Assembly: GCF_949628265.1 (NCBI RefSeq)
Contig: NC_088790.1
Location: 27,098,545 to 27,162,544, forward strand
Length of the DNA stretch: 64,000 nt
Direction of reading: 5' to 3'
Origin: Cloeon dipterum
Taxonomy: Eukaryota; Arthropoda; Insecta; Ephemeroptera; Baetidae
Shown: piece after piece, positions 1 through 64,000 of the stretch
How positions within the stretch are numbered: position 1 is the first letter of the stretch
How the letters are laid out: every line of letters starts with the position of its first letter
Translations under genes and position numbers: made by a program
Notes under the pieces: generated by a model
Told to the model about the DNA's origin: nothing
The model's database searches: none
Seen by the model: only the letters and a program-made list of their open reading frames with translations

Positions 1-24
1 TAATCCATTTTAGGGCTGGGAATA

Positions 25-404
25 TTAAAGACCGTCTTTGACGAAGTTTCTGAGCACACCAATCGATTCCTGAGGGTCGAATTAGGTAAGTTAAATATTT
101 TTTCCGACCAAAAAGTGCAGCGCAACGTGTGAACTTTTTTCCCGCCACAACAATCTGAATGCGAGAATTGCGCATGCGTCAGAGCTGGCTGGATCTGACA
201 ATGAAATCGGTCTCTCTGCAAGTGCTCAAACCAGCTATGACGCATGCGCAGTTCTCGCATTCATATTGTTTTGGCGGGAAAAGGTTATTTTTGTGCTACG
301 CACGTCGCGCTACACTTTTTGGTCGGAAAAATATCCATTTAACCTAATTCGACCCTCAGGAATCGATTGGTGTGCTCAGAAACTTAGTCAAAGACGGGTT
401 TTAA
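25..404. mobile_element. Foldback element, family C, copy 1
   Basis: The ends are inverted copies of each other: ACCGTCTTTGACGAAGTTTC on the left and its near reverse complement on the right. Inside each arm are a shared 'gagcacaccaatcgatt' block, a cccgcc/ggcggg block and a GCATGCG block flanking a short unpaired centre. A second copy lies at 26430-26823 with about the same length and layout. No transposase is encoded, so it is a non-autonomous foldback or MITE-type element. Confidence 0.75.
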
Positions 405-1571
405 GCGTTTTTTCAAGATTGTTGAAGGTAAAGAAGGACAACTGAAACAATATGAGTCATACTATAGCCTGAATTTAAAGGAACAGAGCGTTTTGCAGAA
501 AAATAACGTGTGTTGGAGATAAAAACATCAGGCATTCACGCACCTGATATAATTTTAAAGCTTCACGCAAAATGACGAGCTCCAGTTTTGTTTGAATAAT
601 AATTGAACTGTGTTTGCCTCTGGCGAGAGTCCTCAAATAAGTTTATACATCCCGTAGATTCGCATTTAAACATAAACAAACCGACCCCTAAAAATTGCAC
701 GCTTGTTTTGGTAGAGCGCAGGCAAAACACACACAAGGAAATGCTATACGAGGCAAATCCACACACTCAACATCGGTGGTATCTCGTGAAAACAAAAGAC
801 CAGCGCCGCACGGCAGAAGCAGACGCAGCCCTTTCTCGTTCTTGTGGTCGTAAATCTGTGACGCAAGTACTCTCCTCTGTAATACTTAAACGCGAAAAAA
901 GGAGCGTTTCAGAGGTGAGAGCGGCGTGCATTATTTAGAGACGTCTGCTTTGTTTGGAGCCGCAGCTCAGCAGACCCTTCTTCTTCTCTTCACACAAAGA
1001 TTAGGGACGAGAGGGCATTCTGGTAGACCTGTGCCTAAGCCGAGACGAGTAAAAATATCCGAAATTGCTTCTCGGCACTGCGGCGCCGGGTGACCTACTT
1101 TTGCCAGGGTTACCTCAAGGTCTCGCGGAAACCTGAGATCAATTTTCAAAAACATAAAATCTTTAAATAAAAGACACGATGGAAATATGATCTTAAAAAC
1201 TAATTTTCATAAATGATCAGAAGCTAAAATGGTATTTTTATCTATGGATGTGAATTCTGAATCTTACTTGCCAAAATTTAAGAGATTATTTTTATTTGTG
1301 GATTTTTTAACTGTTCATTCCAGCAATAAACTAAATTTAGGATTGTGCCAATTTGTATCAATAAATTTTGAACGAGCTTTCCTTTTTTGGAGTGCGAATT
1401 AAATTCATTTTGGAGAAATTAATCAAGATTTTAAATATACAGCTGGTATAAACACAGCCAGAGTAAACTTTCTTATAAATTTAAAGTGGCAAAGACAAAT
1501 TCTACCACTAATTTTCCATTAGGCACTAGCCACGGGGAAAGAAAGAATACAGTTTGACAAAACAAAATAAT
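405..1571. other. Non-coding stretch, no gene seen
   Basis: Only short, codon-biasless ORFs occur here on either strand. The 600-1160 part is somewhat richer in G+C and CpG than its surroundings. I see no splice-supported exon, RNA gene or recognised repeat. Confidence 0.5.
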
Positions 1572-1577
1572 TTTATT
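1572..1577 (-). terminator. Polyadenylation signal of the tetraspan gene
   Basis: AATAAA on the minus strand, about 120 bases after the stop codon of the four-pass membrane protein gene; no other clear signal lies closer. Confidence 0.5.
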
Positions 1578-1697
1578 CCTTTCGATCAAGAGACAAGCCA
1601 CAGTACTCAGAGTTGCAGCAACTTTGAAACAAAAAGCTACAAATAAATTAATTATATATTTAATTGATTCAATTTTCCTCTTTCTCTCGCACGTGAT

Positions 1698-3355
1698 TCA
1701 CACATTTTGGCCGGTTTTGGAGAACTGCTCGTCGCTTTTCCCGTCCTCTTCGACCAGCATTGCAATGGAAGCAGTCCTGCTCCACATTTCATTGACGCCA
1801 CGCTGCTGCAGACCTACGACATCGGCTTCCGCGACCAAACTCTGGTACTTCATTTGCTTGAAGCAAGAGCAGACAGGGAACAGGGAGTAGGTGGACACGC
1901 CTGCAACGACAAAGATTTATTTTCAACGTCGTGATTGCAAACGCGGGACATTATTAAAAATCTAGAAATAAAATTTTAAAATAAAATATTTTTTTGCTTC
2001 AATTAAATACAACTACTTCCTCTTTGAGTATAGCAACTTTTTATTTTTCCTTTTTCTGCAGGAATAAGTTTTAGCCCTAATTGACCAGTTGCATAAACCC
2101 TTAGTTATTGAAGCCGCCAACCACAAACTTTCTTAAAAATGTTGTTTTAAGCAATTTTAAGGCATTTCCGCTGCATTTTCAGACTCAATCTAGCTATTTT
2201 GATTTTTTTAATTAATTTGCTCTTTTTTGACGTGCTAAAAACCAAAATCGGTTCAGCCTTCCGCCGTAGAAACGTTGGAAAAGATTTTTTTATTTCAAAA
2301 AATAGTTTTTCACGATTCTACGGCGATTGGCTGAACCGATTTTGGTTTTCAGCACGTCAAAAATTAGCAAATTAATTGAAGAACGCACAGTAGCTAGATT
2401 GAGTCTGAAATCACAGCGGAAGTGCCTTAAAATCGAAAGTCTACGGTGGCGCCATCTGTTGGCGGCTTTGAACACTTAGGGTTTATGCAACTGGTGAATT
2501 CACGAGTTAAAAAACTTGTATTTCCATTCTATGGATTAGGGCGCTGGAAGTTGTTAGAGAACGACATTCTTATCAAAATAAAGACAAATTTAATAAACGG
2601 CTCGCTATAATTTTTCAATCGGTTTCAAGTAATAACATTCATCACTTACAGTAAGAGAAGATGGCTGACAGCGTGTAAAACACTCGAAGGGTGGTGTTGT
2701 TTGGCATGAAGGCGATAGGGATGAAGATCACAAAGCACGAGCAGGCTTTGATCCAACCGACCACCAACCAGGGCACCATCAGGCAACGTTTGCGCTGCAT
2801 TTGTAAAATTGGTAAAATTTAGTCATTGTTTTATTATTATTTGCTCTCCTCAGCACGAGATATCCGATTCCTACCTTCAGAATGCCAACGAGTAGCAGAA
2901 CTGGAAAGAGTAGCAAAGCGGAAAAGATCACCGCGAGACCTTCAGTGATGACAATAAAGTTGTTTTCCGTTTGATCTAAAAAAAAGAATAAATTCATCAT
3001 GAAAATAATGATTTTTTAATTAGTATGATGAAATTTTAAAAATACCTGAATTAGCTGAAACCATTCCAACAATGAAGCCCCAGCTGAAGTAAAGCTGCAT
3101 GGTTGAAATCTGGAAATTTCACACGAATTAGAGCTCTCTAGGGAAAGAAAAAACAATTTAAATTCAAGATAGGAGCAAAACGACTTTTATGGCTTTCGAT
3201 AAAAGCAGAATCCTCAAAGTTTAATTTGGTAGCTAAGCCAAAATTAAAAATTCATGGTAAAAGTCTTTTTTTAAACTTACCACTTCAAAAATGGCAATCA
3301 TTAAAGCGGCATCAGCAGCTTTCAGGCGAAAAAAGTACAACTCTTGCCTGGCCAT
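1698..3355 (-). CDS. Four-pass (tetraspan) membrane protein, 195 aa, five exons
   Basis: Exons in reading order are 3281-3355, 3046-3109, 2875-2975, 2650-2794 and 1698-1900. All junctions are GT..AG and phases match, giving 195 residues. The start is supported by an in-frame TGA 24 nt upstream. Four hydrophobic segments are visible: about 14-43 (ALMIAIF..., LYFSWGFIVGMVS), 52-78 (FIVITEGLAVIFSALLLFPV), 84-110 (CLMVPWLVVGWIKACSCFVI) and 118-142 (VFYTLSAIFSYCVSTYSLF), followed by a polar tail of roughly 50 residues that presumably faces the cytoplasm. Size and layout resemble the insect-expanded four-pass families (for example DUF4728-type proteins, some of which act at septate junctions), but I cannot assign it firmly. 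A family A MITE sits in the last intron. The gene is followed downstream by a poly(A) signal. Confidence 0.82.
2084..2495 (+). mobile_element. Palindromic MITE, family A, copy 1
   Basis: Ends are ACCAGTTGCATAAACCC and its inverse, flanked by AATT on both sides (target duplication). Left and right halves are near-complete inverted copies around a central 'tttatttcaaaaaata' loop, so the transcript could fold into a long hairpin. The left arm has lost about 18 bases next to the end. It lies in the last intron of the tetraspan gene. Confidence 0.85.
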
Positions 3356-6300
3356 CTTTAAGTCTGATTTTCTTACTCAGCAGGCCAGACGTCGACTGCC
3401 AACTAATTGCACGAAGAAGCAAGGCGAGACGATTTCATGTTTCAACATGTAAGAACATCCAGATGAATGGAATTTACAGGAATCGCGTTTGAAAAGAATC
3501 TGATTAATTCGTGGAATTCGCCTCCACTGCTTGAATTTTTTTACGAAACTCATTAACCGCTATCGACTTCTTCTTCTTCTTCTTGGTATATTTGCACATA
3601 GTTAAATTCCCTTTGATGCATTCAAGTGAGTTTCATAAACCAAACCACTCATTTATGCTGGGAGGCGTATTATTTTACCTTTACCTTTGCCGCGCCGCCG
3701 CTTTCTTTCAATTTATCGATTCGACGAGGCATCAAACAAGAGCTATTGAATAATTCTGCCCGACGTTTGAAGCATGCAAATCGTGTGCCAAGGATCATTA
3801 TTTTTTTCGGCGTTTGTGCAAACAAGGCAAATTGCACGCAGACAGTCAACATTGCGCGAAAAAAACGACTTGTCGCGAGGGAGATGAAAGCAAACATTGG
3901 CGATAACTGCTGCGCTGCTGCCCCTTCAAATATTAATGACAAATTGATTTCCTCCTTGTGTGTGCGACTTGGGTGGGCTGCCCCTTCGCTACTCCGCGCG
4001 CGCCAACCCCTAGCTGCTTTTGTCGCCTTTATTGATGCCTCTCGTCGCCGCAACAAAAGTGGCTGCTGATGAGGAGTAAATTCGCCCAGAGCCATTTTCC
4101 ATTAAATTCTTGCAAAACAAACAGACTGAAATGTTAATGCCCTTTATTGCCGCTTGAATACGGAAATTAGAGAGCTCCTTCTAGCGGGCCTGAATTTCTT
4201 TATTAAAAAGGTCATTTCCAAAGATTTAGGCGCAGCTTCCTCTAATTAATTTGTTCCGAGGCAAAGCGGATTCATTAAGGGAATTCAAACCGCTGCTTCC
4301 TCTGAAAAGAAACTGCGAGTGAAAAGCAGCCTTTTCTCGGCTGGAAAAGCCGATTTAATTCTAGCTTTCAATAGGCAGTCTAAATTACGCTCGTCATGCT
4401 CAAAAAAAGACCACAAGAAGGTATTGAAAATGGCATTTTCGTATTTCCCGTTTCAATCTGCGCAGTTTCTCTACTCGAGTAAGGAAAAATTGATCAGAAA
4501 TAATATTTTTTTTCAGTTAAAATGTCTTTTTACAGTCGGCTTTTCCGGCCAGAGTGGCAGTTTTAGTTACAGAAACGATTATTTCTTTTTTGGGCAAATA
4601 AATAACTCTTCGTGTCAAAAATATTGCTTCATAAATTGTATTTTCTGGGAAATTTAGCAAAATCCCAAGTAAATTATGATTTTATTTTAGTATCTCATAA
4701 ACTCTTCTGAGAAAAAATTTAATATAGGGTTTAAAACTTTTTTAATAATATCTTCATTAGAAAGCTCCAAATCATACGAAAAACACTGCAGGCCTTTTTC
4801 TTAATACATTTTCTTCCTCATCCCTTTCTTTTCCTCTCCCTCTCTTGGAAGCAAAGTTCTGCTTTTTGTCCCGGAATCGGACAAATTCCACCCCGAGCAG
4901 AGCTTCCTATTTGCTCTCGCACCCAGCCGGGCCGCTGCGGGCTGCCGGTTTGATGCTCTACAGATCGAGCCGGGAGGGCTTGCTGGCAGGCAAAAAGTCC
5001 TGCTGCAGTCCCGAGCGTAGTCGGAGCAGCAACAACAAAGGCGAGGACAAAAAAAGGCGCAGCACCTCGTCCAAATCGGCGAATCTCTCTTCTCTCATGA
5101 GGAAACTCTTGATAAGATTCGACGAATTAGTTTTTGGCGAAACTGTTGAATTTGTATAGACTTTCATATAAAGTATGTACACCCTGGTAGAAATTTTTTA
5201 TTCAAGGGTTTTAGCGATTTAATGAACTTCGAAGACAAAGAAACAAAATAATCAAAATAGATTTAGAATAATTACTGTTTTTGATCAATTTAGATGAAAT
5301 TGGGTTCTTTTCTTAGAGAGTATCTGTGGGTCGTTTTAAACATTCGAAAAAATAGAATTTTCCTTTATGAGTTTGTAAGTTTTGATGGTTAAGGTAAGGA
5401 GAGTGAAGCTACACGAATATTCTGAAATCTGATATAATTTCCTATTTTTTACTAAAGACCAAAATTTTCTTGTGGGAGTTTTTAATTAAAAAAAACATGT
5501 TAATTAGAAATAAGGTAAATTAATTTTCTGTAAAATATATTTTACAAAAGAGACCATACTCGTACCTCCTGAAAATGAATATATGGCTTCATGAATTCTA
5601 GCAGTGGAAACTTAAATTAATAATAATGAATAATGAATCACGGTTTTTTACCAAAACAGGAGACCACTCTGCGAACTTTTTCTTGACACGTAAAAAGCTT
5701 TTGATAAATTTCCAACGGAGTTCATTTTAAAACAAATAGATTTTTACTTTGATTTATAAAATCATCAAATTACAATAATGATTAATCCAATTTTACAGCA
5801 CATCTCAATCGCTGTCGTTGTTGATTGCTCTGAAGACCTCTTTCTGTTTGGTCTTGGAATTGTTTTTCTTTTGGAAAACGATTGTTCCACGTCTGGCAAC
5901 AACTTTTAGACGATTTTGGCGGGAAAAGAATATTTTAAGAGTGGCTAAAAAACTTTAAAAATTCCCAATTCGTGATCATTTGAGGTCAAAGCGCAAAAAA
6001 GACGCTCAGAAAAAAATAGATCAACTAGAAATCTCCTAGAAGCAGGGTTGCACCCGTTTTTTTCATCACTGGTTTTGAACGGTTTTTACCAATTTCTTGC
6101 GCAAGAACTGCAAGAAATGAATTTATTCCATTTTTCTTCTGTGAAAATCTAAAATTTGCGGTTGGAGTGCTCAAAATTTCCTCCACTGTGCAGATATTTT
6201 CTTTTAAATTGCCATTTTGTTGCCTCAATTTCTCCAAAAATTTCTCCCTGACAGTTTTTCAAGTCGAGGTTATTGAAAAATAGGGTGAAAACATTGCCTG

Positions 6301-6421
6301 CAAGAAATGCGGGTTTTTTGCAAAGATTTTTAACGTTTGGAGCTTTTTACAACCTGCAAACTACGTCAAATCGAAAATTTGGTTATATTTCTTAACTCGG
6401 CATCAATAATTTTAATAAAAA

Positions 6422-6900
6422 CTAAAACGTTCGAATGCTTGTCAGTCGGTCAGCGGCGCTCGTCCTAATTTTCGGCGTCGGCGGCGGCGTCGCGAGCAAG
6501 GGTGGCTGCTGCTGCCGCTGCTGCTGCTGCATGTGTGCGCAGGGAGTCGATTTTGGTGCGCATCCGTGGTAACCATGGCGACCCGGTGTGTCAGCATCAG
6601 CCACATTACGGCCGATCTGGGGGGTAGTCCTCCAGTCGTGGTGGCCCGGTGGCTGCTGGCAGGGTGGCTGCCTCTCGCGTGCTCTCTCTTTTGCTCGCTC
6701 GCTCGCTACCCCCGCGCCGCACCAGCCGCGACTTTTCCAGCAGCTTTTCCAGCAGCTGCGCCCGCCCGCGCTGCCAGTGCGGGCCTCGCCGCCAGCCAGA
6801 CTCGAGTTTCGCCTTTTCAGCTGTCTTGGTGAGTGTGCGACTCCTGCCCTAATGCTGCTACGGCTGCTGCTGCATCTCACTCAGATGCGCATTTCTGCTG
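6422..6900. promoter_or_regulatory. CpG-rich, triplet-rich block (possible promoter)
   Basis: A sharp rise in G+C and CpG over AT-rich flanks, with runs of CTG/CCG-type triplets and overlapping ORFs on both strands in three frames. Such patches often mark transcription start regions or 5' UTR exons in insects. No TATA box or gene is tied to it, so the call rests on composition alone. Confidence 0.25.
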
Positions 6901-9501
6901 CTTGATCGCCGCCGCGCCAACGTGCCACATATACGCCTCACGGGAATTTGTTTTTTTTTCTCTCTCCTTGCTCTCGCTTTCTACGTATCAGGGATGTACA
7001 TGGCTAGAGTGCAAACGGGGGCACGGCTGAGGAGATTGACAAAAAAATTATATAGGCTCAGATTTTTCGTGTTGTTCATTTTCTCGATTTATTTGTCATT
7101 TTAAATTTTTCAGTACAGGTAATTTGGGTGAAACACTTATAAACAATCCCCCAAGAAAATACAATGCGCCTTTTTACGCTAAAACGATTAAAAACGTCCG
7201 ATTTAGGCACAAGAAGTTAATATAAATTTTCTGGCATCCAGAAATGCAGAGGTAAGAATATATAAAACGATTCCAAATCAGTATTTATGATTGGAAATGA
7301 TTTATTTATTTATTTTTTCTAATTTAATTCGGCAAATGTTTTTGGGGGAAATATTCATCCCTTTTAAAATGTTCGGTTCAGTTTATAAACTAAAGAAATG
7401 CGAAAGAGGAGCAAGTCTGTAGTAAAAACATAACTATTGCAATCTCTTCTTCCTTACATAATAATGTTGATAGAGACTCTATAAACAGCCGTTATTTTTT
7501 TTCAGATAAAACTTTGCAGGGATTAATTATTTATGATTAGTTTGTTTGTGAGTTCAAGTACCTACATACTACAAGTAAATATATTTATTTCATTTATATC
7601 AAACTAATAAATAAAAATTGCTAAAAAATTCACTCGCTCGGCGATTGCTTGCAGAGAGTATATATTGATTTCTGTTCATCGATTTTAACTAGTCTCAATT
7701 TAATTCTCTTATCAACATCGTGTTCTTTTTTATGGGAGTTCATAGATAGTTAAATGAGCCCACATAAGCTCAATAAGAGACAATATGATTGGATAAATCG
7801 CCAAATTAAATATATTTCGTAACTACCATACTAAGTACATTTTTTTTTAATTTTAAATTGTGTACAATATGGTAGTTTTTTAACCCTATTATCAATAAAT
7901 TTTTAAATAAAACTGGTCATGCCAAGATAGTTGACAGAATAAGTGATCTTAAATTCTTTTGCAGATTCCCAGTTTTTCAATTTCAGAGACCCTTTTTCCT
8001 TTCCAAAAGTAGAATAAAAATAAATGCTCTCCATTCCTACCATTATACATTTTAAATGAGATATAAAAACTGGGGAGTGAAGATCAATTTTCTAAAGCCT
8101 CCGCCTAGTTGAAAAATCTAAAATCCAAATCAGCAAGCCCAAGTTTTCAACTGTCTTGAAGCATACTTAAATATTATCCCATCGAACTCGACTCGCATCA
8201 AAGAAACCCCGCGGCTTGATCTTTTGCCGATTGCACTCTTGAGGGAAAAAAATCTCAAATGCTTCTCTTCCGCAAAGAGGAGGTTACGTACTTGCACCTC
8301 TCGTATATGTATGTATATGTTTTTATACATTCTGCACCGGCTTTTTATCACATTTCTCGTGAGCACAGGTGAAACCGGATACTATTTCGGGCGAAATTAA
8401 ACTTCCTGCTGTGCTGGAGATAGGGCGGGCGGGCGGGCGTCTCGTAAAATGACGCGTGGGGAGGCAGAGGCGCAGCGCCTTATTCTCGAATATCTTTCGC
8501 TCCGCGGCTGCGGCGGCGGCGGCTGCCGTTAAAAGATCCATCTCTCAGCCGTGTTTACTTTGACTGAGGCTTCTATATACATATACACCGGCGCATTTAT
8601 GCGTGTATTCCCTGGAGTGACACGAAGGCAAAGTAAATACTCGCGCAATGTTCATAAATTTGCTCCCTTTTGATCGGTGCACATGCGTAATATGGAATTA
8701 TGGCTCTGCTGGGTCACTTTAGCTGCGCAGCCTGGATTTTTCTCTGCTTTTTCGCTTCGAGAGCACGAGATTGCTGAGAGCAGCAGCAGCAGCAGTGGCT
8801 TTCCTTTCTTTATTCACTCTGCCAGTAGGAAAATGAGATTCGATTTTGAAGTTGCTGTGGGACAAAGAGCGGTTCAATGTGGAGGAAAAGTCAGCGCCGG
8901 CTGGATGAGGAAAAATCGTAAAGTGGCGCATTAATATAATTTTTTACTTTCATCAGCTCGTTTCAGCATTGGTTGTAAACTTTTTATGGGGCAATATCAG
9001 ACCGTGGACGCATATTTTCCTCCGTATAAAAAGTTGGATACGTCAAAAATACTTGTATCACAGGCTTTATAGCAATCACCGACCATTGACCTTTTGTTTT
9101 TATTAGATTTCCTAAAAAAAGTTGAATCGTGGAAAGATAATCATCTGCAATGGCCTTAATTAATTAATTAATCGGAAAATTAAATATTCCAGAGTGATTC
9201 AGAGAATTCTTCAGCACCCAAAGTAAAGCAAACACAATTTGCCGATCCACTTTACTTTCAATTCCAAGAATTAACGAGCCACTGATTTAAGAATATAACT
9301 CAATTAACTTATCTCTGAAGCTGACAAAATATTTAAATTAAATCCACAAGAACCTTTAAGTTTTGTGTCCTTTAAAGCGTTAAAAAAATGAAATTGTTTC
9401 TAATTTAAATCCGAAAATATTTAAAGATGCCTTTCTCCTGTAATGTTTTAATAAGGAAGGACGGTTTAGGTTGCTGCCCTAAGCTAGAATTTTGAATAAC
9501 G

Positions 9502-9775
9502 CAGCGGGGTCCAGATGTGCGATAAAATTGGTTCCCACTGCGCAGATCCAAGATGGCGTCTGAATGTGGGAAACAAAAAGCTCTCTTTGGATTGCCGTGC
9601 GAGTGTCAAGAGTTTGTTTTTACGATCCAAAAGACACAATTAGTACAAGAAATACAAATTATGTCTCAATATTGACGAAAACTTGGTTCTTTTCGCGCGT
9701 TTTTACGTGACCGTTTTTCGCGCCATACTCCACCGGACGCCATGACTGCGCGTCGCACGAATCTGGCCCCCGCTG
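9502..9775 (+). mobile_element. hAT-like MITE, family B, copy 1
   Basis: Starts CAGCGGGGTCCAGAT and ends with GGCCCCCGCTG, which are inverted ends. Flanked by GAATAACG on the left and GAATAGCG on the right, a 7/8 match to an 8-bp target duplication as made by hAT transposases. About 270 bp, no coding capacity. Confidence 0.85.
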
Positions 9776-10727
9776 GAATAGCGATTGAACGCACTCGTTT
9801 CTGATCTCTATAAAAAATAAAGCATGATAGCAACGTCGTGAAACCCTATACTTGCTCTCCGTTCCCCCTACAAAAATTCACAACCTTTAAAATTTCGTTT
9901 CTAATTTTCAGCAATTTCAAAGACATGAAATTTTCTTCTTAATTAAATCATTTAAAACAAAAAAGTCTTAGCTATTTTAAAAAAAAAACTCATACGTAGG
10001 CCAGAAAGCTGGACATAATTTATTTCGGTGACTCTGCAAATAATGAAAATAATTCCGAGCGTCTTGTCGTGACACGTTTTAAGTTTTGAAGGGCAGAGGC
10101 GCAAGGGTCCCACGCAGCGGCGGCGGCGGATGAGACGTGGCGAAATTTTCCAAATAACCAACGTTGACTGTGCCTCCCTCGAAGCATACTAACAAATAAT
10201 TGTACGTGTGTTGCGCGACAAAAGGAGCGAATCTTGTCTGTCGTCGCGTGCGTTGTGCTTTCGGGGAATTAGCAGCGGCGCCTGCCACTATACCGCCGCC
10301 GCCGCCGCCTCCACCGAACTGCCGCGCTTTCAAAGAAACGGAGATGCGCCCAAAGGGGTGTGGTGCCTCGTAAGCATCCACTAATTTATCCAGCAGGTTG
10401 CATGACGTGCAAACAAACAGCCGCACACATATACACACGCACACATACACCAAGCTGCCACTGTGTGCTGTGTGTACATTTGTGTGTGTTCTCGTGCAAT
10501 GTGTGCTGCGACATGACTTGCTACCGATTTTTCCCTGGGGGTCGTGAAAAACGCTGTTTATACAAAGGGATGTTTGTTTTTGTTGCATATGTTATTTTTC
10601 TGTTAATTATTGTTTGTCAATGACTAAACTGATGGCACAATTATTATGTGTTCTTGAAATCCACTGTAGAAAAAAAAACTCTAATTAAAGTGTGAAGCAA
10701 AGTGATTTGGCGGAGAGAACATAAAAG

Positions 10728-10992
10728 CAGCGGTGCCAGATTCGTGTGACGCGTAGATATGGCGCCAGGTGGAGTGTGGCGCGAAAAAACGGTCACGTGA
10801 AAATGCGCGAAAAGAACCAAGTTTTCGTCAATATTGTGACATAATTTGTATTAATTGTGTCTTTTGGATCGTAAAAACAAACTCTTGACACTCGTACGGC
10901 AATCTAAAGAGAGCTTTTTGTTTCCCACATTCAGACGCCATCTTGGATCTGCGCAGTAGGAACCAATTTTATCGCACATCTGGACCCCGCTG
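10728..10992 (-). mobile_element. hAT-like MITE, family B, copy 2
   Basis: Same family in the opposite orientation to copy 1, ending in CTGGACCCCGCTG. Carries the shared internal blocks GATATGGCG and CCATCTTGGATC. The target duplication is no longer recognisable. Confidence 0.8.
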
Positions 10993-11651
10993 TGAAAATT
11001 AAAACTCTAAACATTTTTTTATAACATTTTTTCTGATACATATTGAGGTTATAAACTTCTTTATTCTACTTTTTCATATGAGCAATCACGGTTCATGTAG
11101 AATTTCTTTTGAATACAACATAAACATTTATTTAATTAGAGGCAAATTAACCGAAATTAATTGCCATACATGGTCGAGCAAACACGCTGCCCTTTTTCAC
11201 GTCCCCAAATTTAGTTTGCTGTGCATTCGCGCATCCCACGCCCAAATTACAACTAATGGAAATGGTGGAGAGCGAATTTTCCTCGTGCGGGGGTGGTTTA
11301 ATCTGCACAACATCGAGCAATGTCGACCCTGACGCGCAAGTCTATTTTTGCTGCCATCCTTTGACGAGATTGCCGCTGAATTGAAGCGAACGCTTTTAAA
11401 ATTGATTTTATATAAGAGCACATCATGGCCGTTGCTTTCGCAAAAACTTCAAAGAGGCAATCGAAGCTAAGGGAAAGAAATATTTATATCAACAACTCAA
11501 AGAGAGTTTGGTTTTCATCAGCCAATAAAAATTTGCGCACAAAATAAAGAAACAAGAGCAAATTGAGTGCTTTTCATTGTGTTGCTGATTGAATTTAAAA
11601 ACACCAATTCAATGCTGAATGGTACTTACTTAAAAGCGTTTTGCTCCGAAA

Positions 11652-11902
11652 CAGCGGGGGCCAGATTCATGCGACGCGCAGATATGGCGTATGGCGGGAA
11701 AAATGGTCACGTGAAAATTCGTGAAATGAAGCAAGTTTTCGTCAATATTGCGACATAATTCGCATTTACTTGTACTAATTGTGCCTTTTAAATCGTAAAA
11801 ACAAACTCTTGACACTCGTACGGCAATCCAAAGAGAGCTTTTTGTTTCGCACATTCAGACGCCATCTTGGATCTGCGCAGTGCGAATAAATTTTACCCGC
11901 TG
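11652..11902 (-). mobile_element. hAT-like MITE, family B, copy 3
   Basis: Begins CAGCGGGGGCCAGATTC. Flanks CTCCGAAA and CTCCGAAC match at 7 of 8 positions, an 8-bp target duplication. The right end is shortened to TTTTACCCGCTG. Confidence 0.82.
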
Positions 11903-12709
11903 CTCCGAACTGTACTTGAAATATAATATTTCCACCGAGCAATGCTGCATGTTGACCTTTTTGTCAGGTTTCTCATGAAAGCTCTCAAGTTATTCAGCGC
12001 GGTGGAGCAATCTGCAATCTCTGTACCACAAACGTGTGTCTGAACGGAACGGTGAGAGATCAATTTTCCACTCTTTTATTGCGCTTGTCTTTTGACTGCT
12101 GCAAATTTGATTTCTATCTGCGAATTGATTAAAAAGCTCCAAGCGCTGTTGGAAATTATTTCGGTGGGTGTCACAATCAAACGGCAATTCAGAACTCGCC
12201 CCTTTCAGCAGCCTCGCGTCTCAGTAAAAGCCATTAAAACTTTCTTCTTGAACTGGAAATAGCACACGTGTCTGCGCCGGGTCGCCTGAAAAGCGAGCAG
12301 GTATGCAGCCCGCGGGGCAGACTCCAACTCGCTCCTTTGGCACGAGTTGCTCGCAGGATCGGCCAATTTAGGTTGACATTCAAGAAACGTGTTTATCTAC
12401 CCTTTGAGCGACTTGTGCGGCCATTGTGTACAAGCAACGCCGCACGCAGGGGAAACAGTGGCTCGTGTGCATGTCTATCGCGTGGCGCAAATGAAAAAAG
12501 GAAATGGAAAAGCAAGAACGTGTGACTCGGGTTTCTGGGGGATTCAGAGTTGAATTAATTCAGAACAAAAACATATACAACGAGAAAAAAAGCATAATTT
12601 ATTTAGTTGTTAGATAGGATTTTAATGAAATGTAAGCCTAATTGTAAGAGCAGGAAAAGCACCACAAGCATAGGCAGAATTAAATTAAATTGAAAAATAA
12701 ACTTTGCAT

Positions 12710-12973
12710 CAGCGGGGGCCAGATTCGTGCGACGCGTCCGGTGGAGTATGGCGCGAAAAAACGGTCACGTGAAAATGCGCGAAAAGAAGCATGTTTTGGT
12801 CAATATTGTGGCATAATTTGCATTACTTGTACTAATTGTGCCTTTTAAATCGTAAAAACAAACTCTTGACACTCGTACGGGAATCCAAAGAGAGCTTTTT
12901 GTTTCCCACATTCAGACGCCATCTTGGATCTGCGCAGTGGCAACCAATTCTATCGCACAACTGACCCCCGGTG
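12710..12973 (-). mobile_element. hAT-like MITE, family B, copy 4
   Basis: Begins CAGCGGGGGCCAGATTC and ends GACCCCCGGTG. Flanks CTTTGCAT and CTTCGCAT match at 7 of 8 positions. An internal deletion has removed the GATATGGCG block. Confidence 0.82.
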
Positions 12974-13941
12974 CTTCGCATTGCAAAAATTATTCAATTT
13001 TGTGTGCGAGCATTCGGGCTTTTGATTTATAAAGCTTTTTAATCGTACATAGTACAATTTTCTGGAAATTATATAAAAAATACTCCTTCCCGGCTGTTGA
13101 ATTCTTAGAGCTAGAATTTAATTTTTGGGCCCATTGCGAGATTTTCTCATTTACAAACAAAAATAATCTCGTATAAAAAACTCATTCCCTCTAAAAAGTA
13201 AAAATGAGCTGCTGAAACGGAAAAAAATGACTGAGAATGTAATGGGGGCGCGGGCTCGTAAATTCCGCGGGTGTTTTTCAGAAGCACAGAGTGTATAATT
13301 GCAGTTTATTTCCGGTGGCGCACATCCAGGGCCAACAACTCTCACGGAGCGTGCATTAATTTAGCGGAAAATTGCCTTCAAAAGGCCGCGAGCTTGAAAT
13401 TCGTTTGTGCCTCAGCTGGCAAAGCAGGCGAGATTTGAAACTGACTCGGCCCGCAGCGTGCACACGCGCATGCACCTGCTGCCACTTTCTCACTTGCACT
13501 GGGTGAGTTTCAAGCTTATCAGCTTTAGGGTGGATCAATTTTAATTAGTGCTTGTTGGCTCTTTGTTATACACACTTGTCAATATTTACTATGCATCAAA
13601 TGGCTTCTGAGAGTTCTGACACTGAGTTCAATATTCACGCTGATTCGCTCGCCTTGTTTATAGTATTGGATGATTCAGGTTAATGAATATTTAACACGAA
13701 AATATTCCTCTAATTTGTGCAAAATCGGCTCTAAATTCAAGCGGCAAGCATTGTCTATCAGCTGGATATCCTAATTCATCCTGACTAAAAGAGGATATCG
13801 CTCACCAGCAATATTCAAGTGAAAGAAAAAGAATTTTATTGAATATATCAGTCGCAAATAAACAGTCAATTCATGCAAAGCCAAACGAATTAAAACATAG
13901 CTTTGTTTGGTCCAAATTCCAAAACTCAGTTATAGATTTAA

Positions 13942-14363
13942 ACAGTTGCATAAACCCTTAGTTATTGAAGCCGCCAACAGATAGCGCAACCACAGACTTT
14001 CTTAAAAATTTTGTTTTAAGCTGTTTTAAGGCGTTTCCACTGCGATTTCAGACTCAATCTAGCTATTTTGCTTTTTTCAATTAATTTGCTAATTTTTGAC
14101 GTGCTGAAAACAAAAATCGGTTCAGCCATTCGCCGTAGAAACGTTGAAAAAGATTTTTTTATTTCAAAAAATAGTTTTTCACGATTCTACGGCGATTGGC
14201 TGAACCGATTTTGGTTTTCAGCACGTCAAAAATAGCAAATTAATTGAAGAATGCACAGTAGCTAGATTGAGTCTGAAATCGCAGCGGAAGTGCCTTAAAA
14301 TCGAAAGTCTACGGTGGCGCCATCTGTTGGCGGCTTCGAACACTTAGGGTTTATGCAACTGGT
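13942..14363 (+). mobile_element. Palindromic MITE, family A, copy 2
   Basis: Carries CAGTTGCATAAACCC at the left and its inverse at the right, the full hairpin arms, and the AGATAGCGCAACCACAG block missing from copy 1. It is followed within about 17 bases by family B copy 5. Confidence 0.85.
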
Positions 14364-14379
14364 GAATTACAAGAAAAAT

Positions 14380-14627
14380 GTTGCGATAAAATTGGTTCGC
14401 ACTGCGCAGATCCAAGATGGCGTCTGAATGTGGGAAACAAAAAGCTCTCTTTTGATTGCCGTACGAGTGTCAAGAGTTTGTTTTTACGATCCAAAAGACA
14501 CAAATAGTACAAGTAATGCAAATGATGTCACAATATTGACCAAAACTTGCTTCTTTTCGCACATTTTCACGTGACCATACTCCACTGGACGCCATATCTG
14601 CGCGTCGCACGAATCTGGCCACCGCTG
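14380..14627 (+). mobile_element. hAT-like MITE, family B, copy 5 (left end lost)
   Basis: Begins inside the family at TGCGATAAAATTGG; the usual CAGCGGGG end is missing. It ends with GGCCACCGCTG. It sits directly downstream of family A copy 2, so the left end may have been lost when the two became adjacent. Confidence 0.75.
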
Positions 14628-16835
14628 CTTCTATGAAGCTCAGAAAAAGATTATTTTATAGAATAAATAAACTCGAAAGTCGAAGAAAAAAATCAATGAA
14701 TCCCTTTCTGGGTCTAAAAGTCTTGTTTTTGCTGCCCTGTACGTCCTAAAGTCAGTAAAGGAGTAGATTCCGCGAAAATGAGACAAGCAGCACTATTGAT
14801 CTTAAAAGACATTCTCCGAGCTTTTGTCAACTTGAGGGGGTTAACCTCTGCTATTTTGAAGGAATTGGTCGTGAAAGGGCACGTTGCCGCAAATAGCTAG
14901 CTGTTGCTGACGCAGTTTCGGAACTTTCCTCGGCGTAGAGGGAAAAAAGAGCAAATTTTTAAACCAACTGGGAGGGAGAGCTAATGTAGCCAGTAGTTAG
15001 CCTTTTTATGTGGCCGCAGTTGCTGGGAAAACTCGTTCTTGTATCGCATATCCGTTGCCATTTTCATCTGTTCGGATGATCCACTTTCCCACACGCGCGC
15101 GGATAGGTATCGCATTTCGCCAAGCGTTGTTTTTCCCCCGATGAGACACATACACGGATATCCAGCGCAAGACTTTTGTGTTCCATCAATGGCAAAACGA
15201 GCGACAAGCACGTTCGCCCGCGAGCACCGTGTCTGTCGCCTGTCGCTTCAAAATTCAAACGAGTTATCGATTCGAGAAAGATCGATTGTCAAATATCTAC
15301 ATCACAGTTGGGCTGCTTTTTACTCCCCATAGGCGCCTCGAAAACTCCTCACTCATCCAATTGGACGAAAAACTATTTTCGGATTCATCAATCACGCTTT
15401 TTATCTCCGATAATTTTTCATTTTTATGCAAATTTATCAAGCGCACATTCACAAAAAAAAATAGAACTAGTGGAGCAGAAAATGAGAGTTGTTCGATGGT
15501 GAACGCATTTTGTTTGAGAGAACATGTGAAATCAATTGGACATATTCCCTTTGTTTGAGCGTCAGTGGCTACAAAAACGGTTTACTTTAACAGTTTTGTT
15601 CGTCCGGATTTTTCCTGAAATAATAATAGGCACTAAAATTTTGTCTTTACAAATGTACAGAACATTTGGGATTTTTTAAACCAAAATAGCTTCTCATAAA
15701 ATCATTGCAAGAAAGTATAGTTTGAGAGCTTGGAGGCAAACAATTATTTTTAAAATATTTAGTCGTGTAGAGTCAAAAGCAAAGCCTAAAAACTATTTTG
15801 AGTAGTGAACAAAAGAGTCAAGCGCCGGAAAATATTGTCAGTTACATTACAAAATTAATATTAGAATAGAGAAACATTGACATGAATTATCATTTAAAAA
15901 AAACCTTATTTCATATGAAAACGTGTCTGACACAAATTTATGCTTTAACCTAAAAATGCTCTGAAGCAAAAGAGATGAAAATAAAATAGTGAAAAGTGGT
16001 TTTTAGCGTCTTAAATGTATGCAAAAAATTCTAAATTTATTAATTTTCCTGCGTCATGACAAATTTTTACAGATAAAAACCGTGGAAAAAATGAAATTTA
16101 TTCATTAACTATTTCGAAAAATTGATGTTTTCCTAACCAAAAATATTTTACTTTTGATTTTCCGCCCTTTCTCCATACCCAGCATTGCGGTGTCTTTGTC
16201 ATCCCCAAAATCCGCCAAAAATTGAATTCAAGCAGGTGACAACAATTAATTTATAAATTAATAACAGTCATTTTGTGGCAGCAACTGAGCAATTGTTAAC
16301 GTGAAATGTGTCTCATGGTGATGTGAGTGAAATTACCACCATTTCGCATTTGATAAAGGTGGCGTTTTGCCACTGCAACAGTGGCGTGGTGCTTATGCGT
16401 CCCCAAGGAATGAGCGGTAGTAAAAGCCAGCCGACTAACGAGCCTGCCTCACCTTTTAGCGTGGCTGCGACTCACCTTTTTGCGGCAGCGTGCACGTAAA
16501 TTGCTAACGACATTTGCCGCCTGGCTGACAATCATTGGACGCTTGTGGTCACTCGCAAATCTCACTACGAGTGCGAGTGCATTGTTCTATGCACTTCTGC
16601 AGCAAGGGGTTAAGTGGTCAGAGAAGAACAAAAGGCAATTATTGTCCAAGAAAATAATACACCGAGGAGAAGAAAATTAATTTTTTGTTCTCTTGGTGGT
16701 AGCAATTATACGAGCAAAAGAAACGATCCAGATGATATCAAATCTCTCGTGGAAACACCCAAATCCTTGCTTTTGTAGCAAAAGGCCAAGGCTCCTAGAC
16801 AAATTGAAACAAAAGATACCTTCAATTTAATAAAT

Positions 16836-17482
16836 GATTAAAATGGATTGATTGGTTGAACATTATTTGAATTGTTGGATGCAATAAGCAGTTGATCGAT
16901 AAACAATTTTTTCTACAATATGCAACAATAAAAAAGAACCTTGCTACAACAGCGGGGTCCAGATTCGTGTGACGCGCAGACATGGCGTCCGGTGGAGTAT
17001 GTTCACGTGAAAATGCGCGAAAAGAAGCAAGTTTTCGTGTCAATATTGTGACATAATTTGCATTTGTCTTTTGGATCGTAAAAACAAACTCTTGACACTC
17101 GTATGGCAATCCAAAGAGAGCTTTTTGTCTCCCACATTCAGACGCCATCTTGGATCTGCGCAGTGCGAACCAATTTTATCGCACATCTGGACCCCACTGC
17201 TGCTACAGTAAAAATTCAAATTTCCAGCAATTGACCGCATTTTCTTGGCAGATTTCGATTCCTCTTGTCGAGATCTGTCCAACAGCGTATGAAATATTTT
17301 AGGGAAACTCTCTTTGTCGTGAAATAAAACAGGATTTCAAGTAAGGAGACACAGTCCTCACAATTTGCAGCCATATATTTTTATAAAAAAAAGTACAATG
17401 CTACTCGGGCCAATTTTGGCTTCAACTGAATCCTTGGCAACAAGGAATATCCATGCTTTTGCAGCATCAATCCTTTTTTTAA
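16836..17482 (+). mobile_element. Family D element, copy 1, split by a family B insertion
   Basis: The left part (16836-16949) and right part (17200-17482) are contiguous in other family D copies; family B copy 6 interrupts them at CTTGCTACA. Recognisable blocks are GATCGATAAACAATTT, TCGAGATCTGTCCAAC and TTTCAAGTAAGGAGAC. No coding capacity. Confidence 0.7.
16950..17199 (-). mobile_element. hAT-like MITE, family B, copy 6, nested in family D
   Basis: Starts CAGCGGGGTCCAGATTC and ends TGGACCCCACTG. The flanking TTGCTACA and CTGCTACA reflect the duplicated target within the family D element. The nesting shows that this B copy is younger than its D host. Confidence 0.8.
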
Positions 17483-17988
17483 ACCATTTTCTATATTTGG
17501 CTTTGTGTGATACGATATGTGATATGTATCGAGCAAGGCCATCCAAATAAAGATCGCATGCTGTGCAAATATAGCGAAATATCAACTAAATTTAGCAACG
17601 CGAATTTCGAGGCATCAAGATCAAGTATAGTGGAAGATGATAACAGGCCGCCTTTAAAAGTTTTCCGCGTTTCCTCACAATCAGCAGTGTCTTAAGCTTC
17701 AAAACGCCAAGGCCGCTGAAATACGCGCTGGCTCGCCGCAAGAAAATCCTTCTCCAATTTGAATATGTATAAACTGGGTCACAAATAAATGTGCATTATA
17801 TATATCAGTCTTGTGCTCGACAAAGCGGTGAGGGTAGGATTAGCGTCAAGCACGCCACGAGAGACAGAGAGAGCAGATAAAAAGACGCAAATTTGCAAGT
17901 AATCCCGCCAAAAGAGCGACAGACAGCGAGCCAAGGGTTAAAATACTTTGCTGAGAGGGATCGATACTCGTAGCCCCCTGGACAGAGC

Positions 17989-17990
<2 letters not shown>

Positions 17991-18019
<29 letters not shown>
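17991..18019. repeat. CT dinucleotide microsatellite
   Basis: About fourteen uninterrupted CT units, followed by CGTTCTCTCGCTC. It lies in a moderately GC-rich stretch; GA/CT tracts of this kind can be bound by GAGA-type factors in insects, but nothing else here indicates a promoter. Confidence 0.85.
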
Positions 18020-18022
<3 letters not shown>

Positions 18023-18453
18023 CTCTCGCTCATCACAATGATTGCAACGTGCGGCACACTCTACGCTTTCGCCGCCGCACAGCTGCATCACCTCGTGCGA
18101 ATAAAACCGAATTGCCGGCGTGTTTTATTGTTCTTCCATATATCCAGCCGAGCATCTTTACTTACTACCCGCCGCCACTACCTCCACCTCTGTTAGGAGG
18201 AATTAACACCGACCCTTTTCCGCCTAGCCGCCCCGGTCTCCATAAGCCATAACTCGCGAGCCTCAATCTCTTCATGTTCTTATGGCCCAGGGGATAAGAG
18301 CTCAGCGATCATTTTCAATTACACCTGCTCACTTTCAAAAAAAGATCATACTAAAAGGATATAACGACTTTTTGTTTTAGTAGAACATAATTTAACTAAT
18401 TTAATAGATAAACCTCAAAGACTTTATTTGCAAAATTTAAAATAATCGGTATT

Positions 18454-18893
18454 TTAAAGTGGAATGATACTGGACAACAATTGAAAACTATTTAAATTGT
18501 TGGATGCCTTAAACAATTGACCGATAAACAATTTGTTCAACAATTTGCAATAATAAAATGGACCTTCCTACAGTAAAAATTCAAATTTTGCCAATTTTCT
18601 CCAAAATGTACAGTGCTTGAACATATTTCTTGGCATATTCCGATTCCTCTCGTCGAGATCTGTTCAACGGTGTATGCCACTTATTGGGGAAACTCTTGGT
18701 TTTGAAATTAAATCGTATTTCAAGTAAGGAGACAGCCATTACCATTTGAAAAGCACGCTAACTTTCCAGCCAATTTTCTCCAAAAATTACAGCGCTCCTT
18801 AGGTCAATTTAGGCTTTAACTGAATCCTAAGGGATGAGTTTATGCATTGGCAACAAGCATTTTCCAGGCTTTTCCAGTATCATTCCTCTTTAA
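18454..18893 (+). mobile_element. Family D element, copy 2 (complete)
   Basis: Begins TTAAAGTGGAATGATAC and ends GTATCATTCCTCTTTAA, a 17-bp terminal inverted repeat with one mismatch. About 440 bp, AT-rich, no coding capacity. This is the clearest complete copy and defines the ends of the family. Confidence 0.8.
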
Positions 18894-21279
18894 TTTTTTT
18901 CTGATTTTGTCAATTAAAATCTGAAACGGGGTGCACTGCACCGTCACCATAGACGAAAAATTAAAATTAAAATTTTACCGGACCTCTAGTTTAAAATGAA
19001 GCCATTGATATACTTTATGACTTCCCTCAATCTGAATAAAAAAAGCTTTGTTTCCATCCAGGAAAGGAAAAAAACTATACACAAATTTAAAAATAATTTA
19101 GACTTTCTTTACAATTCGCAATACAGAACTTAGGTTTTTAGTGAGTAAGCAAATAAAGTTAAACACCAATAAAAATAGCGTCTATTCAGCTTTAAGAGAT
19201 GTGATTGCTGTGTGTGCGATGCATACTTTTTCACAATCACGAGTTGTTAGAGGTATTATTGACAGGACAGGTGCGCATGAAAATTCGTAAAATTCGCGTC
19301 GGAATTTTGTATTGTGCGGAGCACTTGAACGATTCAAAGGGAAATCAATGAACTATTCGGAGAGCTCTCACCTTTTTACATCGGATTACAACCATTATAT
19401 TTTAAGTGTTACATTAACAATTTTCAAACTTTGAGCATACAATTTTAAAATTCAAGGTTGAGCTGTTTTTATGTTTGAATTTTTTTCTCCATAATTTCGG
19501 CTTTTTCGGAACAATATTTCGGTTGTTCTCGTGCCTCATCAGAAGGCCTACATTAAAAAATTAGACAATATAGAATTAGAGAAGGGAGAATTCCAAATCG
19601 ACGGTTGTTGAAAATGTCAATTTTCACTCGCAATTCCATCCTCTCTTTTCTAGCCAATCCAACTGGAGAAAATTCTGCTCTTAATAATATCATAAACAAT
19701 CGAAAAATGGAAAGTAAATTATCTTTACTGCAAGCTGTTGATGCTTTGATTGCAATATCGATTTCTCAAAGGGTGTTAGAATGTGATCGCAGCCGGTGAT
19801 CTGCGTAGGCGGTGGGGTTGCGGCCGCTCTCTAACAAACCCGATCAATCTCTTGAAATACATATAATCAAACAGCCGAGGGCTGCACCAACAAGCTTGCT
19901 CTCTCACTCTCTACAGCAGCAGCAATAATTAACTCGGGACGCATTCACGCGCGCGTATACGTGCAATGTACGTTGATTGAGTCGGCGGCGGCGGCCGGAT
20001 CATTTTCCTAAAGTGCACTCGGTGCGACCTCAATTAGAACAGATGGTGCTTTTTAAGCCGATTGCTTTCCGCTGATTTTTCCCGTCAGACACGCAGCCGC
20101 ATTGCTGATTGACCATGGCTGCTGAAATCAATTATATTATTGTAGGATTCGTTTTGATTGTCCGTATTATTGATTTTGCTGTTAATTACTTTTCTGCTGC
20201 AGAGTGACGGGCATCAGTAGGTCTGTCTCAGCCGGGCTTTGCGTCCAGCACTAATATTGAATTTCCTCTTCCTGTGTGCATTCCGCCGAGGGATATCCTT
20301 TTTATTGCCGGCCGAGCGCATTAAATTCGCTCTGGGGAAGATTATTTTATTTCCATTTTGCTCGCGCAACAACCGTTGGTAAATACTAAAGACTGTTTGA
20401 TATGTAAGCCACAAATTGGATTACAGAGGAAATAAATAATTTTCTAGTAGAAAAATGAATCTAGCCTCCAGTAAATTAAATGTGGCTTCTTTCATTGCAA
20501 TATTTTATTCAGGCCAAAGGTATAAATCACGAAGATAACTCAAATAATAGACCTGTCCTCGTTGGGACGCAGCTCACAGCTTTAATCAAGATAAAAAACA
20601 CATTAGTGGAAAATTATCTCAATTGTTCTTAGTATCTTTGTTCTGGCCTCATCAGCAGTATTTTTTTCCAGTAAAAATACAGATTTTTAGTGCAATCTGA
20701 AACAGGAACAAGTCTTGTTATCAATTTCTCTCTCAACAGAATATAAAATGGCTTTCTTTTATCAACATATAAATGTTAGTTGGATATTTAAAATCTTGAT
20801 TATTTCATTCACAGACGTCACTTAGGATTTCTTTCTAATTCAGTGTGCAGCCCAGCAGATAAATGTATGATTTGGAATTTTATTTGATCGAATCATCTAT
20901 TTTCACTAAGCTATACGTAGACAGAAACATTCACAGGATTCGCAATTTCTCGCATTTTTCCCGGAAAAAAATATTTTGTAAATAAAAACTGTTTTACTGT
21001 GTATTGTTCTGTCACTCATTATGCAAAATAATATATTTTAAAGTTAAAGATTATGGATATTTCCATACTTTAAGTGACAATTTTGCAATATTTGTCTAGT
21101 TTTTCTTTTAATCATGAAAAAATTGGGAAATCCCAAATATATTTGGGGATTAACGGCTTTTTTACGAAAAACCAGTGGTTCATATATTACAAAATTGGTG
21201 AACCTGGAATTATGTCAGCATCAGCATATTATCGTCATTCATGATTTTCTGATTATTAAAATTTATGGTTTCTTAATTG

Positions 21280-21754
21280 ACCAGTTGCATAAACCCTTAG
21301 TTATTGAAGCCGCCAACAGATGGCGCAACTACAGACTTTTTTAAAAATTTTGTTTTAATGCATTTCCGCTGCGATTTCAGACTCAATCTAGCTATTTTGC
21401 TTTTTTTCGATTAATTTTCTTTTTTGACGTGCTGAAAACCAAAATCGGTTCAGCCATTCGCCGTAGAAACGTTGAAAAAGATTTTTTTTATTTCAAAAAA
21501 TAGTTTTTCACGATTCTACGGCGATTGGCTGAACCGATTTTGGTTTTCAGCACGTCAAAAAATAGCAAATTAATTGAAGAATGCTCGGTAGCTAGATTGA
21601 GTCTGAAATCGCAGCGGAAGTGCCTTAAACCCTAAGTGTACGAAGCCGCCAACAGATGGCGCCACCGTAGACTTTCGATTTTAAGGCACTTCCGCTGCGA
21701 TTTCAGACTCAATCTAGCTACCGAGCATTCTTCAATTAATTTGCTATTTTTTGA
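21280..21754 (+). mobile_element. Palindromic MITE, family A, copy 3, rearranged
   Basis: The first two thirds follow the family consensus. At about 21629 the sequence switches strand: instead of finishing the right arm it runs back as an inverted copy of the right arm. The copied arm keeps a private variant (CTCGGTAG in place of CACAGTAG), so the second part was templated from the first part of this same copy. Confidence 0.8.
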
Positions 21755-22179
21755 TCAACTAAAAAACTCATAATAAATGTGAAGAAATTTAGCAAAAATG
21801 CATTATATTATTGCCTCCTCAACTGACGTTTCTAAGAGTTTTTATTGCTTTTGGTATACGCCAATGAAGGAAGATTGCCAAAAGTACTCATTGCTCTAAA
21901 AATCATAACCTTTTTTTTATCTCCGATTACATCAATAATTATTTTTTTCGCCGGTAAATCCCGACTATTTTTATTAAGCCATATTTCCGGCTCAAAAACT
22001 GACAGAAATTCCCTATAGTCTATGGATAATATTCAAATTTCCAGCCAAAAAAGAATTGTAAAGCAAACACGGGCCTAAATTTTCCGAAAATCAGATGCAA
22101 ACTAGAGTGGATAATACAATAACGGCGTGTCTTTCTCGCAAATTCCACCGCTAAAATTTGATTCAGCGACGGCGAAACA

Positions 22180-22620
22180 CTCTCAGCCGCCGAATTTATA
22201 AACACACGCGTACTCGTGAAAAAAGCATGCGAGAGAGCGGGCCACATCCGCAGCGCGCGCGTGGCTCGCTTTCAGAGCGCGCTCGCTCAGCCGGATTGCT
22301 TTTATCCGAGCTGAGTGCTTCTGCTCGCTTTGCAGATTTCATCAAACCAACTTACCTGCGGGTGCGTGTTAAGGAATTTAGCGAGCTGCCTCTCGCCTGC
22401 TCAAATGAAATTATAATCAAGGCAGGCGCCGCCGTGTTGCAAGCCAGCAGACAATCTGCTCCGGAGCATCCGCGTCGGCCTTCGTGCCGGTTGCATAACT
22501 ACCATCTCTGCAGGCGTTTCCTCGCCTGTCACCACCGACCGCCACCGCCTACTCTACATCTTTTCAATCTGCTCTTGCACGTCGTGAGTGTGTTTGTGTC
22601 GTCGGGAATAAATTTAAATC
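22180..22620. promoter_or_regulatory. CpG-rich block upstream of Pde6 (possible promoter)
   Basis: Strongly CpG-rich stretch with GCGCGC and GCTCGCTC motifs, a TATAAAC-like sequence near its left edge, and a sharp return to AT-rich DNA at about 22620. It is the nearest such block 5' of the first coding exon of the phosphodiesterase gene (1.5 kb away), which has a spliced leader. Role inferred from composition and position only. Confidence 0.3.
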
Positions 22621-22796
22621 CACGATGATCTCCGTGTTCTTGCTATTTAGGACAAGCTCTTTTAGTGTTTTTGAAGTATTGGAATTAGATTTTAAAAAGT
22701 TGGGACTCGTAAACAGTTAATTTAGACGCTTTGAGAGTAAAAAAGTGATCTGATTTCTCGTGGATTCATGCCGAAATTAGAAAAGCAACAACGATT

Positions 22797-23200
22797 TTAA
22801 GTGGATTGATATAGAGGTGATAGAGGACAGTAATTTAAAATGAATTGTTGCCTACAATAAGCAGTTTTGTTCCCTTTTATTATGTGCAATAATCAAAAGC
22901 TTGCAGTTAAAGTGGATCGATACAGGGCGGCAATTGAAAATTAATTGTTGATCGATAAACAATTGTTTTACAATATTCAATAATCAAAATAGGACCTTGC
23001 TCAAGTAAAAAATTCAAATTTTTAAACTTTTCTCAAAATTTAACAACGCTTGATCACATTTTCTTGGCAGATTTCGATTCCTCTCGTCGAGATTTGTCCA
23101 ACAGCGTATGAAACCTTTTTGGGAAACTCTTTGTCAAGAAATAAAATAAGATTTCAAGTAAGGAGAAACTCCTCCCCATTTAAAATGCATGCTAGTTTAT
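22797..23200 (+). mobile_element. Family D element, copy 3 (decayed, partly duplicated)
   Basis: Contains the GTTAAAGTGGATCGATAC end, the ATCGATAAACAATTG block and the TTTCAAGTAAGGAGA block, but lacks the right end. A second partial left end lies just before it (22797-22890). Confidence 0.65.
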
Positions 23201-23722
23201 AAAAAAATCATATTTTCCATTTAAAAAACCACAGCAAAATTTCCCCTCAGATTACTGATGTAGGTTTCGTTGTTGTACGCTTCAATTTGAAGATAAGTTG
23301 TATACGATTTTAGAATAGAGTCCCTTCCTTTGGAGCAAGCGTGCTTCTGCTCTAAGCTCATTTGCGATAACGTTTTATGACCGTCATTATTTCGCGTCCT
23401 GAATGCCAATACACACACAAGCTCACTCGCTAGCAACGCATTTAATATGCGGCCATGTAAAACGGAATGCATTCATGTGCGTCAGCGCTGCTAAACTTGT
23501 CATTTTCTGAACCACTTTGCCTTTTTATTTTATTTCACTCGCACAACATGCACAAAAAAGTTACACATTGACTTTACGACTAAATTGAATACGAGAAAAA
23601 TAACTAGCTTGCTGTACGCCGAGGAAACTGCGTTGAATTTCAACTGAAATAAATTAATGAACTTACGGATTTATCTATCTTACTTTTTTTTAATTTCTGT
23701 ACTTGAAATCTCACGTATTTAC

Positions 23723-23999
23723 CAGCGGGGGCCAGTTGTGCGATAAAATTGGTTCCAACTGCGCAGATCCAAGATGGCGTCTGAATGTTGGAAACAAAAA
23801 GCTGTCTTTGGATTGCCGTACGAGTTTCAAGAGTTTGTTTTTACGATCCAAAAGACAGAATTAGTACAAATAATGCACATTATGTCAAAATATTGACACG
23901 AAAACTTGGTTCTTTTCGCGCACTTTCACGTGACCGTTTTTTCGCGCCATTCTACACCGGACGCCATATCTACGCGTCGCACGAATCTGGACTCTGCTG
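23723..23999 (+). mobile_element. hAT-like MITE, family B, copy 7
   Basis: Begins CAGCGGGGGCCAG and ends TGGACTCTGCTG. Flanked on both sides by a perfect 8-bp duplication, GTATTTAC, the cleanest evidence with copy 8 for hAT-type insertion. Confidence 0.9.
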
Positions 24000-24147
24000 G
24001 TATTTACACATGTTTGTTGCATAAAATTATTCTGTTCATCTAAATTAGTTCCATGCATACGTATCAAAATTCGTATTTTTACTCCTACAAACCCCTACAA
24101 AAAACAAAAAGGGTTTAACTAGAATCTCTGCGTGGTTGCAGGTCAAA

Positions 24148-24168
24148 ATGGAGCCTCTTGAAGTATGA
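24148..24168 (+). CDS. Upstream ORF overlapping the Pde6 start codon
   Basis: Just after a 3' splice site (ttgcag, exon from about 24142) an ATG in strong context (AAAATGG) opens a six-codon ORF, MEPLEV, whose stop overlaps the Pde6 start as ATGA. The main ORF start at 24165 is fixed by an in-frame TGA at 24159. The arrangement would allow translational control by termination and reinitiation; whether the leader is transcribed in this form is not known from the sequence. Confidence 0.45.
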   Translation: MEPLEV

Positions 24169-27100
24169 ACGACGAGCGCGAGGAGGGCCGCGACCTCGAG
24201 AGGTATTTGGAAGAGCACCCCGACTTTGTGCGCAACTGGATCGCCGAGAATGGCGACTCGAAGCTGCTGGCCACCCTGCTCGAGAAGCACCAGCAGCGGA
24301 CCAGTCTCAACAACGGCTGCTCGGATGACGAGGCGTCCGACGAGCAGCCGCCCGTCCGGCCCCTGCCCCGCAGCAAACGCAATTCGGTGACGTCCGAACT
24401 CTTCCAGATGCTCATCACCTCGCCGCAGAGAAAAGGGTCCAGGTGAGAGACAGGTCGTTGATAACAGAAAATGTGGTTTTAAATCATTTACTAGGTTATT
24501 TTTGTCAATGCTAGGAATTTAAATTTCAAATTTTAGCAGCGGGGGCCAGATTTGAGATAAAATTGGTTCCCACTGCGCAGATCCAAGATGGCGTTTGTAT
24601 GTGGGAGACAAAAAGCTCTCTTTGGATTCCCGTGCGAGTGTCAAGAGTTTGTTTTTACGATCCAAAAGACACAATTAGTACAAGAAATGCAAATTATACG
24701 TCACAATATTGACCAAAACTTGCTTCTTTTCGTGACCGTTTTTACTCCACTGGACGCCATATCTGCGCGTCGCATGAATCTGGCCCCCGCTGAATTTTAG
24801 AAGAACGAATATTTTTTTCTAGGCTTTCCAATCATTCTCGTGATGATTTATGTGAATTTATTCCGCGTCGACCTTACCTAAAATCGTTTAAAGCTACCAA
24901 AACCTCTAAATTGGCCAAAACAAACATGCAAAAGGGCCAAAATTTTTGGCTTGTGAACGAGATTTTAATAAATTTTGAAATTTATGTGTGATTAATTCAG
25001 CCCAAATCTTTTTTACATACTGTTATTCGATTTTCAATCCAAACCTTTGAGTATGTTTTTAGCCTATCAAATTTTTCCAGCGCGAAAACTAACATTAAAA
25101 TTGGTAAGATATAAGGATTTTTAAAGAAAAATGTTTTTGGACAAATTTGCAAGTAGCCCAGAAGGTTTAAAACAATTTTATTATTACTCTTCTTGTGTGT
25201 GCAGCGCTAAAAGTATAAACATGTGCGGAGAGTCGAACCCGTCCGCCTTGTCGAGACGCAACCTCGCGACCCTGGATGAAAACGAGCTGTTCATGGAGCT
25301 AATCCGAGACGTGGCCAATGAGCTCGACATCAACGTGCTCTGCCACAAGATCCTGGTCAACGTGGAGCTGCTCACGCACGCAGATCGGGGCTCGCTGTTC
25401 CTGGCCAGAGGCCCTAGGGACGGCAGGTATCTGGTGCCCAAACTGTTTGACGTCACCGTGGAAACAGGTGGGTGTCTTTTAATTTCGGGCCGCTCACCCG
25501 AGAGAAGGGAGAGCGGATTTGCCATTTTATTTGTCAGTTTTTTTTTTTTTTTTTTTTTGCTCTTTTTATCCTTGTCCGTCCGAGGACCGGGAAGGGCGCG
25601 CACTGCACTAGCACGAATGCTGAAACCCGGGTCCCAATAACACCGCGAACGGATAACATGGGCGCACCAGGCCGCACAGGGACCCAGCCAACCGAAGGGC
25701 CACTTGCCTCTGCACCGAGGACTGCATTGAAACGCTAGACATTCGTCCCGTGAAGCCAAATCACGCATGCTGGAAAGGTGCAAACCAGCAAGTAGCGAGT
25801 CGGCGCCGGTGCGCCTCCCAGCCCGTCGAGCAATTTGAGCAATTCGAGTCACTAAACTAACCACTTTTTGCCATCTCTGACATTGGGTAGCCAGTATTAG
25901 ATCTCCGAACTGCTCAAATACCTCACATTGCTTTGACACTCCTGAGAGTGCCTTAACAATGCTTCGCAAATAATAAAAAAAGACGGCAGGGAAGCAGCAG
26001 CGCTTTTTAAATCCATGTTATATGGGCAGGCTTTATTAAAAGCAGGGTATTAATTATTAAAACCGAATCAGGACTTGGCTAATGGGCCCTGCATTATTTA
26101 ATTTGCTGCTTTCTCGACTCTCCATTAAGCGCGGCCTTGATTTCCGTTATCAAGAGTTAAGCACTGGGGCGCAAAGTTAATGCGTGTGCCACTAATCGCC
26201 TTACCTAATGATCTTGTTATTTGTGTATTGGCTTGAGAGCATAAGGGTGCAGCCCCCGCCAAGGCACGGCCAACTTGATAACCACTATATTTCATTGTTT
26301 AACGAGGGGAGACTGTCGATAATATTCCCATATAGAGTGGGAAAAAATTAATCTGAATCCATAAACTAGCCTCAAACTGTTAAATCGAGAAATTTCCACG
26401 ACCGTTGAGGAAAAATCCTCTGCTGTGTTTAAAGACCTTCTTTGACGATGTTTCTGAGCACACCAATCGATTCTTGAGGGTCGAATTAGGTAAAGTGGAC
26501 ATTTTTTCCGGCCGAAAAGTCCAGCGCGACGTTCATAGAACAAGTAGAACTTTTTTCCCGCCAAAACAAAATGAATGCGAGAACTGCGCATGCGTCAGAG
26601 CTGGCTGGATCTGACAAAGAAGTCATTCGCACAGGCAGGGGTCTCTCTGCAAGTGCTCAAACCAGCTCTGACGCATGCGCAGTTCCCGCATTCACATTGT
26701 TTTGGCGGGAAAAAAAGTTCGCACGGCACGCTGGACTTTTTGGCCGGAAAAATTATCCACTTTACCTAATTCGACCCTCAAGAATCGATTGGTGTGCTCA
26801 GAAACTTCGTCAAAGACGGTCTTCAGTTCGTAAAAGTTTATGTTTTTTGTTCATATTTTTAAAAAAGCAATTTTAAAAAATTCCCCTTCCCCCTGTCCAG
26901 AAATAAAAATGTATAATAGAAAACAATATTAAGTTTCTATTTAACCAGAAGTGAACAAAACAAAAAGTTGCATCCAATCGAGCGCACACAATTTGCCAAC
27001 AACTCGTCGTATTAAAACTTTGTTGTGCGACTAACTAATCAAATTTGCATCACGCGTGGCGCAGACCTGGAGGAGGCGGTGCACAGAGCTCAGTTGGAGG

Positions 27101-30100
27101 AAATCCGCATTCCCTTCGGTCTGGGCATCGCAGGCAGCGTGGCGCACACCAAAGAAGTGATCAACATCACAAACGCCTACGAGGTGAGCAAACTCGCCCC
27201 AGACTTTGACAGACCCGTGAAAAGTTTCTCGCCGAGCGGGCAAAAAAGAAGTATAGTGAGTGTAGTGCGCTAAAAACTGATGGGAGCAAGAGCAGAGTGA
27301 GGCAGAGAGAGAAAATTCTCATCATCGCGCCACACTTCTCGGAGGCAAACTTTCCTGCCCTTTCCACAAACGTCATTGAGAATTAGAAAAAAAAACGTTC
27401 TACCACACACTTTATTTAATTCCTCGCTTTTTGCTCTTATGACGCGACCGTTCAAAAAGAAATAGAGAACAGCTAACAAAGTGGAAATAGGCGAGCGAAT
27501 AAAATTGCTTTTGTCCTGGCCTCTTTTTATGACGTAATTAAAGGGTGCACAAATCGAAAAGTAGCGTGCTCATTTTGATAATTAAATTTTAAAGAGGAAT
27601 GACAGTGATTTTTTTATTTTAAAAAGTGAAATCTCATGTTAAGTTAACCCTAACCGATCTATTTTTCCATGTATTTCTGACTTAATGTGCCCCAAGATCC
27701 ATTTTTTTAATTTCTATGGTTATGCCCCCTTTTTTGAGCAAACGAAATTAATTGCTTCCGGGGTGATAAAAAAAAATATGAAAATTTAATAGTGAGCAGA
27801 TAAAAAAATAGTGCTTTTGGGTCTTGAAAGTTATTATTTTTAAATTGCAGATTTTTGAAAGGGGTCTGTGTTTGGCCTGATTTAAATTCACCAGTTCATA
27901 GTAGCGTCGAAAAACAGCCTAAATTAAAAAAGCGTATTAAATTTCCAGTTTTTCCCCATTGAACAAATTTTCCTCAAATTTACAATTTTCGCACAAATTT
28001 CAGCTGGCAGTAAGACAACCTGTATTTTTTTGGGAAACATCAACATACCCAAAATCAAGTTAATTTATTCAAGAATCATCTCAGAAATAATATCTTTTTC
28101 ATTTTAATAATTTCTACGATTTTCAGAGGCAAACTCGGACCTTTATGGCTATCAGAGACAGCGTTTAATAGAGAGAAATTTTTTATTGATTTAAAGGACA
28201 TTTTATTGATTTAAGGACAAATTGATTGTTTACCACGTGCGAAAATTTCAAATTTTTCTGATAATGAAAACGTAATTAAAATGATAACTGAGCAAAGTTA
28301 CATTACGCGCCGGCCCCCTTCTGTAAGATAGCGTCAAACGCCCCCCTGTTAGCCAATCAGATTGTTTTTGCTAATTTTCTCCGAAATTTACTGTGTTTTC
28401 TCACATGATTTGGAATCCTCTTATCGAGATCTATCAGCCAGAGTCTTTTTTCGGGGAAATGCGGAATTTCAGTGAAAATCGCGATTGCAAAATTCCTTTG
28501 GGATTTCTCCATTTAAAACAATGCTAAATTTGAGACCGATTTTCTCGAAAATTTACAGTGCTTCCTATGTATTTTTTTAACTGTTCTTCATCCTTTGCAC
28601 CTAATCTTTATACGTTTTAAAAGGTTTTTGCGTGGAAATTCACTATCATTCCTCTTTAAACCGTTAAAAAACATGTTCCCTGGAAGTTCCAGCCAGATTT
28701 ACTCGTTCTGATGTTTAAATATGGCTCCAATTGACAATAATTGACGAAAAGTCTGTCCAGTGTGTTTATTATGGAATTTCCGGAATGAACCACCCTTTTA
28801 ATATTAATTTCATGCGATTAAAAAGAAGCGCCCGCCACTGGTGTGTTAGCAAAGTGATCTAAAAGGCTGCTTTTGTTCTCTTGCGACGCGCGGCACATGC
28901 AGGACTCGCGCTTCAACGCCGAGATTGACATGAAGACGGGCTATAAGACGGACGTGATTTTATGCTTGCCAATTTGCAACTACGAGGGCGAGGTGATCGG
29001 CGTGGCGCAGATCATCAACAAGACGGATGGATCCAAGGAATTCACGCAGAGAGACGTCGAGGTAAGCTAATTGAGGCGTCACCCGTCGCTTTTGAAACCC
29101 CATTTCCCCCGCGCACGCAGCCAGTGGATTAATGCCGCCGCCGCTGCCGCCCCGCCATGCATGTGCGTATGCCAAATTCGTAGAAAATGAGAAAGCGGCA
29201 TCAGCGGCGGCGGCGGCGGCAGAATAATTTGGCCTGTTGCGCTGTCTCTCGCACCCGCCATGCCTCCGGCTTTTGCACTACTGAAAATCGATTTCGCTCT
29301 TGCCTGCCAGGTGTTTCGGAGGTACTTGACGTTCTGCGGCATTGGAATTCAAAATGCACAGCTTTTCGAGATGTCGGTGCTTGAGTACCGTCGCAACCAG
29401 GTAAGCATCAACACCACCACCCACTCGAGCCGACTCTTTTCACTCTTTTTTCCCCTCTGAATGCGAGATAAATTTTATTTTAACGAGTCCGGTGAGAAAT
29501 ATTCACAAATAAATATTGTGATTTAATTTAATAAAAAGTCTAATTGACCAGTTGCATAAACCCTTAGTTATTGAAGCCGCCAACAGATGTCGCAACCACA
29601 GACTTTCTTAAAATTTTTGTTTTAAGGTATTTTCGCTGCGATTTCAGTCTCAATCTAGCTATTTAGCTTTTTTTAATTAATTTGCTTTTTTTTGACGTGC
29701 TGAAAACCAAAATCGGTTCAGCCATTCGCCGTAGAAACGTTGGAAAAGATTTTTTTTATTTCAAAAAATAGTTTTTCACGATTCTACGGCGATTGGCTGA
29801 ACCGATTTTGGTTTTCAGAACGTAAAAAAATAGCAAATTAATTGAAGAATGCACAGTAGCTAGATTGAGTCTGAAATCGCAGCGGAAGTGCCTTAAAATC
29901 GAAAGTCTACGGTGGCGCCATCTGTTGGCGGCTTCGAACACTTAGGGTTTATGCAACTGGTGAACTCAGTCGAATTCAAATGCGAAATATTTTTTTGATT
30001 AAAATTGGATCAAAAAAGTTGTATTAGGTTGCTCATCGCCGAAATTAGAAATACTTAAAAATTGTTAACACTAATTAAATAACTATATTTGATTTTTAAA

Positions 30101-33100
30101 ATTTTAAATCGATTTTATAGTAGTAATTTTGGATTTTAAATTAAATTCAAGGAATTTATGGATTCATTTTTGTTTAATGACAAGCGAAATTCCGTTTCAA
30201 GCTTTAGTAAATGCATCTTTTTTATTTTTAAACGTACAGCAGTATATTTTGCAGAGTTTTTCTAACCGGAAGTTCGACTCTTATTTCAGTCAATTTATGT
30301 CCACGACAGAAAGTTTTCAATGTCTAGTCGTTCTCAGAGATCAAAAGGGTGATATTTGAGGTGATCTAATTTTCTTTTGAAAAATAACCTTGATTTTTCT
30401 CTGGAATTTTCTAGCTTCCTAGTATTTATAAATTTAATTTTGTTGATTGAGTTAGTAGATTTTAAGACAGTTGATTTCATGATTCGTGAAGATGTTAAAA
30501 CTTTCCGTCGACATAGAACAGAAAAAATTAAATCTCAGCAGCCAGTTCTTCTACATTTCCACATACTTAAAATTACATTTTTGTGCTTAAGTTAGCCACA
30601 AATAGAAATTTCAAGAAGTATTGAAACACATTTGATCTAAAAAGCAAGCTGTACCTCGTACCTGTATTACAGAATTCCCGCAATTCCATGAGAACCTTGT
30701 TTATATGTATTTTCAACGCTCCGATACTTGTTGCTCAAAGTTTATAGATGTTACATAAACTAGTCTCTAGAGTCATTCGATTGGATTTCCCTCGGTATAG
30801 CGCTACCCCATCAAATCGCAATCAGTGCAGAATAATTATCGAAACGGTGACGCAAACTGTAATTCCGTTCGCAGATCCTTCTAAATTTAGCCCGGAGCAT
30901 CTTCGAGGAGCAGAACAACCTGACATGCCTGGTGTCCAAAATAATGAAGGAGGCGAGGGATTTGCTCAAATGCGAGCGCTGCACCGTATTCCTGAAGGAC
31001 CTGCCCGACTGCTCTGAGCCCGTAATACTCTCGCAATTAGCCCTTGCGGAATTAATTTGCACTGCCGACCTTTGCCTGCAGAGCCACTTTGAGAACATCT
31101 TGATAGGACCGAGCTACTCCGAGAAGCAAGAGCCCAGCCAACCGCTGTGCAGACGAGAGGTAGGCTAGCTGTAGCTTTTTTCCTTATCAAGGAGCAGCCA
31201 GCATAAGTAGCAGCAGTTCTAATGAGAACCGAATATAACAAAACGCTCGCTTTGAATGTAATTCTATTGTTAGCCAGCTCTCTGGGTTGCAAAACCACAA
31301 CTTCTTGCTTTAGACATAACAATGCAGTGCTTATAATAATTATTTCGATTCAGCTGCCATCCAGAAGAAATCATTAAAGTGGAATGATACAGGGCAACAA
31401 TTGAAAATTATTTGAATTGTTGGATGCCATAAAAAATTGATCGATGAACAATTTGCAATAGTAAATAAGGACCTTCCTACAGTAAAAATTCAAATTTTGC
31501 CAATTTACTCCAAAATTTACAGTGCTCGAACATATTTTCTTGGCATATTCCGATTCCTCTCGTCGAGATCTGTCCAACGGTGTTTGTCACTTATTGGGGA
31601 AACTCTTGGTTTTGAAATTAAATCGGATTTCAAGAAAGGAGACAGCCATTACCATTTGAAAAGCATGCTAACTTTCCAGCCAATTTTCTCAAAAAATCAC
31701 AGTGCTTCTTAGGTCAATTTAGGCTTTAACTGAATCCTAAGGGGCGAGGTTATGCATTGGCAACAAGCTTTTCCAGGCTTTTCCAGTATCATTCCTCTTT
31801 AAAATAATGGCAAATTTTATATAACCTCTTAGAAAATAATTTTTAGAATTTTAGAAACTTTTAGATAATAAGATGAGTTGTTTCGTTGTTAGTTAGGGAG
31901 AAATTTTTTGCTGGCTCCGAACCTGTTGGCTTAATTGTTCGGAAAGTTTTTCTTGGGCGAGAATCGATAAAAATTAGTCCGTCGGTGCTTTTTTTATCCA
32001 GTGCGCGTGATTGTTTGTGTTGCAGAGCAAAAATTTGACGGTTGAAGACGTTTATCAGCACAAAGGCATCCAGTTTCACACGGTGTTCGAGCTGAAGCTC
32101 AACGAGGACATCGGTTCCGTGCACAGGCCGACGATGATGGAACTCTGCAATTCGACCTTGGCACAGGTTGCCAAATACGTCGCTGGCACAAATCAGGTAT
32201 TTGTGGCTTTTTTGTTGAGAAAATTTAAATTTTTAAAGGCAAATTTTGCCACTAAAATTAGAAGATGAGGTAAATTATATAAATAGTAATTAAAATTAAA
32301 ATTGAAGAGCTGTAAGAAATATTTTACAAGGCTAAAAGGACAAAATTTAAGCATATTGAAGGGATGTGTTCGAGTTTGTTACTCTGCTAATTTGGAAATT
32401 TTGTTAGAAATCCCTTCTAGCATTTTTAAATTGAAACAGAATAGCGTGGACCAGATTCGTGCGACGCGCAGATATGGCGTCCGGTGGAGTACGGCGCGAA
32501 TAAACGGTCGCGTGAAAATGTGCGAAAAGAACCAAGTTTTCGTCAATATTGGGACATGATTTGCATTACTTTTACTAATTGTGTCTTTTGGATCGTAAAA
32601 ACAAATTCTTGACACTCGTACGGCAATCTAAAGAGAGCGTTTTGTTTCCACATTCAGACGCCATCTTGGATCTGCGCAGTGGCAACCAATTTTACCTGAA
32701 TTGAGCAGAACCTGCCTTCATTCCTTCGAATTAATCAATTTGAATAATTTTCAAACTGTCAGGATCTTAGATTTTTCAAAACATGAACTTTTAATGCAAC
32801 AAACTTACCTGCTTATAAATTCCCACATCCTTATTTTCTATCAATCAATGTTATCAAAAAATATCCCCAAAAAGCCTTTTAATTTGTTGTTTTCCATCGA
32901 AAAATATGCCCAAATAACCTCCTTGAGCCTTGAGCACTTCCGAATCCTTTCCTTTCTCGCAGACGAATGCACCATAAATAAATTTTCCTCCGCCACAGAT
33001 TTTGAACATTGGCGACGTGTCCGCGTGGATGAAGCAAGAAGTGAAGGAGGAAGACGGATTTGTGACCAGAAGCATCCTTTGCATGCCTATCGTGAATGGG

Positions 33101-36100
33101 CAGAAGAGCGTCATCGGTGTCGCCCAGATGATCAATAAGGTTCGTATCTCTTCCCTTCTGTCCAATCAAACAATTGCGACCAATCCCTTCTTCTCTTCTT
33201 TCGCTCCGCCGCGCCCGTATGTGCTGACAATATATATCTTTCCTCTCACCTGCGCTGACGTATTGCCTTCTTTTGTGTGTGTGTCTGCAGACGAATGGCA
33301 CGCCGTTTAACGACAGCGATGTTTCCATATTCGAGGCCTTTGCAATTTTCTGCGGACTCGGCATTCACAACACGCAGATGTACGAAAACGCTTGTAAGTA
33401 CAGATTGTTTTTTTTATAGAAATTTGTTGAATTTAAAAATTCTGGGTCGGATAAAATGGTGTAAATTGACCAGTTGCATAAACTCTTAGCTATTGAAGCC
33501 GCCAACAGATGGTGCAACCACAGACTTTCTTAAAAATTTTGTTTTAAGCGGTTTTTAGGCATTTCTGCTGCGATTTCAGACTCAATCTAGCTATTTTGAT
33601 TTTTTTAATTAATTTGCATTTTTTTGACGTTCTGAAAACCAAAATCGGTTCAGCCATTCGCCGTAGAAACGTTGGAAAAGATTTTTTTATTTCAAAAAAT
33701 AGTTTTTCACGATTCTACGGCGATTGGCTGAACCGATTTTGGTTTTCAGAGCGTCAAAAAATAGCAAATTAATTGAAGAATGCACAGTAGCTAGATTGAG
33801 TCTGAAATCGCAGCGGAAGTGCCTTAAAATCGAAAGTCTAAGGTGGCGCCATCTGTTGGCGGCTTCGAACACTAAGGGTTTATGCAACTGGTGAAATTCG
33901 CTCTTTTTTAAATTTATTTTCATAAACTGTTGACCCAATTAGTCAAAATCAAAGTTAGAAATTACTAACAAACCTGTAAAAAAGGTTTGATTGGTGGAAA
34001 AATGGTCCGCTAATTACTAAAACTGTTAAGGAATTTTTTGAAAAGGTTTTTTCCGGTTAGAAATACATTGAAAATATTGTCAACTTGCTTTCGTTTATTA
34101 AATAGATAGTTCTTTACAGCCATTTAAGACATTTTGCACCTGTCACTAGGACATATTTGTCACCAGTGAGGTTTTAATATCAAACAAACCTTTTCAAAAA
34201 AATTCCTTAACAGTTTTAGTAATTTAGCGGTCCATGTTTAACATTTTTTACAGGTTTGTTCGTAATTTCTAACTTTGATTTTGACTAATTGGGTCAGCAA
34301 TTTATGAAAATAAATTTAAAAAAGAGCATTAAGCCAGTGGAAGCTTTCTATTTGTCTATTTAATGAGAAAATTACTGTCGAGTGTGGGAAAAAAATTTCT
34401 AGCTGTTAAATGCTCGTAAGAATCCAGTCGTGGGAAATGATACAAATAATAAACTGCAAATAATTTTTTGTCAACGCATTTAGGTAAGCTGATGGCCAAG
34501 CAAAAGGTTGCTCTCGAATGCCTGTCATACCACGCGGCCGCCTCGTGCGAAGACACGGAAAAGCTGAACAAAGAGCAAATTCCGTCTGCTGAAAAGTTTA
34601 ATCTGTATAGGTAAGGACTTGCAACAACTCTTCCGAGGAGACAGAAATATATAAAAAAAATGTGCCCGCGCTGAGCGCCTTGTTGTCTTTATAACGCAAC
34701 CCGCTCGACAAACCTACTACGCCGGTTGCATAATTCATCATTTGGCTTTTTGCGCTGTCAACATCCTCTTTAAAGCGGAATTGATATCCGAGCAGAATAT
34801 TTTTATGTTCAAATCAGCCTTATTTCACATTTGTAGAGCTTCTAAGAAAATCAGAAAGTACGGAGGATTTTAATCGTAATTTATTTCATTAATAAAAGTC
34901 TTGCAAAATAAAAATACAAAGGAAAAGCCTCTCCAGCTTTTCAAAAATAAACCTGCATATTTTTAGAAATATGTAATAAACTAAAAACCAATAATTCTGC
35001 TCACAACAGTTTCAAGTTTATCGACTTCAGCCTGGAGGAGAACGACACGTGTCGGGCCTGCTTGCGGATGTTCATGGAGCTCAACCTGATTAACCGTTTC
35101 CACATTCCATACCACGTGGGTTATTCGTGCATAATTAATTTGGCAGCGGCAAGCTCCAACACGCAATTGTTTCACCTGCTCAACAGGTGCTGTGCAGGTG
35201 GGTGCTGAGCGTTAAAAAGAACTACCGTCCGGTCAAGTACCACAACTGGAGACACGCGCTCAACGTCGGCCAGACCATGTTTGCCATGCTCAAAACTGGA
35301 CGCATGGAACAATTCATGAAGGATCTCGAGGTAATTGAACTTAAAAAATGATATTGAACGAAAAGATTAAATTTAAAACGTTTCCTTGGGCTAATTTAGA
35401 TGGATTTTAGACTTTTTCACCCATTTTCAGGGTGTTTCAAATCTTTCAGCTTTTTAAAAGTAAAATCCAGATGGTTTTCAAAGCATTTTTGAAGAAAAAA
35501 AATCAAATTTTGAATTTTTCTTGGACTGAAAAAAATTCCCAAACTTTGCAGGATCCCAAGAATTTTAAATTTTTGTTTACAGTAATAATTTTTAGCCAAA
35601 AACTGAATTTCCCAGATTTTCGGACTGTTGGTTGCGTGCCTGTGTCACGACCTGGACCACCGAGGCACGAACAACTCTTTCCAGACAAAGACGGAAAGTC
35701 CCCTTGCAATACTGTACACGACCAGCACCATGGAGCACCACCACTTCGACCAGTGCGTCATGATCCTCAACAGCGAGGGCAACAACATTTTCCAGGTACA
35801 ATTAACGCCGAAGATTTGAAAGAATGCAGCCGTCGCGAACTCGACACAAAAGGTTGTGACGCACCGGCGGCGCGTCATGTTTTGCATAAAATAGAAGGCG
35901 TCTGTCTGCCAAAAGCAGACACGAGCAACAAGATTTACTTGGCATAGTCCCCGGCATGAAAATGAAAAAGCTCGCGAACGAGGGAGAAAGCTGCCGTTCG
36001 CCCGTTCGCCCGCTCGCTATGCAAACACATAGCAGAGAAGAGAAGAGAGCTCGTCAGTTGACGCAATTATTGATTTTTTATTCATGCACAGTGTGGAGCA

Positions 36101-39100
36101 GGAGGGAATTGTGTTATTTGGCCCCGCGGCGGGCCGAAGGCGGCCGGAAATGAAACATAACTTCGTTTATTAAAGTTGCAACGTGCGTAATGTGTACGCC
36201 CCCCCCCCCCCCCCCCGCGGAATTTGCGCACCTCAACCACTAACGCACAAACACAAAACGAAACGCGCCCTTCTCTTAAGAGCTGCACTTAAACTCTTGG
36301 CAGCGAGCAATATAGGCCGGTGAAGGGTTTCGTTCCCCTTTATTTCGACATGCGTGTTCAAAGGCTTTGCAAATCGATGCCCTGCCATTCGACTAACCTG
36401 AAGAACAATGATTTTATATTTTTGCTCTGCGTCAAGTGACGGTAAATATCCAGAAAAAATAATTTGACTTTTCAAAACATTTGCGGAGCATTCAATTTTA
36501 ATGGTGGTGCACTAAATGATTTAATTTGTATTAAGACAAAACTTATTTAGCCCAAAATGCTTTTGAAAAACCCCGACTTTCCCACATTTCCTGGTTTCGA
36601 GTTTTGAAATTGTAGAGTTTGTTTCGTTCAAATTTGATTGTAGAGCAAATTTTCGAACGCCGTGTTGAACTCGTCTTTCCATTGACCCATCTATGACACA
36701 TACTAGAAAATTTACATATATTAAATATGATAAAATTGCCCACCTGCACAGTGCAGAAAAATAGTCGGATTTGTCGAAATCTGGATTGTAATTTTTTTTC
36801 CTTACAATTTAATTATAAAAAATGAAAATCTGTATTTTTGGTCTTTAAAAAAATTATTTTCACCCAAATTTCAACTTCTAGCGGTAATATTTTCAAAAAC
36901 CGCACACCTCTAGATCAGTCTCAACCTCCCCTAAATAGCCAAAGCAGTAACCAACCCTTCAACCCCCTTTTTGCACCTAGTAAAATGTAAATTAATTTTT
37001 TTGTACTTCATTACATAAAGGGGGGCATGAATATCCGAGAGTAAACAACAAATCTAGAAAAAAATGTCTTCATGACCACCCCTAAATAGCTGAACAAGTC
37101 ACAAGGGTTCCAACCCCATCAAGAGCGAACAATTACGACAGATACTAAGATTCACGCACTCAAAACTAATCCTTCGATCAAATCAATCTTCACTAGCTGA
37201 TTATTTATTTAATTCTAAATTGCACAAAATGTCCAAAATAATTTTTGACTTGTTGCAGTGAATAGTTTCGATTTAATAAAATAATATCCCCCCTGATAAA
37301 GATTCCATGATCATCCATTAATTAAAAGAAGTAAAAAATTCTAATGCCCTTTGCTCTTTAAGATAAATAAATAAAACGTTCAACTGCAAGATAATTTCCA
37401 GCTTTTATAGTAACCAATTTTCTAAAATTCCAGGCTCTCTCTACTGAGGATTACCGGATCGTAATGAAAGTGGTGGAAAACGCAATTTTGTCCACCGACC
37501 TGGCCATGTACTTCAAGAAACGAAGCAACTTTCTCGAGTTGGTGGATAACGGCGAGTTTGACTGGCAGAGTGAAGAGAAAAAAGAGGGTATATATAAGGC
37601 AACTGATTCCTTCTGGCACAAGTAGTTTCACTTGAGTGCGTTTTACAGTCTTGTGCGGAATGATGATGACGGCGTGCGACGTGAGTGCCATCTCCAAACC
37701 GTGGGAGATCCAGCACAAGATGGCCAAGTTGGTGGCAGACGAGTTCTTCGACCAGGGCGACCTGGAAAAATTAAAACTCAATGAGCAGCCAATAGTAAGC
37801 ATTATTGGTCATTTTTTATTAAGCTTATTAACTTTTGTCTTCGCAGGCTATGATGGACAGAGAGAGAAAAGACGAACTGCCCCAAATGCAAGTGGGCTTT
37901 ATCGATGTGATTTGCAAGCCGTTATACAAGGTTCGCCCGGAGATTTTACATTTTCAGGCCTTATTCCTAAAGCGAATTCAATCAGGTTTTATCCGACACA
38001 TTCCCGTGGATGCTGCCTTTGTACGAGGGCTGCATGGAGAACAGAAAGAACTGGCAGGATTTGGCGGAAAAGGTGGAAATGGGTCTCACGTGGATCGACC
38101 ACGACACTATCGACAAGCCCATCGAGGAGTTCGCTAAGTCGTTTGAGCCTGAGGATATTGAATTTACTGTAACCACTTTACACCAAGAAAAGAAGGTGCG
38201 TTTAAATTTGTTTAAATAATGTGCCGAAAATATTTAAGAGCACAGAAACGTTGGAGAATCACATCAAATTACTTAAAGTAGAATGATAGTGGTTTTTTTA
38301 TTTTTTTAAAAATAATATTACATTATGAAAACTTAATCCTAACACAAAACAATTTTTCCACATACTTCTAACCAATAGTGCCCCAAAATCTAATTTTCCG
38401 AATTGTACCGTAAATTAATTGTCTCCGGGGTGAGAAAAATTATTAAAATTTAATAGTGAGAATATAAAAAATATTGCTTTTGAGTTTTATTTATTTTTTT
38501 TAATTCGCCAGTTGCATAAACCCTAAGTGTTCGAAGCCGCCAACAGATGGCGCCACCGTAGACTTTCGATTTTAAGGCACTTCCGCTGCGATTTCAGACT
38601 CAATCTAGCTACTGTGCATTCTTCAATTAATTTGCTAATTTTTGACGTGCTGAAAACCAAAATCGGTTCAGCCAATCGCCGTAGAATCGTGAAAAACTAT
38701 TTTTTGAAATAAAAAAATCTTTTACAACGTTTCTACGGCGAATAGCTGAACCGATTTTGGTTTTTAGCACGTAAAAAAATAGCAAATTAATTAAAAAAAG
38801 CAAAATAGCTAGATTGAGTCTGAAATCGCAGCGGAAATACCTTAAAACCGCTTAAAACAAAATTTTTAAGAAAGTCTGTGGTTGCGCCATCTGTTGGCGG
38901 CTTTAATAACTAAGGGTTTATGCAACTGGTCAATTGCAGATTTTTTAAAGGGGCCTGATTAAAATTCACCAGTTGATAGTAGCGTCTAAAACGATCTATA
39001 TTCAGAAAGCTGATTAAATTTACAGTTTTTTCCTTTTGAGCAAATCTTAACTTTCCTTTTTTGCACAAAATTCGTCTGAAAATTTCTTTAAATTTTCTTT

Positions 39101-40086
39101 GGGAAAAATAATGATATCAAAAATTAAGTTAATTTATTCAGTTTTCATCTCATTCATTTCCATTTCTATGATTTTCAGAGGTAAACTCGGACCCTTTTGT
39201 CATAACACAATGAAATTTTGTAGTGTTTTACAAAGACAAATAATTCATTGCCTACCGACGCGAAAATTTCAAATTTATCTGACAATGAAAACGTATTTAA
39301 AATGACAATTAAATGAAATTAGGCCGCCTCTTGTGTAACAAATCGAGAATTGACAGCGGGAAAGTGCGTGAAACGCCCCCTTTTGTTAGCCAGCATTTCA
39401 CAATTCTCATTAAGAAATAATAGAGCGTCAGTTGGTAAATAAATTGACACTACATAATAAAATCCGATTTTTATTTCTATACACGTGCATTATTTTTTTC
39501 TTGCTCAATAATATTTCACAGAAAAGGAATTTAAAACAAAATCCTACATTAGGTTAATTAAATTTCTTAAATTTAAGGTGAAAAGATGACTAGGCGAAGC
39601 TGACGATAAGATTGCGCCAACTCGTCACAAATCAACCAAATTTCCTTCTTATATTCTTTCAAAAGTGAATATTTATTTAAAAGTTCTCGATTCATCCATC
39701 GTAAAAAACTATTCATCATTTTCATAAATCCTCCTGTCTCATTGCACTGCTTGCAGCAATTTTCCGAGCACCCAGGCCGTCTGTCGCGAAACTCGAAGCG
39801 GAACGGCGGGCACCGTTTCAGCAGCCTGCGCCACTACACATTCAAATCCAAAGACAAATCTTTCGACAAGGGCACTTCAGCCAAGACGAGTCCACCAACC
39901 CCAACTAAAGAGTACAGTCCGCCGGAGTCTGAGTGCGCCAGGCCGGAGAAGACAATCACAGAAGCAAGGGCCCAGTCGCCGGTGAGCTCGGCCAAATCGG
40001 AGCAGTCGGCTGTAGAGACGAGAAATGGATGCGCCTCGCCGGCTGAGGTGCTCAAGAAGAAGAAGAAAAAGTGCATCATTATGTGA
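24165..40086 (+). CDS. Pde6: cGMP-specific 3',5'-phosphodiesterase, Pde6-like, 1009 aa, 19 coding exons
   Basis: Exons: 24165-24442, 25205-25467, 27065-27183, 28903-29061, 29311-29400, 30875-31021, 31082-31159, 32026-32196, 32999-33139, 33291-33393, 34484-34610, 35010-35115, 35187-35330, 35616-35795, 37434-37587, 37649-37794, 37847-37930, 37986-38195, 39757-40086. Every junction is GT..AG and phases close exactly (3030 nt). Hydrolyses cGMP, ending cGMP signalling. Domains: N-terminal helical motif ([12 protein letters not shown], about 11-22); GAF-A about 121-293, with an NKTDG..F..RD motif; GAF-B about 304-512; HD-type catalytic domain about 595-870. Metal ligands are in HNWRH (His613, His617) and [12 protein letters not shown] (His653, Asp654); the purine-gripping glutamine is in MQVGFID (Gln817). 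The protein ends with six lysines and CIIM, a CaaX box predicted to be prenylated (Met favours farnesyl), so membrane-bound. The CaaX box separates Drosophila-type Pde6 from Pde11. Introns carry elements of families A, B, C, D, E and F. Start choice is fixed by an upstream in-frame stop; unseen 5' exons could give other N-termini. Confidence 0.93.
24537..24792 (+). mobile_element. hAT-like MITE, family B, copy 8, in Pde6 intron 1
   Basis: Begins CAGCGGGGGCCAGAT and ends GGCCCCCGCTG, with a perfect 8-bp target duplication AATTTTAG on both sides. Low decay and perfect flanks suggest a fairly recent insertion. Confidence 0.92.
25538..25957 (-). mobile_element. Retroposed sequence with poly(A) tail, family F, in Pde6 intron 2
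   Basis: On the minus strand a GC-rich body of about 400 bp ends in some 20 A residues (plus-strand T run 25538-25558). Its 5' part is similar to sequences downstream of two caspase genes at about 53517-53705 and 57439-57605, sharing blocks such as 'tcagagatggca' and 'acgggctgg'. The poly(A) tail points to retroposition (SINE or processed transcript). One frame is open through the body into the tail without a stop, but no protein family is recognised. Confidence 0.6.
26430..26823. mobile_element. Foldback element, family C, copy 2, in Pde6 intron 2
   Basis: Same layout as 25-404: inverted ends with TTTGACGA.GTTTCTGAGC, AATCGATT, TTTTCCGGCCGAAA, cccgcc/ggcggg and GCATGCG blocks around a centre of about 50 bp. 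No coding capacity. Confidence 0.8.
27585..28659 (+). mobile_element. Family E element, copy 1, in Pde6 intron 3
   Basis: Starts TTAAAGAGGAATGACAG and ends CACTATCATTCCTCTTTAA, so it shares terminal repeats with family D but has a different, longer interior (about 1.07 kb). The interior matches 38273-39400. A stretch near 28370-28600 resembles the right half of family D, so E may be the longer parent of D. No intact transposase ORF is present. Confidence 0.65.
29547..29961 (+). mobile_element. Palindromic MITE, family A, copy 4, in Pde6 intron 5
   Basis: Complete copy with ACCAGTTGCATAAACCC ends and AATT / AACT flanks. Arms are near-perfect inverted copies. Confidence 0.88.
31374..31802 (+). 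mobile_element. Family D element, copy 4, in Pde6 intron 7
   Basis: Complete copy from TTAAAGTGGAATGATAC to GTATCATTCCTCTTTAA. Very close to copies 2 (18454-18893) and 7 (48022-48463). Confidence 0.8.
32442..32697 (-). mobile_element. hAT-like MITE, family B, copy 9, in Pde6 intron 8
   Basis: Contains the GACCAGATTCGTGCGACG, GATATGGCGTCCGG and CCATCTTGGATCTGCGC blocks of the family. Both extreme ends are eroded, so the borders are approximate. Confidence 0.75.
33469..33892 (+). mobile_element. Palindromic MITE, family A, copy 5, in Pde6 intron 10
   Basis: Complete copy, flanked by AAATT on both sides. It abuts another large inverted repeat that begins eight bases later. Confidence 0.88.
33900..34327. 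mobile_element. Large foldback (inverted repeat) in Pde6 intron 10
   Basis: Left arm about 33900-34060 and right arm about 34180-34327 are inverted copies at high identity; both contain GACCCAATTAGTCAAAATC, CAAACCTGTAAAAAA and CTGTTAAGGAATTTTT or their complements. The centre is about 120 bp. No relation to families A-E is obvious, so it may be a further foldback element. Confidence 0.7.
35796..37433. other. Pde6 intron 14, includes a C homopolymer
   Basis: A 1.6-kb intron without a recognised mobile element. It has a run of about 18 C at 36199-36216 and a moderately GC-rich segment before it (35960-36290). The splice acceptor is preceded by TAACCAATTTTCTAAAATTC. No coding exon seen inside. 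Confidence 0.5.
38273..39400 (+). mobile_element. Family E element, copy 2, in Pde6 intron 18
   Basis: Begins TTAAAGTAGAATGATAG and matches copy 1 at 27585-28659 through blocks such as 'gtgcccca', 'ctccggggtga' and 'aggtaaactcggaccc'. It is interrupted by family A copy 6. The right end is unclear, so the right border is approximate. Confidence 0.6.
38508..38930 (-). mobile_element. Palindromic MITE, family A, copy 6, nested in family E
   Basis: Inverted relative to most copies. Comparison with family E copy 1, which is uninterrupted at this point (TTTTTAAATTGCAG), shows the empty site and an AATT duplication at the insertion (TTTAATTC...CAATTGCAG). Confidence 0.88.
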
Positions 40087-40461
40087 GGAGCGGGACTCCG
40101 AGTAATGTGTAGCATTAAGATTTGTGTTTGGTTTAATGGTCGGTGTTCCCGAAATTTAATCAAGCTCAAAATTAATGAGAAAAATGAATCTCACGCGTGC
40201 TCCAAGGAAATTAGTTATTTTCTGCGAAAACATTAAATAATAATCTAGTCAAAGTGTGTATAAGATTTCCGAAGATGCTGCAGTTGCTAATTTTCAATTT
40301 GATAAAAGCGACCGAGAGAAAATATATATATACCGACAATAATTTCAGGATTATTTGATTTTCTGCAAAAAACCAAGCAGCTGCAGTAATATTTGCAATG
40401 TAAACTTTGTATAGTAGGTCACGGCCTATAGTCGATTATTAAATAATATTTTTAAAAACCA

Positions 40462-40467
40462 AATAAA
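40462..40467 (+). terminator. Polyadenylation signal, Pde6
   Basis: AATAAA about 375 bases after the stop codon, followed by a T-rich stretch. A weaker ATTAAA occurs nearer the stop at about 40231. Confidence 0.45.
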
Positions 40468-40939
40468 TAAAATTAAGTCAAATTTTTAAAATGATGACAA
40501 ACCATGTATATAAATAAATTCAATGCCGCTTAAATCGTCACACTTTATATTTTGTACTGAAAAAAAATCACAACTGTTGTGCATAAAAGCTGTACTAAAA
40601 TCAAGAAGTTGTATGACATCTAAATTAAAAAGACTGTGTAGATGTAAGGAAGACAATGATGTTCCATGTTTCTCAAGCATTAATTCAAAATTAACTTTTA
40701 AAAGATAACACGATGGATCACTACCAAGTTTAGGCTTTTAATGGCTACAGTTCATGTAGGTGTTAAAAAATAAAATAAATTTGTTGAAAGTAAAATATCT
40801 TTTTATTATTAATTTCCATATAACCGAAATCACTATATGTTTAAAAAAATATATAATGTATACTAGTGCACAACTGCTAATTAAATTGCTAGCTTCAAAT
40901 GCACAATAATTATTTTTAATTAAATGGTTCACAAAACCA

Positions 40940-41275
40940 CCGGGGGCCAGGTTGCGATCTGTGTTGGTTCCCGCGTGTCAGAAGTCAATATGGCGTCGAA
41001 ACAATGGAGGCCAATCAGGAGACAGTTCAGCGGCCAATCAGAATCGTCGAAAAAGAGGCGTGCCGACCGAATAATTTCATTCCCGCGTATTTTGTTACAT
41101 TTCCGTTAGCCTGATGTGCCATCTAACGGTTGATTCGCAATTTAACAGCTGTTAAAGAAATAGCTACAAAAATTTTCGTGATAAATTAATTTAATTTTAC
41201 GTTTGTAACTCTCCCGCCGTACTCTACCAGAAGCCATATCTGCGCGTCACGTAAATCCGGCCCCGAAAACGAAAA
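40940..41275. mobile_element. Divergent family B-related MITE, copy 10
   Basis: Left end CCGGGGGCCAGGTTGCGAT and right end AAATCCGGCCCCG are inverted copies, and the interior keeps the 'aatatggcgtc' and 'gccatatctgcgcgtca' blocks next to the ends. The rest differs from the other copies, so this is a separate subfamily. Confidence 0.65.
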
Positions 41276-41599
41276 TTAAATTTAATAATTTAAACAACAT
41301 TTTGCTGCTTCACTAAAAGTAAATATTCTTGCAGTACACTTATGAATATTACATTTTTTATAAGCATCACCACAAAAATTACATTTTTACGTTGTTAGGT
41401 TCGTAATGAAACTTTTTGTATATACCACAGAATATATATTGGACAGCCATGACAACTTGTAAAAATATATCTATCAAGTTCTAGTTCTGACTAATCATAT
41501 AGTTTTAGTCTCCAAAATTATTTTATATACAAAAATATAAATGACTTTTCGTCTTGAGCGCAAGTACACAGATTTTTCGTTTTAAAGACGAATATTACA

Positions 41600-44500
41600 T
41601 TAATAGAAAATTTTAGGCACCCTGTGGCTAGCAGTAAGAGGCGCAACGGTAGTACTGACTGCTTTCAGCAACATCTGGTATTCACGTGGATTGAATGGCA
41701 AATCCTTCAGTTCTTCTGGTAAAGTCAAGCGTTCACTATTTGCTCTCCATGCGAAGGGCAAAACTCTAATAATATTTAAATCAATACCTTTTTGTGCACA
41801 GTACAGCCTGAATTTAAGTCTAAGATCATCCAAGGCTTGCTTTTCGTCTTTATCATCGGAGCAAATAGTAACATATGCTAGTTGTAGAGTCCTGGTATTT
41901 GCATTTTCTATTGTAAAGTAAGGTTCGATGCTTTCGATTGTCTTTGTATCACTCGAATAGAAATCAATGTTCCACAGTAATTTAATTCCTTTTTTTGAAT
42001 ATTTAGGACCACGTGGCGGAAACCCATCAGAATTAAAAAATGGCTCTGGAATTTGATGGTATGTAGCTACCATCTGGTAAATCACTTTCGCTAAGCCCAA
42101 TAAATGTCGAAACCTAACAACGCTTTGAAGATCAACATTGAATTCGGCTATTAAATTTTGCGTCTGTGAACTGAATTGGTCCTGCCCACTCGATTGGCAG
42201 CGTGGTGGATTGCACTGGGCCTGACTGGCGGGGACATTAAGTTCCGGTTGGTCCAATTCCTCCACTTTTGTAGACAAGTAATCACTTTCACCTTTCTCGT
42301 CCTCGAATGGACACTCAGGCCAAGGAAAACGGGGAGCAGGAGTTCTGGCAGTTAGCGGGGCTGAAGGTGCTGCATTTTGATGTCTTAAGCCACCAATTGC
42401 CGTCGTTCCATTCCTAACGAAATTATTTGGTTGTCTTTGATTGACTTGAATGTTTCTTGAAGGCGTGGCTGTGCCACGACCATTCGAGGTCTCCTGGTTC
42501 CTGGCTGGTGGAAATTGCAGGTGGCGCCCAATGCCAGAAGGGTTGTTATTCCCAGAATTTCCTCCTTGTCCCGAAGAAGGGTCATTCCAGTGGACACGTG
42601 AAGGTGTGGATGAGCCACGGCCATTTGGGGCCTCCTGGTTTCTGGCTGGGGGAAATGGCAGGTGGCGCCCCATGCCAGAAGGGGTCCCAGAAGCTACTTG
42701 TCCTGAGGATGGGTGATTCCAGGAGACACGTGATGGCGTGTTTCTTGAAGGTACGGGTGTGCCACGACCATTTGGGATCTCCTGGTTTCTCGCTGGTGGA
42801 CATGGCAGGTTAATGCGCCCAATGCCAGAAGGAGTGTTCCCAGAAGCTACTTGTCTTGAGGATGCGCTATTAAAGAAGACACGTGAAGGAGTGTTTCTTG
42901 TTGGGGATGCCTCGTAAGGTGTATGTGTGCCATGACCAATTGGGTTCTTCTGATTTCCAGGCGGTGGACATTGCTGGTTGCGCCAGTTGCCTGAGGCTGA
43001 GTTCCCTGAAATATCTCCTTGCCCTACGAGTAAATGAAGAAACTTTTGAGAATAATAGTAGTACGTTAAGTTAAAATATAAATAAGTGAACGTCAGGTAG
43101 AGAGACTACTGGATCAAAACATTTGAGTACATTTTGAACTCTAGAAAGGTAATAATTCAGATTAAGATGGTTCGGTTATAATTTTACTATCCACCCCTGA
43201 TTCGTTCCTTTTGTCTCAAAAAGCATCTAAAAATTGGCTACAAAATCAAGCAAGCAAAGTTTGCTAGAACTGTAAAATTGTCAATTGACAAATCTACGAA
43301 GGTTGAAATCGACCTCAGGGTCTTTCCCTGACGGGTCCCAGAGATATAAAATATCGAAATTTCCAACTCCGTTTTTTTCTGTCTTTTCTTAGGTTTTCAC
43401 CGCTGTTTCAGCTTCAATATAAAGCCAAAAATACCAAATGAAAATCCTGAAACCGCGGTCCTTGAAATATTTGTGTTAGGTATTAATCCTGACGTGATAT
43501 TAAAAATGGTTAAAAGTTTGAATGAACATATAAATTCTTCTGATTTGTATGCACATGAAGTTCTTATTTAGTGTTGATAATAAAGTATTTTACAATGAAA
43601 ATTATGTTTTCAAAATGCACTGACAACTAAACATATATTCTATTTGAAAAACAGTTTTGTTTCCTAATTTATTTAGGTAAAACTTTTATAAAGTTGTTAT
43701 TGCTTTTAATAATACATGTACATTAATATACCATTGCACAAGTATTGAGTTCCATTTATTATTGTTTTTTTCCTACGATTTTTGACCTCTGGGCCGGATC
43801 GCTTTCTTTCTTCACTCAGAGCGAAATGAGCCAGAATAATTATTGTAAGAACATGAAGATCGTTTATTTTCAACACTTATATAATATTAACTTTATTTGT
43901 AATAAACAGAAGGATCTTTTCATACATCAAAAATTTCAACATTTTTAACATATTACGTCAAGATTAATGGCTTTTCGATACATATTTCAAGGACCGGTTT
44001 TAGGAATGTTATATATTCGGTGGTTTTGGCTTTAAAATTGATTTGTACAGCGTTAAAAACCTAACGAAAGACATCCAGTTCGGTGAAATTGGAAATTTTC
44101 GAAATTTTTATCTCTGAGTCACATCAAGGTCGATTTCGACCTTCCTTAATGTGACCAAGCAAATATGAAATGCGGCAAAAATATACTCGACGAGCTCGCT
44201 GCACAAAGGTCGAGCCGGTATTTAAAATTTAAATTCGAATTGCATCTATGAAACTTGATGTCCTTGTGCAGAATTTCACGGGCAACATTTCAGCCCTGAA
44301 CCCCGAAAAAATCTAAGGGAGCTATTATCCTTTAATTTTGAATGTTCAAAAAAGGTCGCGAAAGATGACCTGCGATTTTTTTTTGGTTGAAAAGTTGTTC
44401 AGGATTGAAAACTAATTTGGGCTGTGAAAATTTCAAGATGATATCTCAACGCAGACAAGAGCTCCATTCCACCTTTCATTAACATAATCCGTCTTTCAGA

Positions 44501-45382
44501 GATTTTTGAGATACCCGAGATACCTAATATATAGGTAACGCTCACATTCCCAAGCTTCAAACTCGGAATTTCCCAATCTATTGACAAGAACCTTAAGCAA
44601 GAAATATAACTGTCACATTAAAATTTCTACGTAAAAAACGCGTCCAATTGGCCTAAAAATTCGGGGAGAACTGCTTTAGTAATAAAATTTTCAAGAGAAG
44701 TTGAGTTCAATGTGTATTAAACTTCAATGTTGTAAGGAATAATTATAATCACTCGTTTAATATCCTCCTGCCGGCTTACAAACATTCTCAAGAGTGAATT
44801 ACAATCATACAAGATATTACACAAGTGATTACAATTACTCGTTACTATATAAACATGATATAATTATAATTATAGTATTAATTATGATATAATTATTCTA
44901 TAATTATAATACTTACAATTATCATGTGAAAACCAAGTGGAATAATTAATAATTTAACACCCCCGATAAACCGATTTTTTGCTGCTCCTGAAGATATTGA
45001 AATCATGCAGATATACTGTCTAAAAAAGTCGCTGCCTCAGCGTTTACAACATATATGGTACTGTTACAGTTCTTGCTAAAATTCACTTAAATGTTTCGAT
45101 CCTTCGTCTCAACCGGACGCAAATAATTACAACAAAATAGAAACTTGAGATTAAATCAAAAGCTCGGCTGTTTATTCTTCAAGAATAAAAGAAATGAATT
45201 CTTCAAGAATAAAAGATGAGATTAGGATCCGACAGTCATATATAATAATAATAATTCAAATAATGCAATATTCTGATTGCGGAGAAACAGGAATTCAAAT
45301 CTATAAGTAAATTGTCGGGTACTGATCTCTAACATCAGCCTTTAATTAGAATTATTGAGATTAACTGACCTGGAGGGAACAT
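41600..45382 (-). CDS. Orphan protein with Pro/Arg/Asn-rich repeats, about 478 aa
   Basis: The main exon, 41600-43023, is open for 474 codons plus two bases from a 3' splice site (CTCGTAG) to the stop. The track of the open frame continues through the repeats, although no ATG is required inside. A candidate first exon at 45370-45382 (ATG TTC CCT CCA G, then GTCAGT) joins in phase and gives 478 residues beginning MFPPGQGD; this part is tentative. Residues about 30-210 are low-complexity, with four copies of a 47-50-residue unit around FPPARNQE..NGRG..TPSR..W..PSSGQ, and are probably disordered. The last 190 residues look folded (KGIKLLWNIDFYSS..., FRLYCAQKGIDLNIIRVLPFAWR), but I recognise no family. 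A single coding exon with strong frame conservation across the repeats supports a real gene. Function unknown. Confidence 0.6.
42440..43000 (-). repeat. Coding minisatellite, about 141-150-bp unit, four copies
   Basis: Four degenerate copies in the orphan gene; the middle two start at about 42673 and 42532 (minus strand). Units contain GGCGCCACCTGC, AGAAACCAGGAG and AATGGCCGTGG. All length differences are multiples of three, so the reading frame is kept. Confidence 0.8.
43299..44143. mobile_element. Old inverted-repeat element in the orphan gene intron
   Basis: Left arm about 43299-43510 and right arm about 43945-44143 are inverted copies with visible divergence; both carry AAGGTTGAAATCGACCT-like ends and GGTCCTTGAAATAT blocks. 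The centre of about 430 bp has no intact gene. It is likely an old foldback or MITE. Confidence 0.6.
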
Positions 45383-46646
45383 TCTTGATAAATTTGTCCC
45401 GACTTTTGTGACGCTACGACATGACTGAGGTCCTCACTGCTGCTCGATACTAAGCTGACTGAAAGCTCTGAAGCTATTGTACACGTTTAAATGCTTTGTT
45501 GCATAATGTTTTTATAATCAAATTTTCGTAAAATAAAAGCAATAACAAATTCTCCTCGTGAACCTAACATTTGCTTGACTGAAGCGAGAGTATATATTAA
45601 TATTTTTGAAAATTTGAAATAAATAGCCCTCCTTATATATTATTTGCTTGCATTTATTTTCTTCTGCGATAATAATGGTTGCTTGAAAGAATGTGAGTGT
45701 CCGGGTCCCTATTGGACAGTTCAAGATTACAAAATATAGGTTTTTGTCCAACTCACACACAAAATATTTTCTTTCAAAATAAAAGTCACAAACATACCTT
45801 CGTAAAAAGTACAAAGGAATCACATCTTTCTCGAAAAAATTATGAAATATTGATATTTGAGGATAATGCAGGCACAGCAGATGTTTGCTATTAGACGAGG
45901 GTGTATTTTGTCAGTTATGTGTGTATTTTAGGCTGAGCCGTAAGTGGTTGAGTGGCTTTGAAAATATTTCGTGTCGCAACTTCCGTCTGACAGTTTGTCA
46001 TAAATATGAACAACCCTTTTCACACTTTGTCCATTTCTTGGGACATGGCAACACCATAAAAGGCTGGTACGAAAGCTCTCTAAATGCACACCAAATGCGT
46101 CGATTTTCTAAAAGTGACTATTATTATTACCTAACATACTGTATAATGAGCATGAATGCTGCTTTTTTCCAGCCCCGACACAGTTCCACAAGGTTATATA
46201 ATAGTTGGTTTTTGTTTCAAAAGCTAAAATTATTCCAACGAATAATAAATTACATAATTTTGATTTCTTGAGTGATTAGTAATGTTAGAAACGCGTAGGT
46301 CAATATAATTTAATGACCATTTTTCCCATTTTTATCCAAATGCCTACTAAAATAATAAAATTTACTTGAGACATCTCCCGCACTTACGGGAAATAAATGA
46401 AATCTTGATTTTGTCGTTTTCAATGAGCCATTAATTTTCCAGCTCTAATGGAGGGAAATCATAGTGCACTTAATAAAATGAATAATGATGTTATGGTATA
46501 TTTAATAGTAATTAATTCTAAATTATGATCGAATAAATTATTGGGATAATTAGCTTTTAATCGATGTATTATCATAAAAGATGAATGTTTAAAGAAAGTG
46601 CTTTTATTCGAAATCTTCTTAACATGGTCTCAGATTTAAAAACTGC

Positions 46647-47175
46647 TTAAAGAGGATTAAAACTGAAAAGTCCTGGAAAACCCATGTTGCCAATGCATGA
46701 TCTCATTTTCTAAAGAACACCCTTAAATTTAATTATGGCGGGATCATGCGCAAAGCGGCCAATTCCAAAATTGATTTGTAGCCGCCATGCTCCCCACCTT
46801 ACACAAGATCTTACCGAAACAACTGGGGCTCGTAATTAATTCACGTCAGATAATTTCTTCACAGTATTATTTTTTAGAAAAGTAACTGAAAAGTTATTAA
46901 AACGGTGAGGAGTGTCTCCTTACTTGAAATCCTATTTTATTTCACAACAAAGAGTTTCCCTAAAAGAGGTTTGGACATTTTGGTCAGATCTCAACGAGAG
47001 GGATCGAAATCTGCCAAGAAAATGTGGTCAATACGCGCTGTAAATGTAGGAGAAAATTTGAATATTAATTGTAGCAAGGCCATTTATTGATCATTACATA
47101 TTGTTTATCGATCGACTGCTTTAATTGCATTCGACAATTCAAATAATTTTCAATTACCGCTCTGTCTATGCCGAT
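46647..47175 (-). mobile_element. Family D element, copy 5 (decayed, with extra sequence)
   Basis: Inverted orientation. Begins TTAAAGAGGATTAAAAC and contains the 'gtctccttacttgaaatcc' block and 'gatcgactgc'. About 100 bp around 46730-46830 is not typical of the family. Confidence 0.6.
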
Positions 47176-47554
47176 CCACCATAAAATAAACTAAAAGAAA
47201 AAAGTGTTTGAAATTAACAAACGAGGAAAACATTTCCCCCACCAGCTCAATTATGGTAAAATTCAACAAAGGAAATTTAATAATAGATGACAATGAAGCC
47301 TCATATATAATTTGTTTCATTACATTTTGGGAGTAAAAAAGGTGGAAAAATTTGTCGGCGCACATGAATACCGCGTTTCGTAATCCACACAGGAAGCACG
47401 ATTTGTTGAATCAAGTCTCTTCATCTGATCAAGTTGGAGTTTATTAACAAATAAATAATTATATTACTATGACCGATGACCACTATTACTTTCGTGTAGG
47501 ACTCTTTTCACAATAAAGAGGAAAATGTGTAATAATCCGATATCCATATAAAAT

Positions 47555-47935
47555 AATGGTATTGAAAACTATTTGAATTGTTGATCGATATACAATTAGT
47601 TCTACCATTTACAATAACCAAAAAATTTATTTTCTTAAAAAAAGGAGCTTGCGCTGCAGTAAAAATTCAATTTTTTCAAATTTTCTCTAAAATTTCCATC
47701 GATTGACCACATTTTCTTGGCAGATTTAGATTCCTCTCGTCGTTTTAGGGAAACTCTTTATTTGTTGTGAAATAAAATAGGATTTCAAGTAAGGAGACAG
47801 TCCTCACCGTTTGAAAAGCATGCTAACTTTGCAGCCACTTTTCTAAAAAAAATTAATTATAAACGATGAGTTCTGTTCATGCATCGGCAACAAGCATTTC
47901 TAGGTTTTAATTGTTGTATCAGCCCTCTCTTTAAT
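47555..47935 (+). mobile_element. Family D element, copy 6 (partial)
   Basis: Contains 'ttgttgatcgatatacaat', 'ttcaagtaaggagacagtcc' and a right end CAGCCCTCTCTTTAA. The left terminal repeat is lost. Confidence 0.6.
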
Positions 47936-48021
47936 CTGTTCATTTATTTTAAAGTTGAGAAGATTTAGTCATTTGTTTCCTCTTTTCGATTGTTGCTCAG
48001 TCGGACAGTTGAAATCATCAC

Positions 48022-48463
48022 TTAAAGAGGAATGATACTGGAAAAGCCTGGAAAATGCTTGTTGCCAATGCATAAACTCATCCCTTAGGATTCAGTTAAA
48101 GCCTAAATTGACCTAAGGAGCGCTGTAATTTTTTGAGAAAATTGGCTGGGAAGCTACCGCGCTTTTCAAATGGTAATGGCTGTCTCCTTACTTGAAATCC
48201 GATTTTATTTCAAAACCAAGAGTTTCCCCAATAAGTGGCATACACAATTGGACAAATATCCACGAGAGGAATCGGAATATGCCAAGAAAATATGTTCGTG
48301 CACTGTAAATTTTGGAGAAAATTGGCAAAATTTGAATTTTTACTGTAGGAAGGTCCTTTTTTATTATTGCAAATTGTTGAACAAATTGTTTATCGGTCAA
48401 TTGTTTAAGGCATCCAACAATTTAAATAATTTTCAATTGTTGCCCAGTATCATTCCACTTTAA
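48022..48463 (-). mobile_element. Family D element, copy 7 (complete)
   Basis: Full inverted copy from TTAAAGAGGAATGATAC to GTATCATTCCACTTTAA; very similar to copies 2 and 4. It ends about 620 bases before the Casp-1 start codon. Confidence 0.8.
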
Positions 48464-49081
48464 TATTCTGAATTATCTGCACCAAATACTATGCGGTATG
48501 ATTTTGAAGGGCTGAAACGAGTGCGTGACAATTGATTTTCCTTCTCAGAATTTCGTCCTGAGTAAATCAACGCAGGGTTGAGCCATCTCGTAAAATTTAT
48601 TCATTTAAATCAGTATATTGTAATTTAATGTTTTTAACTTTCAATATAAAGTTTGTATATCCTGTTTGGTCCTGTTAGATGTTGTTGCTGTTATTAAATA
48701 ATAAAGTTTTCACGCAAACACCATGCAATAACGTGGTGTAAACATAAAAGCGAAATCAAATCTTGAATAATATTGTGTTCAAGAAAAAAAGAGCGTTGTT
48801 TACAGGTAACATTATGTGATTTTGTGAGCACGCATGCTTCGCAAGTTGCATACACCGCAGTAAGCGAGTTTTTATCCTTCCCAAAAGATAATATTCGGCA
48901 AGAGAGTGGGGGTTGCCAGATGCCACGTTAAGCTTGATCGTACTTGAGCATGATGTGCTATACTAAAATCAGTTTGTTGAGTCACGCCTTGAATCAGCTG
49001 CTTAGTTAGCTCTCTCTCACTCCGTCTTAGGTTTTACGCGGCTTTTAAACTTACAAAAACCAAAATTAAAGTTAAATCGCC

Positions 49082-50296
49082 ATGAGTGAAGACAAAAGGG
49101 ATGAAAAAGGTGTTGGAGAGGGCGCCGAAGAAGATAAATCTGAAACAATCAGTGACTCAAGCGACGAGGAAACCGACCCTGGAGAGGAGGACACGGAAGA
49201 CGGGGTGACTGACGCGGTTAAAGGGTTGGTTGAGACATTTAAAAAAGTGTACGTTGTAGCGTGGTGCTTTTTGAGTGCACTTAATAAAATTATTTCCGCT
49301 TCTAGGACAAATACAAATGGAAAACGGCGGGAAAAAAAGAAACCTTTGGTTAAAGAGGACCCGTTCTACAACATGAGACACGAAAAACGCGGAAAAGCCA
49401 TCATTTTCAACCACTTCCATTATGATGCCAAGTTGTACCTAGACCCAAGGAACGGAACCGAAAGGGACGTAATAAGATTGAAGCAAGCATTCAAGAAACA
49501 CTCGTTTAAGGTCGAGGTTTATGACAATTTGACAGTAGGAGACATACAGTACGCCGTGCAAACAAGTGAGTGCTTCAAGAAAAGTCTTACTTTATTTTCA
49601 ACTTTCACCATAATTGTGTAGTAATTTTTGTCTTTCGTATTGCACATCAACCCTTCACTTATTGACTAAAACACCGTCTCCTATTTGTTTAATATAATTA
49701 CAGTAATAGCCAAGGGCGATCACTCCAATTCCGACTGTGTGGCAGTGGTAATTCTGACACACGGCAAATATGTCGAAGGAAAAGGAAGCGTGCTCTACGC
49801 TCGGGATGGAACGTACCAGCTAGACACCCTGATTGAAATGATCACGCCAGAAAAATGCACGTCGCTGGCAGGCAAACCGAAATTATTTTTCGTTCAGGCT
49901 TGCAGAGGCGAGAAAAAGGACAAAGGCACGACCATTGCTGTTGACTCATTCCCGGTAAAGTCTTACAAAAAGATTCCAACCTACGCGGATTTCTTCATCG
50001 CTCAATCTACAATACCAAGTACGTGAAAATTAAATCCGTAAAAGGAACAGTTTTTTTACTCTTATTCCCCTGCAGGATTCGTGTCTATAAGAAACAAGGT
50101 TAAAGGTTCCTGGTTCATGAAGGCGCTGAGCATGAAGCTGATGGAAGAGGATAGCAACACGAAGAGCATTTTTTCCATCATGACGGAAGTCATTGCCCAC
50201 GTGGCCTTCAAGTGTGAGAGCGATACTGAGAATTTGAAACAAATTCCTACCTTTACGTCCAGACTAACTAAGGACCTGATTTTTGTCAAGAAATGA
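49082..50296 (+). CDS. Casp-1: effector-type caspase, catalytic Cys present, 320 aa
   Basis: Exons 49082-49248, 49306-49565, 49704-50018 and 50076-50296 join in phase (2,1,1). The start follows an in-frame TAA (TAA ATC GCC ATG). A cysteine protease of the caspase family (C14): cleaves after Asp in target proteins during cell death or other signalling, in the cytoplasm. Residues 1-75 are an acidic then lysine-rich prodomain with no CARD or DED. The p20 core begins at HEKRGKAIIFNH (81-92). Substrate-binding Arg104 is in PRNGT; catalytic His162 is in ILTHG and catalytic Cys209 in QACRG; Arg253 of the small subunit is in VSIRN. The usual SWR is SIR here, so the S2-pocket Trp is Ile, though Trp260 (GSWF) remains. 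An Asp in IAVDSF is a possible subunit cleavage site. First of four tandem caspase genes; its 3' half was copied to give the pseudogene at 54.4 kb. Confidence 0.9.
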
Positions 50297-51831
50297 TTGT
50301 TATACCAAAAAAATATAAATCAAAACATCCTTTTACAATCTACAAAATAATGATTTATTATTAATTGTGAGGGTAAAAAATACCCAGAAGGTTTCTAATA
50401 ATTACGTTTTAGAGAAAAATAAATATGTTTAATGAAGTTATCGGCTTTTTATGCTGACTTGTCCAAGGTGGTGTTGACACACCAAATGGTAATAAAGTTA
50501 CTTGATATTTTTCATTCTAAAAAGGAGCATATTGATATAATTAAAATTTTCTTTTATAGTGTGAATCCCTTATGGTACTTTTATTAGTAGATGTTTAAAA
50601 ACCACTTTAATTTAAATTATATTGTTCGCCTAACAATAACTGACTCTTATTTGTACCACAAGTGATTACAAGTAAATTGCCAAACACTCGAATTATATTG
50701 TTTTAAATACAAAGTAATCTCATTGAGGACCAAAACATATTTATTCCATTAAATCCTCAATGTCCTTGATTCAACAATATTTTCAATAGAGGATATTTAT
50801 GTCCATTTGTAATAGTGAAGTTAATCTATTGTTTACTCGATTACCCTCCGCCATGTTTTCCATTGGGCAAACCCCTCACTTGCCACTATATAACCGCGGA
50901 CCAAATGACACTCGAGTTACTAGAGAGTTCATTTTCCACGCGTTACAACGGGCTAGTGTGGGAGACGTCCGCAGCTATTCTTCTTTAATTGGCAGAGTGA
51001 GTGGTGAGAAACTTATAGTTAACTGAGCTTATTAATTCCTCTTTTCGAATTCAATATTGTAAAGTTTAATTCATTTAATATTCAGTTCCTGATTGTATTT
51101 CGGTTAATTCAATAACGTTCTTAACTGAGTCAATATCAAGGTGAAATATATTCAATAATTATTAAACCAAATATAAAATTTTGCTGTATCTTTTAAAGTA
51201 CCAGCTTAAATAATAATGTTACTTGTATTTAACCTAAACTGGTCTCTTTCATTATTTTACCCTAGTAATTAAAGAAACTACGCGATCTTGAACCGCTCGT
51301 CTAAAACTTATATTTAACAATTAAATTCCATTTTCTTAAGTTATTCTTTTAACGTAAATTCAAAATCTTCCATTTCCAACTTTGGGAACTAATTAAAGTT
51401 GGTGGTGTCAGAAAAATCCTGAAAGGGCACGGCTTCACCGGAGGGGTAACTACTGGGGAGTTCTGTCCTGCGGCCCGAATTAATGCCTGGGTACGCGAAG
51501 GAACGATAAATTTTTGGACAATTAATCAGCTAGATTACTCCTGACTAAGTTGCAATTAAATTCACAATAGATAGAACTCAAATTTTATGATTTTGAAAAC
51601 AGATATCAAAGATGGGTTGTTTTTAGCAAATAATAATAATTAGACCTCATTCACTGCGAAAAATAATTTTAAACTTCAAGTTGAAATTAAATATGCTCGG
51701 AGCATATTAAGCTGTTTTGCTTTTCTATATTTCTAAATTTACGTCATACTTGTTTATTTTTTCGGCTGTTGGTTCAAATTTCAACGAAAATAATTATTGC
51801 CCAAAGTAAAAATAAATTATTCATATAACTA
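50297..51831. other. Casp-1 to Casp-2 intergenic DNA
   Basis: Contains an AATAAA signal for Casp-1 at 50418-50423. The stretch from about 50556 to 51563 is absent from the paralogous right unit, and no gene is seen in it; it could be an insertion on this side or a deletion on the other. Confidence 0.5.
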
Positions 51832-52014
51832 AACTCTCGTCGTGCGCATGTGCGGACAGGTGGAGGGTGGTGAGAACTACCCCCACGTGGTGCTTGACCT
51901 ACACCACTACCATTTTTCGAGGAAAGCAGAGAGCAGCAGTTGAGCAATAGCCAATAGCTATCGTCAGCTGAGGCAGTTCCTATTTTTTTCGCAGGCGATC
52001 TGGTGCATTCGAAG
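51832..52014 (+). promoter_or_regulatory. Conserved upstream block of Casp-2
   Basis: About 185 bp upstream of the start codon is strongly similar to 55802-55994 upstream of Casp-3, starting at CTCTCGTCGTGCGCATG and including ACAGGTGGAGGG and CTATCGTCA.CTGAGGCAGTT. It probably holds the core promoter and 5' UTR; no TATA box is obvious. Confidence 0.5.
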
Positions 52015-53292
52015 ATGAGTGAAAACAAAAAGGTTGAAAACAATTTCGAATCGCAAACCGAGGAGGAGGATCAGAAGACTGAATCAATAAGTAAACCAAG
52101 TGATGAGGAGCTGGACCCCTCCTGGAGCGAGGAAATGCACCTCAAGGGTGCGGACACGGGAGACGGAGTAGTTGTGTCGCAACTAGTTGAGAGTTTGAAG
52201 AATTTGTACGATCTATTTTCACTTAGAAATTGCACGTTGTATTATTGTACGTTTCCTGCTTCTAGCGAACTGCCCAGTAGTGCAACCGTCGACGGTTTGC
52301 AACAGTACAAGATGAGCCACGAAAAGCGCGGAAAGGCCATCATTTTCAACCACAATAGATTTAATCCGTACCTGAATCTTCACACGAGGGAAGGAACCAA
52401 AAAGGACGTAGAAAGGCTGGAGCACGTGTTCAACATGCACTCGTTTGAAGTGACGGTCTACAATGACTTGAGAGTTTCTAATCTATTTACTGCCATTAAA
52501 ACAGGTTTTAATTTGATTAGCTTCTAATTTATGTGCGTGGCTGTGTCCTTCAGCTCCTATTTACACTTACATTTAAATGCAAATAGTGCCACCCAATTTA
52601 ATTTAGATACAAATTCGATTAATTTATAAAATTATAAATAGCATAGGACACAATTGTGTTACGTTAGAAATTGTAGCTTCACATCGATCCTATCCAACTT
52701 ATATAATAATACTTCCAAAAATTGTTTCAGAGATTGCCAATGCCGATCACTCAAACGCTGACTGTGTGGCAGTGGTGATTCTAACCCACGGTGTAGACGA
52801 ATTCCTTTATGGAAGTGATGCAGCATTCCAACTCAGTACTGTGATGGAGATGATCACACCTGATAAATGCCTATCCCTGGCAGGCAAACCGAAATTAATT
52901 TTCGTCCAGGCTTCCAATGGCGATAAAGTAGATCACGGCGGTTTCTTTTTTTTTCGTACAAAGCCTATGAGTGTCAAGATTCCAAGTTACAAAGATTTCT
53001 TAATTGCAAAGTCTAGAGCACGAGGTACTTTTTGTAATATTAAATTAGTGAAGGTTTTCCAATTTTTTTTTCAGGTTACATTGCCATGAGGTATGAGGAA
53101 GAAGGCTCTTTGTTGGTAAGGGCGATAGAAGAAGTACTTTCAAAGGAAAAGAGTTACACCACAAGTTTTTTGACTCTCATGACAGAAGTTATTGCTCGCA
53201 TGGCTTTGAAGTACCAAAATCCTGGAGATTTGAAGCAAGTACCGTCCATCACGACCACACTGACAAAGGAACTTATATTTGTCAAGAAATAA
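52015..53292 (+). CDS. Casp-2: pseudocaspase with catalytic Cys replaced by Ser, 313 aa
   Basis: Exons 52015-52205, 52266-52504, 52731-53024 and 53075-53292, same phases and intron positions as Casp-1. An ATG at 52015 (MSENKKVENN) heads an acidic prodomain of about 75 residues; VDG at 72-74 could be a prodomain cleavage site. Core motifs HEKRGKAIIFNH, Arg105 (TREGT) and His163 (ILTHG) are kept, but the active-site pentapeptide is QASNG (codons CAG GCT TCC AAT GGC), so the nucleophile is Ser205. The small subunit has AMR (Arg247) in place of SWR and GSLL in place of GSWF. No clear Asp site lies in the linker apart from KVDHG. With no frameshift or stop and intact splice sites, it looks expressed but without caspase activity; a decoy, inhibitor or scaffold that pairs with active caspases is a reasonable inference. 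Confidence 0.88.
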
Positions 53293-54387
53293 CGGAAATA
53301 ACTTTTAATGCTTGAAATATTTTAATAAATTTGGCATGGCATTTTTGCCAATGAATTATATACAAATTACGGTTTTTATTTAATTTAATTTTTAGCATTT
53401 CTTTGTGGGGTTTCGTCAGGAGTTTTATTAAATTTTAGTTTTGATTAAAATATTGCAGCGATGGAGCGTCTAAGATAAATTTCTTAAATTGTTTTTTAGA
53501 CTCGTTGTTGACTGGCATTTAAGGCATTTTAAGGAAATTCACGGCAAATGCGAGATATTTGAGAATTTCTGGGATAACTGCGGCTTCCCAAAGTCAGAGA
53601 TGGCAGGCAAAAGGTAAATTACTCAAATAGCTAAACGGGCTGGAAGGCCAACTCGCCTCTTTGCTGGTTTTTGCATCTTTCTAGCGTCATTACCAATCAA
53701 AGATTTCGGTGCGGATAGAAGAAAAGAAGGCGACGATTTTGACACCATTATATCCGCCCGGCGGAGTGTTATTGGAACCTGGGGATCGAGGTTATAAAAA
53801 AGACGTTCCGAAAATTCTAAAATAATTTATTTACCTTGTTTTTAGTTCTCGTTAAATTCATCTGGAATTATTTACTGATTTTACAATCGGCAAAAAGCTG
53901 AATAATTGAAATGCTAAAAAGTCGAAATTAACAAATTAATTTATTTTAATTATACTTGTGAATTTGAACTTTAAACCACGTGATGTCTTGCAATGTTATA
54001 ACTACAAAAAGTTGAATTATAATTGAGAATATTTTGTTAACTCTAAAGTTCTACATGCTGTTTTTATTTTTAATATCGGAAAATTTATATTTGTCATTGA
54101 ATTTCCCGTTTTTCTTTGACTTTTGACAGCTCCTCTGACTCTCATCTAATTCTTTCAAGTATTCCTGCAGATTTTCTACGCTATCAATCACCGTCTTTTA
54201 TTATTATGTTGAAGAAATATAATTTTGAATTTAAGCTAATTTATTTTTTCCGCTTAATTTTAAGTCAACAAGCAACTAAAGTCACTGTGTTTTAATTTTT
54301 GGTCAAAATATTTTTCAATTTAAAAAGGTATTATAGGAATTCGAGGAATTGCCATAATTCAGCTCATGCGGTTACATCTCGTGAGGC
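53293..54387. other. Casp-2 3' flank
   Basis: AATAAA at 53324-53329 is the likely poly(A) signal. The remainder is similar along its length to the 3' flank of Casp-3 (57240-58314), including the family F relic. No gene seen. Confidence 0.6.
53517..53705 (+). repeat. Family F relic downstream of Casp-2
   Basis: Shares 'tttaaggca', 'agatatttga', 'tcagagatggca' and 'gggctggaaggc' in order with the retroposon in Pde6 intron 2 (minus strand there) and with 57439-57605. No poly(A) tail is left here. It was probably present before the segmental duplication, since both units carry it. Confidence 0.55.
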
Positions 54388-54809
54388 AATTCTGACACAC
54401 GGCAAATATGTCGAGGAAAAGGGGAGCATTCTCTACACGCTCGGGATGGAATACGTGCCATCTAGACACCCTGATTGAAATGATCATGCCAGAAAAATGC
54501 GCCTCGCTGGCAGGCAAACTGAAATTCTTTTTCGTTCGGGCTTGCAGGGGCGAGAAAAAGGACAAAGGCACGACCATTGCTGTTGACTCATTTCCGGGTT
54601 TCTATAAGAAATAAGGTTAAAGGTTCCTGGTTCATGAAGGCGCTGAGCTTGAAGCTGATGAAATAGGACACCAATGCGAAAAGAATTTTTTCCATCGTGA
54701 CGGAAGTCATTGCCTACGTGGCCTTCAAGTGTGAGAGCGATGCTGAGAATTTGAAACAAATTCCTACATTTACGTCCAAACTGAGGACCTGATTTTTGTC
54801 AAGAAATAA
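54388..54809 (+). pseudogene. Truncated Casp-1 copy (exons 3-4 only)
   Basis: Closely similar to Casp-1 from the AATTCTGACACACGG of exon 3 to the stop codon and beyond. Everything upstream is missing. A deletion of roughly 150 bp removes the end of exon 3, the intron and the exon 4 acceptor (TTTCCGG joined to GTTTCTATAAG). Further damage includes a one-base loss after TATGTCGA, an in-frame TAG (ATGAAATAG) and a six-base loss near the end. Part of the active-site region remains as RACRG. Homology continues through the Casp-1 3' flank. Formed by the tandem duplication, not by reverse transcription. Confidence 0.9.
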
Positions 54810-55801
54810 TTGTTATACCAAAAAATATAAATCAAAACATCCTTTTACAATCTACAAAATGATGATTTATTATTAATTAATTGTGAGGGTAAAAATACCC
54901 AGAAAGTTACTACGAAATACGTTTTAGTGAAAAATAAATATGTTTAATGAAGTTATTGGTTTTGTATGTTGACTTGTCCAAGGTGGTGGTGACAAACCAA
55001 ATGGTAATAAAGTTACTTGATATTTTCCAATCTAGAAAGGAGCGTATTGATATAATTAAAATTTTCTCTCTTTAATAGATAGAATTCTAATTTTATGATT
55101 TTTAAAACAGATATCAAAGATGGGTTGTTTTTAGCAAATAATAGACCTAAAATTTTCTCAAGTTGAAATTAAATTATGCTCAGTGCTTATCGAAAAACTT
55201 TACTTTTTCTGTATTTCTTAAATACTTCACACTTGATTATGTTTTAGGTTGCTGGTTTAAATTTCCAAAATTTCAACCGAAAAAATTATGACAATCTTGC
55301 GTGCTTCTAAAAAAAAACAATTTAATTTTGATAATTTTCCTCTGACATGCTGAACTGATTTTCGTTTAACTAATTATTGCTCAAAGTAGAAAAGAAATCA
55401 ATGTGTTTCGCGGTGGTTGCATGTGCACCGCAATTTATAAACATTATTAACTCGAGGAATTTTATTTTACATGGATTTGATGCACGAAACAGCGCCTTAT
55501 AAACGCTTCGTGATTTTGCTGCAAGCACGCGTGTCACCACATTGCATAACTTGAGAAGGCACATCATTTTTGCTATTTCCTAAAAGATGATTTTTTTTTA
55601 AAGACCAGGTGAGTAAGAGATAATCCCTCAAACTGTGGAAATACACCAGATTTATTTGTTGTCTCGAGATTTACGGATCGGTCAATTAAACGAGACAGTC
55701 ACAATTTATCGCACAGCAGGAATATTAAATTTCACACGTCATGGCAATTAAGAGGCTCCAAAATATCGCGATTGTATAAAAATTAACGTGTTTATCATAT
55801 C
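54810..55801. other. Pseudogene to Casp-3 intergenic DNA
   Basis: First part is the Casp-1 3' flank copy with an AATAAA at about 54935. About 400 bp near 55390-55790 has no match in the left unit. No gene seen. Confidence 0.5.
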
Positions 55802-55994
55802 ACTAAACTCTCGTCGTGCGCATGGGCAGACAGGTGGAGGGTTAACGCGCACAGGTGGTGTGAACTACCCCTACGTGAAGCTTGACCTACCCCACTACCG
55901 TTTTTCGAAGGAAGAGAACTGCAGTTGAGCAACAGCTATCGTCACCTGAGGCAGTTGCTATTTTTTCGCGGGCGATCCTGTTAATCAATCGAAG
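55802..55994 (+). promoter_or_regulatory. Conserved upstream block of Casp-3
   Basis: Counterpart of 51832-52014, with CTCTCGTCGTGCGCATG at its start and a 12-bp extra piece (TTAACGCGCACAGG) in the middle. Probable core promoter and 5' UTR. Confidence 0.5.
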
Positions 55995-57239
55995 ATGAGT
56001 GAAAACAAAAAGGATGAAAACGATATTGGATCGCAAGCCGAGGAGCTGAACCCCTCCTCGAGCGAGGAAATGCACCTCAAGGGTGCGGACACGGTAGACG
56101 GAGTTGTGTCGCGACTAATTGAGAGTTTTAAGAAATTGTACGATTTATTTTCACTTAGAAATTGCACGTTGCATTATTTTACGTTATTCCTGCTTCTAGA
56201 GAACTGCCCAGTAGTGCACCCGTCGACGGTTTGCAACAATACGACATGAGCCACGAAAAGCGCGGAAAGGCCATAATTTTCAACCACTGTGAATTTGATC
56301 CGCAACTGAATCTTCACAAGAGGGAAAAAACCGACAAGGACGTAGAAAGGTTGAAAGCCGTGTTCAACAAGCACTCGTTTGAAGTGAAGGTCTACAGTGA
56401 CTTGAAAGCTTCTGATCTATTTTATATGATCGACGCAGGTTATAATTTAATTTGATTTGCTTCCAATTTATGTGCGTGGTTGTGTCCTTCAGCTCCTATT
56501 TACACCTCCATTTAAATGCAAATAGTGCCACCCAATTTAATTTAGATATACAAATTCGATTTATTTAAAATTATAAATAGCATAGGACATAATTGCTTCA
56601 CGTTAGAAATTGTAGCTTCACATCGATCCTATCCAACTTATATAATAATACTTCCAAAAATTGTTTACAGCTATTGCCAATGCCGATCACTCAAACGCTG
56701 ACTGTGTGGCAGTAGTAATCCTAACCCACGGCGAAGAAGAAGACGTGCTCTTTGCCAGGGATGGAACCTACAAACTCTGTGACTTACTGGACATGATCAC
56801 ACCTGATAAATGTCTATCCCTGGCAGGCAAGCCGAAATTAATTTTCGTCCAGGCTTCCAATGGCGATAAAGTAGATCACGGCAGGATGGTTGGTTTTCGT
56901 CCAAAGCATATGAGTGTCCAGATTCCAAGCTACGCAGATTTCTTAATTGCAGAGTCTAGAGCACGAGGTACTTTTTGTAATATTGAATTAGTGACGGTTT
57001 TTCAATTTTTTTTCTCAGGTTACATCGCCATGAGGTATGAGGAAGAAGGCTCTTTGTTCGTAAGGGCGATGGAAGAAGTACTTTCCAAGGAAAAGAGTCA
57101 CACCACAAGTTTTTTTACTCTCATGACAGAAGTTAATGGTTGTGTGGCTTTGAAGTACCAAAATAATCCTGGAGATTTGAAGCAAGTACCTTCCATCACG
57201 ACCACACTGACAAAGGAACTTGTGCTTGTCAAGAAATAA
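55995..57239 (+). CDS. Casp-3: pseudocaspase with catalytic Cys replaced by Ser, 299 aa
   Basis: Exons 55995-56137, 56200-56438, 56671-56967 and 57019-57239, phases 2,1,1. Paralogue of Casp-2 from the segmental duplication, with a prodomain 16 residues shorter (deletion of the TEEEDQKTESIS region). Retains HEKRGKAIIFNH, Arg89 (KREKT, the usual Gly is Lys) and His147 (ILTHGEEE), but has QASNG with Ser190 as in Casp-2. The small subunit has AMR (Arg232) and GSLF. Part of the LFARDGTY loop that Casp-2 has lost is intact here. All four exons are open, and the first intron (62 nt) is out of frame, which confirms that it is an intron in the paralogues too. Predicted catalytically dead; decoy or regulatory role inferred. 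Confidence 0.88.
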
Positions 57240-57438
57240 CTTTTGGCGCTTGGAAATTTTAATTAAATTTTGCCTGGCTTTTGCCAACGTACATTCTCTA
57301 CAAATTACGTTTTTTTATTTAATTTAATTTTTAGCATTTCTTCAGGAGTTTTATTAAATTTTAGTCTAGATAAGTTTTGATTCAAATCGTCTAAGATAAA
57401 TATCTTAAATTGTTTGTTAGACTCGTTGTTGACTGGAA

Positions 57439-57605
57439 TTTAAGGCATTTTAAGGAAATTCACGGCAAATGCGACATATTTGAGCATTTCTGGCATTACT
57501 GGCTCCCAAAGTCAGAGATGGCAGGCAAAAGGAAAATTACTCAAATAGCTAAACGGGCTGGAAGGCAAACTCGCCTCTTTGCTGGTGTTTGCATCTTTCC
57601 AGCGG
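57439..57605 (+). repeat. Family F relic downstream of Casp-3
   Basis: Duplicate of 53517-53705, with 'tttaaggcattttaagg' through 'ctttgctgg'. Also similar to the retroposon at 25538-25957. Confidence 0.55.
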
Positions 57606-57639
57606 CTTTAGGGACAAATTTCTGACATACCGATCAAAG

Positions 57640-58937
57640 ATTTCGGTAGACGAAAAGATGGCATCGATTTTGGGCCCGTAAGCACCCCTGCGGCAACTTT
57701 TTACCCCATTTTATCCGCCTGGAGGTCGAGGTTATAAAACGTTCCCAAAATTCTTAATTAATTTATTTATCCTGTTTTTAGTTCTTGTTAAATTAATCTG
57801 GAGTTATTTACTGATTTTACAGTAGGCAAAAAGCTAAATAGATGAAATTCTTAAAAGTCGAAATTAACAAATTAATTTATTTTGCTTATACTTGTGATAG
57901 AGTTTGAACTCCGGGATGTCTTGCAATATGTGATAATTACAAAAATTTGAATTATAATTGAGAACATTTTGTTAACTCTAAAGCTGTTTTTATTTTTAAT
58001 ATCGGAGAATTTAGATTTGTCATTGAATTTCCCGTTTTTCTTTTCAGCAGGATGCGTTTCTCGTATTTCTTTGTCTTTTGACGGCTCCTCTAACTCATCT
58101 AATTCTGTCAAGTATTCCTGCAGCTTTTCTACGCTATCAATCGTCTTATATATTATTACATTTTAAAGAAATATAATTTGGAATTGAAGCTAAATTATTT
58201 TTTCCGCTTGTGGTTTTTTTTACTTCTTCGTCAATATATTTTTCACAATTTAAAAAGGCATTATAGGAATTCGAGGAATTGCCATAATTCAGCTCATGGT
58301 TACATCTCGTGAGGTAACTCTATTTAATGATACTGTTTTCAGGTTTTTTTATTATCATTAGAAACACGTTCAATACATTCTGCGGATGTTTAGAATATAG
58401 TCAAATTACTTTTTCCAGTGAAATGTTTCCCCAGAGCTCGCCAGACAGGGGTAGGGGGTGTTGCAAGCACTTTACCGCAGTGCATTGCAACACAGCAAGT
58501 CAGTGGCCCATAAAAAGTCTAAGTTTTGCCCTGGCTGAGCAGAGCGGTGTAGGAAATTCCAGGCAGGTCAGTCAGTGCGCAGTTGGAGCAGCGTGATTCA
58601 CCCGTGGCGTGCTGAGAGGAGGAGAAGCGACCTACCTCCCTTCCGCCGGCCTTGCACTCGCAACACCGACCAATCGGACGAGGCCTAACCATCTGCTGCT
58701 GGCTTCCAGCGCAGTTTGTTGTTTGTGTTGAGGTTCAACTCACTCACAAAAGAGGAAAGACCGATCAGTCGGGTGCTCTCATCAGCTCTTCGCGTGGTGC
58801 AATTATTATTTTGTATTCATCGAGAGTATAATTATAATCGGTCAAAGGCATCGAAGCAAGGCTTTCGACAAGGAGATAAGGGGCAAGTCTGATAAAAACT
58901 CTGGCCGACGCGAAAACTGACGGAGTGCGAACGAACC
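57640..58937. other. Casp-3 3' flank and Casp-4 upstream region
   Basis: To about 58314 this is the end of the duplicated unit. From about 58430 the G+C content rises to a CpG-containing stretch (58430-58930) that probably holds the promoter and 5' UTR of Casp-4; no TATA box is evident. Confidence 0.5.
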
Positions 58938-61513
58938 ATGTCCGACGCAGAAGTTGAGGTTGAGGTTGACAACAACAAGATGAGTTTTGGAAAGTCGGCA
59001 GGCAACGGAGACGTAGGAGACGCCTGGGGACTAGGGAGGTACGTAATTTAAAGTCCAAAATTCCTCCCTTAAAAATCACTCGAATCGATATAGCAAGGAA
59101 TGAAGCAATAAATAAATGATTCCAACCGAGGGTCGATGACATCACCCTTTTATCCTTTTCCTTCTATTGCGTGACACAATTAAATGCGAAAATTCTGTCC
59201 AGCAGCTCGAATCGGATCGTGCAAGCTATGGCTCCGACTGCCAAAAATGATTTCTACTACAAAATGACGCACAAGCGGCGTGGAAGAGCGATTATCTTCA
59301 ACCACGAGCATTTCAACCAGCCGAATCTGTCCATTCGAAACGGAACCAACGTGGACGCTGAGAACTTGAGGGAAACGTTCGAGGGGCTCGGCTTTGACGT
59401 CACCGTGCACAAGGACCCGCTTCTCAGCGACATCGAATACGTTATTAATAAAGGTTGCAGCGAGTTGCGCGATTGTTTATATTTTTAATAAAGACTAATT
59501 ATTATTTTTATAGCCGCCAAAGAAAACCACTCTGAAGCAGACTGCATCGCCGTGATCGTGCTCTCACACGGCGAGGACAAAATTCTCTATGCTAGAGACG
59601 CCGAGTACAAGCCTGAGATGCTGTGGAACGCCTTCACAGCTGACAAGTGCCCAACCCTGGCTGGGAAGCCAAAATTGTTTTTCATCCAAGTAAGCTCAAC
59701 AATCTTACGCATACCAAGGGAATTTTAATAAATCTGAAATAATGTCGCAGGCGTGCCAAGGAGACCGGTTGGACCGAGGCGTAGCGATGAGCACTGAATA
59801 TGATGGGCAAAAATCCGGCATTGTCTACAAAATCCCTGTCTACGCAGATTTTTTGATCTCATTCTCTACTGTGCCAGGTAATTTTTAAATGTTTAAATTA
59901 ATTTGAAATTGATTTCCCAAACTAAAGATTGTTACTGTTTATTTTTTAATCAATGATGCTTTTAAAGAGACTTTAATCTTTTCAAAACTGGATTGATCTG
60001 ATAAAAAATTACTACAGGGTTCAATACGCAAAATTTTATTACTGGGAGTGTACGAAATAAAGCCGAAAAACCCCACCAACTTGGGGATTTCCTGAATTTG
60101 ACCTCCGAAAAGGTCTTATTTTGCGCCTATCAAGACAAAGAGCATTGTGGGCGTAGGAATTGCTCGGCTCAGTGAGATATTTAAAACACCACATCTTCCC
60201 TTAGCCGTGTAACTATTTGAAAATGCTACATTTGCGATTTATGAAATTTGAAATATTTATGGAATTTGTATTAATACAGTTACACTACTTCTCCCTCTAA
60301 AATAAATGCACGCCTAAGGAGAAAGGTTGTGGTGTTAACATTTATCACGCAGCCGAGCAATTTGCATGCCCACAGAAATTTAAAAAGAGTTATATTTTGT
60401 AAGTCAGTGGCACTCTAGGATTTTTTACTATCAATTTGGCTATCAAAAATTTCATATTTATGGTCAGATCAGTAAATTCTGCTTTTAAAACGCGCAGAAT
60501 GTAGATAAAAGTTTAGTGGCGCAGTGGGGTTTCAGAAAATAAATCGAATTTTTTATATTTATACATAACTGTTACAATAATTAAACTCGTTTTAAAATAT
60601 TCTCTAAAATTAAACGGAACAAGACCAATTTAAAAAAAGCCCTGGCAAAAATCGTCTAGAAAAATGTAAATTTACTATTCTTGTTGTTTTTAAGAACATC
60701 TTAAATATTTACAAAAGGATTTTCAATCCTGTCTGAAATAAATTATCCTCCTCTGGAAACAGTAATATATTCGATTTTCACTCTATTTTTTAATGTGCTA
60801 ATTTAACTGCTTGAACACATGGGGAAATATGATTTTACAAACTTTATTTCAAGCGTTTTTTGCGTGACTTGCGAAACAACAAGTTGAGTGCAATTAAAAT
60901 TAATCTTGGAAGCAAAGAATTGTTAGCCAACCGGAATTGGCACAGCAAAATTGCACACCGGATTTTTGCCTGAATAGACAAAACAAAATTAGATCGGGAT
61001 TTTTCGTGATTTTAGTTCAAATCCTTTGTGACCCTTTCAAACTCGCAATCTGATTTAAACATTAAATTGTAATTTTACTGCACTATTTTGGGAACAATAA
61101 TAACTAATATATCAGAAATTGAGGTTTTGGAAAAAATATTTTTCACTCTTCTGTTTTGGTACACAATTTCTTGTAAAAGTCAACAAGTTCTGAAAATTCC
61201 CCATTTGTCGCACTCAACTAAAATAGAACCTGGTGCTCCTAAGCTAATTTTTACCCCTGCTTTTCTCATTCTAGGTTACTACTCGTGGCGCAACGTGAAC
61301 AAAGGGTCGTGGTTCATGCAAGCTTTGTGCGAGATTCTGCGTCGCAGTGGCACCTCCCTTGATCTCCTCACCCTGATGACCCTGGTATCGCAGAAGGTGG
61401 CCGTGGGCTTCGAGTCGTCGTCGAGCGACCCGACCATGCACGGAAACAAGCAAATCCCCAGCACGACCACGATGCTCACCAGAATGCTCATTTTCACGCA
61501 GAAACATATCTGA
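58938..61513 (+). CDS. Casp-4: canonical effector-type caspase, 297 aa
   Basis: Exons 58938-59038, 59203-59453, 59514-59689, 59751-59877 and 61275-61513; phases 2,1,0,1. Cytoplasmic Asp-specific cysteine protease, most like insect effector caspases (caspase-3/7, drICE type). The prodomain is short (about 50 residues) and acidic, with no CARD or DED. The core starts at HKRRGRAIIFNH; Arg in IRNGT binds substrate; catalytic His136 is in VLSHGED and Cys178 in QACQG; the small subunit has GYYSWRN (Arg224) and GSWF (Trp231), the full S2 pocket. An extra phase-0 intron, absent from Casp-1 to -3, falls between Gln176 and Ala177 of the active-site pentapeptide. The exon 2 acceptor is CAGCAG, so a version starting at 59206 with one Ser fewer is possible. 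It is outside the duplicated block and more diverged, so it is the likely older, conserved family member. Confidence 0.92.
59878..61274. other. Casp-4 intron 4
   Basis: A 1.4-kb intron, far longer than the other caspase introns. It carries the foldback at 60146-60374 and otherwise AT-rich DNA without a coding exon. Confidence 0.6.
60146..60374. mobile_element. Foldback element in Casp-4 intron 4
   Basis: TGTGGGC..GAATTGCTCGGCT on the left and AGCCGAGCAATT..GCCCACA on the right are inverted copies, with ACACCACA / TGTGGTGT inside. Arms are about 60-80 bp around an AT-rich centre; no coding capacity. Confidence 0.6.
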
Positions 61514-61788
61514 ATTGTATATGTAATATGTATGTGACGGAGGTGCAATTTTCACACTTTCTGCTTTCAAAATGCTATTTTTTGATGGATTTCAATTTAT
61601 AACTCTTTACTGGCGCACGCGTAAAGCATTTACAAACAAAGCTGTCTGAAACATTCTTATTACATAATATTTTTGTGCTATTCCAGACCAGGTATTTACC
61701 AATCAATTCTCAAGACTTAACAAAAAATTGAACTGTACCTTATACGATTCGTAATAGTAAAGTATCATCAATCTGATTTTGACGTACT

Positions 61789-62323
61789 TCATTTTCCAAA
61801 TCCTCCTCTGCAGGCTGGGCTGGTTTTAGGTGCTTGGTCACTGCTTTCCCATTGAGCCGGAGTTTTTGCCTAGAGAAAGATAATTTCTAATAATCAAATA
61901 AATAAAAAAAATCCTTATGTAATACCTCTATCGCCAAGGCATGTACTCCACTGGCCAACTCCTCTTCTAACAGTCCATAAATTAACTTGTGTCTCTGCAA
62001 TTTAATTAAAATTAGGACAAAATTAAATCATCCCTCCGTGTATGATAATATACCTTGATCAGAGGCATCCCTTCGAATTTACTCGAGACAACGACAACCC
62101 TGAAGTGGGTTTCGCTGCCTTTGGGCACACTGTGCATGTAGGACTCGTTGACAATTTCCAGATGTTGTGGTTCTGCTCCAGTCCGGATTTTTCGCTGGAT
62201 TGTCTCCGCAACAGGCCCTCCGGTTGATTCCATTCTTCCCGTCAAAAATGAGTGTTTGACGAGTTGTGACAGTCTGACACGTCGAAGTAGAGCTGTCATA
62301 TAAACACTGGAAAATGTTTTCAC
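61789..62323 (-). CDS. BOLA1: BolA-like protein 1, 139 aa, three exons
   Basis: Exons 62054-62323, 61926-61994 and 61789-61869 join in phase 0 (introns 59 and 56 nt). BolA proteins work with monothiol glutaredoxin 5 in late maturation of mitochondrial iron-sulfur proteins. Residues 1-30 are basic with Ser and hydroxylated residues and few acids, like a mitochondrial targeting peptide. The BolA domain spans about 35-115: GPVAETIQRKI, LEIVNESYMHSV, the GSETHFRVVVVSSKFEG core, then RHKLIYGLLEEEL and GVHALAIEAKTPAQW. The His in ETHF and the His in VHAL match the ligands used by BolA-glutaredoxin complexes. The C-terminal TSPACRGG resembles the animal BOLA1 tail. Shares an upstream region with the divergent gene at 62573. 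Confidence 0.92.
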
Positions 62324-62572
62324 TGCTTTTATCTTTTAACTTTTCGAGCTAAATTGTTATGGACTGAAATAAGCTTCTCAAAATTAGAGTCAGAGTCAAC
62401 TCAATAAAATAAATAACGTCGCGCCACGCCCCCTCAATGTGAGGCGAGTGGCGCGAGTTTGACAGAGGAGTACACAAGATACACAATGTAATATACGATT
62501 ATAGCGTTTGTGAAACCTACCACGGCCGACGACCTGTACCCTGCGTACCTTGAGCAAATTAATCCTCCATCT
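62324..62572. promoter_or_regulatory. Shared divergent promoter region with a GC-rich hairpin
   Basis: Only 249 bp separate the two start codons. At 62420-62455 lies a near-perfect hairpin: CGCGCCAC on the left pairs with GTGGCGCG on the right, and CCTCA with TGAGG around an ATG loop. It stands out from AT-rich flanks and could be a paired factor site. Role inferred. Confidence 0.45.
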
Positions 62573-63491
62573 ATGTGGTTGAATTATGAATTATTGACCT
62601 TGGACGCCTGGAGCGCAGCCGCTAGTGGGTGTAAGAGAGTTTAGTTCATAATATGGAAATGTTTATTTATAGACATCGCAATAAACTTGGCGAACTCATC
62701 ACGTACTAAAAACCTGCGAGCCCGGACCAACGACCCGCATTATTTCAATCGAAAATCAACCCTTTCTCTGTTTTAAAACTGAAAATCGTGTCAAACCATT
62801 GCATGCAATCTGGAATTTCAAATAGCCTTCATGCTCATTTTCCTATGTCCTTTAACCGACTTAATAAGTTGAAAAATAAGTAATATGTTTTGGTTTTAAA
62901 TTTTAGAAAGTAGTTGTTTTTACACCACACATCTTTCCAACTCGTCGTGTCCAACAATAGTATTATTTAGCAAAGTAGAGCTGAGAGCCAAAATTAAACT
63001 TTCGAATTTTAACACAATTAATTAAATTATATGATTTTCAGCAGGTTATTTACTGCAGTGTGGCCGATACCCAGTGACCAGTGGACATGGCGGACCGGAC
63101 ACAATTAATCTGCTGCTACCACATAGCGACCTGCAGGACAATTTCGAGATTTCCAACACCTCGATCATAGCCGGTTGTGCCGCTGAACTATGCGCTCGCT
63201 TGGAACGCCGAAAAGGTGAATTATTAATTTTCAAGTCGGCGGAATACCTTTATTTATTTGTAAATAAGAGTTATTGTGGAATATTAATCCTAATTGAAAA
63301 TCTAATTGACAGGAAAACAAACAGGATTCAGAATTCAGGTCAACCAAGACGAGCAACAGACGGCATGCAACGGCTGCTGCCCAGTCCAAACAGCTGTCCA
63401 GTGGCCACCGTTTCATAGCACTACCTCGAGTTCTCGGCCTGGCAGCGATCAGCTGTACCTGGTGTGGCCTGAGACTTTGGTGGCTGCCTGA
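62573..63491 (+). CDS. Unidentified small protein, 135 aa, three exons
   Basis: Exons 62573-62630, 63045-63215 and 63313-63491 join in phase (1,1) with GT..AG ends; the exon 2 acceptor is preceded by CAGCAG. The frame is also open upstream of the chosen ATG to a TAA near 62486, and an acceptor at 62504 (TTATAG) could join an earlier exon, so the N-terminus is uncertain. The protein is soluble, with a conserved-looking core (CGRYPVTSGHGGPDTINLLL, IIAGCAAELCARLERRKGKQ) and a Cys pair (CNGCC). There is no signal peptide or membrane span. I do not recognise the family. An AATAAA lies at 63625-63630. Divergent from BOLA1 and convergent with the gene at the window edge. Confidence 0.6.
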
Positions 63492-63624
63492 TACTATTTT
63501 TGGCCGAGCGTTTTAATATGAATGTAAATTGATGTCAAATTTTGCCTCAATATTTCCCAATTGAGCAGAGAAAAGTGAGAATTTTAATCTTTATATCTGC
63601 ATTCGGGTTGAAAGTTTGCAGAAA

Positions 63625-63630
63625 AATAAA
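63625..63630 (+). terminator. Polyadenylation signal of the 62573-63491 gene
   Basis: AATAAA 134 bases after the stop codon, only about 30 bases from the stop of the convergent gene, so the 3' UTRs of the two genes likely overlap. Confidence 0.5.
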
Positions 63631-63657
63631 ACAAAAATAATATAATTAGGATAAAAA

Positions 63658-63999
63658 CTAACATCTATAATTTTCAAGAATAGCAATCAGCTCTTCGTCT
63701 ACAAACAACTCTTGAAACTCGCTACTGATAATTTGATTTTCAAAAAACTCTGTGATGCCGTCGATCTCGTCGTTTGTCGTTTTACCATTCGTAAAGGTCC
63801 TTGCCAGCGCTGCGTAACCAAAGCGACGATAATGCAAATCGAACGTAATGACACTAATGGCTGGCAGCGACGCCGCAACACATTTAATGAACGCCGCTAC
63901 TTCTTTGAAATAATCTTCTTTAAAATATTCTACTGAATTGAAATGTGAGGTGAAATGAAGCTTTTTCAGATTTCTCAGGATCTTCTTCTCTTTGATTAA
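63658..63999 (-). CDS. 3' part of an unidentified gene, runs off the window
   Basis: On the minus strand a frame is open from the window edge for 113 codons to a TAG. There is no ATG near its start, so it continues beyond the window or begins at an exon border outside it. The protein has alternating hydrophobic and charged stretches (LKKLHFTSHFNSVEYF, FIKCVAASLPAISVITFDLHY, ITEFFENQI, FQELFVDEELIAILENYRC), which suggests helices or leucine-rich-like units, but no family is recognised. Codon use and length argue for a real exon. Confidence 0.55.
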   Translation of the reverse strand, partial: LIKEKKILRNLKKLHFTSHFNSVEYFKEDYFKEVAAFIKCVAASLPAISVITFDLHYRRFGYAALARTFTNGKTTNDEIDGITEFFENQIISSEFQELFVDEELIAILENYRC

Positions 64000-64000
64000 C

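Follow-up and report, generated by a model that had tools for sequence, protein, structure and literature searches.

Pseudo-caspases are an already known kind of protein, exemplified by c-FLIP, by CSP-2 and CSP-3, and by mosquito CASPS18. Inactive caspases have been described in few lineages, and the reason for their retention is often unclear. The original account of CASPS18 is reportedly that of Bryant et al. in 2010. In two papers, Aedes aegypti CASPS18 (with CASPS19) is a caspase paralogue termed an inactive decoy that enhances its active paralogue, and CASPS18 and CASPS19 are homologues of Drosophila Decay (PMC4840389, PMC3141678). Another source describes c-FLIP-L as a pseudo-caspase that forms an active heterodimer with caspase-8 (PMC11121540). 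For two caspase paralogues of Caenorhabditis elegans, CSP-2 and CSP-3, a restraining effect on cell death has been reported; CSP-3 is without an active site, CSP-2 retains a cysteine (VCCRG), and the csp-3 phenotype was not repeated in the paper concerned (PMC3591282).

Two caspase genes of Cloeon dipterum, Casp-2 and Casp-3, may belong with these proteins. They resemble CASPS18 in being inactive insect caspase paralogues and c-FLIP-L in being pseudo-caspases beside an active paralogue. However, CASPS18 and CASPS19 are related to Decay, whereas the Cys-bearing sister of Casp-2 and Casp-3 is Casp-1, and the present locus may also differ from CASPS18 in having two dead copies by tandem duplication and fast-changing loops. 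c-FLIP has recruitment domains, but Casp-2 and Casp-3 have a short N-terminus without one and no domain besides Peptidase_C14 above the Pfam cut-off. Compared with CSP-2 and CSP-3, they retain both subunits and are altered at the cysteine itself. A literature search that did not use the species name found no paper on this caspase locus, which is a weak negative, and a search for related loci in viral contigs with two short peptide patterns gave 12 pattern matches, none of them confirmed.

Gene models and catalytic centre

Four caspase genes lie on the + strand of the window, which is the whole 64,000-nucleotide stretch of DNA that was analysed. Casp-1 (49082..50296; exons 49082-49248, 49306-49565, 49704-50018 and 50076-50296) is an intact caspase with a QACRG motif and a catalytic TGC codon at 49901-49903. 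The dead paralogues, both with QASNG, are Casp-2 (52015..53292; exons 52015-52205, 52266-52504, 52731-53024 and 53075-53292; TCC serine codon 52913-52915) and Casp-3 (55995..57239; exons 55995-56137, 56200-56438, 56671-56967 and 57019-57239; TCC 56856-56858). Casp-4 (58938..61513; exons 58938-59038, 59206-59453, 59514-59689, 59751-59877 and 61275-61513) is a canonical effector caspase with QACQG and TGC at 59754-59756. Each spliced model runs from ATG to stop without internal stops (320, 313, 299 and 296 aa for Casp-1 to Casp-4), and GT-AG borders occur in all 13 introns. Casp-1, Casp-2 and Casp-3 each have three introns in the same order and phase (2, 1, 1), an agreement that holds with the Casp-1 start placed at 49082. 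A retroposed origin of the dead copies was rejected because their introns are retained.

Whole-domain profiles place Casp-2 (146.2 bits) and Casp-3 (148.0 bits) in caspase family C14 (Peptidase_C14, PF00656; cut-off 21.4), with scores of 180.6 for Casp-1 and 214.6 for Casp-4. In a search of solved structures with Casp-1 and Casp-3, the best match for both was 1m72 (E = 4.4e-54 and 4.5e-42, respectively) and the third best was 3sir, effector caspases of Spodoptera and Drosophila. Both are complete enzymes: they carry QACQG, SWR and GSW as well as a linker site, TETD, and none of these is found in Casp-2 or Casp-3. In the tree, Casp-2 and Casp-3 form a pair (100% support) that joins Casp-1 (97%), their closest Cys-bearing paralogue. 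Casp-1, whose 3' end is 1.7 kb upstream of Casp-2, is probably active to judge from its motifs, which would give the arrangement of a pseudo-caspase regulator of the CASPS18 type, an inactive paralogue beside an active one.

The dead pair lacks the QACxG cysteine of active caspases, and the residue after the serine is also altered, with Asn in place of Arg or Gln. The catalytic His (CAC 52787-52789 in Casp-2 and 56727-56729 in Casp-3), the pocket Arg of the RxGT/RxKT motif and the L3-loop Arg are all kept, as in active caspases. The pocket Trp residues (SWR, GSW) and the linker Asp of active caspases are missing. In the alignment, GSW has become GSLL or GSLF and no Asp lies between DKVDHG and the small subunit, whereas Casp-1 and Casp-4 keep both features. 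The first pocket Trp has changed from SWR to AMR in the dead pair; since Casp-1 has SIR and also lacks this Trp, only the GSW Trp and the linker Asp set the pair apart from Casp-1. Casp-2 and Casp-3 are very probably catalytically dead on these sequence grounds.

The initial annotation had described two intact four-exon genes with a Cys-to-Ser change and retained His and substrate Arg, flanked by two complete caspases, and the spliced models, the alignment and the full TGC-bearing models of Casp-1 and Casp-4 bear this description out. The substrate Arg residues are kept, but with the GSW Trp and the linker Asp gone, a decoy that traps substrate seems less probable than a partner in dimers or a protein that baits others.

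Proposed tandem duplication and the Casp-1 fragment

Self-comparison suggests that Casp-2 and Casp-3 belong to two copies of one duplication unit. Copy one (49747..54384, + strand) would start within Casp-1 exon 3, take in Casp-2 and run on for about 1.1 kb beyond that gene, and copy two (54385..58321, + strand) would contain a Casp-1 fragment, Casp-3 and a downstream stretch. Duplication apparently started within Casp-1 exon 3. The pair did not arise alone, because the copied DNA included the 3' portion of Casp-1. Copy two is without about 1 kb matching 50553-51565, and its positions 55266-55794 (about 0.5 kb) are unmatched in copy one. An assembly or haplotype artefact is thought unlikely, as the exons are about 12% different and the copies lie in tandem with separate flanks on one contig. 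Tandem repeats of TTAGG and TTATTGGG gave no matches in a DNA search that skips simple repeats.

The Casp-1 pseudogene fragment and its downstream stretch (54385..55067, + strand) begin within exon 3 and carry two 2-nt insertions, deletions of 125 and 4 nt, and one in-frame TAG. These four frameshifting indels and one stop over 422 aligned sites were counted as the local pace of decay, to which the fragment, being truncated, was free to succumb. The non-coding tail of the fragment is 7% diverged from the Casp-1 side and the Casp-2 and Casp-3 flanks are 13% diverged (157/1199), so that a single event of one age is not secure. The locus nevertheless offers an internal comparison, in which a truncated piece of an active enzyme has gained frameshifts and a stop and the dead gene has stayed open in both copies. 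The fragment had escaped the initial annotation, as had the GSW Trp and linker Asp losses, the dN/dS near 1 and the signs, in indel and stop counts and in codon classes, that the pair does not look like decaying genes.

Constraint and replacement in the dead pair

We give about an even chance to the reading that selection has retained Casp-2 and Casp-3 as pseudo-caspases whose loops change fast and which perhaps dimerise with Casp-1. Each protein would fold into a protomer that is neither cleavable nor proteolytic, and its C-terminal half, which is fairly well kept, would mediate pairing with Casp-1 or with the other dead protein. Within such a mixed dimer the dead half could either support the active half, as has been reported of c-FLIP-L and mosquito CASPS18, or keep Casp-1 inactive, and the fast-changing loops would tune the choice of partner differently in Casp-2 and Casp-3. 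If the dead proteins do bind Casp-1, they make a compact system for studying how an inactive protomer modulates an active partner, and Casp-1 and Casp-4 with the dead pair might be viewed as an enzyme-plus-decoy module. This retention reading draws on the whole domain, the lost Cys, GSW Trp and linker Asp, the open frames, a constrained core and loop replacement. It is weakened by the missing recruitment domain, by the doubt over a single age for the duplicated units and by several of the rate results below: the mean dN/dS, the stem omega, the changes in strand b6, the low dS of exon 4, the effect of masking and the low divergence of the introns.

Mean dN/dS on the Casp-2 and Casp-3 tips ranges from 0.87 in a set of 229 core codons (p = 0.59 for a difference from 1) to 1.13 in 297 codons (p = 0.63). 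The codon models used six of the seven gene copies, a far paralogue being omitted for its long branch. On the stem, omega is 0.39, a value that is distinguishable neither from that of the remaining tree (LRT 1.9) nor from 1 (p = 0.24), so constraint between the Casp-1 split and the duplication is not demonstrated. The mean conceals strong constraint on most codons and quick replacement on a minority. Tip omega is 0.32 at codons conserved in other caspases (below 1, p = 0.005) versus 1.46 at variable ones (LRT 17.7, a value that none of 52 null simulations attained), and Casp-2 differs from Casp-3 in 16/107 columns where Casp-1 and Casp-4 agree and in 42/160 others (p = 0.034). With structural elements grouped after the data were seen, none of 69 residues is changed in b1, b3 with HisGly, the a3-b4 loop, b4 with QASNG, L3 and L4, whereas L1, a2, the post-His strands, a3 and L2 have 37 changes among 78 residues. 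Exon 4, which carries the dimer-interface strand, has a dN below that of exons 1-3 (p = 0.004); its dS is also low, giving an omega (0.64) similar to that of exon 3 (0.61), and dimer strand b6 is not frozen (2/12 residues changed).

The fast codons might instead mark diversifying decoys, dead caspases that bait pathogen or host caspase inhibitors (IAP- or P35-like) and whose loops are in an arms race on a kept fold, a reading that we regard as unlikely. A tip site-class model puts about 63% of codons at an omega near 0 and 37% at 3.4, with the upper class above 1 (LRT 10.5, p = 0.001, not attained in any of 52 null simulations) and surviving removal of the exon-3 stretch (p = 4e-5) or of three fast stretches (p = 0.01). 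Nonsynonymous divergence (85/703) exceeds that of introns (16/334), and 21 codons have two or more differences where null simulations average 10.8 and reach at most 18. However, overall dN is not above dS, the simulations (n = 52) contain no multi-nucleotide mutation, and masking those 21 of 229 codons makes the class with omega above 1 disappear. P35-type inhibitors also trap covalently, and a missing Cys would block the trap. Positive selection on the pair is possible but not shown. A fuller version, in which core, dead catalytic floor and groove loops are frozen, rapid change affects the remaining loops and perhaps a helical face, the proteins serve as baits or partner-switching subunits in a cell-death arms race, and the broken piece of active enzyme between them acts as a local decay clock, is likewise doubtful.

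It is quite improbable that the genes are relaxed and slowly dying, with function gone after the Cys change and frames open by luck. The mean omega, indistinguishable from 1, and its rise from 0.21 elsewhere in the tree to 0.87 on the tips in a two-omega model (LRT 27.1) are what decay predicts. Casp-3 also has only ATTAAA and no AATAAA within 300 bases, a weak point because Casp-4 has neither. However, all four coding indels between Casp-2 and Casp-3 are multiples of 3 (a fifth exon gap, of 9 nt at the stop codon, is set aside), whereas 24 of 30 non-coding indels are not (Fisher p = 0.0045). With non-coding base frequencies set by hand, their divergence should have brought about 14 frameshifts and some 4 stops; neither kind was observed (P about 1e-6 for frameshifts), and with their introns present the genes do not resemble processed or decayed pseudogenes. 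This frame retention and the strong site-class contrast are the two types of test that oppose decay. The open frames and some quickly changing surfaces suggest useful regulators or decoys and not decaying genes. The claim that open frames make the dead enzymes probably useful survives to the extent that the frames look selected, but the mean dN/dS is the very value that had been named in advance as speaking against usefulness.

Gene conversion among the copies or their neighbours, with ordinary purifying selection and fast codons that are foreign tracts, is also rather improbable. It would account for patchy divergence (introns 0.05-0.06, exons 2-3 0.17-0.18, exon 4 0.08, flanks 0.10-0.18), for an exon-3 dS of 0.24 against 0.04-0.13 in other exons, and for the similarity of exons 2 and 3 over their first 40-60 bases with divergence starting further inside. 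The most diverged coding stretch (52793..52849, + strand; partner 56733-56792) lies directly past the catalytic His-Gly, but no third-gene donor for it was found among the best candidates, three genome matches all within the caspase cluster. Divergence is lower in introns (16/334) than at synonymous sites (25/188; p = 0.001), which may reflect patchy conversion. RNA structure was rejected as the reason why intron 2 is conserved, folding of the Casp-3 intron having given z = -0.80, and the window holds no known RNA family at gathering score. Both dead genes carry the same TCC AAT GGC, and the simplest reading remains that the Cys change predates the duplication, as first proposed, but later conversion could have produced the same identity.

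That the serine is the nucleophile of altered yet active enzymes with unusual substrates, as the retained His and both Arg residues and an L3 loop identical in Casp-2 and Casp-3 though unlike that of other caspases might hint, is very improbable, because a Cys-to-Ser change abolished caspase-15 activity in a published account of that enzyme (PMC12292325) and the linker Asp for processing is absent.

Catalytic residues of the four caspase genes

The window contains four consecutive caspase genes on the + strand, Casp-1 (49082..50296), Casp-2 (52015..53292), Casp-3 (55995..57239) and Casp-4 (58938..61513), all of which match the Pfam Peptidase_C14 profile far over its cut-off and have spliced models that are open from ATG to stop. 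The uninterrupted frames of Casp-2 and Casp-3 agree with the initial annotation, and so does the catalytic site. The Cys codon is TGC in Casp-1 (QACRG) and Casp-4 (QACQG), and the same position is TCC (Ser), followed by Asn, in both Casp-2 and Casp-3, which retain the catalytic His and two pocket Arg residues. The pair does lie, as proposed, between two complete caspases, each open and with the catalytic Cys codon.

Open frames, catalysis that is lost judging by sequence, a constrained core and fast loops characterize Casp-2 and Casp-3. The most likely reading, on which we are evenly divided, is that they are a retained pair of pseudo-caspases. Both would be expressed and folded, and they would dimerize with a presumably active Casp-1 and alter its activity, their loops perhaps deciding the partner or the outcome.

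An intron of Casp-4 (59690-59750) splits QACQG between Gln and Ala-Cys; an intron within this motif also occurs in two paralogues at L011, a further locus of the genome, and is absent from Casp-1, Casp-2 and Casp-3. Intron 1 of Casp-1 (49249-49305) and of Casp-2 (52206-52265) has a length that is a multiple of three and is open in frame, so its retention would lengthen the open frame. The 62-bp intron 1 of Casp-3 would break it.

Constraint and change in Casp-2 and Casp-3

None of 69 residues differs between Casp-2 and Casp-3 across b1, b3 with HisGly, the a3-b4 loop, b4 with QASNG, L3 and L4, where nine codons carry synonymous changes, whereas 37 of 78 differ across L1, a2, the post-His strands, a3 and L2/linker (two synonymous-only codons), a grouping that was chosen after inspection of the data. 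The other elements are the N-terminus (15/69 residues differing), a1 (3/12), b2 (2/9), b5 (2/13), a4 (2/15), a5 (6/22) and b6 (2/12). Helices a2, a3 and a5, which we take to form one common face, have changed more than a1 and a4 (19/48 versus 5/27, p = 0.07), a hint only of faster change on this face. In exon 4, which includes the dimer strand, dN is lower than in exons 1-3 (p = 0.004); dS there is also low, and omega is 0.64 in exon 4, 0.61 in exon 3, 3.1 in exon 1 and 1.45 in exon 2.

On the tips (the Casp-2 and Casp-3 branches), a mixture model with two free classes assigns 63% of codons an omega near 0 and 37% an omega of 3.4. The upper class exceeds 1 (LRT 10.5, p = 0.001; matched in 0 of 52 simulations), and the signal persists on removal of the exon-3 stretch (p = 4e-5) or of three fast stretches (p = 0.01). 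Masking the 21 codons, out of 229, that carry more than one difference abolishes it, and the null simulations do not include multi-nucleotide mutation, so diversifying selection is only possible. An alternative that would draw on this signal, and would be weakened by its loss on masking, is that Casp-2 and Casp-3 are arms-race baits, which we consider doubtful.

Slow decay of the two genes is unlikely. Mean omega is 0.92 (NG86, 297 codons), pairwise ML gives 1.13 (p = 0.63 versus 1), and tip omega is 0.87 over 229 core codons (p = 0.59 versus 1), compared with 0.19 elsewhere in the tree. On the stem, between the split from Casp-1 and the Casp-2/Casp-3 duplication, omega is 0.39, not significantly different from the rest of the tree (LRT 1.9) or from 1 (p = 0.24). 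Read alone, a mean near 1 would contradict the earlier proposal that the pair is probably useful, but frame retention and the codon-class tests oppose neutral decay.

Across 1,533 aligned sites, the introns and flanks of the duplication carry 173 substitutions, and 24 of their 30 indels are not multiples of three. The exons carry 110 substitutions over 887 sites and four coding indels, all multiples of three, not counting one of 9 nt at the stop codon. Scaling from non-coding divergence predicts about 14 frameshifts and, with base frequencies set by hand, about 4 stops; none of either is observed. A gauge of the local pace of decay is the Casp-1 fragment, a pseudogene piece between the two genes (54385..55067, +), which has four frameshifting indels (two 2-nt insertions, 125-nt and 4-nt deletions) and one in-frame TAG within 422 aligned sites. 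Tip omega is 0.32 at codons conserved in other caspases versus 1.46 at variable ones (LRT 17.7, matched in 0 of 52 null simulations). This contrast persists with codons of two or more differences masked (0.21 versus 1.01, p = 0.0015) and weakly without the three fast stretches (p = 0.043). The absent frameshifts and stops, the decay of the fragment and the codon-class contrast all oppose neutral decay.

Duplication history

In a tree of nine proteins, Casp-2 and Casp-3 group together (100%) and join Casp-1 (97%). The protein branch is longer in Casp-2 (0.226 versus 0.093 in Casp-3), and the two codon branches have similar lengths (0.24 and 0.20, respectively). By NG86, Casp-2 and Casp-3 are separated by a dS of 0.144, compared with 1.3 to Casp-1, so their split is recent relative to that from Casp-1.

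Self-comparison of the window matches 51821-54393 to 55795-58321 (81% over 2,679 columns), 51566-51782 to 55074-55265 (75%), and 49747-49955 plus 50081-50552 to 54385-55067 (90-91%). These matches show that the two dead genes are separated by a broken copy of 3' Casp-1 and its downstream sequence, which the initial annotation missed. The simplest history would be one tandem duplication of a unit running from inside Casp-1 exon 3, through the dead gene, to about 1.1 kb beyond it, after which segments of about 1 kb and 0.5 kb would have been gained or lost. Under this history the Casp-1 fragment would have been without exons 1 and 2 from the outset. Divergence in the non-coding tail of the fragment is only 7% over 254 columns, versus 13% for the Casp-2/Casp-3 flanks (157/1199), a poor fit to one duplication that could reflect conversion, rate differences or two events.

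Both nonsynonymous (85/703, p = 1e-4) and synonymous divergence (25/188, p = 0.001) exceed that of introns (16/334) and do not differ from each other (p = 0.71). That Casp-2 and Casp-3 are a conversion mosaic is quite unlikely. Intron 2 is 95.5% identical between Casp-2 (52505-52730) and Casp-3 (56439-56670), above synonymous sites or flanks, and no unusual RNA structure is found in Casp-3 intron 2.

Predicted protein properties and related genes

Loop and strand names and residue roles follow well-studied caspases. When the window caspases are aligned with two solved insect effector caspases and three paralogues from other parts of the genome, Casp-2 and Casp-3 share a change of SWR to AMR and, in the L3 loop, of GSWF to GSLL or GSLF. 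Their linker is also shorter and contains no Asp from DKVDHG up to the small subunit. In Casp-1 the first Trp is likewise missing (SIR), but GSW and the linker IAVD are retained. The lost Cys and altered pocket and linker residues predict proteins that neither cut nor undergo cleavage at the linker; that they bind substrate more weakly is a guess. Altered catalysis, for which the Ser and the retained His and Arg might be invoked, is very improbable. Caspase-15 is reported to be inactivated by a Cys-to-Ser change (PMC12292325).

Parallels to the proposed pseudo-caspase pair are c-FLIP-L beside caspase-8 (PMC11121540), C. elegans CSP-2/CSP-3 (PMC3591282) and mosquito CASPS18 (PMC4840389, PMC3141678). 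Unlike c-FLIP, Casp-2 and Casp-3 have no recruitment domains by Pfam. Pseudo-caspases are thus already known, and what is unusual here is the tandem history and the broken piece of a presumably active enzyme adjoining the dead genes.

A genome-wide search with PF00656 yields 36 exon-wise matches, and one with Casp-3 as query yields 19, which lie in the Casp-1-4 cluster, at C4:1.03 Mb and at C5:14.2 Mb. Of 24 loci examined, two contain a QASNG-like DNA pattern, Casp-2 and Casp-3 themselves, and no additional dead effector caspase of their type is found among the loci examined. A separate family seems to join a Q(P/S)CRG-bearing caspase domain to a degenerate, caspase-like segment lacking the Cys (in locus L022, GKPKIFFIVDQKA) and a NACHT-type NTPase domain. 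By eye, this order holds in five of five loci (L021 at G000 C4:36043000-36047000, L022, L016, L014 and L020). Pfam scans of pieces of two loci match NACHT (3.8e-9) and C14 (1.4e-5) in L021 and C14 (4e-11) in L014, with no match to the one degenerate stretch scanned. The genome has at least 101 NACHT matches, a large number for an insect.

Elsewhere in the window, open frames at about 25125-40086 resemble, by eye, pieces of a GAF-type cyclic-nucleotide phosphodiesterase with a CaaX-like end. Self-comparison also reveals two repeat families. One, about 430 bp long, is interspersed in six or more copies that match in both orientations (2078, 13943, 21274, 29541, 33464 and 38502); the other, of about 250 bp, falls within 9.5-32.7 kb.
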